A stretch of DNA of 64,000 bases from Rhizophagus irregularis (lineage: Eukaryota > Glomeromycota > Glomeromycetes > Glomerales > Glomeraceae), in the NCBI RefSeq assembly GCF_026210795.1, contig NC_089450.1:372001-436000 (forward strand), written 5' to 3'. This document shows, in pieces, positions 1 to 64,000 of this stretch. Below the pieces are notes generated by a model, which was given only the letters and a program-made list of their open reading frames with translations, had not been told where the DNA came from and did not search any database. The translations under genes and the position numbers were made by a program. Position 1 is the first letter of the stretch. Each line of letters opens with the position of its first letter.

Positions 1-244
1 TCTTTGACGATCTTACTGTATAATCGAGAAACCGTTACAATGGTAACGATACCCAAATACCCCGATCATAAATCACGTAATAAGGGGTACATGGCAGTTA
101 AGATACACGAAGGTACTATGCTCCGCGTTCTACGGAAATTTCAATACTAACTGAATTTGAATTATTCAATAATTTCAATTTCTTAGGCGACACAAAGTAA
201 TAAAATTTGGTTTTGGTTTTCATATCCCAGACGGGTCAGTGGGG

Positions 245-660
245 TCAGTGAGAAATTCTTTAAAAAAATTTTATATGAATTTTACATATAAGATTAGGAA
301 CTCTTTAAAAAAAAAATTCACAAATTTTATATGAATTTTACATATAAAATTAGAACTCTTTAAATAAAAAAAATTCATATGAATTTTTACATATAAAATT
401 AAATAAATTTCATATGAATTTTACATATAAGATTAGGACTTTAAAAAAAAAATTTCACATGAATTTCTCATATGAATTTTACATGTAAAAATTAGAATTC
501 TTTACAAAAAATTCATATGAATTTTTTACATGTAAAATTAGAATTCTTTTAAGAAAATTTCATATGGATTTTACATATAAAATTTAGAACTCTTTAAAAA
601 AAAATTTTATATGAATTTTTTATATATAAAATTTAGAACTCTTTAAAAAAAAAAAAATTA
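245..660. repeat. Tandem AT-rich minisatellite, about 8 copies
   Basis: About eight degenerate copies of a roughly 45-60-bp unit. Each carries TATGAATTTTACATATAAAA, then TTAGAACTCTTT, then a poly-A run. The TATGAATTTTACATATAAAA part is a near-palindrome, so every unit can fold. Copies differ by small indels in the A-runs and by CATATG/TATATG changes. No coding potential. Confidence 0.75.
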
Positions 661-878
661 AAAGCAGAGTCAAATCACCGGGTCATTTTTACATTATGAA
701 ACCCAAAAAAAATCAAGTTTGTATGGCCTTAATGAATTTTAAATCAAGGATAATTTTTTTCAACATATTAAAATTTCAGAATTTCAGAATTTCAGATTAA
801 AGATTCTAAAATTTTTTCAATAATCTGAATTTTAAATTCGGAGATAGGACAAAAATATACCCAAAAAAAGGTTACAGT

Positions 879-988
879 ACATTTCGCCGAAAGGACGTTT
901 CGCCGAAAAATAGGGCCAACATTATGCAGAATTATAAATAACTCAGGCCGGGGATTATTTTTCGGCGAAATGGCTTTCGGCGAAATGT
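879..988. mobile_element. Short palindromic MITE-like element
   Basis: The two ends are inverted copies: ACATTTCGCCGAAAGG at the left and its reverse complement at the right, followed inward by a second GTTTCGCCGAAAAATA / TATTTTTCGGCGAAAT pair. The 110-bp unit is therefore almost wholly a foldback around a short core. I cannot see a convincing target duplication, so the superfamily is open. Confidence 0.55.
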
Positions 989-1257
989 CCCGATACCGAC
1001 AAAAATTACCTTAAATTCTTAAATTCTTAAAATTTCTTTGATTTTGCAGATTATTTACCTTAGATTTTGCGGATTTAGGATTTAGGAATTATAAATTATA
1101 CAGTGTAATCCATCCTATTTGGATAACCAAATTATATATGAGGGATATATAAAATAATAAATAAAATTAGCATAAAAGTTATAAATATTATAACATACAA
1201 AAACATCAAATTAATATAATAAAATGAAATTACCTTTTTTGTATTATAGATAAATTT

Positions 1258-1396
1258 GTTTCAAAAGTTGAAATAGTTGAAATAATTGAAATTTGAAATA
1301 GTCGAAATAGTCGAAATAATTGAAATAGTTGAAATAGTTGAAATATTCGAAATAGTCGAAATAGTTGAAACAGTTGAAATAGTTGAAATAATCGAA
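1258..1396. repeat. GAAATAGTY short-period tandem repeat
   Basis: About 14 copies of a 9-10-bp unit GAAATAGTT/C with AATT and ACAGTT variants run without a break. It is simple-sequence expansion with no reading frame of note. Confidence 0.8.
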
Positions 1397-1840
1397 AAAT
1401 TCAAATATTTATTTAACCGATTTTTTTAACCTAATGTAAAGAGAACGCATCAAAAAAAAACTTTCGTGAAAAAAATAAATAAATAAAATCGATCAAAAGA
1501 TCTTTTTTTTTAATGATTACTTTTTTTCTTTTTTTTTCTTTTTTTAAAAAAAAAAGATTATTACAATAAAAAAATAATAATAAGAATAAAATACATAAAA
1601 AAAAAACAATAATCTATTTACTATTATACATTAAATAATTAAAATAATTATATAACACTGAATTAACCTTTTTGGCGTACCCTAATATAAAACAACCCAT
1701 AAAACACACCATATAATATATAAAAATACCTATGTAATAAAATCTTCCATATATATATATATATCTAGTAAATTCTTCTGATACCCCAGGTAAATTCGGG
1801 GTATTTTTTTTTTTTAGCAGTGCTAATAGTGCTAATGTTG

Positions 1841-4158
1841 CTATACGGTAATTTCTATTTTATCATTATCTTCATCAGCTGGTATTCTAATAATTCTTTT
1901 AGCTTTCTTTGATTCCCACCAAACATATAATATATACCAACATATTACTGCTATTAAAAGGAATCCATAACTAATTAATATAGGTGATAATTGTTGAATT
2001 CTACATTGTTTTGAATCAAGTCCTGGACATTGATCATTTACCACAAAAGAAAATGTTAATATAAAAAATCCTGATAATACAAATATTCCAATTGCAATTA
2101 ATGGTGCTTTATAAAATTTTTCTTCATCTGCTGATAATCTAGGTGGATTTTCTTCATTTCCATAAATATGTAAGTCTCTATGTAATTTCCTTCTATTCCT
2201 ATATCGAATTACCTATAAAAATTAATTATTTTTTGTTAAACCAATTGTTAATTAAATTGTTTAACCACATTGTTAAGTACAATTTTTAATAATAAATTTT
2301 TTTTTAAATCATTTTAAAAAAAATCTTATTCTACATACCAATAATCCAACACCAGTAGCGAAATAAAAAATCCAATAACTATACATTGAAAATGCTGAAA
2401 ATAACATAAAACCTGTAACAGTAAAACTACCACCAACAAAAAATATAATTAATGAACACCAAATAAATTGTGCAAATAAAGCATTAATTGGTGTATCAAA
2501 ATGTTTATTCCAAGTTCTTAATTCATAAGAATATACAGGAAAAAAATTTGATGCAGCAGCAGCAACAACAACTCTTGAACCACTAAAAAAAATTAATAAA
2601 ATTTTTATTATTATAACATTATTTATAACTTATTATAACTTGAGATATAATTCATTATTAATTCAATATAATTGACTGTAGAAATTACCTCCATACTGTT
2701 GATGCAGCTGTACCAACTACGGAAAGTACAACTAGAGCGGTGAAAATTCTAACCATTACTTCAGATCCACCAAATAATTGACGAAAGAATGTTGCAGCTA
2801 TTGTTTCATCAGTGTCAGTTGTGTTTATGGATTCTTCTGGTACAACTGAAATAAATGATATATTTACAAGAAGATCTGTACAACGACGAACGTAAAAAAT
2901 GTTAACATCATATATATAAATGAATTACTGAAATCATTGATATACATACACACTAATGTAACAATTCCAACACTAATACTATTACTGTATATGAGCTTCT
3001 TTTCCGGTTTACGAAATTCATCAAGAGAATCTATAAAAAATCAAATAATTCAAATAATTGGTTATATTATTTCAAATTAAAAGAAATTTTAATCTTGTGC
3101 GACTTACAATTCAAACTATTCCATCCATCATAACTAAACATAATCTATAAAAAAAAATAATATCTAAGTAAAAATTCTTTAATGAAAAAAATAACTTATA
3201 CAGAGTTATACTGTATTTATTACCAATAGTATAGAGGAAGAATAGGCTGTAAGATCAGTATTTCCACTTATTGATTGTTGCCAATTTATTCGACTTGTTG
3301 ACCAATTTCCAAGTAATCGACAAATTCCTGCAAATGCTATTATTGTATATGTGACCAACTTAATGGCCGCTAATGATTGATTTATATAATTTGCCCATCT
3401 ATTACTTAGCATATGATATAAAGTTATAACCAATAAAATTAATACCGCTATTATTTTTATATACCTAAAAAAAAAATAGATTATTTATATTTATGTATTT
3501 TATTTATCTGAACATTGTTAAATTTTAAAAAATCATTTTATTTAACAATTACCAAAATGGAGAAAAAGGAAGGTGCCAACCATCCTTATCTGGTTGAAAC
3601 GATACATCATAACGAGTTCCATTAACAGTATACCATAAATACTGAGCCGCAGATTGTAAGACAGCACTCAAAATACCCGGTCGAATTGCGCTAAATAATA
3701 ATAATAAAAAAAGGGTATTGTATTAATATAACGCAAAATCAAAAGTTAATAACAGGATTTCACACTTACAAAATATACATAAAACTAAAGAGATAACTAA
3801 TCATAAGTTTTGGATTTGGAAAAGCAGTTTGTAAATATTTTGTTTCACCACCACTTATCCTATGTATAACTCCAAGTTCAACATAGGTTAATGAACCTGC
3901 CATACTAACTAATCCACCAATTACCCATAATAATAATACGATCCCAGGGGATTTTACCATCTTCCAAATAATTCCTGGTGAAGTGACAATTCCTGACCCA
4001 ATTACGTTATTTATGTTTACACCAATACCATAAAAAACACCAAAGATTTTATTCCTTCCTGGGTCGGCATTATCGGAAGTTTGTGATGGTTGTATTTCCT
4101 CATCATTTTGAGGCATATTTGATAATGTGATTTCATCTTTATCACTTTCTATCGACAT
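1841..4158 (-). CDS. L-type amino acid transporter (LAT/APC family), gene A
   Basis: A complete permease of the LAT branch of the APC superfamily, expected to carry amino acids across a membrane with a LeuT-like fold. Eight exons with GT-AG introns join in frame: 4158-3770, 3690-3553, 3464-3224, 3144-3108, 3030-2950, 2875-2689, 2582-2339 and 2212-1841, giving 562 residues. The start is the ATG before a charged, Ser/Asn-rich tail of about 38 residues. Visible are the GSGI motif at 54-57 in the unwound first helix (a substrate-site motif in LAT proteins), YVELG and SGGETKYL further on in exon 1, YDGWNSLNYSLDEFRKPEKK across exons 4-5, and GSRVVVAAA in exon 7, with about 12 hydrophobic segments. 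Exon 4 is only 37 bp. The closest relatives are genes B and C at 52.9-60.2 kb. Substrate cannot be read from sequence. Confidence 0.9.
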
Positions 4159-4663
4159 TTCGTTTTCATAAAAAAAAAATAAAAAAAGTAATCTTTAAAA
4201 TTTTAATTGATTTTTTTTTGTTGTTATTTTTTTTTTGTTTCTGTATTATTAATTACAGTATTTAAATTTAATCCGTTTATATATAATTATATGATAAACT
4301 GAATTTTTTTTTTATTATACATTATAATGCACTCGTATTTAAAAAAGGAAATTTTGAATTCGAAATTTTTTAGGTTACATCCGTAAAAGAAGGCCTTTTT
4401 TTGTTGAAAATCTTTGACAATCGGCAATAATCGATTTTGATTTCAAAAATTTTTTTTCTAAAAAAGAATCAAATGAATAACAATGATTTATTATAAAGTT
4501 AAATAAATTACACATGCAACACAATTTGGCGTGACAATCATTTTCGTTACAATCATTAACAAAGTTTGACCGAATTGCGTAGTTTCATTATTTATGCTGT
4601 GCTATTACTTGTTCTATAAATTAATCCTTATTATTTTTTTTTTTTTTTGGCTAAAATAAAATA

Positions 4664-4694
<31 letters not shown>

Positions 4695-7600
4695 TAATAT
4701 ATATATATTTCTAATAAATTTACTATACCTTTTTAAATCTAGTATTTAAAATCACGTTATCATTGTTTATAGGAATCAATTACGATTATTACTTTTAAAG
4801 ATCCATTTTTAAAATTTTTAGGTTCATTTAAAAGTACCATAATTAGATTTTTTGATCAAATTTATAAATTTATATAATTGAATATAAAAATAGGGGAGAA
4901 ATTCATTTCTATTTAACAAAGAAAAAAAATGTTTCTTTTTTAATATAAATAATCCTGCAATGTGTAAAAATATTATATTTTGAGAAAAGGGAGAAAAAAA
5001 CTAATCCTAATTAAAACGAATTTAATTTTTGAATTTATTCCTTTTATTTGGAACATAATGAAAGAAAAAAAGAAAAAAATTTTTTTTTTCTTTTTTCTTT
5101 ATCCTTTTTAAAGATGTAAGATTGTGTTTTTTTAATGCAAGATTATGTTTCTTTTCAAAAAATATGTAATAAATATTTATAAATTCATCAAAAATAATTG
5201 TAAATTATTATTATAGTAATTTTTATTGTAAGTTACAATTTTGATAATTTATTGTAAATATACAATTTAAATAAATATTTTTTATTTTAATATATAATTT
5301 AGATAATATATCAAATATTTTATTTTTAATATACAATATTTTATGATATTTTAATATATTAAATTTAAATTAATATACAAATTAAATAATATACAGTTTA
5401 AATATTATAAGATACAAATTAGATAAAATTTTATTGTAATAGACAAATTAATATAACAATTTTAATATTTTTTTAAATATTTTTTATAACCCTTTCAATT
5501 CTTAATAAAGATATTGTTATTGAAAATCATTTTTTTAACTTTCAGTTTATCTTTTCTTTCGATCAAATTTTTTTTTTTAGTTTCTATCTATTGTTACATT
5601 TTTTTTTTGCAAGTAATCGAATAAATTTACTTCATTCATTTTGAATATGATATAATATTGTAACAAACAATAATGCAATTACCAATTATAAACCTAAAAA
5701 AAAATATCTTAGATCAAAAAAGTTATTTAAAATAACCAAAATGGAAAAAAGACCCCTTTTAATTCCTTCATCGTATCAAAAAAAATTCTAACAAACAAAT
5801 CATAAAACTTAAGGAATCTTGGCATGAAATCTTTACAAAGTTTCATCGTATAATTAAATCTTCGGAAATTTATACCCGATTATTTATCTCTTATGTCATT
5901 TACGTAAAAAATGTTATCACTGATATGATATGAAAAGATGTTATCAGCAACTCCAATTCATATTTTGGTTGTATTGTATTATTGTATCACTGTTATAACT
6001 GTTACAATAAATATATCGAATAAGTACCATTATACACAATATTTGTGGCATGAACTTGTTCCATTAATAAATTTAAAATATTTTTATCATAATTACCGTA
6101 ATTCCTTATGATTCTCTAAAACGTATAATCAATAAAATCAATACCTTTTTATTACTATTACTAAATCAAGTTAACCCATGGACGTCATTTGTGTTCATTT
6201 TGGAGGTACAAAAAATAATAATTAATGCATGCATAAAACTTAAACATATCAAGAAACTTTATCTATCTATCTTTCGTTAATATTGTAATATTCGTAATAT
6301 TCGTGAATTTCTTTTTTACGCGCCAAAAATATGCTAGTCGTAAAGAAAATCTATAGATTTGTATAATTAATTACTTTAATAACCGGTGAAATCGAAATAA
6401 TAATATATATAAATTTTGTTTGTTTGTTTGTTTGTTTTTACAAATAAAGATAAAGCGAAATATGTCACTTTATTATGATTCAACTTGTTAATAATTTTTG
6501 ATAAGAATGTTTTTTTTTTTGTGGTTAATGGATACTAAATATCTAAATATTAAATATTGTTAATAAATTAAAATGAAACTTAAATATCTATCTAAACTTT
6601 AAATTAATTAATTATTACAGCTTCATTGAAGTAATATTGATAAAGTTCTATTGAGCAATCTTTGGTGAGATTATTATTACCGTACCCACAGATTTTTATT
6701 GATTGTATTAAATTTCAATAATGAATTTACATAAATATCTTACTTTGACGTTGAATATTATTCATCATTCTACTAGAATTATCTCTAATGTCAGTCAAAA
6801 ATATATCCAGTATCATATAATGGATTTTTGAATATATATATATATATATATATATTCACTCGGATCGAATTTTTTATTAAAAACTTTAATTAATTTAAAT
6901 TCAGAATTTCAGATGTATCTTTCGTGGTAGTTCCAGTATAACTAATCCATTAAGGTAAAAAGCATCAAATTTTGAAACATAATGGAAACTTTGTGTCTTT
7001 TGGTCTTTTGATATTTCGAAACGGGCACTCAATTCATTACATATCTCCTAAATCAGTTCTCAAGAATTGAACTCTTCTTATTTAACATAGGTATGAGTTA
7101 ATTATCTAAAAAAAAGTAAAAAATTAGAAATAATAGTAATAAACCAAGAATATGTAATTTATTGGCAAATATGAAAAAGACGAAAATTTAAGCCTACGCT
7201 TTTATGTGAAACATACCAAAGATTCCACCAAGTAGTTCTCTTCACCTGTACCAAAGAGAACCAGGGCATCATTCATATTAACATCCTTATTAACGAATTT
7301 CTCTTTAGGTAACTACCTGACATCTCTGTTTTTAGGAAATTGGTAATACACAACAGTTACGTAACTGGTTTTGTGTCCACTTATTATGACCTCGTGAAGC
7401 GGTATATGCAGTTTTGTAAATCTATCAAACATTTAAACCATAATACTGATAATAGTAAGATAGACATGTGTACATTGTTAAAAAATAAAAGCCCAATATG
7501 GGCAAAAACTTTATTGAATGCTTTACTTTTTTTACGAGAGAAGAGTGCTCATTGTATCATGTGACTTGTAATGCAGTAGAAATCGTTGCAATAATTCTTG

Positions 7601-9461
7601 AAGGTATGATTACTTTGATAGTAAGAGTGTCAATATCTGAATTATTTTTGATAAGCAAAATGCAATGATTTTCGAATTCGGGTCGTGCCATTTTATCACG
7701 GGTTTCGAAGTCACCTGATTTATAATATACTGTATTTTAATCCCGACTCCCGAGATAAAATTTGCGCTATATGTAACGTATTATGATCCTGTTTACGCCA
7801 TGCAAATTCACATCTATATTTTGATCTTACTGTTGTCCTACGATGTCGTTAGAAATTACGTTAAGAAGGCAACTAAAAGTAATTATAACATGATCATGGA
7901 ACAGTTTCCGGTTACGTGACTTTTTACATTACATTGATATATTTTTATTTCGTAATGATTTTTCACCCGTATTTAAATCACTAGTATTACAAGAGAAGGT
8001 TTAACATCTCCAGGAGGCAGGGCTCAACGTTTGCTATGCATGTACTTTAATTTTATACTAGTCACAATAGTTACCTAACAAAACTCTTTTATAATAATTT
8101 ATAATCCGTATTCATTATTTCCGATCTTTGTTTTTTCTCCGTTTAGAAAACGAATTATCTCTTAATGTTGTTATTAGAATTTCTACTTATAATAAAACAA
8201 TTGTCAATATATTATTCGAATAATCGGACATATTCTCACCGAAGAAAAACGAATAGTAATCTATGCTAATTCATAATAATTCATAAAATGTTACTTCCCA
8301 ACTTTTAATTTCTCGTTAAATTAAAAAATAAATCCAAAAAGTAAAATATCGAAATACTTGGCAATGAAATTTCGAGAGTTAGAGTGTCATTACCTTTTTT
8401 TTAGCATGTTTATTACTGATTTATTAATATTTGTTAATATTCAATCTTTAACAGATTTTTGAAATGCTTTTTCGAATTATTGTATTTTTTTTTTTAGTCA
8501 TTCATCCAAAATTTGGTACCATTCGTCGAGATTTATTGTTTCTGAGTTATTCCGCTTTTTAATACAAAATGGACTCACAATAGCATGCATAATTTTTTAC
8601 ATGTTGATTAACATTCCGAAAATTCGATTTCTTCGTGTGTGATTTTACTGATTTAGATTTTCGATAGTCGCACGTGCGATAAAAGTTTTGCCCCTTAAAA
8701 AAATCAGGGTTGTTTATTATTGGTGCACCTATTACCTTTTTCATATTAGGTTACAAAAGCAATCTTATTTTTTTGCGATAAAGATAACTTTGTCATTATT
8801 GAAATAATGACCCGACATTTGGACAACCCGAATTTTAGTTTGCAAACAAAAGCCAAAGGGACATGCAGAAGCGTCTGCCATTTTGATCGACGCTTAGTGA
8901 AATTATACGTACAAAAATGCTACACCTCTAGAATATCAGAAGACACAATCCTGTCTCATTCTACTAGTCTCAGAAAGAGTATAGTGGGAGAACATTTATA
9001 TTAGCACATGAATAATTTGGTTCCCGATTACTAACAGATAAAGTATATATAATGGAGATAGTGCAGAAGTAGTTGAGTATGTGGCAAATTATTTATTAGA
9101 TTAAATTGTTACTTTGTTACTACACTATTCCATCATCACCACACGCTATAATTTTTAATCAACGGCACGTTGTAACTTTGTAGACATTTGATCCTCGCAA
9201 TAATTTACCTTATACAATTGCTTATAATATACTACTTGAATATTTACGCGCTTTAATATACTACTTGAATATTTTACGCGCTTAATAATATACATATCGC
9301 TTACTACTTACCCACATTATACACCTATATGACTATTCCTAGCATATGAATTACTTGTGTTGATACTTTGACGTGAAATATTGGTTGAATATTTATCTTG
9401 TGTAAAAAATGCCTGGAGGGCATTACCTTTACAATAAATTGGATATTCCTTCGGATGCGTG
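4159..9461. other. AT-rich intergenic region, no supported gene
   Basis: About 5.3 kb without a gene I can support. It contains a TA microsatellite at about 4666-4708, another at about 6834-6855, long A/T runs, and a slightly richer but stop-filled stretch from about 7190 to 9460. Short open frames exist at 7340-7564 and 8807-9004, but they lack family resemblance or a normal start. A duplicated 29-bp unit lies at 9224-9283. Confidence 0.5.
9224..9283. repeat. Two-copy 29-30-bp tandem duplication
   Basis: The unit TAATATACTACTTGAATATT followed by TACGCGCTT occurs twice back to back, differing by one T. A recent local duplication in non-coding sequence. Confidence 0.8.
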
Positions 9462-9722
9462 CTAAGCATAATCAACTTCGATCTTTACAAAGTTAATTTT
9501 TTTCAACCCAATTTTTCCATAGTCTCTTCTGTAAATAGTTTTACTGATGGTCAAGGAGTGTTTATGGAATCTCAGAGAGAAATTTCTCATTATCTCCCCC
9601 ACTCTAGTATATTGACACTCTCCAAAAAAGGCGCCCTTATCAGTGAAAGAAGTCCTATCCACGTCCTCATATACCCCAAAGCGAATAATTATTTCATTTG
9701 TATTTTCTATCATGTATCGCAA
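9462..9722 (-). CDS. Possible short protein, 86 aa (unrecognised)
   Basis: An ATG-started frame of 86 residues with balanced composition, including a GVYEDVDRTSF stretch and a basic C-terminal half. I recognise no family. It has no visible introns or membrane segment, and an overlapping frame exists on the plus strand, so it may be chance or a fragment of a decayed gene. Kept only because its composition is less biased toward Lys/Asn/Ile than surrounding chance frames. Confidence 0.2.
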   Translation of the reverse strand: MRYMIENTNEIIIRFGVYEDVDRTSFTDKGAFFGECQYTRVGEIMRNFSLRFHKHSLTISKTIYRRDYGKIGLKKINFVKIEVDYA

Positions 9723-9996
9723 ATTTTTATGTATTAATTGCTAGTTCCGACAACGATTTATTTCATAATTATTTTATCGAACGAGAATCGAGTCACGTGA
9801 AATAATGACCCAAAAATAAACGTTAATATCAAGGAGGAGCATGATGGTGTGGAACTGCTTCCACTTTCGACGAACATACATATCATCGTACAGCGTCCTG
9901 TTGGGCTGTAATTCGTGGGCAAATAATTTGAAGACAAGGCTTAGACGAGCATTTCGTCATAAATTGTGAGACCGGAAAGGAGTCCTCCCGATCATC

Positions 9997-11665
9997 ATGG
10001 ACACATGTAAGTAATGTTTAATATTAGCTATGTTTTTTTTTTCGTGATATTTGCACAACAGATACTAACAGCTTTAATCTGAACAGCTCAACAACCATTC
10101 TCTTCGTGGAGGTTTGACAAGATGAAAGCACTCTTCGGCTTGAAAGCGGACGATTATAATGAATTACCTACTTTTGTTGGAGGTGTTAAGGATACGCCAG
10201 AAGATACCTGAAAATTTGGTTGTAGGTGAATTTTTGAGATTACACAAGACATACCAACACATCACTAGCACCAACGAAGCTACCCATTGCAAATTTATTT
10301 GCACTGATATATGGAGGTGAAATAAAATCAGTACGAAATCTTCTGGATGGCAAAGTTCCTGTTGATTGGACTATAAAAGGTAGGCAAAATGTTTTTACAC
10401 GAATTTTTAATATTTTTATAGCAGAATTTTTTTTTTTTTGAATCATCAAAATTATCCATCCTATCAAGAGTTTCATATATTGGAAAATTAATTTTTTCTA
10501 CAAAATTATTGATGTGCTACATCTTCTATTGATCATACAAGAATGAACCAAAGCTCTTTGGATTCATATTAATGAGACGCATCGAATGGTAGTACACGAG
10601 CACCGCAGTCAAATTTACTATTAATCACGTGTTTATGAAATATCGCAGTCATTAATCTTATTATATTATCCCGTCGCTATCATTATTAATTATTATGATT
10701 AACCATAGGCAGTCAAACATCGTGAACCAAACCGCCTAGGCAATCGTATTAATTGCGGCTAAAAATAGAATCACGTGAGCGAAGATCAATATTAGTCATA
10801 TTAGTTTACTGATTTTTTTCTTTACTGATTTTTTTCTTTACTGATTTTTTTCTTCATTGATTTTTTTCTTTATTAGAATTGCAGTGTTATACCTTGAGAA
10901 AAAAATCCTATAATATGACATATCAGGAAAAAAAATGTTATTTAATCAAATTGCAATTAGTCAATACACAACCCACTGACATATCTAACAATTTACATCA
11001 AAATGTTAAAAAATGGTATACCATATATATATATATATGAAAGCACTTGGCCAAAGCTTCTATATAGTGGTAAATCTTTTTTGTTTATTATTCTCGATAC
11101 CAATATTTCTTCTAATATTCAAACTCGTAACAGATTTCTGGGAAAAACCAGTTTCGGAATGGGGAGGAATAGAAAATTGGGAGTTATTCTATAAGAAAAT
11201 ACTACAAGAAAAATGGTTCAATCTTCTCATAATTCATTGCGCCTGGAATTAGAAGTGTTGATAATATACGGAGATAAAAGACAAAAGCTTGGAAGAAGGC
11301 TTATGCCATGAGCAATGAATTAAAGGTTAGCACTCCTGGAATACATTTTATCAGTTGGTGTGCTACATCCTGCTCTGTTTGTATGGGGAAGAAGAGTGTT
11401 CGGTCTCCTGTTAGTCTTACACTCGAGATTTATATGGCTTCTGGGATTGGGCCTCAGAGAATCTACCAACAGAAAATGAAGACGTGAACGAACTCGTTCT
11501 CTTATGCAAACAATTCCTAATATACGGGGTATGTTATTTTTATTAGTTTTTTCTTTATATATTACTAAGACATTACTAATGAAAGTTTAATAGAATCTTG
11601 TAGATCGTGTAGGGCGAACGGCAGAAATTTGCGGGAAGAAAGCAAAAGATTTTAAATATAAAATA
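9997..11665 (+). pseudogene. Decayed multi-exon gene of unrecognised family
   Basis: Several coding-looking blocks lie in order on the plus strand. A tiny first exon ATGGACACAT ends at a GTAAGT donor (10007). After the acceptor at 10086 comes a frame reading QQPFSSWRFDKMKALFGLK and onward to a TGA near 10210. Then come a block near 10250-10380 containing IANLFALIYGGEIKSVRNL, a block at 11013-11252 with WEKPVSEWGGIENWELFYKK, a Cys-rich block at 11311-11525 (SCSVCMGKK), and after a probable intron (GTATGT at about 11529, AG before 11595) a short ESCRSCRANGR tail ending in a stop at about 11663. Frameshifts and stops separate the blocks. I do not recognise the family; the Cys pairs could bind metal. 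A decayed or badly assembled single gene is the simplest reading. Confidence 0.4.
10806..10874. repeat. Four-copy 17-bp tandem repeat
   Basis: ACTGATTTTTTTCTTT is repeated about four times head to tail with one TTCATTG variant. It falls inside the presumed intron or gap of the decayed gene above. Confidence 0.75.
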
Positions 11666-12673
11666 GCAGAAGAGTCCTCTCAAATAACAACAATAAAAAC
11701 TGTACACCTAGACAAATTTAAACTCCCGTAAGGTAAGGTCGTTTTACATATATATTGAATACAGCTCTTATAGTATCATTAATAAAGTCCAAAATTTTTT
11801 ATTATAGGCCTTCACGATCGCAAGGTTCGAATAATTAATGACGCAAACCTCATATTACGTTAAATACATATAGCAAAAAACAAACATAATTTTTTATTTT
11901 AACCCATATCATGTTCCCAATACTTTATTAAGAGATAATTCTGTAGAAAAATTTGAATCTGGAGGGGACGAACTTGTAAAAGGAAACCGGTTTATCATAT
12001 GTATGTGCTCCTTAAATCTTTTAAATGGCCTATCATTGATACGTGGTAAAAAAATGTTCTACTAATGTTATTACGTCTGGATGATGATACTGTGAATATT
12101 TGATGGAGATAATAATTTAAATTAAACTTTACCATCAGAAAATTTTTCAAATACTGAATTGGCTATTAGTAATATCATTGATTTAATGATACTAGTGGGG
12201 AGATGAATTCTGAATAACTTTGATATTACTCCAGTACAAAAACAACCTTTAAATTCAGCTGATTTGGATTATGATCATTATTAAATGGATTTATAGAAGA
12301 TACTGAAAGGAATCTTACAGATTCCGGAAAATCATAAATCTTAACTTTAGGTTTTTTTTATGTTTTTTTTTATCACTAATTAATAATTTTATAATATGTA
12401 TAATAACATTTTGTAATGATTTTAATATTTTGTAATATAATGACATTTTATTAGTATAAATAGTATATTGGATATAAATAAATAATTTTTTTTTCGTTTT
12501 CATTGAAAAAAATTTTTAAAGATCTGCATATTTTGAATTAGATTTATTTATTAACTATACTATGAGTATATAAAAAAGAAGTATTGTATGGAACGATATG
12601 TACGTATGTATGGTAATAAATGTATGCTTACGTATGCTTATGTATTATAATTGTATCCATACATCTTTGCTGA
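11666..12673. other. Intergenic, nothing recognised
   Basis: AT-rich sequence with stops in all frames. A stretch at about 11930-12300 is less biased and could be a remnant of coding sequence, but no frame is long enough to call. Confidence 0.4.
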
Positions 12674-13066
12674 TCGTGGGCCATTATATGTTACTGTCAA
12701 TTTGGAAAAGCTCTTATCCAGAGACGAAGTGAAATAGCGTCTGAAAAACAAGTTGATCTGGAATCCAATGCTGTCAGTAGAATTTTAAATATGGAAGTTA
12801 GAGCTCAGCTTCCTGCAGATACTTCTGATGCACTTTTATGGAAAAGAATCGAGCAGGCCAAGAAACTCTGGAAGCTTTTTGATGCACATTCATTCTCTGT
12901 TAGCAGTATTTCAAAAATGACGTATGAAGACATTCAGTATATCATAGATAATGTGCCAGTTGACTACAGCATTAAGATAGAATCGTCCACCTGTGCTCAG
13001 CCGAAAGACACTTTGTTAAGTGATGAGAAAAATTCTGAATTGTCACATCCTGATCTCAGGCAATAA
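12674..13066 (+). pseudogene. C-terminal fragment related to the double-RING gene
   Basis: An open frame runs from just after a stop at 12671 to 13066, with no ATG before 12791. Its residues (QFGKALIQRRSEI, then RIEQAKKLWKLFD and YEDIQYIIDNV) line up with the C-terminal part of the broken gene at 14638-15972 (YFDFGEVLYLQYKEL, RMERAGKVYKLFN, DSNVDRVIAGV). Lacking the zinc-finger N-terminus, this looks like a truncated paralogue whose 5' end was lost. The two copies lie about 2 kb apart in the same orientation, pointing to a tandem duplication followed by decay. Function unknown. Confidence 0.5.
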
Positions 13067-13419
13067 ATTCAAATTCGCGATTGTGGCGTAGTCTAGTCAT
13101 GTGAGATCAATGATATGAGTAACCGAAATATAGATCGTCGGCAGAAACAGTTTAGCAGAATTAAAATAGCAATAAATTTACTCCTTGAATAGACAAACAA
13201 TTAGAGAACAATAAGTTTACATAAATAAATCATGCATAAACTGATTAATTGATAATTTACGCAGTACACGTATAATTCAGGGCAGACGATAAAATTAATT
13301 ATGATCCTGCGTAGTATTCGTTTCACATCATTTGACTTTCTGACTGTATTTATACATCATCTCTAAACTCATCAATTCTATTCATCTCTAAAATCTTATC
13401 AATTTTATTCAATTCTAAA

Positions 13420-14059
13420 ATGGCGGATGGCACCCCCGCTCGACTTGGTCTCAATCCTACCGAAACAGAAGTATATAACAAGATGACCGCACGAGAAAGA
13501 ACAACATTTAACGCCCAGGCGGATGACAATGCAAAAACCATTTTTATTCGAGTTCTTGTGGAGAGAGATAGGGCTTGGCGCGAAAGATCGGTATGTTTAG
13601 CTATGTGTCACATATTTTGTTAGAATATTTTACTAAAACTATTTTAGCTCTTTCGGCTCTTTTGTCGTTTCTTAACATACCCTTTCCGTCGGTTTCTAGG
13701 ACATTAGTCAAAAACTAATTTACGCTTGTCTCTACGTGACCGCCCTTGTTGCACTTGCTCTTCTTGGCTTGACTAAATTTAAAAACAATGAAGAAACCCT
13801 AAAATATTTTTCATTAGCGTTGAACTCAATGATTTTTATCACTGAGATTATAATGTTATTTAACAAATTACGTTGGAATAATATCGTTTGGTATAATAAT
13901 ATTCTTATTTGTATTTTAATAGTCTTAGGGCTATTATTATCAATACTTTTACCAATATTTATCAAAATTTTACCAGCAACGATCTCTGTGTTTTTCACCA
14001 AAGTTGCTGTAATTTTTAGTGATATTTTTTTTCAATGGATCAAATTTAGAAAAGATTAA
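13420..14059 (+). CDS. Small multi-pass membrane protein, 176 aa (unrecognised)
   Basis: Two exons, 13420-13590 and 13700-14059, join across a clean GTATGT...TTTCTAG intron in phase 0 and give 176 residues. The start ATG follows a T/C-rich, A-poor leader and opens MADGTPARLGLNPTETEVYN. Residues 1-57 are hydrophilic and probably helical. From about 60 on there are four hydrophobic segments (about 63-80, 88-107, 117-137 and 140-160), the last followed by a basic tail FRKD. This resembles small fungal membrane proteins with a cytosolic N-domain, but I recognise no family and assign no function. Exon 1 is less A+T-rich than its surroundings, as expected of a used gene. No frameshifts are seen, so it is probably functional. 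Confidence 0.6.
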
Positions 14060-14637
14060 ATTTTTTTGTGTAATAATTTGTACTGTGTACGATAATAAAT
14101 GCAATGTTTTTTCTATCAAAACCAAAATAAATTAGAAAATAAGCGCCTACTGCAATATGAAGAGGTGCTGGCGAAAAATATTGGAGACGAAAGTTCTGGA
14201 TGCAATCAAGGTGGAATATTTCATTTCGATTGTATGGACTTGCAAACTAACACCATTTTTCGTACAGATTTTCTGAGAGTTTGTTAGCATCACTGACAGT
14301 ATAATTTCCCATAAAGTTTAATGTCAGTTGCTATTATTGTATAGTTAGAATAATTAGAATAATTAGAATTAACGTCTGAGGCCCATTTTTATTCTTTCCA
14401 GAATATTGATGATTGGGACAAATAAAACCGGAGCATCATTTCACTAAGTATTTTTTATTTCGCATATGAGATTTATGAAGTCATCTTTATTGATTTGCAA
14501 GGGGTTAATGAATGACGAAATGTAGTGCGTAATTGCTGGGGAATGTTTTTTCCTGCGAAATTTACAAGTGATATAAAAACCCGTCTTTAGCTTTAGCCAG
14601 CAAGATAGCTGACTACGAGAGTGATAAGTGGGCAGGT
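14060..14637. other. Intergenic
   Basis: Spacer between the membrane-protein gene and the RING gene. A 62-codon ATG frame at 14099-14287 has no support from composition or neighbours. Nothing else recognised. Confidence 0.4.
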
Positions 14638-15972
14638 ATGGAGAATCAAAAGAGCTCAGTTAATACGAAAGCGACCACTGTTGATGAAATCAATATTGGC
14701 CCAATCGGCAACACACAAAGTAGAGAAGAGAGCAGTATTTCGGAATCTGAGAGACCCTCTCTCGTTAGGTATAGAAATCTCAGATATAATATTCTCAAAA
14801 GTCTCGATGATAAAACCGTCAGTGATATAGATTTCCCAGAATTAGAATTATGCTCTGAATGTAATAACGACATTTTGACATTTCCTCTCAGAGAGTTCAC
14901 CCGACTACGCTGTGGGCACATTTTTCATAGACTTTGTGCTGAAAAAAAGCTTATGCTTAATGTACAAACCCATGTCCATTCTCTGATTGTGAAAAGAATA
15001 TAGAAATCACAGAAATATTTTCTACTATTGTGAATTATCCGATTGGCCAATTGCCAGAATCGAATGTTATTATTCAAGATTCACCATTATTCCAATCAAG
15101 CAGAACTTTGGCCTTAACTAACATGATGAGCAAAAGGCGTATGGAAGGGGTTGAGAATATAGGAACTCAACAGATGGGAAGTCAATTAAGATGTGTTAAA
15201 TGTTCTGAGAACCTTTCTTTGTATCTTCCTCCTCCTAGGCTTTCTTCGAACCTTTTCTCATCCTCCACCAAAACCTCTCGTATACTTAACCTGCAAACAT
15301 ATCATCCATTACAACTGTATCGATAATCCAGGAAAGCTATGCCCTATATGTCCATCAACTGATATGGAAATTGATGACGATGATATGGTAGCTGTCGCCC
15401 AAGAGTCAAATACACAGAAAAAATGCATTCAGAAATCTTCTACTGAAAAATCCTCCAGCAAGAAAAGGAAGACATCTAATAAGGATGATGTTTCTACAGT
15501 GCTAAAAAAGCTTATTGAAGAGCTGTTAACTCCTGATTCTGGTGAAGTCTTGGGAGAATCAAATGTGTCAGATGCTTTACTAAATACCAGAAAATTTTTA
15601 TATTTCTCTGATATGATAGACCAAGCTGAGATAAAAAATAAAGATGCAACACAAAATGTCATCAATCGATATTTTGACTTTGGAGAAGTTTTATATTTGC
15701 AATATAAGGAGTTAAAACCCAGCTGTGGTAAGGATGGAGCTAATGCTCTTGTTAAAGAAGAAGTTAGAAAACAAATTCCTGAAATAAAATTTTCTGATGA
15801 TGCTTTGCGAAAGAGAATGGAAAGGGCTGGGAAAGTTTATAAGCTTTTTAATAGCATTGATAGAACGAAAATAGTATGAATTAGATCTTTTCCCGCAAGG
15901 TCTATTTTAAATTTATCTGATAGTAATGTTGATCGTGTCATTGCTGGAGTCCTGAGAGCAGAACGGAGTTAG
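14638..15972 (+). pseudogene. Broken gene with two RING-like zinc fingers
   Basis: From the ATG at 14638 a frame carries a Ser/Glu-rich N-terminus and a first RING-like module: CSEC ... CGHIFHRLC, with its last Cys pair (CPFSDC, about 14970) in another frame, so one frameshift falls near 14960. The second frame runs to about 15230 and opens a second finger with CVKC. The remainder, CKHIIHYNC ... CPIC, is in the 15193 frame, again after a shift. It then continues through a Lys/Ser-rich linker into a helical C-terminal part ending at a TGA (15877), beyond which similar residues resume to 15972. RING fingers usually mark E3 ubiquitin ligases; here that is inference from Cys/His spacing. At least two frameshifts and one nonsense codon mean it is dead, unless unseen introns remove them. 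A C-terminal paralogue fragment lies at 12674-13066. Confidence 0.6.
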
Positions 15973-16439
15973 ATATTACTGCACCACATTATTGCGCAAT
16001 TAGTGGACACGCATGTCCAGGGTTTTCATTTTTGAGTAATTATGCATAAATAATAATAAAGTTTTAACCATAATGGGCTTTGTTTTTTTAATGATAACAT
16101 TTTTTAACTTATAAATGCTGTGTGACCCGCTCATCGAATAAATAAAAATACCCATTTGCCAATCTCTCGTGATTTAAGTTGCGAGAAGAATCTATATAAC
16201 TAAATTAGAGCTCCTAATGAGTCAAGTTAAATCAAGTTACGAGTTAAAAACCTTAATTTTAAAGTACTTTTTATTAAGCTAGAATATAATTAAACGAAAA
16301 TTTACAATTATGCGAGTCAAAAATGCGAGTTTATGCGAATCATTTTTGGAGCTCTAAACTAAATTAACCAGCTGATCATCCCAAACTACTTAACGTCATG
16401 ATAGTGCCAATAAATTAGCCAGAAGCGCTTTGCATATGT
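15973..16439. other. Intergenic flank of the retrotransposon
   Basis: AT-rich sequence leading to the retrotransposon insertion site. The last four bases, ATGT at 16436-16439, are repeated at 25381-25384 as the target duplication. Confidence 0.6.
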
Positions 16440-16908
16440 TGTAATAACCGAAAATACAATAAAATAGAATAAGGATAAATAATTAGCCGAAGGATAAATA
16501 ATTAACCGATGGGTAAATAATTAGCCAATAAAATTATATTTATAGTTTAGTTTAGTGTAACGAGATAGTCATATGATAATAGATCTTCAAATTTTATTAG
16601 AAATATTAGAAATATTAGAAATATTTTTCTTAAAAATGTATAAATACAAGTGGATTTCGATAGGAAATTCGAGAGTTCAATTTTTGGAAAATAAAAATTT
16701 TAGTTCGCCCTTAATAATAAACTAACATATTCTTTTAGCCTTTTTCTTATGAGTAAAAAGTGCCACATTAATAATTTTTAATTAATGGTTTATTAATGTT
16801 TTGTAACTAATTTTTATTCTTAAACCAAGCATAGATATTATTCGAACTCAACACGTCGGTGGCAACATACGATATTTTATTTTAATATCCTATGGGCGGC
16901 GTGTCACA
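16440..16908 (+). repeat. 5' LTR
   Basis: 469 bp, TG...CA ends. It differs from the 3' LTR at about five positions: in the ATAATTTTTA/ATTATTTTTA stretch, a C/T near 16830, G/A near 16858, and two G/A changes in the last eight bases. It should contain the promoter and R region; TATA-like motifs (TATAAATAC) lie near 16640. Confidence 0.93.
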
Positions 16909-16912
16909 TTTT

Positions 16913-16930
16913 TGGTGCATGCTCACGAGA
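16913..16930 (+). other. Putative primer-binding site
   Basis: TGGTGCATGCTCACGAGA begins four bases inside the 5' LTR. A PBS normally begins TGG, complementary to a tRNA CCA end, and sits at this distance. I cannot name the tRNA. Confidence 0.5.
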
Positions 16931-17028
16931 AAGTAAAAGATTGTTGTCTTCATACAAGATCTAAATGAGAAATAAAAGAAAATTATATGAGAAAATGAAA
17001 GAAAATTTGTGAAAAAGATAAGAAAAAG

Positions 17029-17154
17029 ATGATATGAGAAATCATCAAAGAAGTAATAGATGATATGAGAAATCATCAAAGAAGTAATAGATGATATGAG
17101 AAATCATCAAAGAAATAATAGATGGTATGAGAAATCATCAAAGAAATAATAGAT
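17029..17154 (+). repeat. 31-bp tandem repeat in the retrotransposon leader, four copies
   Basis: Units with GATATGAGAAATCATCAAAG recur at 17031, 17062, 17093 and 17124 (period 31). Later copies carry G-to-A changes. They lie in the untranslated leader between PBS and gag. Confidence 0.85.
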
Positions 17155-18156
17155 AAGGAAGACTTATCTGAAATATGAAAAAAGTGTTATTATATATGAA
17201 AAGGGATATAGTAAAAGAAAATATATAAGAAAAATTAAAATATTATTGAATAATATACGAGAAATAAGAGAAAGTAATATTATGAAAAAGGAATATTACG
17301 GAATATATGAGAAATGAAAATATACGATATATTGAAAAAGTATATATCGGAAAGATGAATGAAATATTCAAGATAATAATGAAAAGATTTAATTAAATGA
17401 AAATAAAATTTATAATGAGAATGAATTTTGTGAATAATAAGAAATTAATAAATGATTGAAAAATTTGAAAAATATTATAAGAGAAGAAAAGTTATTAGTG
17501 ACAAACCCATAAACTACTATACTTCTATGAAGAAGGTAAAGGCAAGCCCGGTATAGGTTACTAAATGAAAGAGAAAATTAAAGGATATTGTAAATATGAG
17601 AAATATTGAAATGTTATTATTTGATATATGAGAAATAATTTTATTACAATAAAAGAATGATATGAAAGATTGTAAAAGATAATAATGAATTATATGAAAT
17701 AAAATGATGTAATAATGATGTAATAAGAGAAATTGCGTAAGTATGTTACGTAAAATAAATAAAATGTTGTACAAATCATGTGAGTAATGTAAATCACGTG
17801 ATGAAGCGCAGTAAATAAAAGAAATAAAAGAAAGTATAAGTCACGAGATAAGGCGCAGTAAAAGAAATATATAGCTGCCCCTTGGGCAGGGACGACTGAT
17901 TAATAAAAATATAAATGAATAAGAAAATAATAGAAAAAATAGTTGTGTCACCAGGGGCGTTATGTCAACAGAAATTTTAGTACGTTGATCGCTTAAAAAT
18001 CCGTGGCTATCCAATTATAATAAGAAAATATTAATGAATTATAAAAATGAAATGCGAGAAATAAAATAATATGAAATAGATTTGAAATAAATATTTTGAA
18101 AAGTTAATATAAGAAAAAGATTAAAAGTTATTAAAAAGTTTAATTTTGTGTATAGA

Positions 18157-18256
18157 ACTGGGAGAATCCCAGTATAAATAAGAGCACACTGGGAGGACCC
18201 AGTATAAATAAGCCTTTGTTGGTGATCATATTAGTCTGATACTGGGTGGCCCCAGT
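18157..18256 (+). other. Three CTGGG...CCCAG hairpins in the retrotransposon leader
   Basis: Three short inverted repeats, ACTGGGAGAATCCCAGT (18157-18173), ACTGGGAGGACCCAGT (18188-18203) and ACTGGGTGGCCCCAGT (18241-18256), are each followed directly by (T)ATAAATAA. The stems keep ACTGGG/CCCAGT while the loops vary. They lie about 400 bases before the gag start, where packaging or dimerisation signals of retroelements usually lie, but no function is shown. Confidence 0.7.
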
Positions 18257-18636
18257 TATAAATAATCCCTAGCTTTGATCACAGTTTATTTGCGCAAGAT
18301 ATGGAAATTTTATAAATAAAATCGCGATTATAGATTATATTATAGAATGTATAGAAAAATTATAGAATCAAAGCTGGAACTTTAAAAATATTAGAATTTA
18401 AATTGTGTTTTAAAAGAAATAAATGATAAAGTTGAAGAATGTTAAGTTATAAGTAATAGAATATTATATAATAAAAGATGTAATAAGAGAAATGTAATAA
18501 GAAGTCATGTACATGAGAATGTAAAGAAATAAAGATTGAAATAATAAATGAATAATTATATGAATAAAATATAAATAAATTAAAAATACGAAGTGAAATC
18601 ATTTTATAAGTGAATAAATAAATAAAATAAATTAAA

Positions 18637-20604
18637 ATGTCTGATATATATGATGAATCAGAAAAAGAAATAAGGAAAATATTAGATGAATATTTAAAGA
18701 AATTTGAAATTGAAGAAAGTGAAGAAGAAGTTGAAGAAGAAAATGATGATACAGATGATTCAGAAAAGATTGGAGAAATATTAGATCCAGAGAACATGAA
18801 ATTTGGGAAGAAGATATTAAAAGTTTCAATGAGAACGAATTTGAGAGTGAAAATGAAAATGTTATAAATACAGAAGGTTTTGGGTTAAGTCAAAATTCAG
18901 ATTCGAATAATTCATTAAATATTGAAGATTCTGATAGTGAAAGTGAAGTATCTGATTATAATTTACAAGATTTATTTCAAGAGAATATATTGTTAGATAT
19001 GGCAAATCAAGATCAAATAAAGAGAATAGTGGAAAATGCTATAGGACTCGCACCTAATACATTAGATAATGTATTAGGAGCAGGACAAACTTTAATAGAT
19101 AGAATTCAAACTGCAAGAATGGGAGGAATAGTAGGTATGCCAACTTTTAGTGGAAGAGAAGATGAAGATATTAACGATTGGATTAGACAATTTAAAGTAG
19201 CATTTACAGTAAGTGGAAGAACAGAAGGAAATGTTGGAGGAGGTATATGTAGTCAAAATAAAGCAAATGTAGCAATAACATGTTTAAGAGGAACCGCATT
19301 ACAATGGTATAATGAAGAAAAAGAAAGAGTAGCAGCTAATTTAGTAAACTGGTGTGATCATAATGACGATAGAAATTTGAAAAATAAATTAATTGATAGA
19401 TTCACTAGGGAAGATGTCAAAAGAAGAAAAATGATAGAATTGACAAGGATTAAACAAGAAAAAAATGAAAGTGTCGAAGAATATACCAGAAGGTTTAGAT
19501 CAATATTAAGAATTGCGACTAGAGGTCAAGTATTACATGAGTTATACCAAGTAAATTATTTTATTCAAGGATTAGAACCTATGTTAGGATATCAAGTTAG
19601 AAGAAGTAGTCCAGCGAATCTAAATGACGCAGTTAATATGGCAAGAAGGGAAGAAGAAGCTAGAGGTGAGTTATTAATGAAAACAATGAGTTTAGATATA
19701 GGACAAGTAGGATAAGAAAAGAATATAGAAGAAATTTTAAAAGAAGAAACGAATAAAAAAGAAGAAAATGAAATATATAAAAAAATGCAAAAGCCAGTTA
19801 ATGAAAAAGATATTGATGAAATAAGTAAAGCGTTAGAACAATTTAGAGCAGAAAAAATAGCTATGGGAGAAATGTTAAATGAAATAAAAAATCAACAAAG
19901 AAGAAATATAAATAGAAATATAAATACAAGAAATGTAAGAATTATGAGATGCTATGAATGCAATGAAGAAGGTCATATAAGACCAGAATGTCCACAAATA
20001 GGACGAAAGAATAATTATAGAACGCAAAATAATTTTAATAGGAATAATAATGAAAGAAGAAATAATAGTAATAATAGAAATATAAATTTAATGGACCATG
20101 AAAGATATTACGATAATAATAGAAATTATGATAATGGTAATTATTATAATAATTACGAAACATATAAGTATGAAAAAGAAATATTTCCAACTTTAAGAAG
20201 TGGTAGAAAATATGGAGGAGATTTAGATAATGAAGATATCGAAATGGAAATTGAAGATGTTCCAATACCACCAAAAAAAAGAATATGATATAAAAATGGA
20301 TATTGATGGTGAAAGAAAAGGAAGATTTTCTAATAAAGAAGATAGAGATAAAGCATACCAATCAAGAAGAAGACAAAATCAATGTGAAAGATGTGGATTA
20401 AGAGGTCATTTTATAAGAGAATGTCCAAATCCGGGAATGAAAAGAGGAAATAAAAATATTAGAGTAAGAGTTAATGTACCACCAGAAAAATATGTAATGG
20501 ATATGTATAATGAAAAAGCGAACATAACATATGGACAAATTTATAATGAAAATCCAAAATTTAGAAGAATAGCTAGAAATTATGATGAAGATGATAATGC
20601 ATGA
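18637..20604 (+). pseudogene. Retrotransposon gag, broken
   Basis: The ATG at 18637 starts an acidic N-terminus rich in Glu/Asp. After a one-base shift near 18795 the frame continues through the capsid-like region (FSGREDEDINDWIRQFK; GTALQWYNEEKE; EYTRRFR), typical of the Ty3/gypsy Gag core, to a TAA at 19713. The same frame resumes and holds a CCHC knuckle CYECNEEGHIRPEC (about 19950-19992). At an eight-A run (20273-20280) the frame must move by +1 to continue into a second knuckle CERCGLRGHFIREC, ending at TGA 20602. Gag normally forms the particle and binds RNA with the knuckles. The TAA and TGA could each come from a C-to-T change (CAA, CGA). The A-run shift may be a lesion or a programmed +1 site. 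Confidence 0.8.
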
Positions 20605-20614
20605 CTACACTCGG

Positions 20615-20858
20615 TAAGGTTGCTTGTCTAAACTTCTTCAAAATCCTACGATTAGTTTCGTCAAAATTTTACTATAGATTTATTATAGTTTCCGCAGAGT
20701 TTCGGCAGTTTCGGCATTTATAATAAGTTTCGGCAGTTTCGTCTTTCTCCAAAGTTTCACCAGTTTTTTAATATAACTTTAATATAGTTTCGGCAGAATT
20801 TCGCTTTTCGGCAAAACGCCATCTTGCCTAAACCCCTAGGTTTCAGCAAGCAACCTTA
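20615..20858 (-). mobile_element. 244-bp MITE, copy 1 (inside the retrotransposon)
   Basis: Starts TAAGGTTGCTTG and ends in its reverse complement, flanked by the 8-bp duplication ACACTCGG (20607-20614 and 20859-20866). Exactly 244 bp, and opposite in orientation to copies 2 and 3. The interior has many GCCGAAAC motifs. The 8-bp duplication fits the hAT superfamily. With its duplication the insertion adds 252 bp, a multiple of three, so the gag-pol frame resumes unchanged behind it. Confidence 0.93.
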
Positions 20859-20866
20859 ACACTCGG

Positions 20867-21412
20867 ACCAACAAATAAAAAGTGCAGATAATAAAAGTGA
20901 AACTAGAGCAATGAGAAGTAAAGTTATAATAAAAGGAAAATTAGTATCAATAATAATAGATTCAGGAGCATCAGTCAGTTTAATATCAGATAAATTAAGA
21001 AAAGAATTAAATATTCCAATAATAGAAAAGAGTGATATTAGATTTATAATAGCTAACGGAATAAGAGTAGCATCAAAAGGAAAAATAGAAATAACAATAG
21101 AAATAAATGAAAATACAGAAATGAAAATAATTATGGACGTAATAGAATCAGTAGAAAAAGAATTAATATTAGGAAATGATGTGTTAAGAAAAAAGAAAGG
21201 AATAATAGACTATAATGAAAAGACATTAATATTAAGAGAAGATGGAAAAGATATTGAAATACCAATAGAATATGAAAATAATGATGAAAATATTAATGAT
21301 AATAATGATAGTGATGATAGTGAAGATGAAGATAGTGAAAATGAATATGAAGAAACAAGTGAACGAGAAATATATTTAATAAATAATGAAGAAAAAGGAC
21401 ATATCATAGAGG
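20867..21412 (+). pseudogene. Retrotransposon aspartic protease region
   Basis: Open frame from behind MITE copy 1 to its junction with MITE copy 2. It contains IIDSGASVSLISDKL, the D-S-G-A catalytic loop of retropepsin proteases, then a hydrophobic ILGNDVLRKKKGIIDY segment matching the usual flap-to-C-terminal part, and an acidic Asp/Glu/Asn-rich linker. The enzyme would cut Gag-Pol. The frame is the same as the second zinc knuckle upstream, so protease was originally fused to it. It is separated from the reverse transcriptase by MITE copy 2 and a frameshift. Confidence 0.8.
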
Positions 21413-21656
21413 TAAGGTTGCTTGCCGAAACCTAGGGGTTTAGGCAAGATGGCATTTTGCCGAAAAGCGAAATTCTGCCGAAACTATATTAAAGTTATAT
21501 TAAAAAACTGACGAAACTTTGAAGAAAGGCGAAACTGCCGAAACTTATTATAAATGCCGAAACTGCCAAAACTCTGCCGAAACTATAATAAATCTATAGT
21601 AAAATTTTGACGAAACTAATCGTAGGATTTTGAGGAGGTTTAGACAAGCAACCTTA
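21413..21656 (+). mobile_element. 244-bp MITE, copy 2 (inside the retrotransposon)
   Basis: Ends TAAGGTTGCTTG / CAAGCAACCTTA with the 8-bp duplication CATAGAGG at 21405-21412 and 21657-21664. About six differences from copy 3 (28439-28682), nearly all transitions. It separates the protease and reverse transcriptase regions. Confidence 0.93.
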
Positions 21657-21664
21657 CATAGAGG

Positions 21665-23114
21665 AAAACTATTAGGTCTTGGCCATAAAAATGGAGAGAC
21701 ATTAAAGATGCACAAAGATTGGACAGACGAAATAAAATATAAAGATTTAGAGAAATTACAAAAGAAAGAATTAAAAGATTTAGTTAAAGAATATGAAGAT
21801 ATTTGTATATATGGAGACAAGAAAATAAGTAAAACAAATATAGTAAAATGCAATATAAGGTTAAAAGATGAAACACCAATAAATCAAAAAGCATATAGAG
21901 AAAGTACAGAAAATAGAGAAATAATAAAAAGAGAAATAGATAAAATGTTAAAAGAAGAAATAATACAAGAATCATGTAGTCCATGGTCGTCACCAGTAGT
22001 AATAGTAAATAAGAAGACAGGAGATAAAAGATTTTGTATAGATTTTAGAAAAATAAATCAAATGACGATAACAGACGCATATCCTTTGCCAAGAATAGAT
22101 GATTTATTAGAAAAATTTAGAGTAGCAAAATGGTTTACAACAATTGATTTAGCAAGTGGATATTATTGGCAAATAGAGATGGAAGAAGAAGATAAAGAAA
22201 AGACAGCATTTATTTGTAGTCAAGGATTATATGAATTTAATGTTATGCCGTTTGGATTAAAAAATGCACCAGCAATATTTCAAAGAACAATGAATAAAAT
22301 ATTTAAAGAATACTTAGATAAATTTATGAATGTATATATAGATGATATTATAATATATTCGAAAAATTGGAATGAACATTTACAACACATAAAAATAGTA
22401 TTAGAAGAGTTAAGAAAAGCGAATATGATGTTAAAGTTAAAGAAATGTGAATGGGCGAAAAGGAATGTAGAATATTTGGGACATATAGTAGGAACAGATG
22501 GGTTAAAACTGGATGATAAGAAAATAGAAAAGATTAAAAATTTAAAACCGCCAAAGAATATCAAACAAATAAGAGAAATAAATGGATTATGTTCATATTA
22601 TAGAAAATTTGTGAAAGGATATTCAAAGATAGTAAAACCAATAATGGAATTAACGAGAAAGAATGTTCCTTTTGTATGGACAGACAAACAACAAAAAGCA
22701 TTAGAAGAATTAAAAAAGAAATTAATAAATTATCCGATATTACAACATCTGAATTTTGAAAAAGAATTTATATTGATAACAGATGCATCAGGAGAAGGAT
22801 TAGGAGCTATATTAGAACAATTAAATGAAAATAATAGAGAAATAGTTATTAGTTATGTGAGTAGAAGTTTAGTAAATGCAGAAAAGAGGTATCCGATAAT
22901 AGAATTGGAATGTTTAGCAGTATTTTGGGGAATAAAATATTTTCATAAATATTTATTTGGAAGAAAATTTAAAGTAATAACAGATTATGCAGCATTAAAA
23001 GGATTTATAAGTACATCAAAAGTTCCTAAAGGAAGAAGAGGAAGATGGATGATGGAATTACAACAATATGATTTTGAAATAATAAATTATTCACCAATAA
23101 GTCGAGAAATATAG
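21665..23114 (+). pseudogene. Reverse transcriptase and RNase H
   Basis: A single open frame of about 480 codons. In order: SPWSSPVVIVNKKTGDKRF and DFRKINQMT (fingers/palm), TIDLASGYYWQIEM (first catalytic Asp), FGLKNAPAIFQ, YIDDIIIYS (the two catalytic Asp, 22335-22346), LGHIVGTDGL (thumb side), then RNase H with TDASGEGLGA, ELECLAVFW and TDYAALK giving three of its acidic residues. This copies RNA into DNA and removes the RNA strand. All key residues seen are intact. The frame ends at TAG 23112-23114, just where a Ty3/gypsy pol would run on to integrase; that junction is broken. No ATG of its own; it was read as part of a polyprotein. Confidence 0.9.
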
Positions 23115-24550
23115 TGAAACAGAAAGTTACGAGAGTTATTATGAAATTGTTGAAAGAATAATGAAGCGTAAAATTAAAAAAAAAAAAAAAAAAGATAAGT
23201 AAAGAATTTTATGAGAAAATATTAATAAGAGCTGCGAGGTAATAGGAAAGAATTAGAAAACAACCACGAGGAATACTTACAAAATTGAATTGATCTACAA
23301 TTAGTAAAATAATGGCGTGATCAAATGGATGAGATGAGCAACAGATTAGATAGATCGACAAATCAGCTGATTAATTAAAAGAGTGATTTTGTTGGACAGA
23401 GAAATATGAGACGAGAAACCTAAAATAAATAGAGTACGTTCAAGTCAGAAGGAGACATCTGTTTCGCATTCCATTTCGGCATAACCAAGATATTCCTTGA
23501 AACCCTTGGACTTCTGACAATCTTATAAGCAGTATCATTAAAACTGTAGCGGGACGTTTTCAGGCACTGAGCCAAACATATCTTATTATACTTTAGGGAC
23601 TATAAAAGTATACACGTATAATGTGCAGAGGTTTGGACTCTCCAAGTCCATCATAGAACCAGCTGTCTTTAGCGCTGCTTACCTAAGAAAAATTAAAATC
23701 ACAGCGTAGGAAGTTGAGATAAAATAGTATAGGAAAAATGGAGTTAAAAATAATAATAATAATAATAAAATAAAATAATAATAATAATAAAAATGAAAAT
23801 AATGTGGGAAGAAAAAGAGTGTGAATAAGTAGAATTTTATGGATATTTAAATGGAAGATAATACGCGTAAAACACGTAAAACGCGTAAAAATAAATTATT
23901 TTGAGGACAAAGAATTTATCGAGATAAATGATAAAATTAAGAGATCAGACATGAGTATTACGATAGAAAAATTATGAAGAAAAATTGCACAATATTAAGA
24001 AAATATAATTGGATAATAATAAAAATTAATTAGAAATAATAATATAAAACGTATGGTGACATGTGGAAAATTTCTGGAGTAAGAAGAATTATTTTTGAAA
24101 CAAGGAAAAAAATATTTTAAATAGTGAAACATAATAGATTGAGGGGCTAAAATAACAAATTAGGTTAATGGAATCTAAATATAGTGACCTACTAAAATTA
24201 GAGATCTATTTTTAGAAATGTTAATGAAAATGATCGATAAAATTAGTCGCTAAATTTAAGATGAATAACAAGCCTAAAAGATGAGAAAATAATGGTAGAA
24301 AATCAAACAAATAAATTGAGAGAAAATATAGGATATTTTTATGAAACATTAGAAGAAGAAGGCTAAATGAATATGAGAATATAAAGATTAAATTAATGAT
24401 AGGAAATGGAAATTAATATATATAATAATATATAATTACAAATTATCAGGATGTTTTAGAATGGATGTAACACTTTAATCTTTACAACACCTTAACCTTT
24501 TAAACATTTTAAATGGAGGAAGAAAGGTTTTATTCGCGTGTAGAGCAAAG
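23115..24550 (+). other. Non-coding segment in place of the integrase core
   Basis: Where the zinc-binding and DDE core of integrase should lie there is stop-filled sequence. About 23430-23710 is visibly less A+T-rich than the rest of the element and has no retroelement motif. An AAT microsatellite sits at about 23748-23800. The segment may be foreign sequence that replaced the integrase, or integrase decayed beyond recognition by eye. Confidence 0.55.
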
Positions 24551-24847
24551 AAGAATATTAAAAAAGCACAAGAACAACAAAAGAAATATCATGACAAAAT
24601 TGGAAAATGAAAACAAAACTTTCAAATAGGAGATAAAGTATTATATTTTAACGTGGCGAAATACAAAACACATACAGGAAAACTAGAAGAAAAATGGAAG
24701 GGACCATATTATATACATGAAGTAATAATAAATGAATCGTACAAAATTAAAGAATTAAATGGAAGAATTTTAAGAAGACCAGTAAATGGAGAATTATTAA
24801 AGGAATATTTTGATAGGGAAATATTTGAACCATATATAATAATATAA
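24551..24847 (+). pseudogene. Integrase C-terminal remnant (GPY/F-like)
   Basis: The frame reads AQEQQKKYHDKIG, a stop, then IGDKVLYF and EEKWKGPYYIHEVI ... SYKIKEL, the typical C-terminal end of Ty3/gypsy integrases including the GPY/F module that contacts DNA. One TGA (about 24608) interrupts it. It ends with FEPYIII shortly before the polypurine tract. The catalytic core upstream is missing. Confidence 0.75.
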
Positions 24848-24897
24848 TATGTTTGAGACCTGAATTCGATTCTTAATTTATGGGACATAAATTTTTC

Positions 24898-24911
24898 AAG
24901 AGGAGGATAAA
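24898..24911 (+). other. Polypurine tract
   Basis: AAGAGGAGGATAAA immediately precedes the 3' LTR, the normal position of the plus-strand primer in LTR elements. Confidence 0.75.
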
Positions 24912-25380
24912 TGTAATAACCGAAAATACAATAAAATAGAATAAGGATAAATAATTAGCCGAAGGATAAATAATTAACCGATGGGTAAATAATTAGCCAA
25001 TAAAATTATATTTATAGTTTAGTTTAGTGTAACGAGATAGTCATATGATAATAGATCTTCAAATTTTATTAGAAATATTAGAAATATTAGAAATATTTTT
25101 CTTAAAAATGTATAAATACAAGTGGATTTCGATAGGAAATTCGAGAGTTCAATTTTTGGAAAATAAAAATTTTAGTTCGCCCTTAATAATAAACTAACAT
25201 ATTCTTTTAGCCTTTTTCTTATGAGTAAAAAGTGCCACATTAATTATTTTTAATTAATGGTTTATTAATGTTTTGTAACTAATTTTTATTTTTAAACCAA
25301 GCATAGATATTATTCGAACTCAACACGTCAGTGGCAACATACGATATTTTATTTTAATATCCTATGGGCGGCATATCACA
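24912..25380 (+). repeat. 3' LTR
   Basis: 469 bp, TG...CA, followed by the target duplication ATGT (25381-25384). About 99 % identical to the 5' LTR. Confidence 0.93.
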
Positions 25381-26780
25381 ATGTATATCAATGAAAAATA
25401 AAATAAACTTTTGCAATCCCTAGATCTGTTCACATCGGGCCTAGTATTTTTTTAAACATGTAATTACGATTACTTTATTTTACAAAAACATGATAAAGAT
25501 TTGGTTTCAAAAAACCTCTAATTTTGATTTTTTATTATATACAAATGCAAATCTGTAATAAAGCTTGAAACATAGTGCAATATGTTATGAAATAAAACAC
25601 TAAAGAAAAATTTATATAACCCCAGCCCATCAATATAAGAGCTTCTGATTTGCATCCCAGAAAAATAATGTATTTAGCCTAATTCTACTTGTCTGAACTG
25701 ATTCCTTTAGAATCATTACCATTATAATTAATAGTGACATTTATTACAAGATGCTTGGATCTGTTATCTCAAATCTAAAGTTTATCAGGATAATAATCAA
25801 ATTTGCTATAGAAAAGAATTTCATCATTTTTGAAAACGGGAAAGAATTAAATTAAAAAAATATAAATAAATGAAACATGATTGATTAAGTAAACATAAAG
25901 GTAAAAAAGAGGGGAGCGTAGGAGTAGTAGGTCTGGAAATGGCAGATACTTCCATGGATGGTATCACTGGTCTTGATGCTGAAGAAGAGGTCTCAAATAA
26001 ATTTGCAATATCCAATGTTTGTTCAGATCTAGTTATGATGAGCGAGATGATGAACTCGTCTTACTTCTGGATCTTTGAGCACTTCTACTATATGCTCGTT
26101 CAAATGGTGATTCTGGTAAATAAAATAAAATCATGGTAATTTTGAAGAGAACTACCCACTTATTTTTTCTAGAAACATAAATACCTGATTTTTGCCAGAA
26201 TTTCGTCGAGAACTCCTCATAAAGCTCTTCTCTAGTTATGCTCCTTTTGTCCCCAGTCCCTTTTTTTTTTCTCTTTGCAGTTTAAAAAAAAAAATAATAA
26301 TAATAAGTATATTGATCAGACAGGTCTTCATAGATAAGTATCCTATCAGCCAACCTACTTATGTAAAAGGTTTTCGTGAGGCTTAAGAATTTTTTATGGT
26401 ACTCGTTACTAGTAAAATAATTAGTATTTTCCTGAACATTTAATTTTCCAGCAATCTTGTTCTAAAAGAGATACTTCTTCTTATTTGTAGTAGAATGATA
26501 CTCTGCATTTCTATTTTTTGTTCATTAATGAGAACGTGAAGTTGAGCATCAGAGAACTCCATAGTTAACTACATAGTGAGAATATTCTCTAGGGACTATT
26601 ATATAAAAAAATATTGAGGGATGTATTCTGATCATAGCGAAGAATGATTAATTTGATTTAATGAAATGATTAATCAAATAATAATGATGGCTTAGCTTTT
26701 TTTTAAAAATCCACATGATATGCTGATCACCTGTAATTTGAGAAACCACTCAGTGCCAGAGAACTGGCAGGAATTTAGAA
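25381..26780. other. Intergenic; possible minus-strand coding remnant near 25.8-26.1 kb
   Basis: Mostly stop-filled. On the minus strand 26015-25824 reads MDIANLFETSSSASRPVIP and on through a Ser/Pro-rich piece, and the stretch just upstream has SRSKTSSSSRS-type residues in a broken frame. It could be the remnant of a Ser/Arg/Pro-rich protein. Not assigned. Confidence 0.3.
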
Positions 26781-27737
26781 TAGGGATGGGAACGGTTCTA
26801 TCAGTTCGGTTCTGGTTCTTTTGACCAGTTCTGAATAGAACCATTCTGGAAAACTGGTTCTGAGCGGTTCAGTTTCACAGAATGGCTCGAGTCGGTTCAG
26901 GACCTCTTATGCACTACTAATACGTAATGTTTTTAGGCAGATAAATTCCAATGCTTATCTGGATCACTAGATGATAATTTCTGAAACTAAGTTACTAGTT
27001 TGAATCCAAAATTCTGAATAGATCCGAAATTTTCTCTAAATGGATTGCTATCTTACTTGATTAATTACGAGATAGTTCTCAAACAGTTGATTTATAATCA
27101 TTAATTCATAATGTAACTGCATAGAAATTCTTAAGTTCCCATTTAAAAGGGATGTCCGTATGCATTTCAATCAACTAATCCAATTTCGGTTAATGCAATT
27201 TTACCTTAATAATCTTTTTTTTTCAGTACTTATTTTTTTTCAGATATCCTTTTTTTCTTTATCCTTTTCTTCCCCTCAATTTTTTTTTAATTTTTTTTCA
27301 TTACATAATAAAAAAATAAAATATTATATTAAATATATTTACAATTATATTTTTTTAAAAAAAATCAATATAATACTGTATGTAGGAAAATTGATCGACG
27401 TTAATAAGATGATTAAGATATTTTAATTAAATTTAACACTAGATAAATAGTTTGATTTTCAATTGATATTTTTACAATATTTTATAGATTTGATAATAGG
27501 TTATTATAACCAAATCCATATCCAAAATTCTCTAAATAATCACCAGATTTTTGAATAAAATTTTTAGTTCAAATGGCTTAGTTAAATTAATAATTTATCA
27601 AGTAAAATGAGTATCAAAAGACATTTAATTTTCCTAAGTTGATTATAAGTTTAAAATTAACGTAATATAAATAATAAGAAATAATTATAAAATTTATAAT
27701 TAATTAATAAATATATTTGTAATATTTCATAATATTA

Positions 27738-28217
27738 TTGCCGTTTTCAGAAATGTTGGCACTCAGTGTGTCGATCATTTCTCAAATCGAACACACCAAA
27801 CACACACTGAACACAAACAAAACACAGCAATTAAAATTGCGAAAAAAAAATTTTTTCCTTTATAAAACAAAAAATTAGACTTCGATAATATATTTTTAGG
27901 TAGTGTGCATAAAAAAATGTATAAAAATTATATTATTTATATATATGTATTCACTTGTATTTGCTTGTATTCGCTTATATTCAGTGTGTTTGGTTGTGTT
28001 TGGTTGTGTTCAGTTGTGTTCGGTGTGTGTTCGGTATAAATTTTAACATTTTCAATTTTTTTCATAACTAAAAATTGATAAAAATAGTTTTTATGTAAAA
28101 CTATATACGCACACTTCAAGTTCTCATAATTTTTTATATGTGTTTACGGTGTGTTCGGTGTGTTCGTTTTGTAAAAATGATTGACACATTGAGTGCCAAC
28201 ATTTCTGAAAACGGCAA
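27738..28217. mobile_element. 480-bp TIR element with TA duplication
   Basis: Ends TTGCCGTTTTCAGAAATGTT and its reverse complement, about 43 bp with only two mismatches, flanked by TA on both sides. Subterminal regions are made of GTGTTCGGTGTGTTCG-type repeats in opposite orientations. The TA duplication suggests the Tc1/mariner group. No transposase inside. Confidence 0.7.
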
Positions 28218-28438
28218 TAAAGTTTTTTAGAAAATACTTCTAAAAAAAATTAATCAATTTTTATTTTTTTACAATTTTTTAATTAATCCAAATTTCATTC
28301 TACACTCAAACGTCAAATCATTAATAATTAATACATATTATTTTATTCTTTTTTGTTAACTAATTAGTTATTACCATATTAAATTCCTAATTATAAACAA
28401 AAAACTATTACAACCATCTTTAATTTACTTAGTATTAC

Positions 28439-28682
28439 TAAGGTTGCTTGCCGAAACCTAGGGGTTTAGGCAAGATGGCGTTTTGCCGAAAAGCGAAATT
28501 CTGCCGAAACTATATTAAAGTTATATTAAAAAACTGGCGAAACTTTGGAGAAAGGCGAAACTGCCGAAACTTATTATAAATGCCGAAACTGCCGAAACTT
28601 TGCCGAAACTATAATAAATCTATAGTAAAATTTTGACGAAACTAATCGTAGGATTTTGAAGAGGTTTAGACAAGCAACCTTA
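28439..28682 (+). mobile_element. 244-bp MITE, copy 3
   Basis: Same length and ends as the two copies in the retrotransposon, with the 8-bp duplication AGTATTAC at 28431-28438 and 28683-28690. About 97-98 % identical to copy 2. Confidence 0.93.
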
Positions 28683-29269
28683 AGTATTACATTATGATAC
28701 TAAAATTTTCTATCTAAACAAACTCATTGGTCCCGATGTAAAGCAACGGGTGACTGCCTATTATTACTAGTGTGATGTTAATGATCTTTACGGTTCTTAA
28801 AAAATTATATCAATATCCTGAACAAAATTAAGCTGCTCAAGTCGAACGACTCAATTCCAAAGAACTGAACTGGTTTTCAGTTTCAGTTCCGTTCTCGGTT
28901 TCGAACTGTGTTCAAGTCGCTAAGTCGTGAAATGCCCCATCCCTAATTTAGGGAGATCACATGTGATACAAAATTAGCTTAGCCCGAGATATGACCCTAT
29001 ATAAATCCTGATATGCTTGTAATCGAATAAAAATGAATCTGATATTTTATTATAATATAGTTGTTACAAACTGTTATAAATCACTATAAATTGATAAAAA
29101 ACAGTGAAATTGCTATAAATCTCTTAACCAGTTAAATCTGTATAAATTTGAATGGTAATATTGTCTAGTATAGGTTGATAAAGAATCAATATAACATACC
29201 AAAATTACTAAAACCACTATAAATCAGCTATAATTGCTATAATTTGTTATAAACTATTAAAATACTAAT

Positions 29270-29943
29270 ATGGATTTAGATAGTAGAGCCTATTCTAAGC
29301 TAATTGAACTATACTATAAAGATGTAGACTCTGGAGAATATACAAAAATAGTTGGTGCAATATTGCCTTTAGCAGAAAGACATGATTATGAAACACCAGA
29401 AATGTAGTACTCTTGTATTCGTAATCTATTTAGGAAAATACTAGAAGAGAACCCAAGAATCCTTTCTAAGAATGGATATATTACAATGTATGGAAAACTA
29501 TATGAAGATGATAGGATCTAACCAATTATATATATTGCAGTATATGTGACTCATTAGTTTTCACACCTGCAAATGGTCATTTTGAGGATCACTATCGAGA
29601 TAACTACTTGAAGAGATGTATTTCTGGAAATACTATTTCAAATAAATATGCAAGAATAAATGAAATTCTCCAATCTATTGATAGTAGAGAATTTAGCATC
29701 TGGCAAAATAAATAATTTATATTACGAGAAGAGGCAAAACTGAAGCGTCTTCGCCTAAAGCTTTTTTCCCAATCTACCTCACACTCAGAAAAGGATAAAT
29801 TGGCATTGATATCATATGATTATGATACTCGTACAATTCTCTATGAAGCTTATATGCAGGCTAAAGCAACTATAGCAGAAAATACTATCCAAGTGCTTCA
29901 AATTTTTAGCCAGCTTATATTTCACTTGCCAAGTAAGAAATAA
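29270..29943 (+). pseudogene. Broken gene of an unrecognised family
   Basis: The ATG at 29270 opens MDLDSRAYSKLIELYYKDVD and runs with in-frame TAG and TAA codons (about 29405 and 29518). After a shift near 29545 a second frame reads FTPANGHFEDHYRDNYLKRC and then a helical, Lys/Arg/Gln-rich stretch to a TAA at 29941. The second part begins with a Cys/His-type motif and ends as a probable coiled coil, resembling the coiled-coil gene at 31271. At least three nonsense codons and one frameshift make it inactive. The family is not recognised; it may once have been continuous with the next two entries. Confidence 0.5.
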
Positions 29944-30700
29944 TTCCACTAACTTCTTACTATCAGTTATCAAATTGCAAAAGTGATACAAGCGAAATAT
30001 TTATCTCGTCTCAGTATACAAAATAGCCAAAAGGCACTGCGTTAAGATTAAGGGATGGAATACTAATCACAATTGTCTAACTAACTTGACTGATTCTGAG
30101 AAATATTCTACATTATAGACTATTGCTTTTAACTGAAAATTAATATTATTTAGCTAAAGGTGCAATGTATAACTTATTCTTTATTTTTTATGTTAAATAA
30201 TCTATATACATGATCACTTAGTAAAATTGGTCAAAAACACTATACATGAAATGTATCATCTGCCCAATTTTCCAGATTAGTTCTTAACCCAGATCCCAAA
30301 TATTGTCTTAATAAAATAATATATTGTCCACACCTTATGGTCTAGGCATGTATGACATAAATTTTTGATCCATCTAATGAAATGTACTACTGCAGGTTTA
30401 TGCAGAATAAAGATTATGATCTGCCTATTCTAGATTAGCTTTTAAGTAATGTAATGGTAATCACACTAAAATAGCAATATGCTAATTTGGCCAAAGGCAT
30501 TGGATATGATACCTGCATCATTATAAAATATAAGTATACACATCTCTTACTAAAAAAAAAACAAATTCTAGTATGTCTCTTCTTATTTATAAAAAGGCCA
30601 TAAATGTATTATTTGTATTATATTAAAACTGACACTGGTAGTCTATTTTTTGAAATTCCATAAAATTCCATATTTTTTTTGCACAATGTATAAATATATA

Positions 30701-31150
30701 ATGGCATTTAACCAGGCATATTCTGACTTGCTAGCAAAATTACCAGCTTCCCTAATAAATAAGGCATGGATTCATCTCACATCATGGAAACGCAAACCAT
30801 TATCTGAGAAAGAGGCCAGCTAAATTAATCCAATTGTAGAATCATTTTTAAAACATGAAGCTATTAAATACCAAAAGAGATTAATGTGCCAGAGATGAAC
30901 CCAAAGTTGGCTGGAGTGTCAAATATCTTTATCTTTCAAAGAAATATCAAGTATGAATAAGCTTAAAGTACTATCCCAGCACCTACTTGATAGTCAAACT
31001 TTTGAGAAATTTATACTAGATATAGAAAAGAAATATAGGAAGCAAGTTAATGCAAATAAAAAATTATGATGTAAAATTGATAATCTAAAGATGCAAGTAG
31101 AAGAGACAGAAAAAGAGCTGGCATCTATAAAGTCAGATTCTTCTCATTAG
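30701..31150 (+). pseudogene. Single-frame gene with three nonsense codons
   Basis: The ATG at 30701 opens MAFNQAYSDLLAKLPASLIN and one frame continues without a shift for 150 codons to TAG 31148-31150, broken only by TAA (30821), TGA (30896) and TGA (31067). The C-terminal third is a Lys/Glu-rich helix. All three internal stops are one C-to-T change from CAA or CGA. An intact frame apart from these stops means recent inactivation, or stop-codon read-through, which nothing else supports. The coiled-coil gene starts 120 bp downstream. Not a recognised family. Confidence 0.55.
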
Positions 31151-31270
31151 TTGAGGGTACTTTTTTCCTTGTACTTTTGCAAAGTAAAATTCCAGTTAAG
31201 ATCATGCACTTTCTGAGGATCAATATAAATCAAAGGTTCTTTCATTCTCTTTTATAATTATGAAAAAAAA

Positions 31271-31867
31271 ATGTCATTTTGCAGATCTCACCTAAGGCAG
31301 AGAAGAACATGTGAAGAACATAAAGCTGAGCTGAAAAAAGAGAACTATCATCTTTGTAGTGAATTGCAGACAAAAGTTGATATTAATCGCCAGAATGAGA
31401 AACGAATTAATCAACTGGAACGGGATTATATCCGATGTGAGCAAGAAATTCAATATTTCAATAGAGAGATAGAGCGCCTTGAAAATACTTTGAAAGAAAA
31501 GATAGTAGAGTTAAAATCTGAAATCTCTACTCTAAAAAGTCAGCTATATCAAGCTAGAAAAGATGTGCGAGATAAGGGAAAATATATTTCTAGTTTAGAA
31601 AAGCAGTTAGTAGAATCTGAGGAACAAGTTAAGAAATTGCGATATCAGATCAGAAGTATCTCATCACAAAAAAATTCGCCTGAACAAGGAAATTCTCCAG
31701 ACTTGTATAATTTTGATGATAATATGACTACAATCATAGAGTTAGCAAATGCTATAGATGGTTATGTGAATAATAGAGCAACAACTAGGGATATTCTTAT
31801 AGACCAAACACAGATTGAACAGATGTCATTGTTGCAAAATTTGCCTAGAATTTTTCTGGCAAATTGA
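31271..31867 (+). CDS. Coiled-coil protein, 198 aa
   Basis: The ATG at 31271 opens a 198-residue frame. Residues about 15-135 are a long amphipathic helix with heptad spacing (KEKIVELKSEISTLKSQLY and KYISSLEKQLVESEEQVKKL are typical), predicted to be a coiled coil. Residues 136-198 are Ser/Asn-rich and then hydrophobic. No membrane segment or enzyme motif. It lies just downstream of a broken frame that also ends in a Lys/Glu-rich helix, and could be the 3' part of the same old gene. The stop is followed within 130 bp by an AT-rich tandem repeat. Expression and function unknown. Confidence 0.45.
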   Translation: MSFCRSHLRQRRTCEEHKAELKKENYHLCSELQTKVDINRQNEKRINQLERDYIRCEQEIQYFNREIERLENTLKEKIVELKSEISTLKSQLYQARKDVRDKGKYISSLEKQLVESEEQVKKLRYQIRSISSQKNSPEQGNSPDLYNFDDNMTTIIELANAIDGYVNNRATTRDILIDQTQIEQMSLLQNLPRIFLAN

Positions 31868-31989
31868 GAATTATCCCAGTAAATTGGATAAATTGGGTTA
31901 CAATTTTGGGATAATAGAGAACTTACAATTTGGCAAATTTTATCAAAATGGCGTCAATCCTACAGAATTCCTAATTCAAATGTTGAGAA

Positions 31990-32690
31990 ATTTTTCAGTA
32001 AATTATCATTAAATTGTGGGAAATTTTAGGTAAATTTTTAGTAATGTTATATAAACGTATATAATGTAAATTGTGTAAATTTTAGGCAAATTTTTAGTAA
32101 TTTTATGCAAACGTAATGAAAATTGTGGTGAATTTAGTCAAAATTTTAGTAATTTTATGTAAACATAATGCAAATTATAGTGAATTTAATCAAATTTTTA
32201 GTAATTTTATGTATTTATATAAACGTAATGCAAATTGTGTAAATTTTAGTCAAATTTTTAGTAATTTTATGTAAACGTAATGCAAATTGTGATGAATTTA
32301 GTCAAATTTTTAATAATTTTATGCAAACGTAATGCAAATTGTAGTAAATTGTAGTGTATTTTTAGTAATGTTATGTAAATTATTGAAATTTAGGTGAATT
32401 TTTCAGCAATGTTATGCAAATGTAATGTAAATTGTGGTGAATTTTGCATTTTTTCAGTAAATGTTGCTAAATTTTTGAATAATTTAGTGAAATTTAAGAT
32501 AATTTTGGACAATTGAGTGAAAATGTTTTGCCAATTTTGGACAATTGAGCATAAACAGTATAAATGCAATATTTTCGGAGATAATTTAGTGAAATTTTGC
32601 AAAAATTTTGGACAATTGAGTGAAATTTTGCAATAATTTTGGACAATTGAGTGAAATTTAGTAATAATTTTAAACAATTTAGTGCAAATA
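31990..32690. repeat. Degenerate tandem AT repeat
   Basis: About 12 irregular copies built from GTAAATTTTAGTCAAATTTT, TAGTAATTTTATGTAAAC and GTAATGCAAATTGTG words (period about 54 bp). After 32400 they grade into a second set built from TTTTGGACAATTGAGTGAAA. Open frames across it are by-products of the repeat. Confidence 0.75.
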
Positions 32691-32756
32691 CCATGACAAT
32701 TTAAAACACTGGTTTAATAATTTTACATAATTTATTACAATTTTATTTATTAATAA

Positions 32757-32789
32757 GGCCGTTCCAACAAATCGTCTCGTTTAACATCA
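32757..32789 (+). repeat. Left terminal inverted repeat of the TAA element
   Basis: 33 bp starting GGCCGTTCCAACAAAT and ending TTTAACATCA. Four mismatches to the right end, three of them transitions. Confidence 0.88.
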
Positions 32790-32931
32790 ACCCCCCTCAT
32801 TATTTCAAAAAATTCAGATTTAAATGTACATTTTGTATATCACGTGATTTTATAAAAATATGATAATAAAGATAAAATAACAATCATTTTACTTAACAAA
32901 TTATTTATTAAAAGATTATATAATACAAAAA

Positions 32932-35900
32932 TTATTCTCTTTTCCTTTTTCTTGTTAATTCACCAACTTTTTTCTTACCCCAAGTATGAAAAGAATGACC
33001 CGAAAGTTGACAATTAGAACAAAGTGGATATACAGATTGATATCCATGAAGTAAATCGTCAGTTGCCTCCACCAATGAATTATTTTTACCACAATAATAA
33101 CAAATAGGAGGTTTTTTTAGGCGATTTGAATAATAACCACTTTCAATTGGAGAATCACAGCTAAGAGATTGACGAATAAAAACAATACCTTTCAGCTCAT
33201 GTAAAGGTGGCATCCATTCTTCAATTCCACAAGTAAAATCATTATCATTTATTTTGAGCTGTAATGTGGATATCTGCTCTTTTTTTAAAGCACTCATACT
33301 ATAAATGCATCAAATTTTTCCACAAAAATCACATTCAACGAATTCGCGAACACGATTATTATTGAAAATGCCCTGGGGTAAATTATCAGCTTCTAGTTGT
33401 CCTGCTTTACTTGGACGAAAGTTTTCAGATGTTTGAGTTTCATATATACTTGAAAAATCCTTATAATGATTAGAATCAGCTAAAATAAAAACGCCCAAAA
33501 ACATAATTAGAAATTTGAGCACTTTATGCAAAAAGGTTGTATAATTCTTACCAATAGATGGTTCAGGATCAGGCAAAAAATGCAATTCATCAAATACTTC
33601 AATTGGTAATTCAACTGGTAAACAGATAGTACATTCACTATTATTGCATTTCTTAATCTGCAGAAATTAGAGTTTTGTGATAAATTTCGAATACAATGAA
33701 TATATATAAGTGCATTTTACTCTATTTGACATACCTGAAATGAATATTGTCTAATTTGACAATGCGTATCAATAAATTCCTTTAATTTATGAAATTTTCT
33801 TAATTCTACTAGCGTTGTATCATTAATTGTAAGCTGACTTTCAGCTGTTAATATAGACTATTATAATATTAATGATTAACAAAAATAAATTTAAGCAAAT
33901 ATTAATATAAAAAATACCTCAAATAAAGAATCAATTTCAGTTTCTATGGCAGGAGAAGCGATTTTGAATTTTAAATCATGTAAAGAAAGTCGTGAAGTAC
34001 GATTTTCAAGGAATTCTTGAGTAATTTTAATTGATTTAATAAGCTCTTCTTTTAAATGTGAATTAGAATTAGCTCCTTCACGGATTTCAGATAAAGTTTT
34101 AAGCTTTTCAAAAGCTTGTTCCGATAATCCACTCATATCTTCTCGCTTCAAAGCAACACCTTGCAAAGCAAGATTTAATATTGACATTATACGTTCAGCT
34201 GGATTGGCCCAACTGTGGTAAGGAGCAGTTCGTACAGCAGCTAAGAAATCAAAGTTACCTTTTAAAAACAAGGCTATCAATGATATTTGAACAGATCCAT
34301 ATATGCATCGGTGATCTGGACCACCATCAGTATATAAAAGTAAAATTTTAGGTTTGTTAATATTATCTTGATATTGAATAGAATAATTATTATAGAATTC
34401 TGTTGCATGTCGTATAGCAGAACTTGGTTGGAAAATTGTATCTTTATATGCTATATATACTTGACCCTGGTAAAATGAATCTGATATACTATTTGGAATG
34501 TCGAACAAATAAAGATGCCGAAGGGGTCGAAGATAATTTTGTAAAATCGTGATCGCAAGAATTAAGTATTCCATCTATAGTAGTTAATGCTGATTTATTT
34601 CTCACTCCTGTTGAAGTGAAGAACTGTGGATTCTCCAATGCGAACTTTGACAAGCCATATCAGCACAAATTAATGCCGTATACTCTTTAAATTTAATAGC
34701 AAATTCACGTAAATATCTCCAAAGTGCAGAACAGTAATGTGAATCAATATGAGACTTGCGTATTTGACGAGCTTGAATCATATATCGAATTTGGAACCTG
34801 CCTGTATACCGATTTTCTGAAAATTCTGTTTTTGGCCAAAATTGTAATCGCACCCATTCAGTTGAAGGTATTTCAATATCATTTGGTATGGTGCCATATT
34901 TATTTTCTAATCGTTCAATTATGATTTGCACCAGATCCTTAACTGAGATGGCAATTGGCATATATAAAGTTGAGGTATGTCGTCGATCATGCACTGCAGG
35001 CGTAACCTTTTTAAAATTTGAGATGATCTTGATATAAATTATATAAGATATAAATACCAAAAATAGTATTTAAATTAATAATCATTACCTCATTAAAGTA
35101 ATCTTGCATTTCGTTCCAAAAGACATCAAATTTTGTGCCTTTTTCATTAATAATCTTACGAAGATCTATAATAATATCAGGATCTTGGGTATCTAGCATC
35201 AATTTTATCCGTTCATGTGTTTTCTTATTGATTTCATTATCTGGTGTTGATACATCTCCTGTTAAATCTTGATAAAGTACTTGCAGAATTGAGCGTGATG
35301 CTTTAACTATTAAAGAATACTATAAAAAGGTTGGTGTATATTTAGTATTTTCAATATTTTCAAAAGAAATATTTTAACTGAAATATAAACAAAAAAAAAA
35401 AAAAGAAAAAAACCTTATTTATCACATTTTTTCGCATTTGTCTTGTACAATAGATTGGGATTTGGTCATATGCTGCAGAAATATTTTTTGCTTCTTTTGT
35501 CTTGTCACATTTATCCAAAGAAGGAATTTTCCATACAAAATTTAATGTACCGAGATAATTGCCATGATAATAACGATATAGCGTGAAGGATACATCAGCA
35601 CAAATATTTTGAAAAAAGAGATATATATTTTGTGGCTTGGGAGGAAGCAAATGATCTATATTTAGAAGATCATAATCATTGGATTCACGAAGAAGCTGTG
35701 CTAAAAACTCATATTGAGATGGATATAAGTCAACAGCTTCAATATCCTCAACTGTAATATCCATCTCGCCCATTTCTTACAGGAACTAGACTCGTATGTA
35801 TAGTACGCATTCTATTATTAACCCCTTGAAGATAGTTGGCATATTCTTGAGCTATTTTTATCAGATCATCAATATCTTTAATTACTTCTTCCCAATGTAA

Positions 35901-36601
35901 TAGGCGTGTCCAAGGTTGTTGAATAGATAAAATTAAAGCTTTAACAAATGACTCAAGTTTTTCTCGTGATATTTCAATTTTTTTATGCTTCGTAGTATCA
36001 TGATAGAGATTATAATGACTTTCAGAAGCATATACAGGAAGTTTGGCTATAATTTTTGGTAGTTTCAAGCCGCGTTTTTCCAATTTGCCAAGATGAGGAT
36101 CCAAATACCATACTAAATCGGTAACTCTGCGGATAAAAGAATGCCCAATAGTTAAATGATTATCATTCAGCCATCCCAGTTTCCTTTCTTGCAAAATTTT
36201 TAAAAAATCATTATAGAGCAATCATTACGAAATTGGGAGTTGTAAAGTGGTGGAAGTTTTTTTAGGCGTTGTTGTGTCATCATGAAATTAAATGCTAAAG
36301 ATCCTTCATTAGATAACTCATCGGGAATTAATATACTATGAGATATTGTAAAACGTACATGCTGCGCCTTCAATTGAAAACATGCTTCTAAATTTTCGGT
36401 AAGACCATTTAATATAGGATGCCAAGCTGAAGAATCATTACATTGAAGATCAACTTTTACCAGCTTATCTTCTAAAAAGAGTTCATTTGAAAGTGCTTCT
36501 TTTAATAAATCTTCAAAATTTCTGGACTCTTTAATACCAACCACTGCTGATTTTACTAAAGATATGCCATTTTCATAGGCTGTTACAAATAAATACAACA
36601 T
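32932..36601 (-). pseudogene. Multi-exon DDE transposase-like gene, decayed
   Basis: Blocks read in order on the minus strand from the ATG at 36601. They include an N-terminal region (36601-36200), a helical part after a frameshift (36221-35748), another shift to 35773-35400, an intron to about 35320, and an intron at about 35089-35010. The core follows: CAD in LICAD (about 34645), TDGGPDHR (about 34315) and NPAERIMS (about 34195), which I read as the three acidic D-D-E residues. The C-terminal part, after three GT-AG introns (one at 33658-33734), has Cys pairs CDFCGK, CYYCGK and CSNC, a zinc-ribbon-like end, then KRKRE. At least four frameshifts (near 36215, 35765, 34655 and 34640) and a TGA (33308) break it. 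I recall similar unnamed proteins in fungi and aquatic animals. The role is inferred from DDE layout and position between TIRs. Confidence 0.68.
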
Positions 36602-36899
36602 TTGATGTATATAATTTCCAAAAAAAGTATCGTCAGTTCTGCAGTTTTATTTACTGATACTACACGAAAGAAAAAGAAAAGTTTATCGAACAAAGAAAAA
36701 AGAAAAAGAAAATACGATTTGTTCACATGTTAATAATATAAATTAAGTGTTGATACAAGTGGTCGATTGTGATACAATATCGCAAACTTAACGTTACAAT
36801 CATTACATCTAATAAAATAACGTGACTTTATATATGTGTTTAAAATTTAATATGTACAAAATTTTACCCCCCGCCCCCCTCTATTTTTTTCATGTCATG

Positions 36900-36932
36900 T
36901 GATGTTAAATGAAACTATTTGTTGGAGCGGCC
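36900..36932 (-). repeat. Right terminal inverted repeat of the TAA element
   Basis: Reverse complement starts GGCCGCTCCAACAAAT and ends TTTAACATCA, followed outward by the duplicated TAA. Confidence 0.88.
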
Positions 36933-37060
36933 TAAATGTACAATTATTATTATTTAACGATAATCTATATTCATCAGATACCCAATGATCCATAGATAAT
37001 CTGCACCTCTAATTCATTTATATATCAAATATCCGATGTTGAAGTAGAAGTTGGTGAAAA

Positions 37061-39231
37061 CCTAAAAAAGAAAAAAAAATGAAACATTAATATACGTTTT
37101 GTTGAAAAAAATTAAAATAAAAAACATTTTGAAGTTATATACCTTCAAAATGTTAAATTCCATATGTTCAAGGACAAACCTAAGAAAAGAAAAAAAATGA
37201 AACATTAATATACGTTTTATTGAAAAAATAAAAATAAAAAAAGATATTTCAAAGTATAATATACCTTCGAAATATTGAATTCCGGTATATTCAAGAAGCC
37301 ATCGAATCTAAAAAAAAAAAATAAATGAAACGTTAATAAACATTTTGTTAAAAAAGAAAATAAACAACAAACATTTCGAAGGTATAACAAACATTTTGAA
37401 GTATACCTTTAAAATGTTTCTCCGCTCCATTTCAGTTTTCCCTTTCTCTTTCCTTTTCCCTTTTTCCTTTTGTCTTCACCTTTCCCTTTTTCCTTTAACT
37501 TACAAAAAAAAAAATAAATGAAACTTTAAACAATGTTTCGTTACATAACAAAAATCCAATAATTTTGAAGTTCTAATACCTTCGAAATGCTGAAACGGTA
37601 CCCTGGAACCTAAAAAATGAAAACTGAAATGTTAGTAAACGTTTCATTGTAAATAAAACAAATAAATTTCGAAGGTTCTTATATTTACCTTCAAAATTCT
37701 TCTGTCCAGAAGGCAACCAGAAAATAAACTACAAAAAAAAAGATAAACGAAACATTAGTAAACATTTACTAATATTTCATTAAACAAAAAAAAAATTAAA
37801 ATTGATTTTAAATACCTTCAAAATCTCGTCTTGGAGGCGAAGCCATGGATCTATAAAAAAAACCAAAATGTTAGTTAACGTTTCGTAGAAAAAAATTATT
37901 TAATAAATAAATACAAAAAAAACCAAAAATATTACCTTTTAACCAAAGTCCAGGTCGTAATTTTGTCTGGTATTCCTACAAAAAGGGAGAAAAGAAACGT
38001 CAGTTAACGTTTTTTAAAAAAAAATAAATAAAAATAAAGTTTGGCAACATAATATTGCGAAACTTACCAGTTTGTTTCAATTTCCATTATCCAAATGTTC
38101 AGAACCTACAAAAAAGTAAAAGAAACGTATATTAGTATCGTTTCTTTAAAAAAAAAAATAATTAAAAATTTAAGTTTTACAACACAATATTGCGAAATTT
38201 ACCAGTTTGTTTCGATTTCCATTATTCAAATGTCCGGAACCTACAAAAAAGTAAAAGAAACGTATGTTAGTATCGTTTCTTTAAAAAAAATAATTAAAAA
38301 TTTAAGTTTCGCAACACAATGTTGCAAAACTCACTGGTTCGTTTTGATTTTTATTATTCAAACGTCCAGAACCTACAAAAAAGTAAAAGAAACATACGTT
38401 AGTATCGTTTCTTAACAAAAACATAATTAAAATTAAGTTTCACAACAATTGTTGCGAAACTTACCAGTTCATTTCGAGTTTCAAACATCTGAAATCTACA
38501 AAAAAAAGAAAAAAATGTTAATTAACGTTTCTTTTAATAAAAAAAATTAATAAATTAAGTTTCGCAACGATTTGTTATAAAACTCACCAGTTCGTTTCAT
38601 CCAAATATCTGGAATCTACAAAAAGAAGGAAAGAAACATTAGGTAACGTTTCTTTTAATAAAAAAAAAAATTTAACAAAAAAAAAGAAAATATTACTTTT
38701 CTCTCAAAGTTTGGGTCGTAATTTCGTTCAGCGTTCTTACAAAAAGAAGAAAAGAAATGTTAGAAACGTTTTCTAAAAGAAATTAAAAAAAGTAAGTTTT
38801 GAACACAAAACTTACCATTTCACTTTCCGAAGTTGAAGACCTACACAAAAGAAAAATAGAAAACGTTAGAAACGTTTCCTTACAAAAAAAAATTAAAAAA
38901 AAAATTTTTTAAAAAAGTTTTGAAGCAAACGTTTCGAAACTTACCATTTTCGTTTCCTCATTTCCTAAATCAAAAATACCAAAAGACCTAAAAAAAATAA
39001 AGGATTGTTAAAAACGATCCTTATAAAAGTAAAAAAAAAATTATTTTAAAGTTTCGAAGCAAAACGCTTCAAAACTTACCATAATTTCAGTTCGTTTCCC
39101 AAAGTCAAAACATCAAAAATCCTACAAAAAAGAAAGAAAGGAAACATTAGAAACGTTTCCTTACAACAAAGAATTAAAAAAAAAAATTTAAATTTAAAAA
39201 AGTTTCAAAGCGGTTTGCTTCAAAACTTACC
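37061..39231 (-). other. Tandem array of micro-exon-like blocks and structured introns
   Basis: On the minus strand about 18 blocks of 25-92 bp are each preceded by a T-rich tract ending TAG/AAG and followed by GTAAGT, GTGAGT or GTATxT. Blocks (high to low): ending 39231; 39121-39080; 38987-38945; 38840-38816; 38735-38697; 38615-38588; 38495-38465; 38372-38335; 38240-38203; 38105-38068; 37975-37936; 37850-37816; 37728-37689; 37609-37580; 37498-37407; 37307-37265; 37179-37143; from 37061. The 70-105-bp introns carry two stems: one at the donor, and one near the acceptor whose loop holds CTAAC/CTAAT, a branch-point word. Blocks are themselves repeats (five share TTTGRATAATGG-like cores). Splicing blocks 3-8 leaves a 52-codon ATG frame (38961 to 38354); most other joins hit stops. 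It may be a micro-exon gene, a non-coding spliced RNA or an intron-making repeat. Confidence 0.55.
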
Positions 39232-39240
39232 ATTGTTTTT

Positions 39241-39434
39241 CTGAAAGACAGTTCTGAAAAGGGAAAAGGGAATGGGAAAGAAATGGAAGAAAAAAAGGAA
39301 GGGAAAGGGCGGAGGAAGAGGAAGGGAGAAGAGGAGAAAAAAGAGGAAAGGGGAAGGTGGGAGAACGAAGGAAGTGAAGGTGAGAGAAAAAGGGAAGGGG
39401 AAGGGCGAAAGAAAGAAGAGATAAAGGCCGTGAG
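39241..39434 (+). promoter_or_regulatory. 190-bp homopurine/homopyrimidine tract
   Basis: The plus strand is almost only A and G for about 190 bp (GGGAAAGG, GAGGAAGGGAG words), with fewer than a dozen interruptions by C or T. On the minus strand this is a C/T-rich tract directly 5' of the first block of the micro-exon array. Pyrimidine-rich tracts are common before fungal transcription starts, and mirror-repeat purine tracts can form triplexes. The regulatory role is inference. Confidence 0.45.
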
Positions 39435-39480
39435 AAAAAAAAAATTAAGCTTTTACTAAAAAAGCTTAATTTTTTTTTTT
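39434..39480. terminator. AT-rich perfect hairpin
   Basis: A-run plus ATTAAGCTTTT, a four-base loop ACTA, then AAAAAGCTTAAT plus a T-run: a stem of about 20 bp. It marks the outer border of the purine tract. The shape is that of an intrinsic terminator, but in a eukaryote it is more likely a foldback or a tiny-element end. Confidence 0.4.
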
Positions 39481-39929
39481 CGTTATACTGCAGCTGAAGC
39501 TACAGTAATTATTAAGTAATATCACATGACGCACATGATATATAATTTTATATAAATAGGAGCTTTTCCCCGCCCTGGAATTTTTTTTTTATTTTAATAA
39601 TTTTAAATAGATGTATATATATGCTTATATATATATATACTGTATATATATCTATTAACTAATACTTTACGAAAAGCCCCTACTCTGTAAACAGGTAAAG
39701 GCCATAAAGTACCTATAGGAGGAGAGCCATTGCTGCTTCCTCCGCCTGTTTATAGTGACAAAAAGAGGGAGTCTTCAGTAGTAAGGTTTAGTACTAAATT
39801 AAACATCACAACACATCGTGTTGATACATTGTTTATATTAACAATGTGTTTAATGTTAAATAATTCATTTAAAATATAAATATACAAATAAATAAAATAA
39901 AAATTAACAATTTTAATGTAATTAAGTGT
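39481..39929. other. Intergenic with small inverted repeats
   Basis: TAGGAGCTTTTC (about 39559) and its near reverse complement GAAAAGCCCCTA (about 39673) bracket about 120 bp, and GTAAACAGG/CCTGTTTATAG form another stem at 39690-39755. Possibly a miniature element; no target duplication seen. No gene. Confidence 0.35.
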
Positions 39930-40760
39930 AATGTTACATTATCCAGTGTAATTGTAATATTTTTTTGTATTTTTTAGTGCAATTCCACATTTTTTAGTGC
40001 AATTCCGCATTTTTTAATGCAATTCCACATTTTCTAGCATAATGTTACATTTTCCAGTATAACGCGAAATTTTCTAAAAAATATAATAATTGTGGTACTT
40101 TTTAGTATAATGCTACATCATCTAGTGTAATTGTAGTATTTTTTAGTGCAATGCCGCATAATTTAGTATAGTGCTACATTTTTTAGTATAATTTAATATA
40201 ATGTGGAATTTTCCAAAAAATGTGATAATTGTAATGCTTTTTAGTGTAATTTGGTGAAATGTTATATTTTTCAGTGTAATGCCATATTATTGAGCATTTT
40301 CAAAAAAAAAATGTAACATTTTAATATTCTGACGAAAGTGAAACATTTGACATAAAATTTGCTGAAAATATGCAACATTTGACAAAAAATATAGAATTTT
40401 CATAAAAAAATGCACCATTTGCTAGGAAATCAGAATATTTGACAAAATTTGATTTTAATTGACAATGTTATAACAATTTTATGAAATGTTGTTACAATGA
40501 TATCACATTGACCATTTGCAAAAAAATTGGAACATTTGACAAAAAAAAAGCAAATTTTAATTTTAATTGACAATGTTATAACAATTTTATAAAATGTTAT
40601 TACATTTGAGGCAAAATGTGGAATTTTCATAAAAATGCACCATTTGCAAGAAAATTAGAACATTTGACAAAAAAAAAGCAAAATTTGATTTAATTGACAA
40701 TGTTATAACAATGTTACGAAATGTTACATTTGAAATATATATAATGTAGCATTTTCCCAA
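39930..40760. repeat. Two blended AT-rich tandem arrays
   Basis: To about 40300: a 20-30-bp unit built on TTTTTTAGTGCAATTCCACA with TGTAATG variants, more than ten copies. From about 40400: a longer unit of about 110 bp with AATTGACAATGTTATAACAA and GAACATTTGACAAAAAA, about three copies. No gene. Confidence 0.7.
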
Positions 40761-40928
40761 ATTTTCATAAAATTTATAAAATTTGCTAAATCGAACAATG
40801 TTGTAATAATGCTATTCCAAAAAATTGCTCAGCGTAATGCAGCATTTTCCACAATTTCCACCATTTTCCAGGAAAATGGGGAATTTGCATTTTTTGAATT
40901 TTGGACAATGGTGCCCCTTCGACCTGTG

Positions 40929-41627
40929 CTATCAATTATCAAAATGATACCAAATTATTTTAAAATAACAAAATATCATTTTATCATTTGTTATTTACTG
41001 AGTAAAGTTTGAAATTAAAGCAGATTAAAACAAAATTACTAGGTATTTGGTCAGTTTAAATCACAAATGATAACTGTTATTTGTAACAATTGTCCTATCT
41101 ATTATTACCAATTATTTCTATTTTTAAGTGTGAAATTATTACACATTATGTATAACTCTAGCTTATTCTGATTTTGCATTATTTATAATAAGTCAGCATT
41201 AGAATATCTATTAATATTATTTTTTGTATTCTATTATTTGGTCAGATTATCAAATTTTTTGTGTAATAATGGTTGGATTGATAAACACTAAATCATTTAT
41301 TAAAATTATATATATTAAACATTGGATATGTCAACTCAAGTCATATTATATATATATAAGTATTTTTTTATATTTATATGTTAGATATCTTTGTTCATCC
41401 TTTTTTTGTTTACTAAAAAAATTTTTTCTAAATTCAACAAAATATTTAATAATTATAAATACAAGTAAACAAACAAGTGAACAATATCTTGGTTCTACTA
41501 ATTACCCTTTTAACTTTTAGTCATTTCATCTTATTTAAAGAAGTGAGAAAATTGTCAAGAAAATTAGTCATATTTATATGGTATCAAGAAATTTACAATG
41601 CTATAGAAGAAAAGGTGCATTTTTTTA
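40929..41627 (+). repeat. Left arm of the long inverted repeat
   Basis: 699 bp, pairing with 46170-46846. A 98-codon frame inside it (41224-41520) has a counterpart frame in the other arm, but composition is Tyr/Phe/Ile-rich low complexity, so I do not call a gene. Confidence 0.85.
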
Positions 41628-41649
41628 TTTAGTGAAAGGAGAAATATGA

Positions 41650-41895
41650 TTTTATATAATATAAGTGATGGTATTATAATTCACTTTTTATATTGATTTT
41701 ATATAATAAAAGTGAGTTGCGATATTAGAATTCACTTTTTTATATTGATTTTATATATAAAAAGTGAATTGCAGTCACTTTTTTATATTGATTTTATATA
41801 TAAAAAGTGAATTGCAGTCACTTTTTTATATTGATTTTATATAAAAAAAGTTAGTTGCGGTATTGCAATTCACCTTTTTATACAATTTTAATACA
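41650..41895. repeat. Palindromic tandem repeat AAGTGAATTGCAGTCACTTT
   Basis: Four to five units of about 55 bp, each with AAAAGTGAATTGCAGTCACTTTT-like self-complementary cores joined by TATTGATTTTATATA. Lies just inside the left arm. Confidence 0.75.
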
Positions 41896-43184
41896 AAAAA
41901 GTGATTCCTAATATTTTTAAAAAAAATGTTTTGCATCATTTTTTTTAATATTTTAATAAAAATCCTGAAAATTTTCAGGTTTCATCAGTTCAGATCAAGT
42001 CAAACAGATAACCTGATATAACTTGACCTGACCTAAAAAAAAATTTCAGATTAGTTATAAAATCTATGATTTTCAGTGATCTACATGATTTTTAAAATTA
42101 ATTTTCTCAATAATCAGTAATCCAATTTTTATAATACTTGGAATCTAAGCTATTTTTTACTCAAAGAATTGAATTTTGCCATTTATTTTACTGTATCTGT
42201 CTTAGTTAAAAAGTTAAAATTTTACTTTTTTACAAATTAGATGATTTTTACAAAATTTTACTATTAATTAAATAAATAAATGCTTTTAAAATATTGCTTT
42301 AAACCTTAGTTTTAAAATAAATATAAATTTATTATACTGGAACTTGTAATTTATACTGTAAATTTAATTTAAAGTTGGTGCTTTTTTTTTGTAATCCACT
42401 GTATATCATCATAAGTTTTAATTTTGCAATCATTTCTATTTAAAGTTGATACAATAATACAACCTAAATTTGTTGAATATTGCAGCCCAGCTTTTAAAAT
42501 TGTACAATCAGTCATAGTAACAATAGAGCCTTTATAATGTAATAAATCCTATAGTTATTTAAATCAGGCAACATTTTCATAACAAAGATCGGGATTTTTA
42601 ATAGCATCTTCCAAAATACTTTTATGGTGTCTGTAATTAATAAAATTATATTTAAATTTTAATATATTATTAATTGAATAAATTTTTAATTGCATTACCT
42701 GATTAAGCGAATTGTCATACTAACTAAATTCTGACGAAATAAATTTAACGCTTTTAAACTAACTGAATGCTTCCCAAAACTACAAGAAAATTCAAAAATT
42801 CATTTGAATACTTGAGATTTTGTAAACCTTTGTCTTTTTCTTCACGTTCTGCAGTTTATAACATAATGTAATAAAGTCCTTTAAATACTGGTTTTTACTC
42901 AAAAACACCTTGCAAAGCTTTATTGGCGAATTCCATCCAAAATCCTTTATATGATGAATTATCAGTACCAAGTAGCTCATTTAATTGTTTAATATTAACA
43001 TTTTTTAGATATGTTAATAATAGATTATTATTAAAATAAAATTTTGGTGTAAATTTAATATTTTTTGGATCAGGAACAGCAGCTTGAATACGATTTAAAA
43101 AAGATGAATTAAAGTGAATATGAAAACATGGTGAACAGAGTTCTCCATAAGTTTTTTTTTCACAATTAAGTGATTGGATACACA

Positions 43185-43715
43185 CCCTATAAAAAAAAAT
43201 TTCTTTAAAATGTACTTAAAATATACTTACAGTCTAACCTCGATATACCGATATTCAATATACCGATATACTATTAAAAACTTGATATACCGATAAAATT
43301 TTATTTTCCCACTATATGTAAGGACATATAAATATTGGTATAACTTTGATATAACGATATTTTCTAAAAATTTCATATATGTCCCGACATATCGTTATAT
43401 AAAGGTTTGACTGTATATATTTTTAAAATATATCTAAAATATACTTAACATTTTAAAATATACTTAAAATATACTTAAAATTGCAATTTTAAGTATATTT
43501 AAAGTGTAAAATTTTGTACTTAAATTATATTTAAATTGCAATTAAGTATATTTTAAATATAATTTAAGTATAAAATTTTATACTTTAAATATACTTAAAA
43601 TTGCAATTTTAAGTATATTTTAAGTACATTTAAAAATTTTAAGTACATTTTAGATATATTTTAAAATATATAAGTACATTTAAGTATATTTTAAAGAATT
43701 TTTTTTTTCATAGGG
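43185..43715. mobile_element. 531-bp TIR element, 3-bp duplication (CACTA-like?)
   Basis: Ends CCCTATAAAAAAAAA and CCCTATGAAAAAAAAAA, inverted, with TTCTTTAAAATRTACTTAAA following; flanked by ACA on both sides (43182-43184, 43716-43718). Removing the element and one ACA rejoins the reading frame of the host gene (G-M-C-I-Q-S-L-N-C-E), which proves the borders. A 3-bp duplication and a C-starting end suggest the CACTA (En/Spm) group. The interior is AAGTATATTT palindromes plus a nested mariner-like MITE. Confidence 0.8.
43230..43413. mobile_element. 184-bp mariner/pogo-like MITE
   Basis: Ends CAGTCTAACCTCGATATACC and CAGTCAAACCTTTATATAAC in inverted orientation, flanked by TA (43228-43229, 43414-43415). 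The CAGTC start and TA site are typical of Tc1/mariner/pogo miniature elements. Nested within the 531-bp element. Confidence 0.8.
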
Positions 43716-44201
43716 ACATTCCTAAAATTATTATTATAAAATTATAATTTTTGTAAGAAATAAATCAAACCAATTAAATATCAGTAAAATATGATTAATT
43801 CTTTTTACTAAAACGATTAATAACTCTCTCATTAAGCCTTTTATAATTAAATGGTGTTTTACTTAGAAATTTATTTGGATACTTCTCCTTTCCAATTACT
43901 TCTTGTCATCATGCACCTCCATATATGGCTGGTATTCTATTTATATAAATATTTATTTATTCAGAATGGAGACCAGGACATAGTATATTTGGAAATAATG
44001 ATGGTGGTGGTGGCAGATTTTCTGAAATTTCTAAGCTTTCTTTTACTTTTTTAGGTTTAGGTAAAATAAGAAAAGACCGGATAAACCAAGTTGACATTTT
44101 TGGTTATTCATTTTACATCTTGAATTTCTAGAATGTTCGTTAAACCTTAACTCATCATAATCATTATCAAGAATAACCTTTTGTCCACATATGCAGAATA
44201 C

Positions 44202-44378
44202 TATACATGCCACCCAAATTATTTTGAACTGCCGTAATTATAAGTAAAATCCCAAATTCAATTATGGCATCCCAAATTATTTTGGCACTTTACATAGTAA
44301 ATTATATATAAACCGAATGAATTATGGCATCCCAAATTATAATTATGGCATCCCAAAATAATTTGGGCAGCATGTATA
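44202..44378. mobile_element. 177-bp hAT-like MITE
   Basis: Inverted ends TATACATGCYRCCCAAATTA, flanked by the 8-bp duplication CAGAATAC (44194-44201, 44379-44386). Inside, ATTATGGCATCCCAAATTAT is repeated. Excision with one copy of the duplication restores the broken gene's frame across the site. Confidence 0.85.
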
Positions 44379-44948
44379 CAGAATACTGCATATTTATCAA
44401 TAATATCTGCACAAAATTTATTTTCAAATAAACGAGTTTTAGTATGCTTCCACTTCATTATAATATTAAAGCTTTTTAAGTTTTAACGTTAAAACAGAAA
44501 TAAATGAAAGTTTTATATATAAACTAATTTTGCACTTTTGCTATTTACGTTGTAAAGAAAAAAAAGGATGCAAAATGATATATATATTTTAAAATCAATT
44601 GTAAAAAAAAACGAGTATCAATACCAAAAAAAGTATAAATTCACCAAATTGCATAGTATGACTTCATAAAAATTCTCTTAATTCAATAAAACTAAAAATG
44701 TAACAATTATCTAAATTATTGTAAATTTGCTAAAAACTAAACTTGGACTTCAGGCTAAATTTGAACTAATTTGCTAAAATTAAAATATGAGATATATTAG
44801 AGATATCCAGAGTCCTTTTCATCATTCAAATCTACAAATCTATAATTAAAAAGAGAAAACACTGATAATGATGGATTACTATCTTCATTAAGTTTATATA
44901 GCTGATATACTTTTGGAAAAATCCAAGAGAAAAAGGATAATGATGTTT

Positions 44949-46110
44949 CTATAAATACAGTGAATTTGAAGAATACAAGTAACTGGAAAAAGATGCTGAA
45001 GTATTTGCATTCAGAGGTATTGTTTGATATTGAATATTTAATTGATTTGAAGGTCTAGCCAATACAATAACAGTACCTTTATTTCCATATGTATATGCTA
45101 ACTCTTTTGGTAATGCGACATTAAATTCATCTGCTAATGCATTAACTTCTACCATTCATTTTGATCCAATAAGAATATATTTTCTTTCAAATTCATAATC
45201 AATTAATTCTTCTCCATTTAATTGACTAGTTAAAGTTTTATTTTCATCAATTCACTTTTTGTTTATTACTTTTTCAATCAAAGGTTTTTGCATTAACAAG
45301 GAAGAAGATGGTAATGAATTATTATATGGTAGTTGCAAATTTGTATTAACTTAAAGGTTATTATTATCAATGTTTTTTGTTATTCCTGTTGTTATTGTGC
45401 CTGAATATTTAGTGTAATTATCCTTAGAAGTTTTTCTTTATAAAGGATTAATATAATTCATTAAATTTCCTTTCTGTAATTTCTACTATTCATTTTAATT
45501 CAATAAGAATATATTCTCTTTCAAATTCATAATCAGTTAATTTTTCTTCATTTGATTAACTGGTTAAAGTTTCATTTTCATCAATTCACTTTTTGTTTGT
45601 TACTTCTTCAGTCAAAAGTTTTTGCACTAATAAGAAAGAAGATGGTAATGAATTATCATATGGTGGTTGCAAATCTGTATTAACTTAAAGGTTATTATTA
45701 TCAATGTTTTTTATTATTTTTATTATTGTTGTGCCTGAATATTTAGTGTGATTATCCTTAGAAGTTTTTCTTTGTAAAGGATTAATATAATCCATTAAAT
45801 TCCCTTTCTATATGTTATAATTTTTACAGGTAAAATTAGGTTTAATGTGAATTTATGGATTTCTCAATTGATTATTAGAAATCTCTTAATATATCACTGG
45901 AGTTGGGGATGATTTTGATCTATTTCTAATATGCATTTTTAGTTCATTATTCTGGATGTTTATCATAGTAATACCTTTGAATTTTAAATCATGATGCTTA
46001 ATTATTACTTATGACTTTTCATCATTCAAATCTACAAATCCACAATTAAAAAAAGAAAACACTGATAATGATAGATTACTATCTTCATTAAGTTTATATG
46101 GATTAGTTAC
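44949..46110 (-). pseudogene. Decayed region with internal duplication (unrecognised protein)
   Basis: The last part, 45155-44949, is open: MVEVNALADEFNVALPKELA, then a Gly/Val-rich stretch and a Ser/Asn-rich tail. Upstream the same strand reads LNGEELIDYEFERKYILIG just before it, in a frame interrupted by stops. The sequence behind that is a duplicated block (see next entry), so residues such as NSLPSS and LIDYEFER-type repeats occur twice. A shorter repeat (44818-44905 and 46018-46105) flanks the whole. I recognise no family. Confidence 0.35.
45147..45812. repeat. Two-copy 333-bp direct duplication
   Basis: 45147-45480 and 45481-45812 align throughout (period 334, roughly 90 % identity). 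Shared words include CAATAAGAATATATT and GTGCCTGAATATTTAGTG. An older tandem duplication of part of the decayed gene. Confidence 0.8.
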
Positions 46111-46169
46111 TAAGTTAAGTTAATTCAGCTTCTAAGTTAAGATGCATTAGACTAGAATTTGCCCTTCAT

Positions 46170-46846
46170 AAAAAAATGCACCTTTTCTTCTATAGCATTG
46201 TAAATTTCTTGATACCCATAATATAACTAATTTTCTTGTAAAATGAAATGACTAAAAGTTAAAAGGGTAATTAGTAGAACCAGGATATTGTTCACTTATT
46301 TGTTCACTTGTATTCATAATTATTAAATATTTTGTTGAATTTAGAAAAAATTTTTTTAGTAAACAAAAAAAGGATGAACAAAAATATCTAACATATAAAT
46401 ATAAAAAGATACTTATATATAATATGACTTGAGTTGACATATCCAATGTTTAATATGTATAATTTTAATAAATGACTTAGTATTTATCAATCCAACTATC
46501 ATTACACAAAAAATTTGTCAATTTGACCAAATAATAGAATACAAAAAATAATATTAATAGATATTCTAATGCTAACTTACTATGAATAATGCAAAATCAG
46601 AATAAGCTAGAGTTATGCATAATGTGTAATAATTTTACACTTAAAAATAGAAATAATTGGTAATAATAGATGGGACAATTGTTACAAATAACAGTTATCA
46701 TTTGAGTCATGTGATTTAAACTGACCAAATACCTAGTAATTTTGTTTTAATCTGCTTTAATTTTAAACTTTACTCAGTAAATAACAAATGATAAAATGAT
46801 ATTTTGTTATTTTAAAATAATTTGGTATCATTTTAATAATTGATAG
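46170..46846 (-). repeat. Right arm of the long inverted repeat
   Basis: 677 bp, reverse complement of 40929-41627; the difference in length comes from small indels. Confidence 0.85.
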
Positions 46847-46920
46847 ACTTACATAGATATTATTTATAATTATTATTAATATTGAATATAAAAATATGAT
46901 ATAGAAATTGTCATTATTTG

Positions 46921-47590
46921 TAGAGCTCTGCAACCTGACCTGACAGATCAGGTGACCTGACAGATTGACCCAAAATATTCAGGTCAGGTCATTAAATTCA
47001 TGACCTGACACGGGTTGGGTTAGTGCTGGTTGGTACCTGACCTAACCCGTTGACCTGACATATATTTGGGTCAAATAAAATTAAATAACGCCAAAACTTA
47101 TAATGATTCTGGCATTTTTACATGTACAATCAAAAAAAATACTGAAACATCAGTTTCAGCGTTTTTATATGTAAAATTAAAAAGAAAAATGCTGAAACTA
47201 ATGATTCTGGTGTTTTTACATGTAAAATCAAAAAGAAAAACGCTGAAACTAATTATTCCGGCATTTTTACATGTAAAATCAAAATAAAAATGCTGAAACT
47301 ATCAGTTTTGGCATTTTTACATATAAAATCAAAAGGAAAAATGCCAAAATAAATAGTTTTGACATTTTATTTATAAAAATAAAAAGTAAAAAACAGTACA
47401 AAACATTTTTTTACAATATTTAATAATAAAACTTCAGGTAACCCAAGTTACCCGAAGTGACCTGAATACTTTTAGGTCAAATGGGTCGGGTTGGGTCAGA
47501 ACGGTTTACCTGACCTGACCTGACCTAAAAAAAAATTTCAGTTCAGGTTAACCAGGCAACCTGACCCAATCTGACTCGTGCAGAGCTCTA
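46921..47590. mobile_element. 670-bp hAT-like non-autonomous element
   Basis: Inverted ends TAGAGCTCTGCA and TGCAGAGCTCTA with a perfect 8-bp duplication ATTATTTG (46913-46920, 47591-47598). Subterminal regions are dense in AGGTCAGGTCA / TGACCTGACC motifs in both orientations, a typical hAT feature. No transposase. A related fragment with TGACCTGACC and AATTTTCAGGT lies near 41965-42060. Confidence 0.9.
47085..47375. repeat. About 60-bp minisatellite inside the hAT-like element
   Basis: Five to six copies with TTTTTACATGTAAAATCAAA and GCTGAAACTAATGATTC-type words. A short open frame at 47066-47287 only mirrors the repeat. Confidence 0.8.
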
Positions 47591-47617
47591 ATTATTTGTA
47601 ATATAGTAATATTACTT

Positions 47618-47770
47618 TAATTTCAAACTTTACTTAGTAAATAACAAATGACAAAATTTTGAAAATTGATATACTTCATGCCTACTTAGACATTGTTCAT
47701 AGTAAGTCAGCATTTAGAAAATTTTAATTATTATTAGTCTTGAATACAAAAATATAACATAGAAATTTAA
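47618..47770 (-). repeat. Partial further copy of the long-arm sequence
   Basis: CAAACTTTACTTAGTAAATA and AAGTCAGCATTTAG, with AATACAAAAATATAACATAG, match the outer part of the right arm and its flank (about 46760-46905) in direct orientation. A decayed copy or an old tandem duplication split by the hAT-like element. Confidence 0.6.
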
Positions 47771-47822
47771 TGTAAGTCATGATTCACTTGTCAAATATTT
47801 ACAGATTACAGTTTATATATGA

Positions 47823-48985
47823 AGTCGAAATTAAAGCCCAAAAGTAGAAATATTTCGACTTGGGAAGGTCAAAAGTCGAAATTAAAGTTGAAATAGTCGA
47901 AATTACATCATAATCATGTGATTTTTATAATTATAATTTAATATAAAATTTTAAACGTGAATAACTCCGTTAATATTGATGCTACAGATATGAAATACAT
48001 ATCATTGGAATCCTCTTGATGAGCTGAATCCAACCGCGTAAAGATCATAAAAATCGAATCACTGGATGCTTAGTTCGTTAACTTTGAATTTTAAAATTAT
48101 TGTTACTATAAAAATTAGAAGACTATTTAATACCAAATTTTAAAGGTAGTGTGTAGCACGTGATTTTTTAATATATATTGTATAGCAAATTTTTTTGCTG
48201 ATCATTTGTTTACATTTTATATATCACCGCGTGTTACATTTAATATAAACAACCAATAAAATTTAAGATTGCCTATTCGCAAAATCATATATTCCTATTC
48301 GCAATTTCATATGAGGGTTTTTGAAAATTTTTTTTAAGGAATAAAGTTTTTTAAAGTCAATAGACAAAGTTCGAAAATGTGGCTTTCTAACCATATAATT
48401 TTTATCCTTTTATGTTAAGTATAACAAAAATTTATATTGCACAGAAATTTGCGTTACTATATAATATAAAATTTGCCATGTCAATCAATATGAAACTATC
48501 ACGTGATACACAATACCTTTAAATGTGAATAACTCCGTCAATATTAATGCTACAAATATGAAATACATATCATTGGAATCCTCTCGATGAGCTGAATCCA
48601 ACCGCGTAAAGATCATAAACATCGAATTACTGGATGCGGAGTTCGTTAACTTTGAATTTTAAAATTATTGTTTACTATAAAAATTATAAGACTATTTAAT
48701 ACCAAATTTTAAACGTGAATAACTCCGTCAATATTAATGCTACAAATATGAAATACATATCATTGGAATCCTCTCGATGAGCTGAATCCAACCGTGTAAA
48801 GATCATAAAAATCGAATCACTAGATGCGGAGTTCGTTAACTTTGAATTTTAATATTATTGTTTACTATAAAATTATATGACTATGATGTAATTTCGACCA
48901 TTTTGACTTTGGAAGGGCTCAAGTCGAAATCATTTCGACCATTTCGACCATTTTGGAGGTCAAAATTAACCAATTTTGGTTTCAT
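47823..48985. repeat. Foldback-ended repeat with three conserved 150-bp units
   Basis: Ends are inverted: GTCGAAATTACATCATAATC on the left and its counterpart on the right (near 48895), with TTTCGACTTG and AAGGTCAAA words outside them. Inside, a unit running from GTGAATAACTCCGT to GGAGTTCGTTAAC occurs three times, at about 47953-48105, 48521-48665 and 48709-48855, over 90 % identical and far less A+T-rich than the surroundings. No reading frame spans it. Confidence 0.7.
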
Positions 48986-50575
48986 GTATACTACAGTTAC
49001 AATGTAAAAATAGCAAAAAAATAAAGCTGATATTAAAGTTCATATAATATTTAATGAGTTCTAAGAGCTATATACTTGACTTTTTAGATATATTATAATT
49101 ATAAATAAATTGAATTGAATTGAGTAATGTGAAACACATGATATACTATTGATATTTCAATTTTGGTTAATTCTCATCCTATTGGCTGCAGCAAAACTTT
49201 TTCAAACTTTTTTTTTTCAGTTGGTTTTATTTAAATCTGACATTTTTTTTTCTGACAAATTTTTTAGTAATTTTTTATTTAATTTTATTTATTTTTTATT
49301 ATTATTATTATATAAATATATTATTATTTAATTTTTTAAACTTAGATTTAGATCAGGTGATGTAAGCTCCTTTTTTTTCAATTTTTATTTTTTTTTAATA
49401 AAAAATTTTTTCCTAATTACTTTTTTGCTAATTTTTTTATCCTTTAAATTTAAATCAGGTAAGGACAGTGACAGATATTACCTAATATTCTAGGTGGAGG
49501 GAGGTACTTAGTAAAATTATCTAGTCAAAAAAAAAAATTAAATTAATTTTAAAATCCAAATTGAAATCATTTAGAATAATTATCCCTTAAACTGTAAACA
49601 ATTGCGGACAAATCGCAATTTTACCGAAATTTCAGCTCTCATCTAATTTTATGAAAAATAAAGCAATTTTAATAAAATTTTTTTTCAAAATAGTTTAAAT
49701 TATATATTGTGTAGCAATTATTATCATTTATTACCTATTGGTCAAAAGTTGTATTTTAAAATAATCATAAAATTTTAAAAGACTTTGCATTTAACTTTGA
49801 CGATTTTATTGATAATTAATTGTAGCTATATAAAAGCTTAATAGAATCATGTAGAATTTGGTATGAGAAACAACTTTTGTTAATATGATTTTTGATATTT
49901 AAAAGTAGAATTTTGATTTTATATAGAACCTTAGTGAAAATTTTATTATACATTTTAATTATATATTCATAAAAATTAATTTTTTTTTTCTCTATTTTGT
50001 TTATTATAATGCAAAATTTTTATAATGAAAATAAAAGTTATAATAAATATTCAAATAGAAAAAAAAATATGATAAGAAAAGTAAGATTTTACTATATAAA
50101 AATTCTGATACTATTTTTATAGGTTAATTTCTCATCCAATTTTAATGATCAACCGCATATCTAACTCACATAATTTATGGCCAAAATGTAGATCAATTTG
50201 GTTGCAAAATTATGTGACAATCTGGTCAAAATTAAAGAATTTTTATAGCATCATTTATCCTAATTTAGAAATTGCAGGCAAATTTGCTCGCAATACAGTT
50301 TAAAAGATACAAAAATAAATTAATATCAAACTATAAAGTTATTAATAATGTTAATTATTCACAGGAATTCATTTTTTAAGAGGGGAAAATATTAAAGTAG
50401 AAATGTGGCTGTGACACAGTAATTTTATATAGATCATTTTGTAGATCCTTAATTTTTTTTGATTTTTTTGATTTTTTTGATTTATTTAATAAATCTGATA
50501 AATTTGATATATTTGATTTATTTATTTTATTAATTTTATTTACTTTATTTGTTATATTTTATTTATTTTAAATAT
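48986..50575. other. AT-rich intergenic, nothing recognised
   Basis: Long A/T runs, short GATTTTTTT repeats near 50450-50480, and stops in all frames. No gene or clear element border found. Confidence 0.5.
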
Positions 50576-50579
50576 ATTT

Positions 50580-50646
50580 TAAGTATAAAATAAAATTTTA
50601 AGTTTATTTTAAGTATATTTTGGCAAAAATATTTTTTATAGGGTTT
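50580..50646. repeat. Solo end resembling the CCCTAT element
   Basis: On the minus strand this reads CCCTATAAAAAATATTTTTG followed by AAAATATACTTAAAATAAAC and more AAGTATATTTT-type sequence, like the ends and interior of the 531-bp element at 43185-43715. The partner end is not obvious; it may be a truncated copy. Confidence 0.4.
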
Positions 50647-50929
50647 GTATTTGTACCACTTTTGTACCAAATTTCAGGATGTAACCCCTGGTTGGGATAC
50701 TCCACTATTGGGTACCTGCTAACTAAAGGAATTACTGGATTCAGATATTGCTTCTTAGTTCAGGTATCCTATTTTGTTGTTAATAAAGGTCTACTAATTC
50801 TGGAGAAGGAATTGGTTATGTACCTTCCCTTGTTACTAAATAAAGACGTACTATTAACAGTTAATATGTTATTTAATTTTTGAAATATATTGATTTAAAG
50901 AAGCTATGACATACAGCTGCTGATAATAG

Positions 50930-51380
50930 CTCAACCAGTCTACAAAAAAAAAATTAAATAAACTTTTTTTTAAAAATAGATAATTTAATTAAATATTACT
51001 ATATACCTTCTATTTCTTCATCATTTGTATCTCTGATTTACTGTAAAAGATCATAGACTTGTTCTTTGCTAGACATATTAGAAATTTGTCTTATTAGATT
51101 TTTTGTAGTTTTATCAAATGAAATTTAATTGAATTAAAAATAAAATATAATATGTGAAATTATGAATAATTAATAAAATCAATAAACACCTTTCAAAGTG
51201 TATAAAATATGATTTAAAATAAATGTTAAATAACAGATCTAATTCCAATTCTTGGCTTGTGCTACATCTAAGTCAGCCAAGATACAACAACATCTTGTTA
51301 GTGAATATGTAGCAGTAAAGATATTTGTAAAAACTCTACACAGTGATAATACTACAATACTAAAATAATAAAGATAATTT
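50930..51380 (-). pseudogene. Decayed exon fragments (unrecognised)
   Basis: On the minus strand, 51120-51015 reads TTKNLIRQISNMSSKEQVYD and on, with a TAA where a Gln codon (CAA) would fit, then a GTATAT donor. A T-rich tract ending TTGTAG precedes ACTGGTTGAGC near 50940. Farther upstream, 51350-51240 has a Cys-containing piece (RCCCILADLDVAQAKNWN). They look like remnants of one gene with introns; not recognised. Confidence 0.35.
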
Positions 51381-52857
51381 AAATTTACATTTTAAATATT
51401 CAATTAATTAAAAAGAAATCTTTACTTACTTAAATGATAATCAGAATTATATGTATTTATTTCAAATTCACTTTTAAAACTAATATTAATTTGAAACTAT
51501 TCAAGTGTAATTTATTTTGGCTTGTTTAGTAAGCATACATGTAATAATTATTTGATTGTCATTTGTAAAAAGATCTAAATAAATAAATAATTATTAATAT
51601 AACTCACTCATTATAAATTAAGATAGAAATTAAATAAATTTATCAATTTTATGAACATAATAAACTAAATCAAAACTTGTATTTGATACTCATTAAATAA
51701 TGCAATTTGTCAATATTATTAAATAACACATACATTTCAGCTAAAGTTTTTTTATTAAAATAAGCTTTAATTAGATTTTTTATTAATAAATATATTGTTA
51801 TCCTATTAACGATTAAAGAAAACTTTAATGCTTTAACAGGTTAACTGGAGTTTAACTTAATAGAAAAGTCTTAAGTTGATTGCAAATAATCATATAAAAT
51901 AATGTTGAATGTTCAGTTAAAGAAAATAGGTTTTTATTAAAATAATGTAAGATTTTAAATACGACAAAAAATATAAATAATCTTTTGGTTATGAAATTAA
52001 CTATCTTGAATTATACTATTGAAAATAATGCTCTTTTCATATAACTACTGGTATTAAGCTTTAGCAATTTACTTTTTTTTTAATATTTAATATTTTTATA
52101 ATATTTTTTATTAAATACTTTATTTAATACTTTAATTAAAAAAATATTTTATTGAAGTAATTATTAATATTTTATTAAATGAAATTATTATTTTTTTAAA
52201 AAAAAATAAAAATAAAAATTTAATTAATAAATTAAAAGATTGATTTACTTATTTTTTAATATAATTTTTAAAGTTAAATGTAAATAATACTTAGTGATTA
52301 TAATAAAAACTTTTACTTAAAATTATTAATAAAAATATTTATGAAATCTTATTTAATAATAAATAGGATTCTAGTTATATTAAAATTATAAAAGGTAAAA
52401 AATTCAATAATTTTTGTTCAAATTTATCTATAAGAATAATTTTAAAATTAGACAAAGTCTTTAAGATGTTTGGAATTCTAAAAAGATAGAACCTGATATA
52501 ACTAATGAAGTTAAAGTATTCACATATTTATTATAGTACTTTAAAACTTAGAAAAGAGCTTGAATGTTTGTTCAAAAAACCTAAATATTTATAAATCAAA
52601 TTCACTTATATATAGCAACTGATAAAAGAAGTGATTATTTTTAATATTTATTGATAATAATATACAATAAAGAATAATATACAGTAAGAATAATTTACAG
52701 TAAAAAATAATATATAGTATATACTGTATATATATTGTACCAAATTATTATTATTAGAGTATTTTTCTAATAGAGAGTAAATTTTTTTTTTTTAAAAAAA
52801 AAAATGTGATTAAAATAATTTACAGTAAAGATTTATCCCCGCATATTTTTTAATCAA
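51381..52857. other. AT-rich intergenic downstream of LAT gene B
   Basis: No open frame or repeat border of note; a run of TATA-rich sequence at about 52680-52740. Nothing recognised. Confidence 0.5.
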
Positions 52858-54779
52858 TTAACCATATAATTTAACCTTCCACCAATAATATAATATTAAA
52901 GCAATAGAAAGAAAACCATAACTTATAAATATAGGACTCAAATTTTGAATCCTACATTTTTGTGGGTCAAGAAATTGACAGTCGTCAGTTTTGGTGACAA
53001 AGGAAAATGCCAATATAAATAATCCTGCCAATATAAAAAGTCCTGCTAAAGGCAATGGAACTTTAAATTGATTTTCATTATCACGATTTCTTCGAATTAT
53101 TAATAAACCTATACCAGTAGCAACATAAAAAATCCAATAACTATACATGGCGAATTTTGAAAATAAAGTAAAAGTCGTTATAGTAAAACTAGAACCAATA
53201 AAGAATATAATTAATGAACACCAAATGAATTGTGCTAATAAAGCATTAATAGGCGTATCTAAATTATTATTCCAAGTTTTTAGTTCTTTCGAATATTTTG
53301 GGAAAAAATCCGATCTTGCAGCTGCAACAATAACTCTTGATCCGTTCCATACTTCTGATGCTGCTGTGCCAATTACAGAAAGTACGACAAGAGCGGTGAA
53401 AATTCTAACCACTACTTCAGATCCACCAAATAATTGGCGAAAGAATGTTGCGGCTATAGTCTCATCGGAGTCCGTTGAATCTATTAAATTTTCTGGTACA
53501 ACCGAGATAAACGCAATATTTACAAGAAGGTCTATAAAATAATTTAGAATTTTAATATATTATAATATTAAAGTTAGAATAAATTGTAGTATACATACAG
53601 ACTACGATAACAATTCCAACGCTTATGATGTTGCTGTATAAGAGTTTTTTTTCCGGCCTGCGGAATTCATCAAGTGAATCTATAACGTAGATATTGTATC
53701 AGTTATCAATAAAATTTTTTAAAATATATGTATACTATTTACTCACAATTTAAGCTGTTCCATCCATCATAACTAAACATAATCTATAAAATAAAATGAC
53801 TGTTAAAAAAAAAATTCACCAAAAAAAGGACATATATGTTTAATATATTTACCAATAGAACGGAACTAGAATAAGCTGTAATATCTGTATTTCCCTCTAA
53901 TGATTTTTTCCAATTTAATGAACTATCTGGATTTGTAATCAATTTACCAATTCCAGCTATTGCGATAATTGAATATGTGACCAGCTTAATGACAGCTAAT
54001 GATTGATTTATATAAATCGCCCATCTATTACTAAGCATATGATATAACGTTATTATGAATAAAAAGGAAACAGCAATTAACTTTAAAATCCTGAAAAAAA
54101 TAAAATTTTAGATTAGAAATTTTTAGATTACTGCAAGTTATCGTCATTAACAATAAATTTTTCTTACCAAAATGGAGAAAAAGCAAGTTGCCACCCAGTT
54201 GTAACTTGCTTAATATCCTTATCGTATCGGGAACCATTAATAGTATACCAAAAATACTGTGCTGCAGATTGTAAAACTGCACACAAAATTCCTGGTTGAA
54301 TCGCACTAAGTTATAAAATATTTTTAATATTTTTATAAATTCAATTGAAACGGAATTGTATAAAATACTTACAAAATATACATGAAGCTAAAAAGATAGC
54401 TCATCATGTATTCCGGATAAGGATAAGCAGTTTGCAAATACTTTGTTTCCCCTCCACTTATTTTATGTATAACACCAAGTTCAACGTAGGATAAAGAACC
54501 AGCCATAGCAACAATACCGCAAAGTGACCATAATAATAATACAATCCCAGGAGATTTTACCGCCTTCCAAATAATTCCTGGGGAAGTAACGATTCCTGAC
54601 CCAATTACGCTATTTACATTCATACCAATACCATAAACAACGCCTAAAAGCTTGGTCGAATCATTATTCCTACTAAAAATTATTGATTGTGCTGGTGATG
54701 AAGGTGCTGGTGACGAAGGTGTTTGGGATGTTTCATCATTAATTTCACGATCGGACATGGTATCAAGAGTTTCAGGCAT
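52858..54779 (-). CDS. L-type amino acid transporter (LAT/APC family), gene B
   Basis: A 524-residue permease from six exons: 54779-54373, 54305-54168, 54090-53853, 53783-53747, 53679-53599 and 53531-52858; all introns are GT-AG and phases match. The N-tail of about 44 residues is Ser/Pro-rich. GSGI lies at 60-63, followed by SLSYVELG and SGGETKYL; the 37-bp exon encodes the YDGWN segment; the last exon has GSRVIVAAARSDFFPKYSKE and ends in WWKVKLYG. Compared with gene A, the last two introns are absent, their positions being continuous coding sequence in the long last exon, and the C-tail is shorter. Intact throughout. It should work as gene A; the substrate is not inferable. It is the upstream-most member (in window coordinates) of a three-gene cluster. 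Confidence 0.9.
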
Positions 54780-55289
54780 CTTTTCATAAAGAAAATATAC
54801 TTATATATATATTTTTAAAAAATTTTTTTTTTTCAAAAATTGTTTGATATAAAAATCATTTAGCCATTTATCAATAGCAAAATATTTATTTACTCTGTAT
54901 TCGCAAACAAAAAAAAACAAGGCAAACTCTATCTCTTTAAGAGAGGTTATATTTAGACATCAATATGAACTGTACTGTCTGTACGTAAGAAAAAAAAAAA
55001 CAAAAAAGAAAAAAAGAACTCCCTTATGTTTTTCTAATTAGGGTATTACTTTATATAATTTCCCAATTAAGGTTTTCATTGTCTAAAATTCAGTATAACC
55101 TTTTGACTTCATCACTATACTAATTTAGTTAGTCATTGAAAGAAAAATGACACGAGGATAATAAAAATAGAGGTAACCGTCAACCATCATAAACACCAAA
55201 TTTAGCATTTTATTTATTTATCGTATTACAGATATAAATAAATATAATACATTTAATTATTTCTTATCAATTTTTATATTATTACATTC

Positions 55290-55800
55290 TGTTTTCCTGT
55301 AATATAAAGAGACCAAAACATTAAAGCATTAAGAAGAAATACGTAACTAATAAGGAATGAACATGAATCATGTTTTGAACTTTCTTTGGATATTTATTGT
55401 TAACGACAAAAGAAAATGTCAGCGTATACAATATAATCCTGCCAAATAACATAACGTAAAAGTTGGGATGAATATAATTTGATATTTTGAGAAAAAAAAA
55501 ACTGATCTTTATGCTGCAACAATAACTCTTGATCCGTGCTGCCGTGCCCATTACAAGTAGTATGATAAGGCTGTAAGTTCTCAAACGAATACTTCGGATT
55601 CACCAAATAATTTGTTTCTCCATCACCAATTTCAAAGTAAGATAAGAACCCAGACATAGTAATAATTCCACCAATTGTCCATAATAATATGTTTTCAAAG
55701 AGATTTTTTGCCGCCTTCTAAATAATTCTTGGTTTAGTAACCCGATTATATTGTTTATCTTTCATACCAATACGCCAATACCATAAACAAATAATTGGCC
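55290..55800 (-). pseudogene. LAT transporter relic with internal deletion
   Basis: Between genes B and C the minus strand shows decayed LAT sequence. A piece of the first helix (VYGIG) is followed by LLWTIGGIITMSGFLSYFEIG and GGETNYL, which in intact genes ends exon 1. This passes directly into residues matching the late exons (LIILLVMGTAARI, then a piece matching the GSRVIVAAA region in another frame), and finally GRIILYTLTFSFVVN, matching FILAFSFV of gene B. The middle of the protein (exons 2-5) is missing, with frameshifts at each join. A dead tandem copy, nearer to B and C than to D. Confidence 0.8.
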
Positions 55801-57424
55801 AAAGTTTTAATTATAGGAAATTCCGAAAAGAAAGATCTATAGTATATCGTATCTGTATTGACCTGAATGTTGTACGAAATTTCATCTATTTTGATTTTCT
55901 TGCAAATAGTGCAACTTAATAATTTCGAAAATAAATTTGTGTAAAATTGTAAAATCTAACTTATTTTGTTAGCGTGATCTTCGCTGTTCTTAATTTAGTA
56001 TACTCAATTATCATTGATAATTGTCTTTTAAATAATATGATTCTTTTGCCAGTTACTTTTTTCATTGTTTATTATAATATAAAAAATAAAAAGAAATCTC
56101 AAATTTAACTTATAACCTGAGTTAATATTTTCTGGCCGAGAAAAATGCTTGATCGACACTTGTGTGAGATGTTTATCGCGTGACTCGTATGTATTTTTTC
56201 TACACGATTTAATCTTATTTTCACGGAACGAGAATGTTCGGTTCATATGCTAACTTATTTTTTACATAATATGATAATCACAAATTTTAAAGTGGTTATA
56301 CTAGTACAGCTTATTTGTAAATTCATGCAAAGAACTCATTCAAAATATACGCCATCAGTACCACTTTTCATATTAAACGTGTAACAACTTTTCAAATATG
56401 AGTAACGTAAGATGAAAAAAATTTGAAATTGCAATGCCACGTGATTTATACTAACGTTGACGGCAAGTATCATCATGCCTTGTCTTGGTTATCCTCTCTG
56501 AGCTTGCCGATTGGTGTTTTAGATCATAGTCTTTAGTTATATTATACATATCATACATATTAAGGGACTTCTCTTTAAAACAGAGTTTTTTTTCCCATAT
56601 TTTTATTTTGGCGGAGAACATATTTGTGTTTTGGTTAGAGAACATATTTATGTTTTGGTTGGTTCGTAAGATATCACTTTTTTTTTTTTGAAACATCTTA
56701 AAAGTAAACGAGATGGCTTAAACAAATTTTTTCGTTTTAGTATATATTATAAGGTAAAATATTTAATTGGAGATACATAAATGGTTTATATTTCTAACAA
56801 TGAATTCTCGTATTGATTTTCAAAATTTATTTTTAAACCGAAGGCTTAAATCTTCTGTGACACCTTGTGTTTTAGAATTTCAGAATAATCAATTTAAAAT
56901 CACCTTTTCTAGTTTAAAGTTCTGAGAGAATTCAAAAAAATTCCGAAACTTTAGTAAAAATATTATATAATAAGGTTTAAAAAATTTTGCCAAGAATTTA
57001 TTTGAAACACATAAGGATTAAGGACTATTAATCCCGGTTGGATAATAGATTTTCCATAACCCGATCATATTTAGGATTGTTTGTAGTTGATAATTGTGAA
57101 TTGTCAAAAAAAAAAAAAATATTATTCATGTGCAAATATAGAATCCTATCCCGTTTGATAAACAAGATCTCTTTCACTTGTGAATTAATTAAGATTTTAT
57201 TTAAGATTTAACAAAGAATTTTTATATTAATTTTAATTTAATGCACACAAATGATTTGCGATAATTTTAAATTACGTGAATTTTTGATATTCTGTGTATC
57301 AAAAATGTCGAACACAATAAAATTACTACTAAATTTCAGGTTAATTACTGGTGTTATAGAATTTATTTAACAAAAATACACTTTAAGGTTACTAAGTTGT
57401 TATATAAAATAATTTACATATGTA

Positions 57425-57463
<39 letters not shown>

Positions 57464-57512
57464 AAGTATTATATTTATAATAATAATAAACAAATAAAAT
57501 AAAATAATTTAA
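55801..57512. other. Intergenic within the LAT cluster
   Basis: No gene seen. Less A+T-extreme at 56030-56700, where short minus-strand frames (56028-56246, 56451-56696) lack any family signal. A TA microsatellite lies at about 57430-57462. Confidence 0.45.
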
Positions 57513-59456
57513 TTATGAATTGATTTGACTATCCATACTATCATGATCAGCAGCTATTCTCATAACAGCGGCTTCCTGTTGCTTCTTCTTAGTATCCCAC
57601 CAATAATAAAAGAAATACCAAGATAATAATGCAACAAATAAGAAACCGTAACTGAGCACAATTGGTGATAATTTTTGTGCCCTCAAAGGACCCAAAACGT
57701 CTTCACCACAATTAGGTTTATCATCAGGACATTTTACATTGACAATAAAAGAGAATATTAATATAAAAACTCCTCCTAGAATAAAAATTCCTGCTACAGG
57801 TAATGGTACTTTAAAGAATTTTTCTTCTAATCTTGATAATAATTTGAGATTACTGCTATTAGTACCCCTATCATTACTTCTGTTAAGTTCTTCATCATCC
57901 TTTTCAAGTTGTCTTTTCATTTTGTAATTTTTACTTCTCTTTCGAATTAACTATAAAAGAAAAAAAATATACATATATAATTAGTCGATTTAACAAAAAA
58001 ATAATTAATTAATAATTTTTATACGTACCAATAAACCTATACCAGTAGCAAGATAAAATATCCAATAACTGTAACTGGCAAAATTTGAAAATAATACAAA
58101 ACTTGAAATTGAAAAACTACCACCAACGAATATCATAAGGATTGAACACCAAATGAATTGTGCTAATAAAGCATTGATAGGTGTATTAAAACGTTCATTC
58201 CAATTTCTTAATTCTCGTGAATATTTTGGGAAAAAATCTGATTTTGCCGCTGCGACAATAACTCTTGATCCACTCCATACATCTACTGCAGCGGTACCCA
58301 TTACAGAAAGTACAACAAGGAAGGTAAAAAATCTAGCAATCGTTTCGTTGCCTCCGAATAATTGTCTAAAAAATTCTGCAGCTATGGTTTCATCTATCTT
58401 ACTATTGTTTATTATAAGTTCTTGTGGTACGACCGAAATAAATGCAACATTTACAAGAAGATCTATATATATAAAAAAATATACACGTATATTTTAGAAT
58501 TTAGGTTGCCAACTGATATTGATATTATCCCTTAAATGGTCTAGCAACGTCATTTAAGGGATAATTAGATGGTAAGCTTTTTACATAAAACCAAATATTT
58601 TATGTCAAAAGTTTCATCAAAATCTATATTTTACGTACACATTACTGTAACAATTGCGACACTAATACTATTGCTGAGAATCAATTTCTTTTCTGGGTTC
58701 CTGAACTCATCCAAAGAATCTACAAAAACATATTAAATTATCTGTTAATAAGTATATATATATATAGTACTATTAATCTTTAAATGAAAAAAAAAGTTTT
58801 AAATTAATAAACATGACGTACAATTCAAGTTATTCCATCCATTATATGTGAACATAATCTGTTAATAAAAAAATAATAATAATAATAGTAATGTAGCTCT
58901 ATTCGTTGTATATCATTCCGAAGTGAAGACACGTAGAAAATAATAATAATAATAATATCGTGTAACACTGCTTACAATATTCCCTTTATAAATACCCTCA
59001 CATCATAAGACATGGGTATATTCAATGAAAGTTATTGTATAAGACTAATATTCGACATTTAACGAAATATTCACGGTATTATACAATTTTAAATTCAGGT
59101 ATTTTAAAATACCTCGCCGGTGTATTATAAGCAGCGTTATACGGTTTATCTTATAATAATTACCGATAAAATAGTAGTAGATGAATATGTTGCAATATCT
59201 GTATCTCCACTTAACGGCGTTTGCCAATTTTTACGACTCGTTTCTGTATTTTGACATAATTTATATAATCCAGCTAGAGCAATTATTGAATAAGTAATCA
59301 ATTTTATAATAGCGAGACTCTGATTTATCATAGCTGCCCATCTGTTACTAAGCATATGATAAACTGTTATGATAAATAACAGTACGATTGCTAAAAGTTT
59401 TATAAACCTAGAAAAATAAGAATTAAATTTTTAATTGCTGATCTCATCCAAATCGG

Positions 59457-59488
<32 letters not shown>

Positions 59489-60179
59489 GGTGAATAATTA
59501 TTATGCACGTCCTTATCCTTAATTATTTAGTAATAAAAAATTTTTCTTACCAAAATGGAGAAAATTGTAGATTCCATCCACTTAATTTTGGATCAATATC
59601 ATCAGAAAATCGACGTCCTTTTATAGTATACCAAAAGTACTGCGCACCAATTTGTATAACAGCGCATATAAGTCCTGGTCTAATTACACTAAAAAAAGAG
59701 AGAGAGATTTTTAATATATGAATTTATGAAAGATTATTAATCAGATTTTGAAAAAAAAAGAATTTTCATATTTACAGGACAAACATAAAACTGAAAAGAT
59801 AACTCATTAAAAGTTTTGGATTTGGATAAGCAGTTTGTAAATATTTCGTCTCGCCTCCACTTATTTTATGAATAGCTCCAAGTTCAACATATGTTAATGA
59901 ACCTGCCATACTTACTATTCCACCGATTAACCATAATAATAATACTATTCCAGGAGATTTTACAGCATTCCAAACAATTCCTGGTGCAGTAACGATACCT
60001 GATCCAATAACATTATTTACATTCATTCCAATACCATAAAATACACCTAATAATGAATCATTTCGTGGTTTTAAGGAAGGTTCTGAACTTAATGCTGAAA
60101 TTGGTCTTATAATTTCTTGGCTTCCTTCATAATCTCCATGTGTATTGCCATAAATATTAATATCATTTGTGTTAGCCAT
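57513..60179 (-). CDS. L-type amino acid transporter (LAT/APC family), gene C
   Basis: A 591-residue permease from seven exons: 60179-59776, 59688-59551, 59407-59164, 58858-58822, 58719-58639, 58462-58029 and 57950-57513, with phases consistent. The hydrophilic N-tail is about 42 residues. GSGI lies at 59-62, and SLTYVELGAIHKISGGETKYL continues exon 1. The 37-bp exon reads MFTYNGWNNLN; exon 6 has the GSRVIVAAAKSDFFPKYSRE segment with no intron (gene A has one here). The last exon begins with a longer charged loop (KRQLEKDDEELNRSNDRG) between membrane segments than the sister genes. Its last residues include DTKKKQQEAAVMRIAADHD, a charged cytosolic tail. The intron after exon 5 holds a perfect 15-bp foldback (58524-58565). 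Intact; substrate unknown. Confidence 0.9.
58524..58565. other. 15-bp perfect inverted repeat in an intron of LAT gene C
   Basis: ATTATCCCTTAAATG, a 12-base loop, then CATTTAAGGGATAAT. It lies in the 176-bp intron 58463-58638, which is over twice the length of the matching introns in genes A and B (74 and 67 bp). Probably a tiny inserted element. Confidence 0.8.
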
Positions 60180-61383
60180 TTTTAATCAATAAAAATGAAC
60201 GATATGAACGATATTTTTTTAAAAAAAAAAAAAAAAATTTTACAAGCGAAAAAAAGAATAATAAATAATTTAAATTCCTCAAGATTTTTAAACCATTTAT
60301 TCTTGAAGCACGTGGATTTTTAACGTTACACTTGAATGACAAATGTTACACTAAAACCAAATAAACATAATTCATTGTATACCTATATTAAACTATAGTC
60401 AATTGGACAAAGATTGTAAACTGAAGGATTCAAACCGTATAAATCATATCATTCCTAAAAAGGAATATTTTTGTTTGTGTATGACAAAAGAATTAAATGT
60501 TTCAAATTAAAATAAATTAGATCAAAAAGGTTTATTCGTTGGTTAATAATTTTTTTTTCTTTTTTGTCGATTAAAAAAAAAAAAGAGTTTGAATATAAGT
60601 TGAATTCATCTAAACTTATTATTATTATTTTTCGCGTAAGTTCCACTGTTACAACATGAATTCCGTTTTCCGAAATTAGAAAAAAATCTCGGAATTTGTC
60701 TCCGAAAAAAAACGCCCAAATGCTCGAGAATCGAAAAAAATTTAAAAATTTTTTCTTTTTCAATACCTTAAAAAAGGGAAAAAATAATGAGTAGTAATAC
60801 TTAAATAATCGATTGTTAAGTTAACAATGTGCCATCTTTGGTCAAAATAGAAACAATATAAGTAAACCTTTCCCATCTGTATATGTTTTACTAAATTTTT
60901 TTTTCAAATGTAAGTACGTTAAACAAAATAATTAAATAACAAGGATGGATTGTTTATGATAATGCATCAAAATGCCTTAACGCATATCATGTAATTTTCT
61001 GTTACACGACCTGAATTATAATTACGGGACAAAGGTTTTGGATGGACCGACCATCCATTAAGTCCATTAAGGTAATTATTAAATGAAAATTCTTGATTTT
61101 CAAAAATCGAAGATTATTATATTGATGTTTTTGAGCTTGTTTTTATATTAAAAAATCTTTATACTGTAACACCAAATTAATTGATAAACCACATGGAATT
61201 TATAAATCGGTTTGTGCTCTCATACTACGCGTACAACGTATGCCGCGATGCTACGTATACTACTTTTATACTATGATAAGTTATTACGTTTACTCGTTTT
61301 ACGTCACTCACTTATTTATAAATAGTATTTTTATATTATATTATAATAGAGTATTTACATAATAATAATTACTAAAGAATTAA
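60180..61383. other. Intergenic between LAT genes C and D
   Basis: Upstream region of gene C and downstream region of gene D. Stop-filled; the frame at 60455-60763 on the minus strand is Phe/Lys/Asn low complexity. No promoter element can be assigned with confidence. Confidence 0.45.
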
Positions 61384-63399
61384 TTATTTAGATTCTGCCA
61401 AAGTAGCAGCAATTTGAATTTTAACTTGTGTACTAATTTCGCTAGTCCATCGTCTTCTACTTTTCTCTTTTAAGTGCGGTCGATAAAATAAAACAAACCA
61501 AAGTAACATTCCAACAATTAAAGCTATGAAAGTGATAAATATGAAAGATATATTATTAAAATATGAAACTTTTGGTCTCGGAATGAAGAAAAATGCTAAA
61601 CCGACTATTCCAAATCCCGAAAATATAAATAAATAATTGACTATCGTAAGCAACAATTTAGAATTATAGCCTTGACTTTTTCGAAAAACCTAAAAAATAG
61701 TCATGGTTAAGTTCAAGAATCTTTTTTTTTAAAAAAAAAATAAAAATACTTTAGTTAGAAATTTATATTGTGCATACCAATAATCCAATACCCGTAATAA
61801 TGTAAAATATCCAAGAACTAAACATCGATATGGAAGTAAACAGGATGAAGACGTCTACCACTACTGAGCTACTTACAATTAACATTAGAAATGCACACCA
61901 GATAAATTGCGTGAATAAAGCATTAACCGGTGTTTCAAAAGTGTTATGCCGAGATTCTAACTCATCCGAAAAGATTGGGAAAAAATTTGATTTTGCTGCT
62001 GATACAATAACTCTCGATCCACTCCAAATACTTGTTGCTGCTGTACCAATAGCAGATAGAACAACAAAAAATGACAATATTCTGGATACAACCACACTAT
62101 TAAATATCATAAAAAAAAAATCTGCTGCTATCGTTTCATTAAAATGTTCCGTACTGGTACCGATTACGAGTTGAGGAGGTACGGCAGATATAAATGCGAT
62201 ATTTACCATCAAATCTATAACAGAAATAATTAAAAATTATTAAAAAGATTTGAAAAAAAAAAATTTCATGAGACTTACATAATATAGCTACTATTCCGAC
62301 GCTGTAGCTGTTACTCATCCGCAGCTTCTTTTCGGGGTTCCGAAATTCATCTAATGAGTAATTCAAGTTATTCCAGCCATTATAGCTGAAAAAAACTTCA
62401 ATTATCGCCACAGAATAAGGAGTTAAAACTGAAAATTTTGAATCTGGACTCTCTAAAGTTAGTTTCCAATTGCCAGTATCATGATATTTTGACATTCCAC
62501 TAAGCGCAATGATAATAATCGTTATCATTTTAATCACAGCAAGCGCTTGATTTATTCGATTTGCCCATCTATTACTTAACATATGATATCCCGTTATTAA
62601 CAATAATAGCATAACTGATATCAATTTTAATATCCTATAAAATAGAAAATTGTTAAAAACTTATAAATTACAGTGAATTGAAGTATCATAAATTCAAGTA
62701 CCAATAAGGTTTAAATTCGTTACTCCAACCATTTGATGATGAATCTATCGATGGGGATTTTCCTTCAAATGTATACCAAGCATATTGCGCAGCAGATTGC
62801 AAAACTGCACATATAATACCAGGTCGAATTATACTAAATAAAAATTAGTATAAATATGGCGAATGACCTGCAATATGCATATAAGAATAGAAATGATAAT
62901 AATACTTACAAAATAAACATAAAACTGAAAAGATAACTTGCCAACATTTTTGGTTGCGGAAAGCTCGAAGCTAGGTAAATTGTTTCTCCACCACTATCTT
63001 GATGAGTTATTCCAAACTTTTAATCACAAAATAATCAAGTTAACCAAATTATTATAATACATATTATATATAAAATAACTATTTACCTCAGTGTAAACAA
63101 GAGAACCGCAAAAACTTACGATTCCCCCAATTATCCATAGTATTATCACAACGTATGGTGATTTTACCTGCTTCCAGACAATTCCCGGGGTTGTAAATAT
63201 CCCTATTATTCGTACAAAATGAATAAGTATCTAAACCTTTTAATTCTAAACATTTTAATCCAATGTTTTAATATTTACCCGCTCCTATTATGTCGTTTAC
63301 ATTCATCCCTATCCCATAAATTACACCGAGTAATTTATTCCTATTATCATTACTGGAAATTGTTGAACTTGTTGAACTTGTTTCTAAGTGACGTGACAT
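61384..63399 (-). CDS. L-type amino acid transporter (LAT/APC family), gene D, divergent
   Basis: A 524-residue permease from seven exons: 63399-63279, 63202-63087, 63016-62910, 62833-62702, 62634-62279, 62214-61778 and 61689-61384, in consistent phase. The N-tail is short and Ser/Thr-rich. The first-helix motif is GAGI (39-42) instead of GSGI, and where the sisters have ELG...SGGETKYL this one has FGITHQDSGGETIYLASSF, so residues near the substrate path differ. NGWNNLNYSLDEFRNPEKKL and GSRVIVSAAKSNFFPIFSDE are present. Intron layout differs: exon 1 of the sisters is split by two extra introns, while their exons 3-5 are fused into one 356-bp exon. It is the most divergent paralogue, perhaps with another substrate range. 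Intact. Confidence 0.88.
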
Positions 63400-64000
63400 T
63401 ATTATGCGATGCAACGAATTTTAATTTTTTTAAAAAAAAGAAAAATTGAATAAAATGAAAGATCTTTATTATTTATATTTGTTTTTGTTATACATTCGAT
63501 ATATCTAATACAGAATGTTCCTCATGTATATACTTATTAATTAACATCATTGTTGTTATTATAAATATCTATTTAACGTTAAAATGTGACCATGTTGAGT
63601 AACCACGTGACGATGTAATATGAAGCTGTTCCGCTTTGTATGCACTTTTTCATAAAGATTCGGACTACCGATCCCCGGTCCCGGTTCTGATGACTGCGGA
63701 TAAACTTAATTACGTAAGCTATTATGTAATGATACAATATCATCAGCTCATTAAAAAATTTTAAAAAATAGATTATTATCTTTCTAAATTCGAATAATCA
63801 AAAGAAAATAGGTCGACATGGTCGTCATTATTTCATATATCGGATAAAGCTATACATCTTTTTTTTTTTAGTTTAGCACCTTTTATGCGCTACTTTTTGT
63901 ATTACAAACAAGATTAATGAAAATTTACAAAAAATTGCGAAAAGATGTTTTTTTGGTAAAGGGCATATTTTCTACCAATCAAATATCATATGGTAGCAAT
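63400..64000. other. Upstream region of LAT gene D
   Basis: AT-rich, with a short less A+T-rich stretch around 63590-63720 (CCGATCCCCGGTCCCGG near 63670). No gene reaches the window edge. Confidence 0.5.

Follow-up and report, generated by a model that had tools for sequence, protein, structure and literature searches.

The minus strand of positions 37061-39231 in the window (the whole 64-kb stretch of Rhizophagus irregularis DNA analysed here) holds an array of 17 GT-AG introns and 18 blocks (16 internal, the first and the last), and its flanking ends and the layout of its sibling copies indicate that this array forms the central part of a non-autonomous CACTA-type transposon, which in this copy is interrupted by a nested element (Table 1). 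The explanation we favour, with moderate confidence, is a transposon-borne, spliced and mostly non-coding array whose structured introns would be the kept part, and which would serve a non-autonomous CACTA-type (tnp2) family as its transcription unit. The preliminary description of this DNA had proposed repeated exon-intron units kept for splicing, a reading supported by the order and strand of the signals, by covarying stems and by sibling gene models joined at such borders; the missing piece of its interpretation is that the array is carried as cargo of a CACTA-type element.

Table 1. Predicted features of the array and its carrier element, in window positions
Feature	Position	Strand	Basis or remark
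Non-autonomous CACTA-type transposon copy, array sense minus, interrupted by nested insertion	31809..40928	-	both ends, adjacency
Promoter-side inverted end	40906..40928 (C22:412906-412928)	-	pattern search; right end TTCGACCTGTG
Other inverted end	31809..31831 (C22:403809-403831)	+	pattern search; left end CACAGATTGAA, 2 mismatches to family pattern
Nested insertion, separate from array element	32757..36932		inverted ends GGCCGYTCCAACAAAT, target duplication TAA
Pyrimidine-rich leader, directly upstream of array	39260..39450, approximate	-	sequence
Array, 17 introns and 16 internal blocks	37062..39230	-	intron model, folding, sequence
Array introns 1-6	39230-39122, 39079-38988, 38944-38841, 38815-38736, 38696-38616, 38587-38496	-	
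Array introns 7-12	38464-38373, 38334-38241, 38202-38106, 38067-37976, 37935-37851, 37815-37729	-	
Array introns 13-17	37688-37610, 37579-37499, 37406-37308, 37264-37180, 37142-37062	-	
Upper half: donor at foot of intronic hairpin GTRAGTTTY..RAAACTT	37976..39230	-	8 of first 10 introns
Lower half: stem of exon end and intron start, donor in loop	37062..37815	-	sequence, folding
Purine-rich 92-nt block	37407..37498	-	sequence
Last block and 3' end region	36960..37061, approximate	-	adjoins 32756 in other copies

Introns of the window copy are 79-109 nt long and its internal blocks 25-92 nt, the same block sizes as first reported; the earlier count of about 18 micro-exon-like blocks on the minus strand also stands, and the spacing given for them, 80-140 bp, is replaced by a donor-to-donor distance of 109-173 nt. 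A fixed intron model consisting of donor, branch-like motif, pyrimidine tract and AG, in that order, finds 14 introns on the minus strand of the array and 0 on the plus strand, and 500 dinucleotide shuffles of the array yield 0.38 on average and never more than 2 under the same model, which agrees with the claim that the units all run the same way. No Rfam family matches anywhere in the whole window at gathering scores, and a known RNA family was on this ground rejected as the identity of the array.

Most upper-half introns open with GTRAGTTTY, followed by a variable stem and RAAACTT, the exceptions being intron 5 (GTAATA) and intron 9 (GTAAAT). When the window introns are folded, the stem with the donor in its loop that had been described at 37155-37124 is present, and both halves have another hairpin with a CTAAC-like motif located in its loop or beside it, after which come the pyrimidine tract and AG. 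Folded with 14 nt of exon each and compared with 100 shuffles each, 13 of the 17 window introns fall below z = -2 (mean z -2.7, with the ends of introns 4 and 14 slightly off), and the other 4 show no unusual fold.

Comparison across copies extends this structural evidence. A first exon/intron parser drew 352 introns from 31 array sequences (L014, L015 and L023 were left out of all parsing), and an anchored donor hairpin fits 164 of them. Native arms of the 58 distinct inner donor stems of at least 12 nt (of 65 distinct) are 91.4% paired, against 74.3% for swapped arms (maximum 81.7% in 1000). In an alignment of 43 donor hairpins (those of 31 nt among 73 distinct), in which the outer pairs are fixed by the search pattern itself, 95.9% of cells are paired versus 88.8% after shuffling and double changes fill 64 cells versus 28.8, neither value being matched in 500 shuffles; in these hairpins the pairs with double changes and the pair types do not exceed shuffles (171/500 and 463/500 as high, respectively). 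An alignment of 41 introns (of 80 listed) that covers both helices gives 11 pairs with double changes (shuffled mean 7.1; 2/500) and 58 double-change cells (shuffled mean 18.5; 0/500), with 24/500 shuffles as high in pair types, and such covariation counts overstate the number of independent events because units and copies are related. The branch helix in this alignment is 90.5% paired, and RNAalifold predicts the donor helix only. Branch-site stems of at least 6 bp occur in 315 of the 352 introns versus 184 of 352 shuffled segments. The covariation of stem bases between units that had been noticed in the window is found across copies, in donor and branch hairpins alike.

A search of the whole genome with the array (146,748,485 bases, 32 contigs) returned at least 163 matches, and 20 loci of about 10 kb, some with one side truncated, were taken for comparison. 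The stretches homologous to window 31809-32756 and 36933-40928 adjoin within 40 bases in 20/20 of these loci, and the window copy is therefore an element some 5 kb long that a 4.2-kb insertion splits just downstream of the array. That insertion has several open frames on the minus strand, six of which were scanned against Pfam with no match, and looks like a DNA transposon of another family. With at most 3 mismatches, the end patterns of the array family (CACAGGTCGAA / TTCGACCTGTG) occur at 84 left and 77 right places genome-wide, and at 0 in a reversed-pattern control. An identical 3-base target duplication flanks 15 of the 16 loci with both ends; the window copy has no matching duplication (AAA / CTA). 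Target site duplications of 3 bases are typical of CACTA elements, and we take the combination of CACAG ends with such duplications to fit the CACTA superfamily.

Three further loci with ends 8-9 kb apart were examined. Two of them, L029 and L030, have both family ends and lack the array; a frame in L030 matches the tnp2 transposase domain PF02992 (E 8.3e-10), and in the databases the L030 protein is most closely matched by proteins of R. irregularis or by unnamed metagenome proteins; two L029 frames scanned against Pfam gave no match. The third, L031, belongs to the array elements and contains one more insertion (L031:3554-4501), in which there is a DUF659 match, as in hAT-like elements. At least 155 PF02992 matches are present in the genome, so other tnp2 families exist too. 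The idea that the element hides in host introns was rejected: among 15 empty sites tested, 7 lie in open stretches of at least 100 aa, and with 5 antisense and 2 sense to the array these show no sense bias.

Palindromic stems repeated inside a transposon, in units whose number varies between copies, could also belong to a tandem repeat with no RNA role, the palindromes acting as DNA signals such as transposase binding sites. Yet L029 and L030, the transposase side of the family, are without the array; donor, branch motif, pyrimidine tract and AG follow one order on one strand; and gene models splice at these sites. We regard a repeat of DNA signals as very improbable.

Two other features share the window with the transposon. 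An LTR retrotransposon occupies 16471-25097, with repeated end segments near 16.5 and 24.9 kb; its frames 18759-19712 and 21603-23111 match gag and reverse transcriptase. A row of amino acid permease gene pieces lies on the minus strand at 52861-62660 and 1844-4194; three frames tested match PF13520, and the others are alike by eye.

Within the arrays, neighbouring exons are copies of each other, as are the introns, and unit number varies between copies. The widest comparison available is with L041, a distant subfamily that shares the ends, the leader and the plan of the unit. Measured by the best-matching unit among seven other copies (second parser), L041 exons have an identity of 0.53 (shuffled 0.49) and L041 introns one of 0.70 (shuffled 0.58); the first parser gives the same result, with exons near the shuffle level and introns not. 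Among the seven copies without L041, identities are 0.72 for exons (shuffled 0.53) and 0.80 for introns (shuffled 0.58), and exons have more non-CpG transitions (0.055, introns 0.032), gap columns (0.183, introns 0.130) and transversions (0.054, introns 0.049), the first parser agreeing in direction with a wider transversion gap (0.059 vs 0.040). Introns are more alike than exons, clearly so for the distant L041 and modestly among closer copies, and part of this difference may come from the T-rich spacer and from the choice of best matches. In young subfamilies splice sites are not clearly better conserved than the remaining intron. The first parser misplaced some acceptors, which produced exons of 73-79 nt in several copies, and a few donors are double-counted by the second, which reports 19 units for the window array where there are 17; the conclusions from both agree. 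Many differences between copies in the L028 and L009 array groups fall in CpG (by eye, with CpG-type transitions counted), which cytosine methylation of the elements would fit.

Joining all blocks of the window copy reproduces the 52-codon ATG frame reported earlier. Across copies, the joined exons stay open longer than 95% of shuffles in 0 of 31 cases (second parser), and the first parser finds 1 of 27 copies with open length above shuffles, at 0.02; one fixed protein was rejected for want of any such coding excess in the exon joins. A looser coding hypothesis is that the transposon carries a micro-exon protein family, from which combinatorial splicing would make many short variable proteins. 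Sibling arrays are indeed annotated in public R. irregularis sets as short hypothetical proteins, a matter of consequence for annotation in itself. A 67-aa exon join from L028 used as query matched two annotated proteins, and one of these as query in turn retrieved 30 R. irregularis proteins that resemble exon joins (up to E = 10; 25 at E < 0.01). Nine of the 30 map letter for letter, with GT-AG introns only (3-15 each), onto seven copies; none of these nine lies on the window copy, and the other 21 have no exact map onto the array copies examined. At L024, OCT59_002281 comprises two isoforms under one locus tag with 3' exons in common. An R. irregularis DAOM197198 assembly of 32 scaffolds, probably the one searched here, was annotated with Illumina and Nanopore RNA, and since its pipeline, as outlined in PMC10234402, refines gene models with long reads, the two L024 isoforms hint at transcript evidence.

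Several observations tell against a protein family of this kind. Exon lengths modulo 3 (0/1/2) are distributed 130/102/146 with the second parser and 85/67/72 with the first, the open lengths just given are at shuffle level with the one exception named, and exons change faster than introns. L022 has two annotations that differ in frame upstream. By the rule set here, a strong donor together with a pyrimidine-rich acceptor is found in 69 of 92 model introns; the other 23 lack this combination, and several of these cut inside exons and avoid stops. On these grounds we hold a transposon-borne protein family to be unlikely, and the non-coding or alternatively spliced RNA that the preliminary description had listed as an alternative is favoured over one fixed protein by the frames, the model introns and the absent excess of open length. 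From the sequence and the models placed on it, splicing of array RNA with a variable choice of exons appears supported.

One sibling locus departs from the common plan: at L023:3982-4781 a truncated array is fused to a repeated coiled-coil-like coding piece, and the annotated protein P0134 spans this fusion through array introns. Capture of a host exon was considered here and rejected, because the 314-nt piece has 48 genome matches and the array is truncated, which makes fusion by rearrangement likelier. A link of the arrays to SP7 effectors was likewise dropped, the portion of PMC11333574 available to us giving none.

Outside the array family, the distribution of the hairpins bears on whether the introns themselves could be mobile, the array then being a pile-up of insertions, as an introner-like origin would have it. 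Structured introns of this sort resemble fungal introner-like elements with inverted repeats or stable folds (PMC8469720, in the part accessible to us), and the hairpin-intron pattern has 252 exact places genome-wide (0 in the control), of which 100 were listed and compared by hand, 32 of these lying outside elements with known ends. Against this, all 152 donor hairpins in the 21 sequences examined fall within elements and 0 in the remaining 141,523 bases, with no host gene carrying such an intron in that sequence, and neighbouring exons have been copied along with the introns, which fits duplication of whole units. Independent mobility of the introns is quite improbable in our estimate; the introner-like alternative of the preliminary description is not supported as stated, and the 32 listed places outside known ends leave room for a wider spread.

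Some of the places outside known ends are tandem. A second array, at L010:6623-9450 (C15:2394122-2396979), lies just outside the CACTA-type element of that locus and has roughly 25 units as counted by eye, whose exons are short and whose hairpins hold the donor in the loop; its relationship to the lower half of the array at 37061-39231 is distant. As a query this second array (family B) has 199 genome matches; apart from its own locus, six places match at 90-93% across 1.7-2.0 kb. At C15:2394096, C15:2243172 and C29:1027036, no more than about 1 kb separates an array-transposon end from a family B array. Elsewhere outside known ends, three pairs of hairpin-intron places are spaced 726-732 bases apart (C1:3299303, C2:983772 and C10:2309752), perhaps a further repeat family with such introns.

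Returning to the spliced, mostly non-coding array, we propose that transcription would start at the pyrimidine-rich leader, which is present in 20/20 copies tested (92-98% pyrimidine over 90 nt) and resembles the start regions of highly transcribed fungal genes. The array RNA would then lose introns in varying combinations and, meeting the spliceosome at many introns, would pass as an ordinary multi-intron transcript. Exon content would be nearly free and any coding incidental, and arrays would grow and shrink by duplicating whole units. The frame is not kept and the splice signals and hairpins are, from which we infer that amplifying elements keep the array for splicing or introns that are useful to them, and not for a protein. 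Pairing of the leader with the purine-rich block, which would loop out the array, is no part of this proposal: a purine tract is found in 17/20 copies tested (the purine exon is absent from L041-L043), and compared with the mean for 20 shuffled leaders the duplex is stronger in 11/17 copies, by 1 to 14 kcal/mol, and weaker in 6/17, the window copy included.

A bolder and distinctly tentative extension is that a selfish element with a structured-intron array as cargo might profit from splicing, for example by passing RNA surveillance, with exons as replaceable spacers, and that such arrays might have reached several repeat families of this genome. The usual view of non-autonomous DNA transposons is that their ends are all they need. 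If it is true that the introns of such a transposon are better kept than its exons, selection on a genomic parasite would act on splicing itself. With so many copies at hand, the family offers natural material for testing what RNA structure does near donor and branch sites, and whether mobile DNA in fungi is shielded by its intron content.

Searches of the open-access literature found no paper that deals with these arrays by title or abstract. Like non-autonomous derivatives of CACTA (EnSpm/CMC) transposons with tnp2, the element has CACAG.. inverted ends, 3-base duplications (15/16) and a partner that shares these ends and matches PF02992; unlike them, it has a body made of an array of structured introns and micro-exons. 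To our knowledge no such body is known in the CACTA superfamily, and none was found in the literature searched either. Schistosome MEGs and aphid bicycle genes have many tiny exons per gene, are lineage-specific and vary in exon use. The array resembles them in its many tiny exons, its restriction to a lineage and its models with variable exon use, and differs in that its exon lengths have no preference for multiples of 3 and its frame differs between annotations of one copy. In soybean, the CACTA element Tgm-Express1 has internal exons joined in many ways by alternative splicing, and according to the available part of PMC1947982 these are five captured host gene fragments, whereas the exons of the array are copies of one another for which no host source was found. 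Introns let mobile or foreign DNA escape HUSH silencing in mammals, as the accessible text of PMC8770142 describes; this is a mammalian pathway, and for the fungal array it would be a precedent by analogy. The fungal introner-like elements and the symmetrical stwintrons are likewise near-identical introns that have inverted repeats or fold stably, and their symmetry, by the account in the consulted portion of PMC8469720, is not needed for their splicing; these sit singly in host genes, whereas the introns of the array have been duplicated together with their exons inside a transposon.
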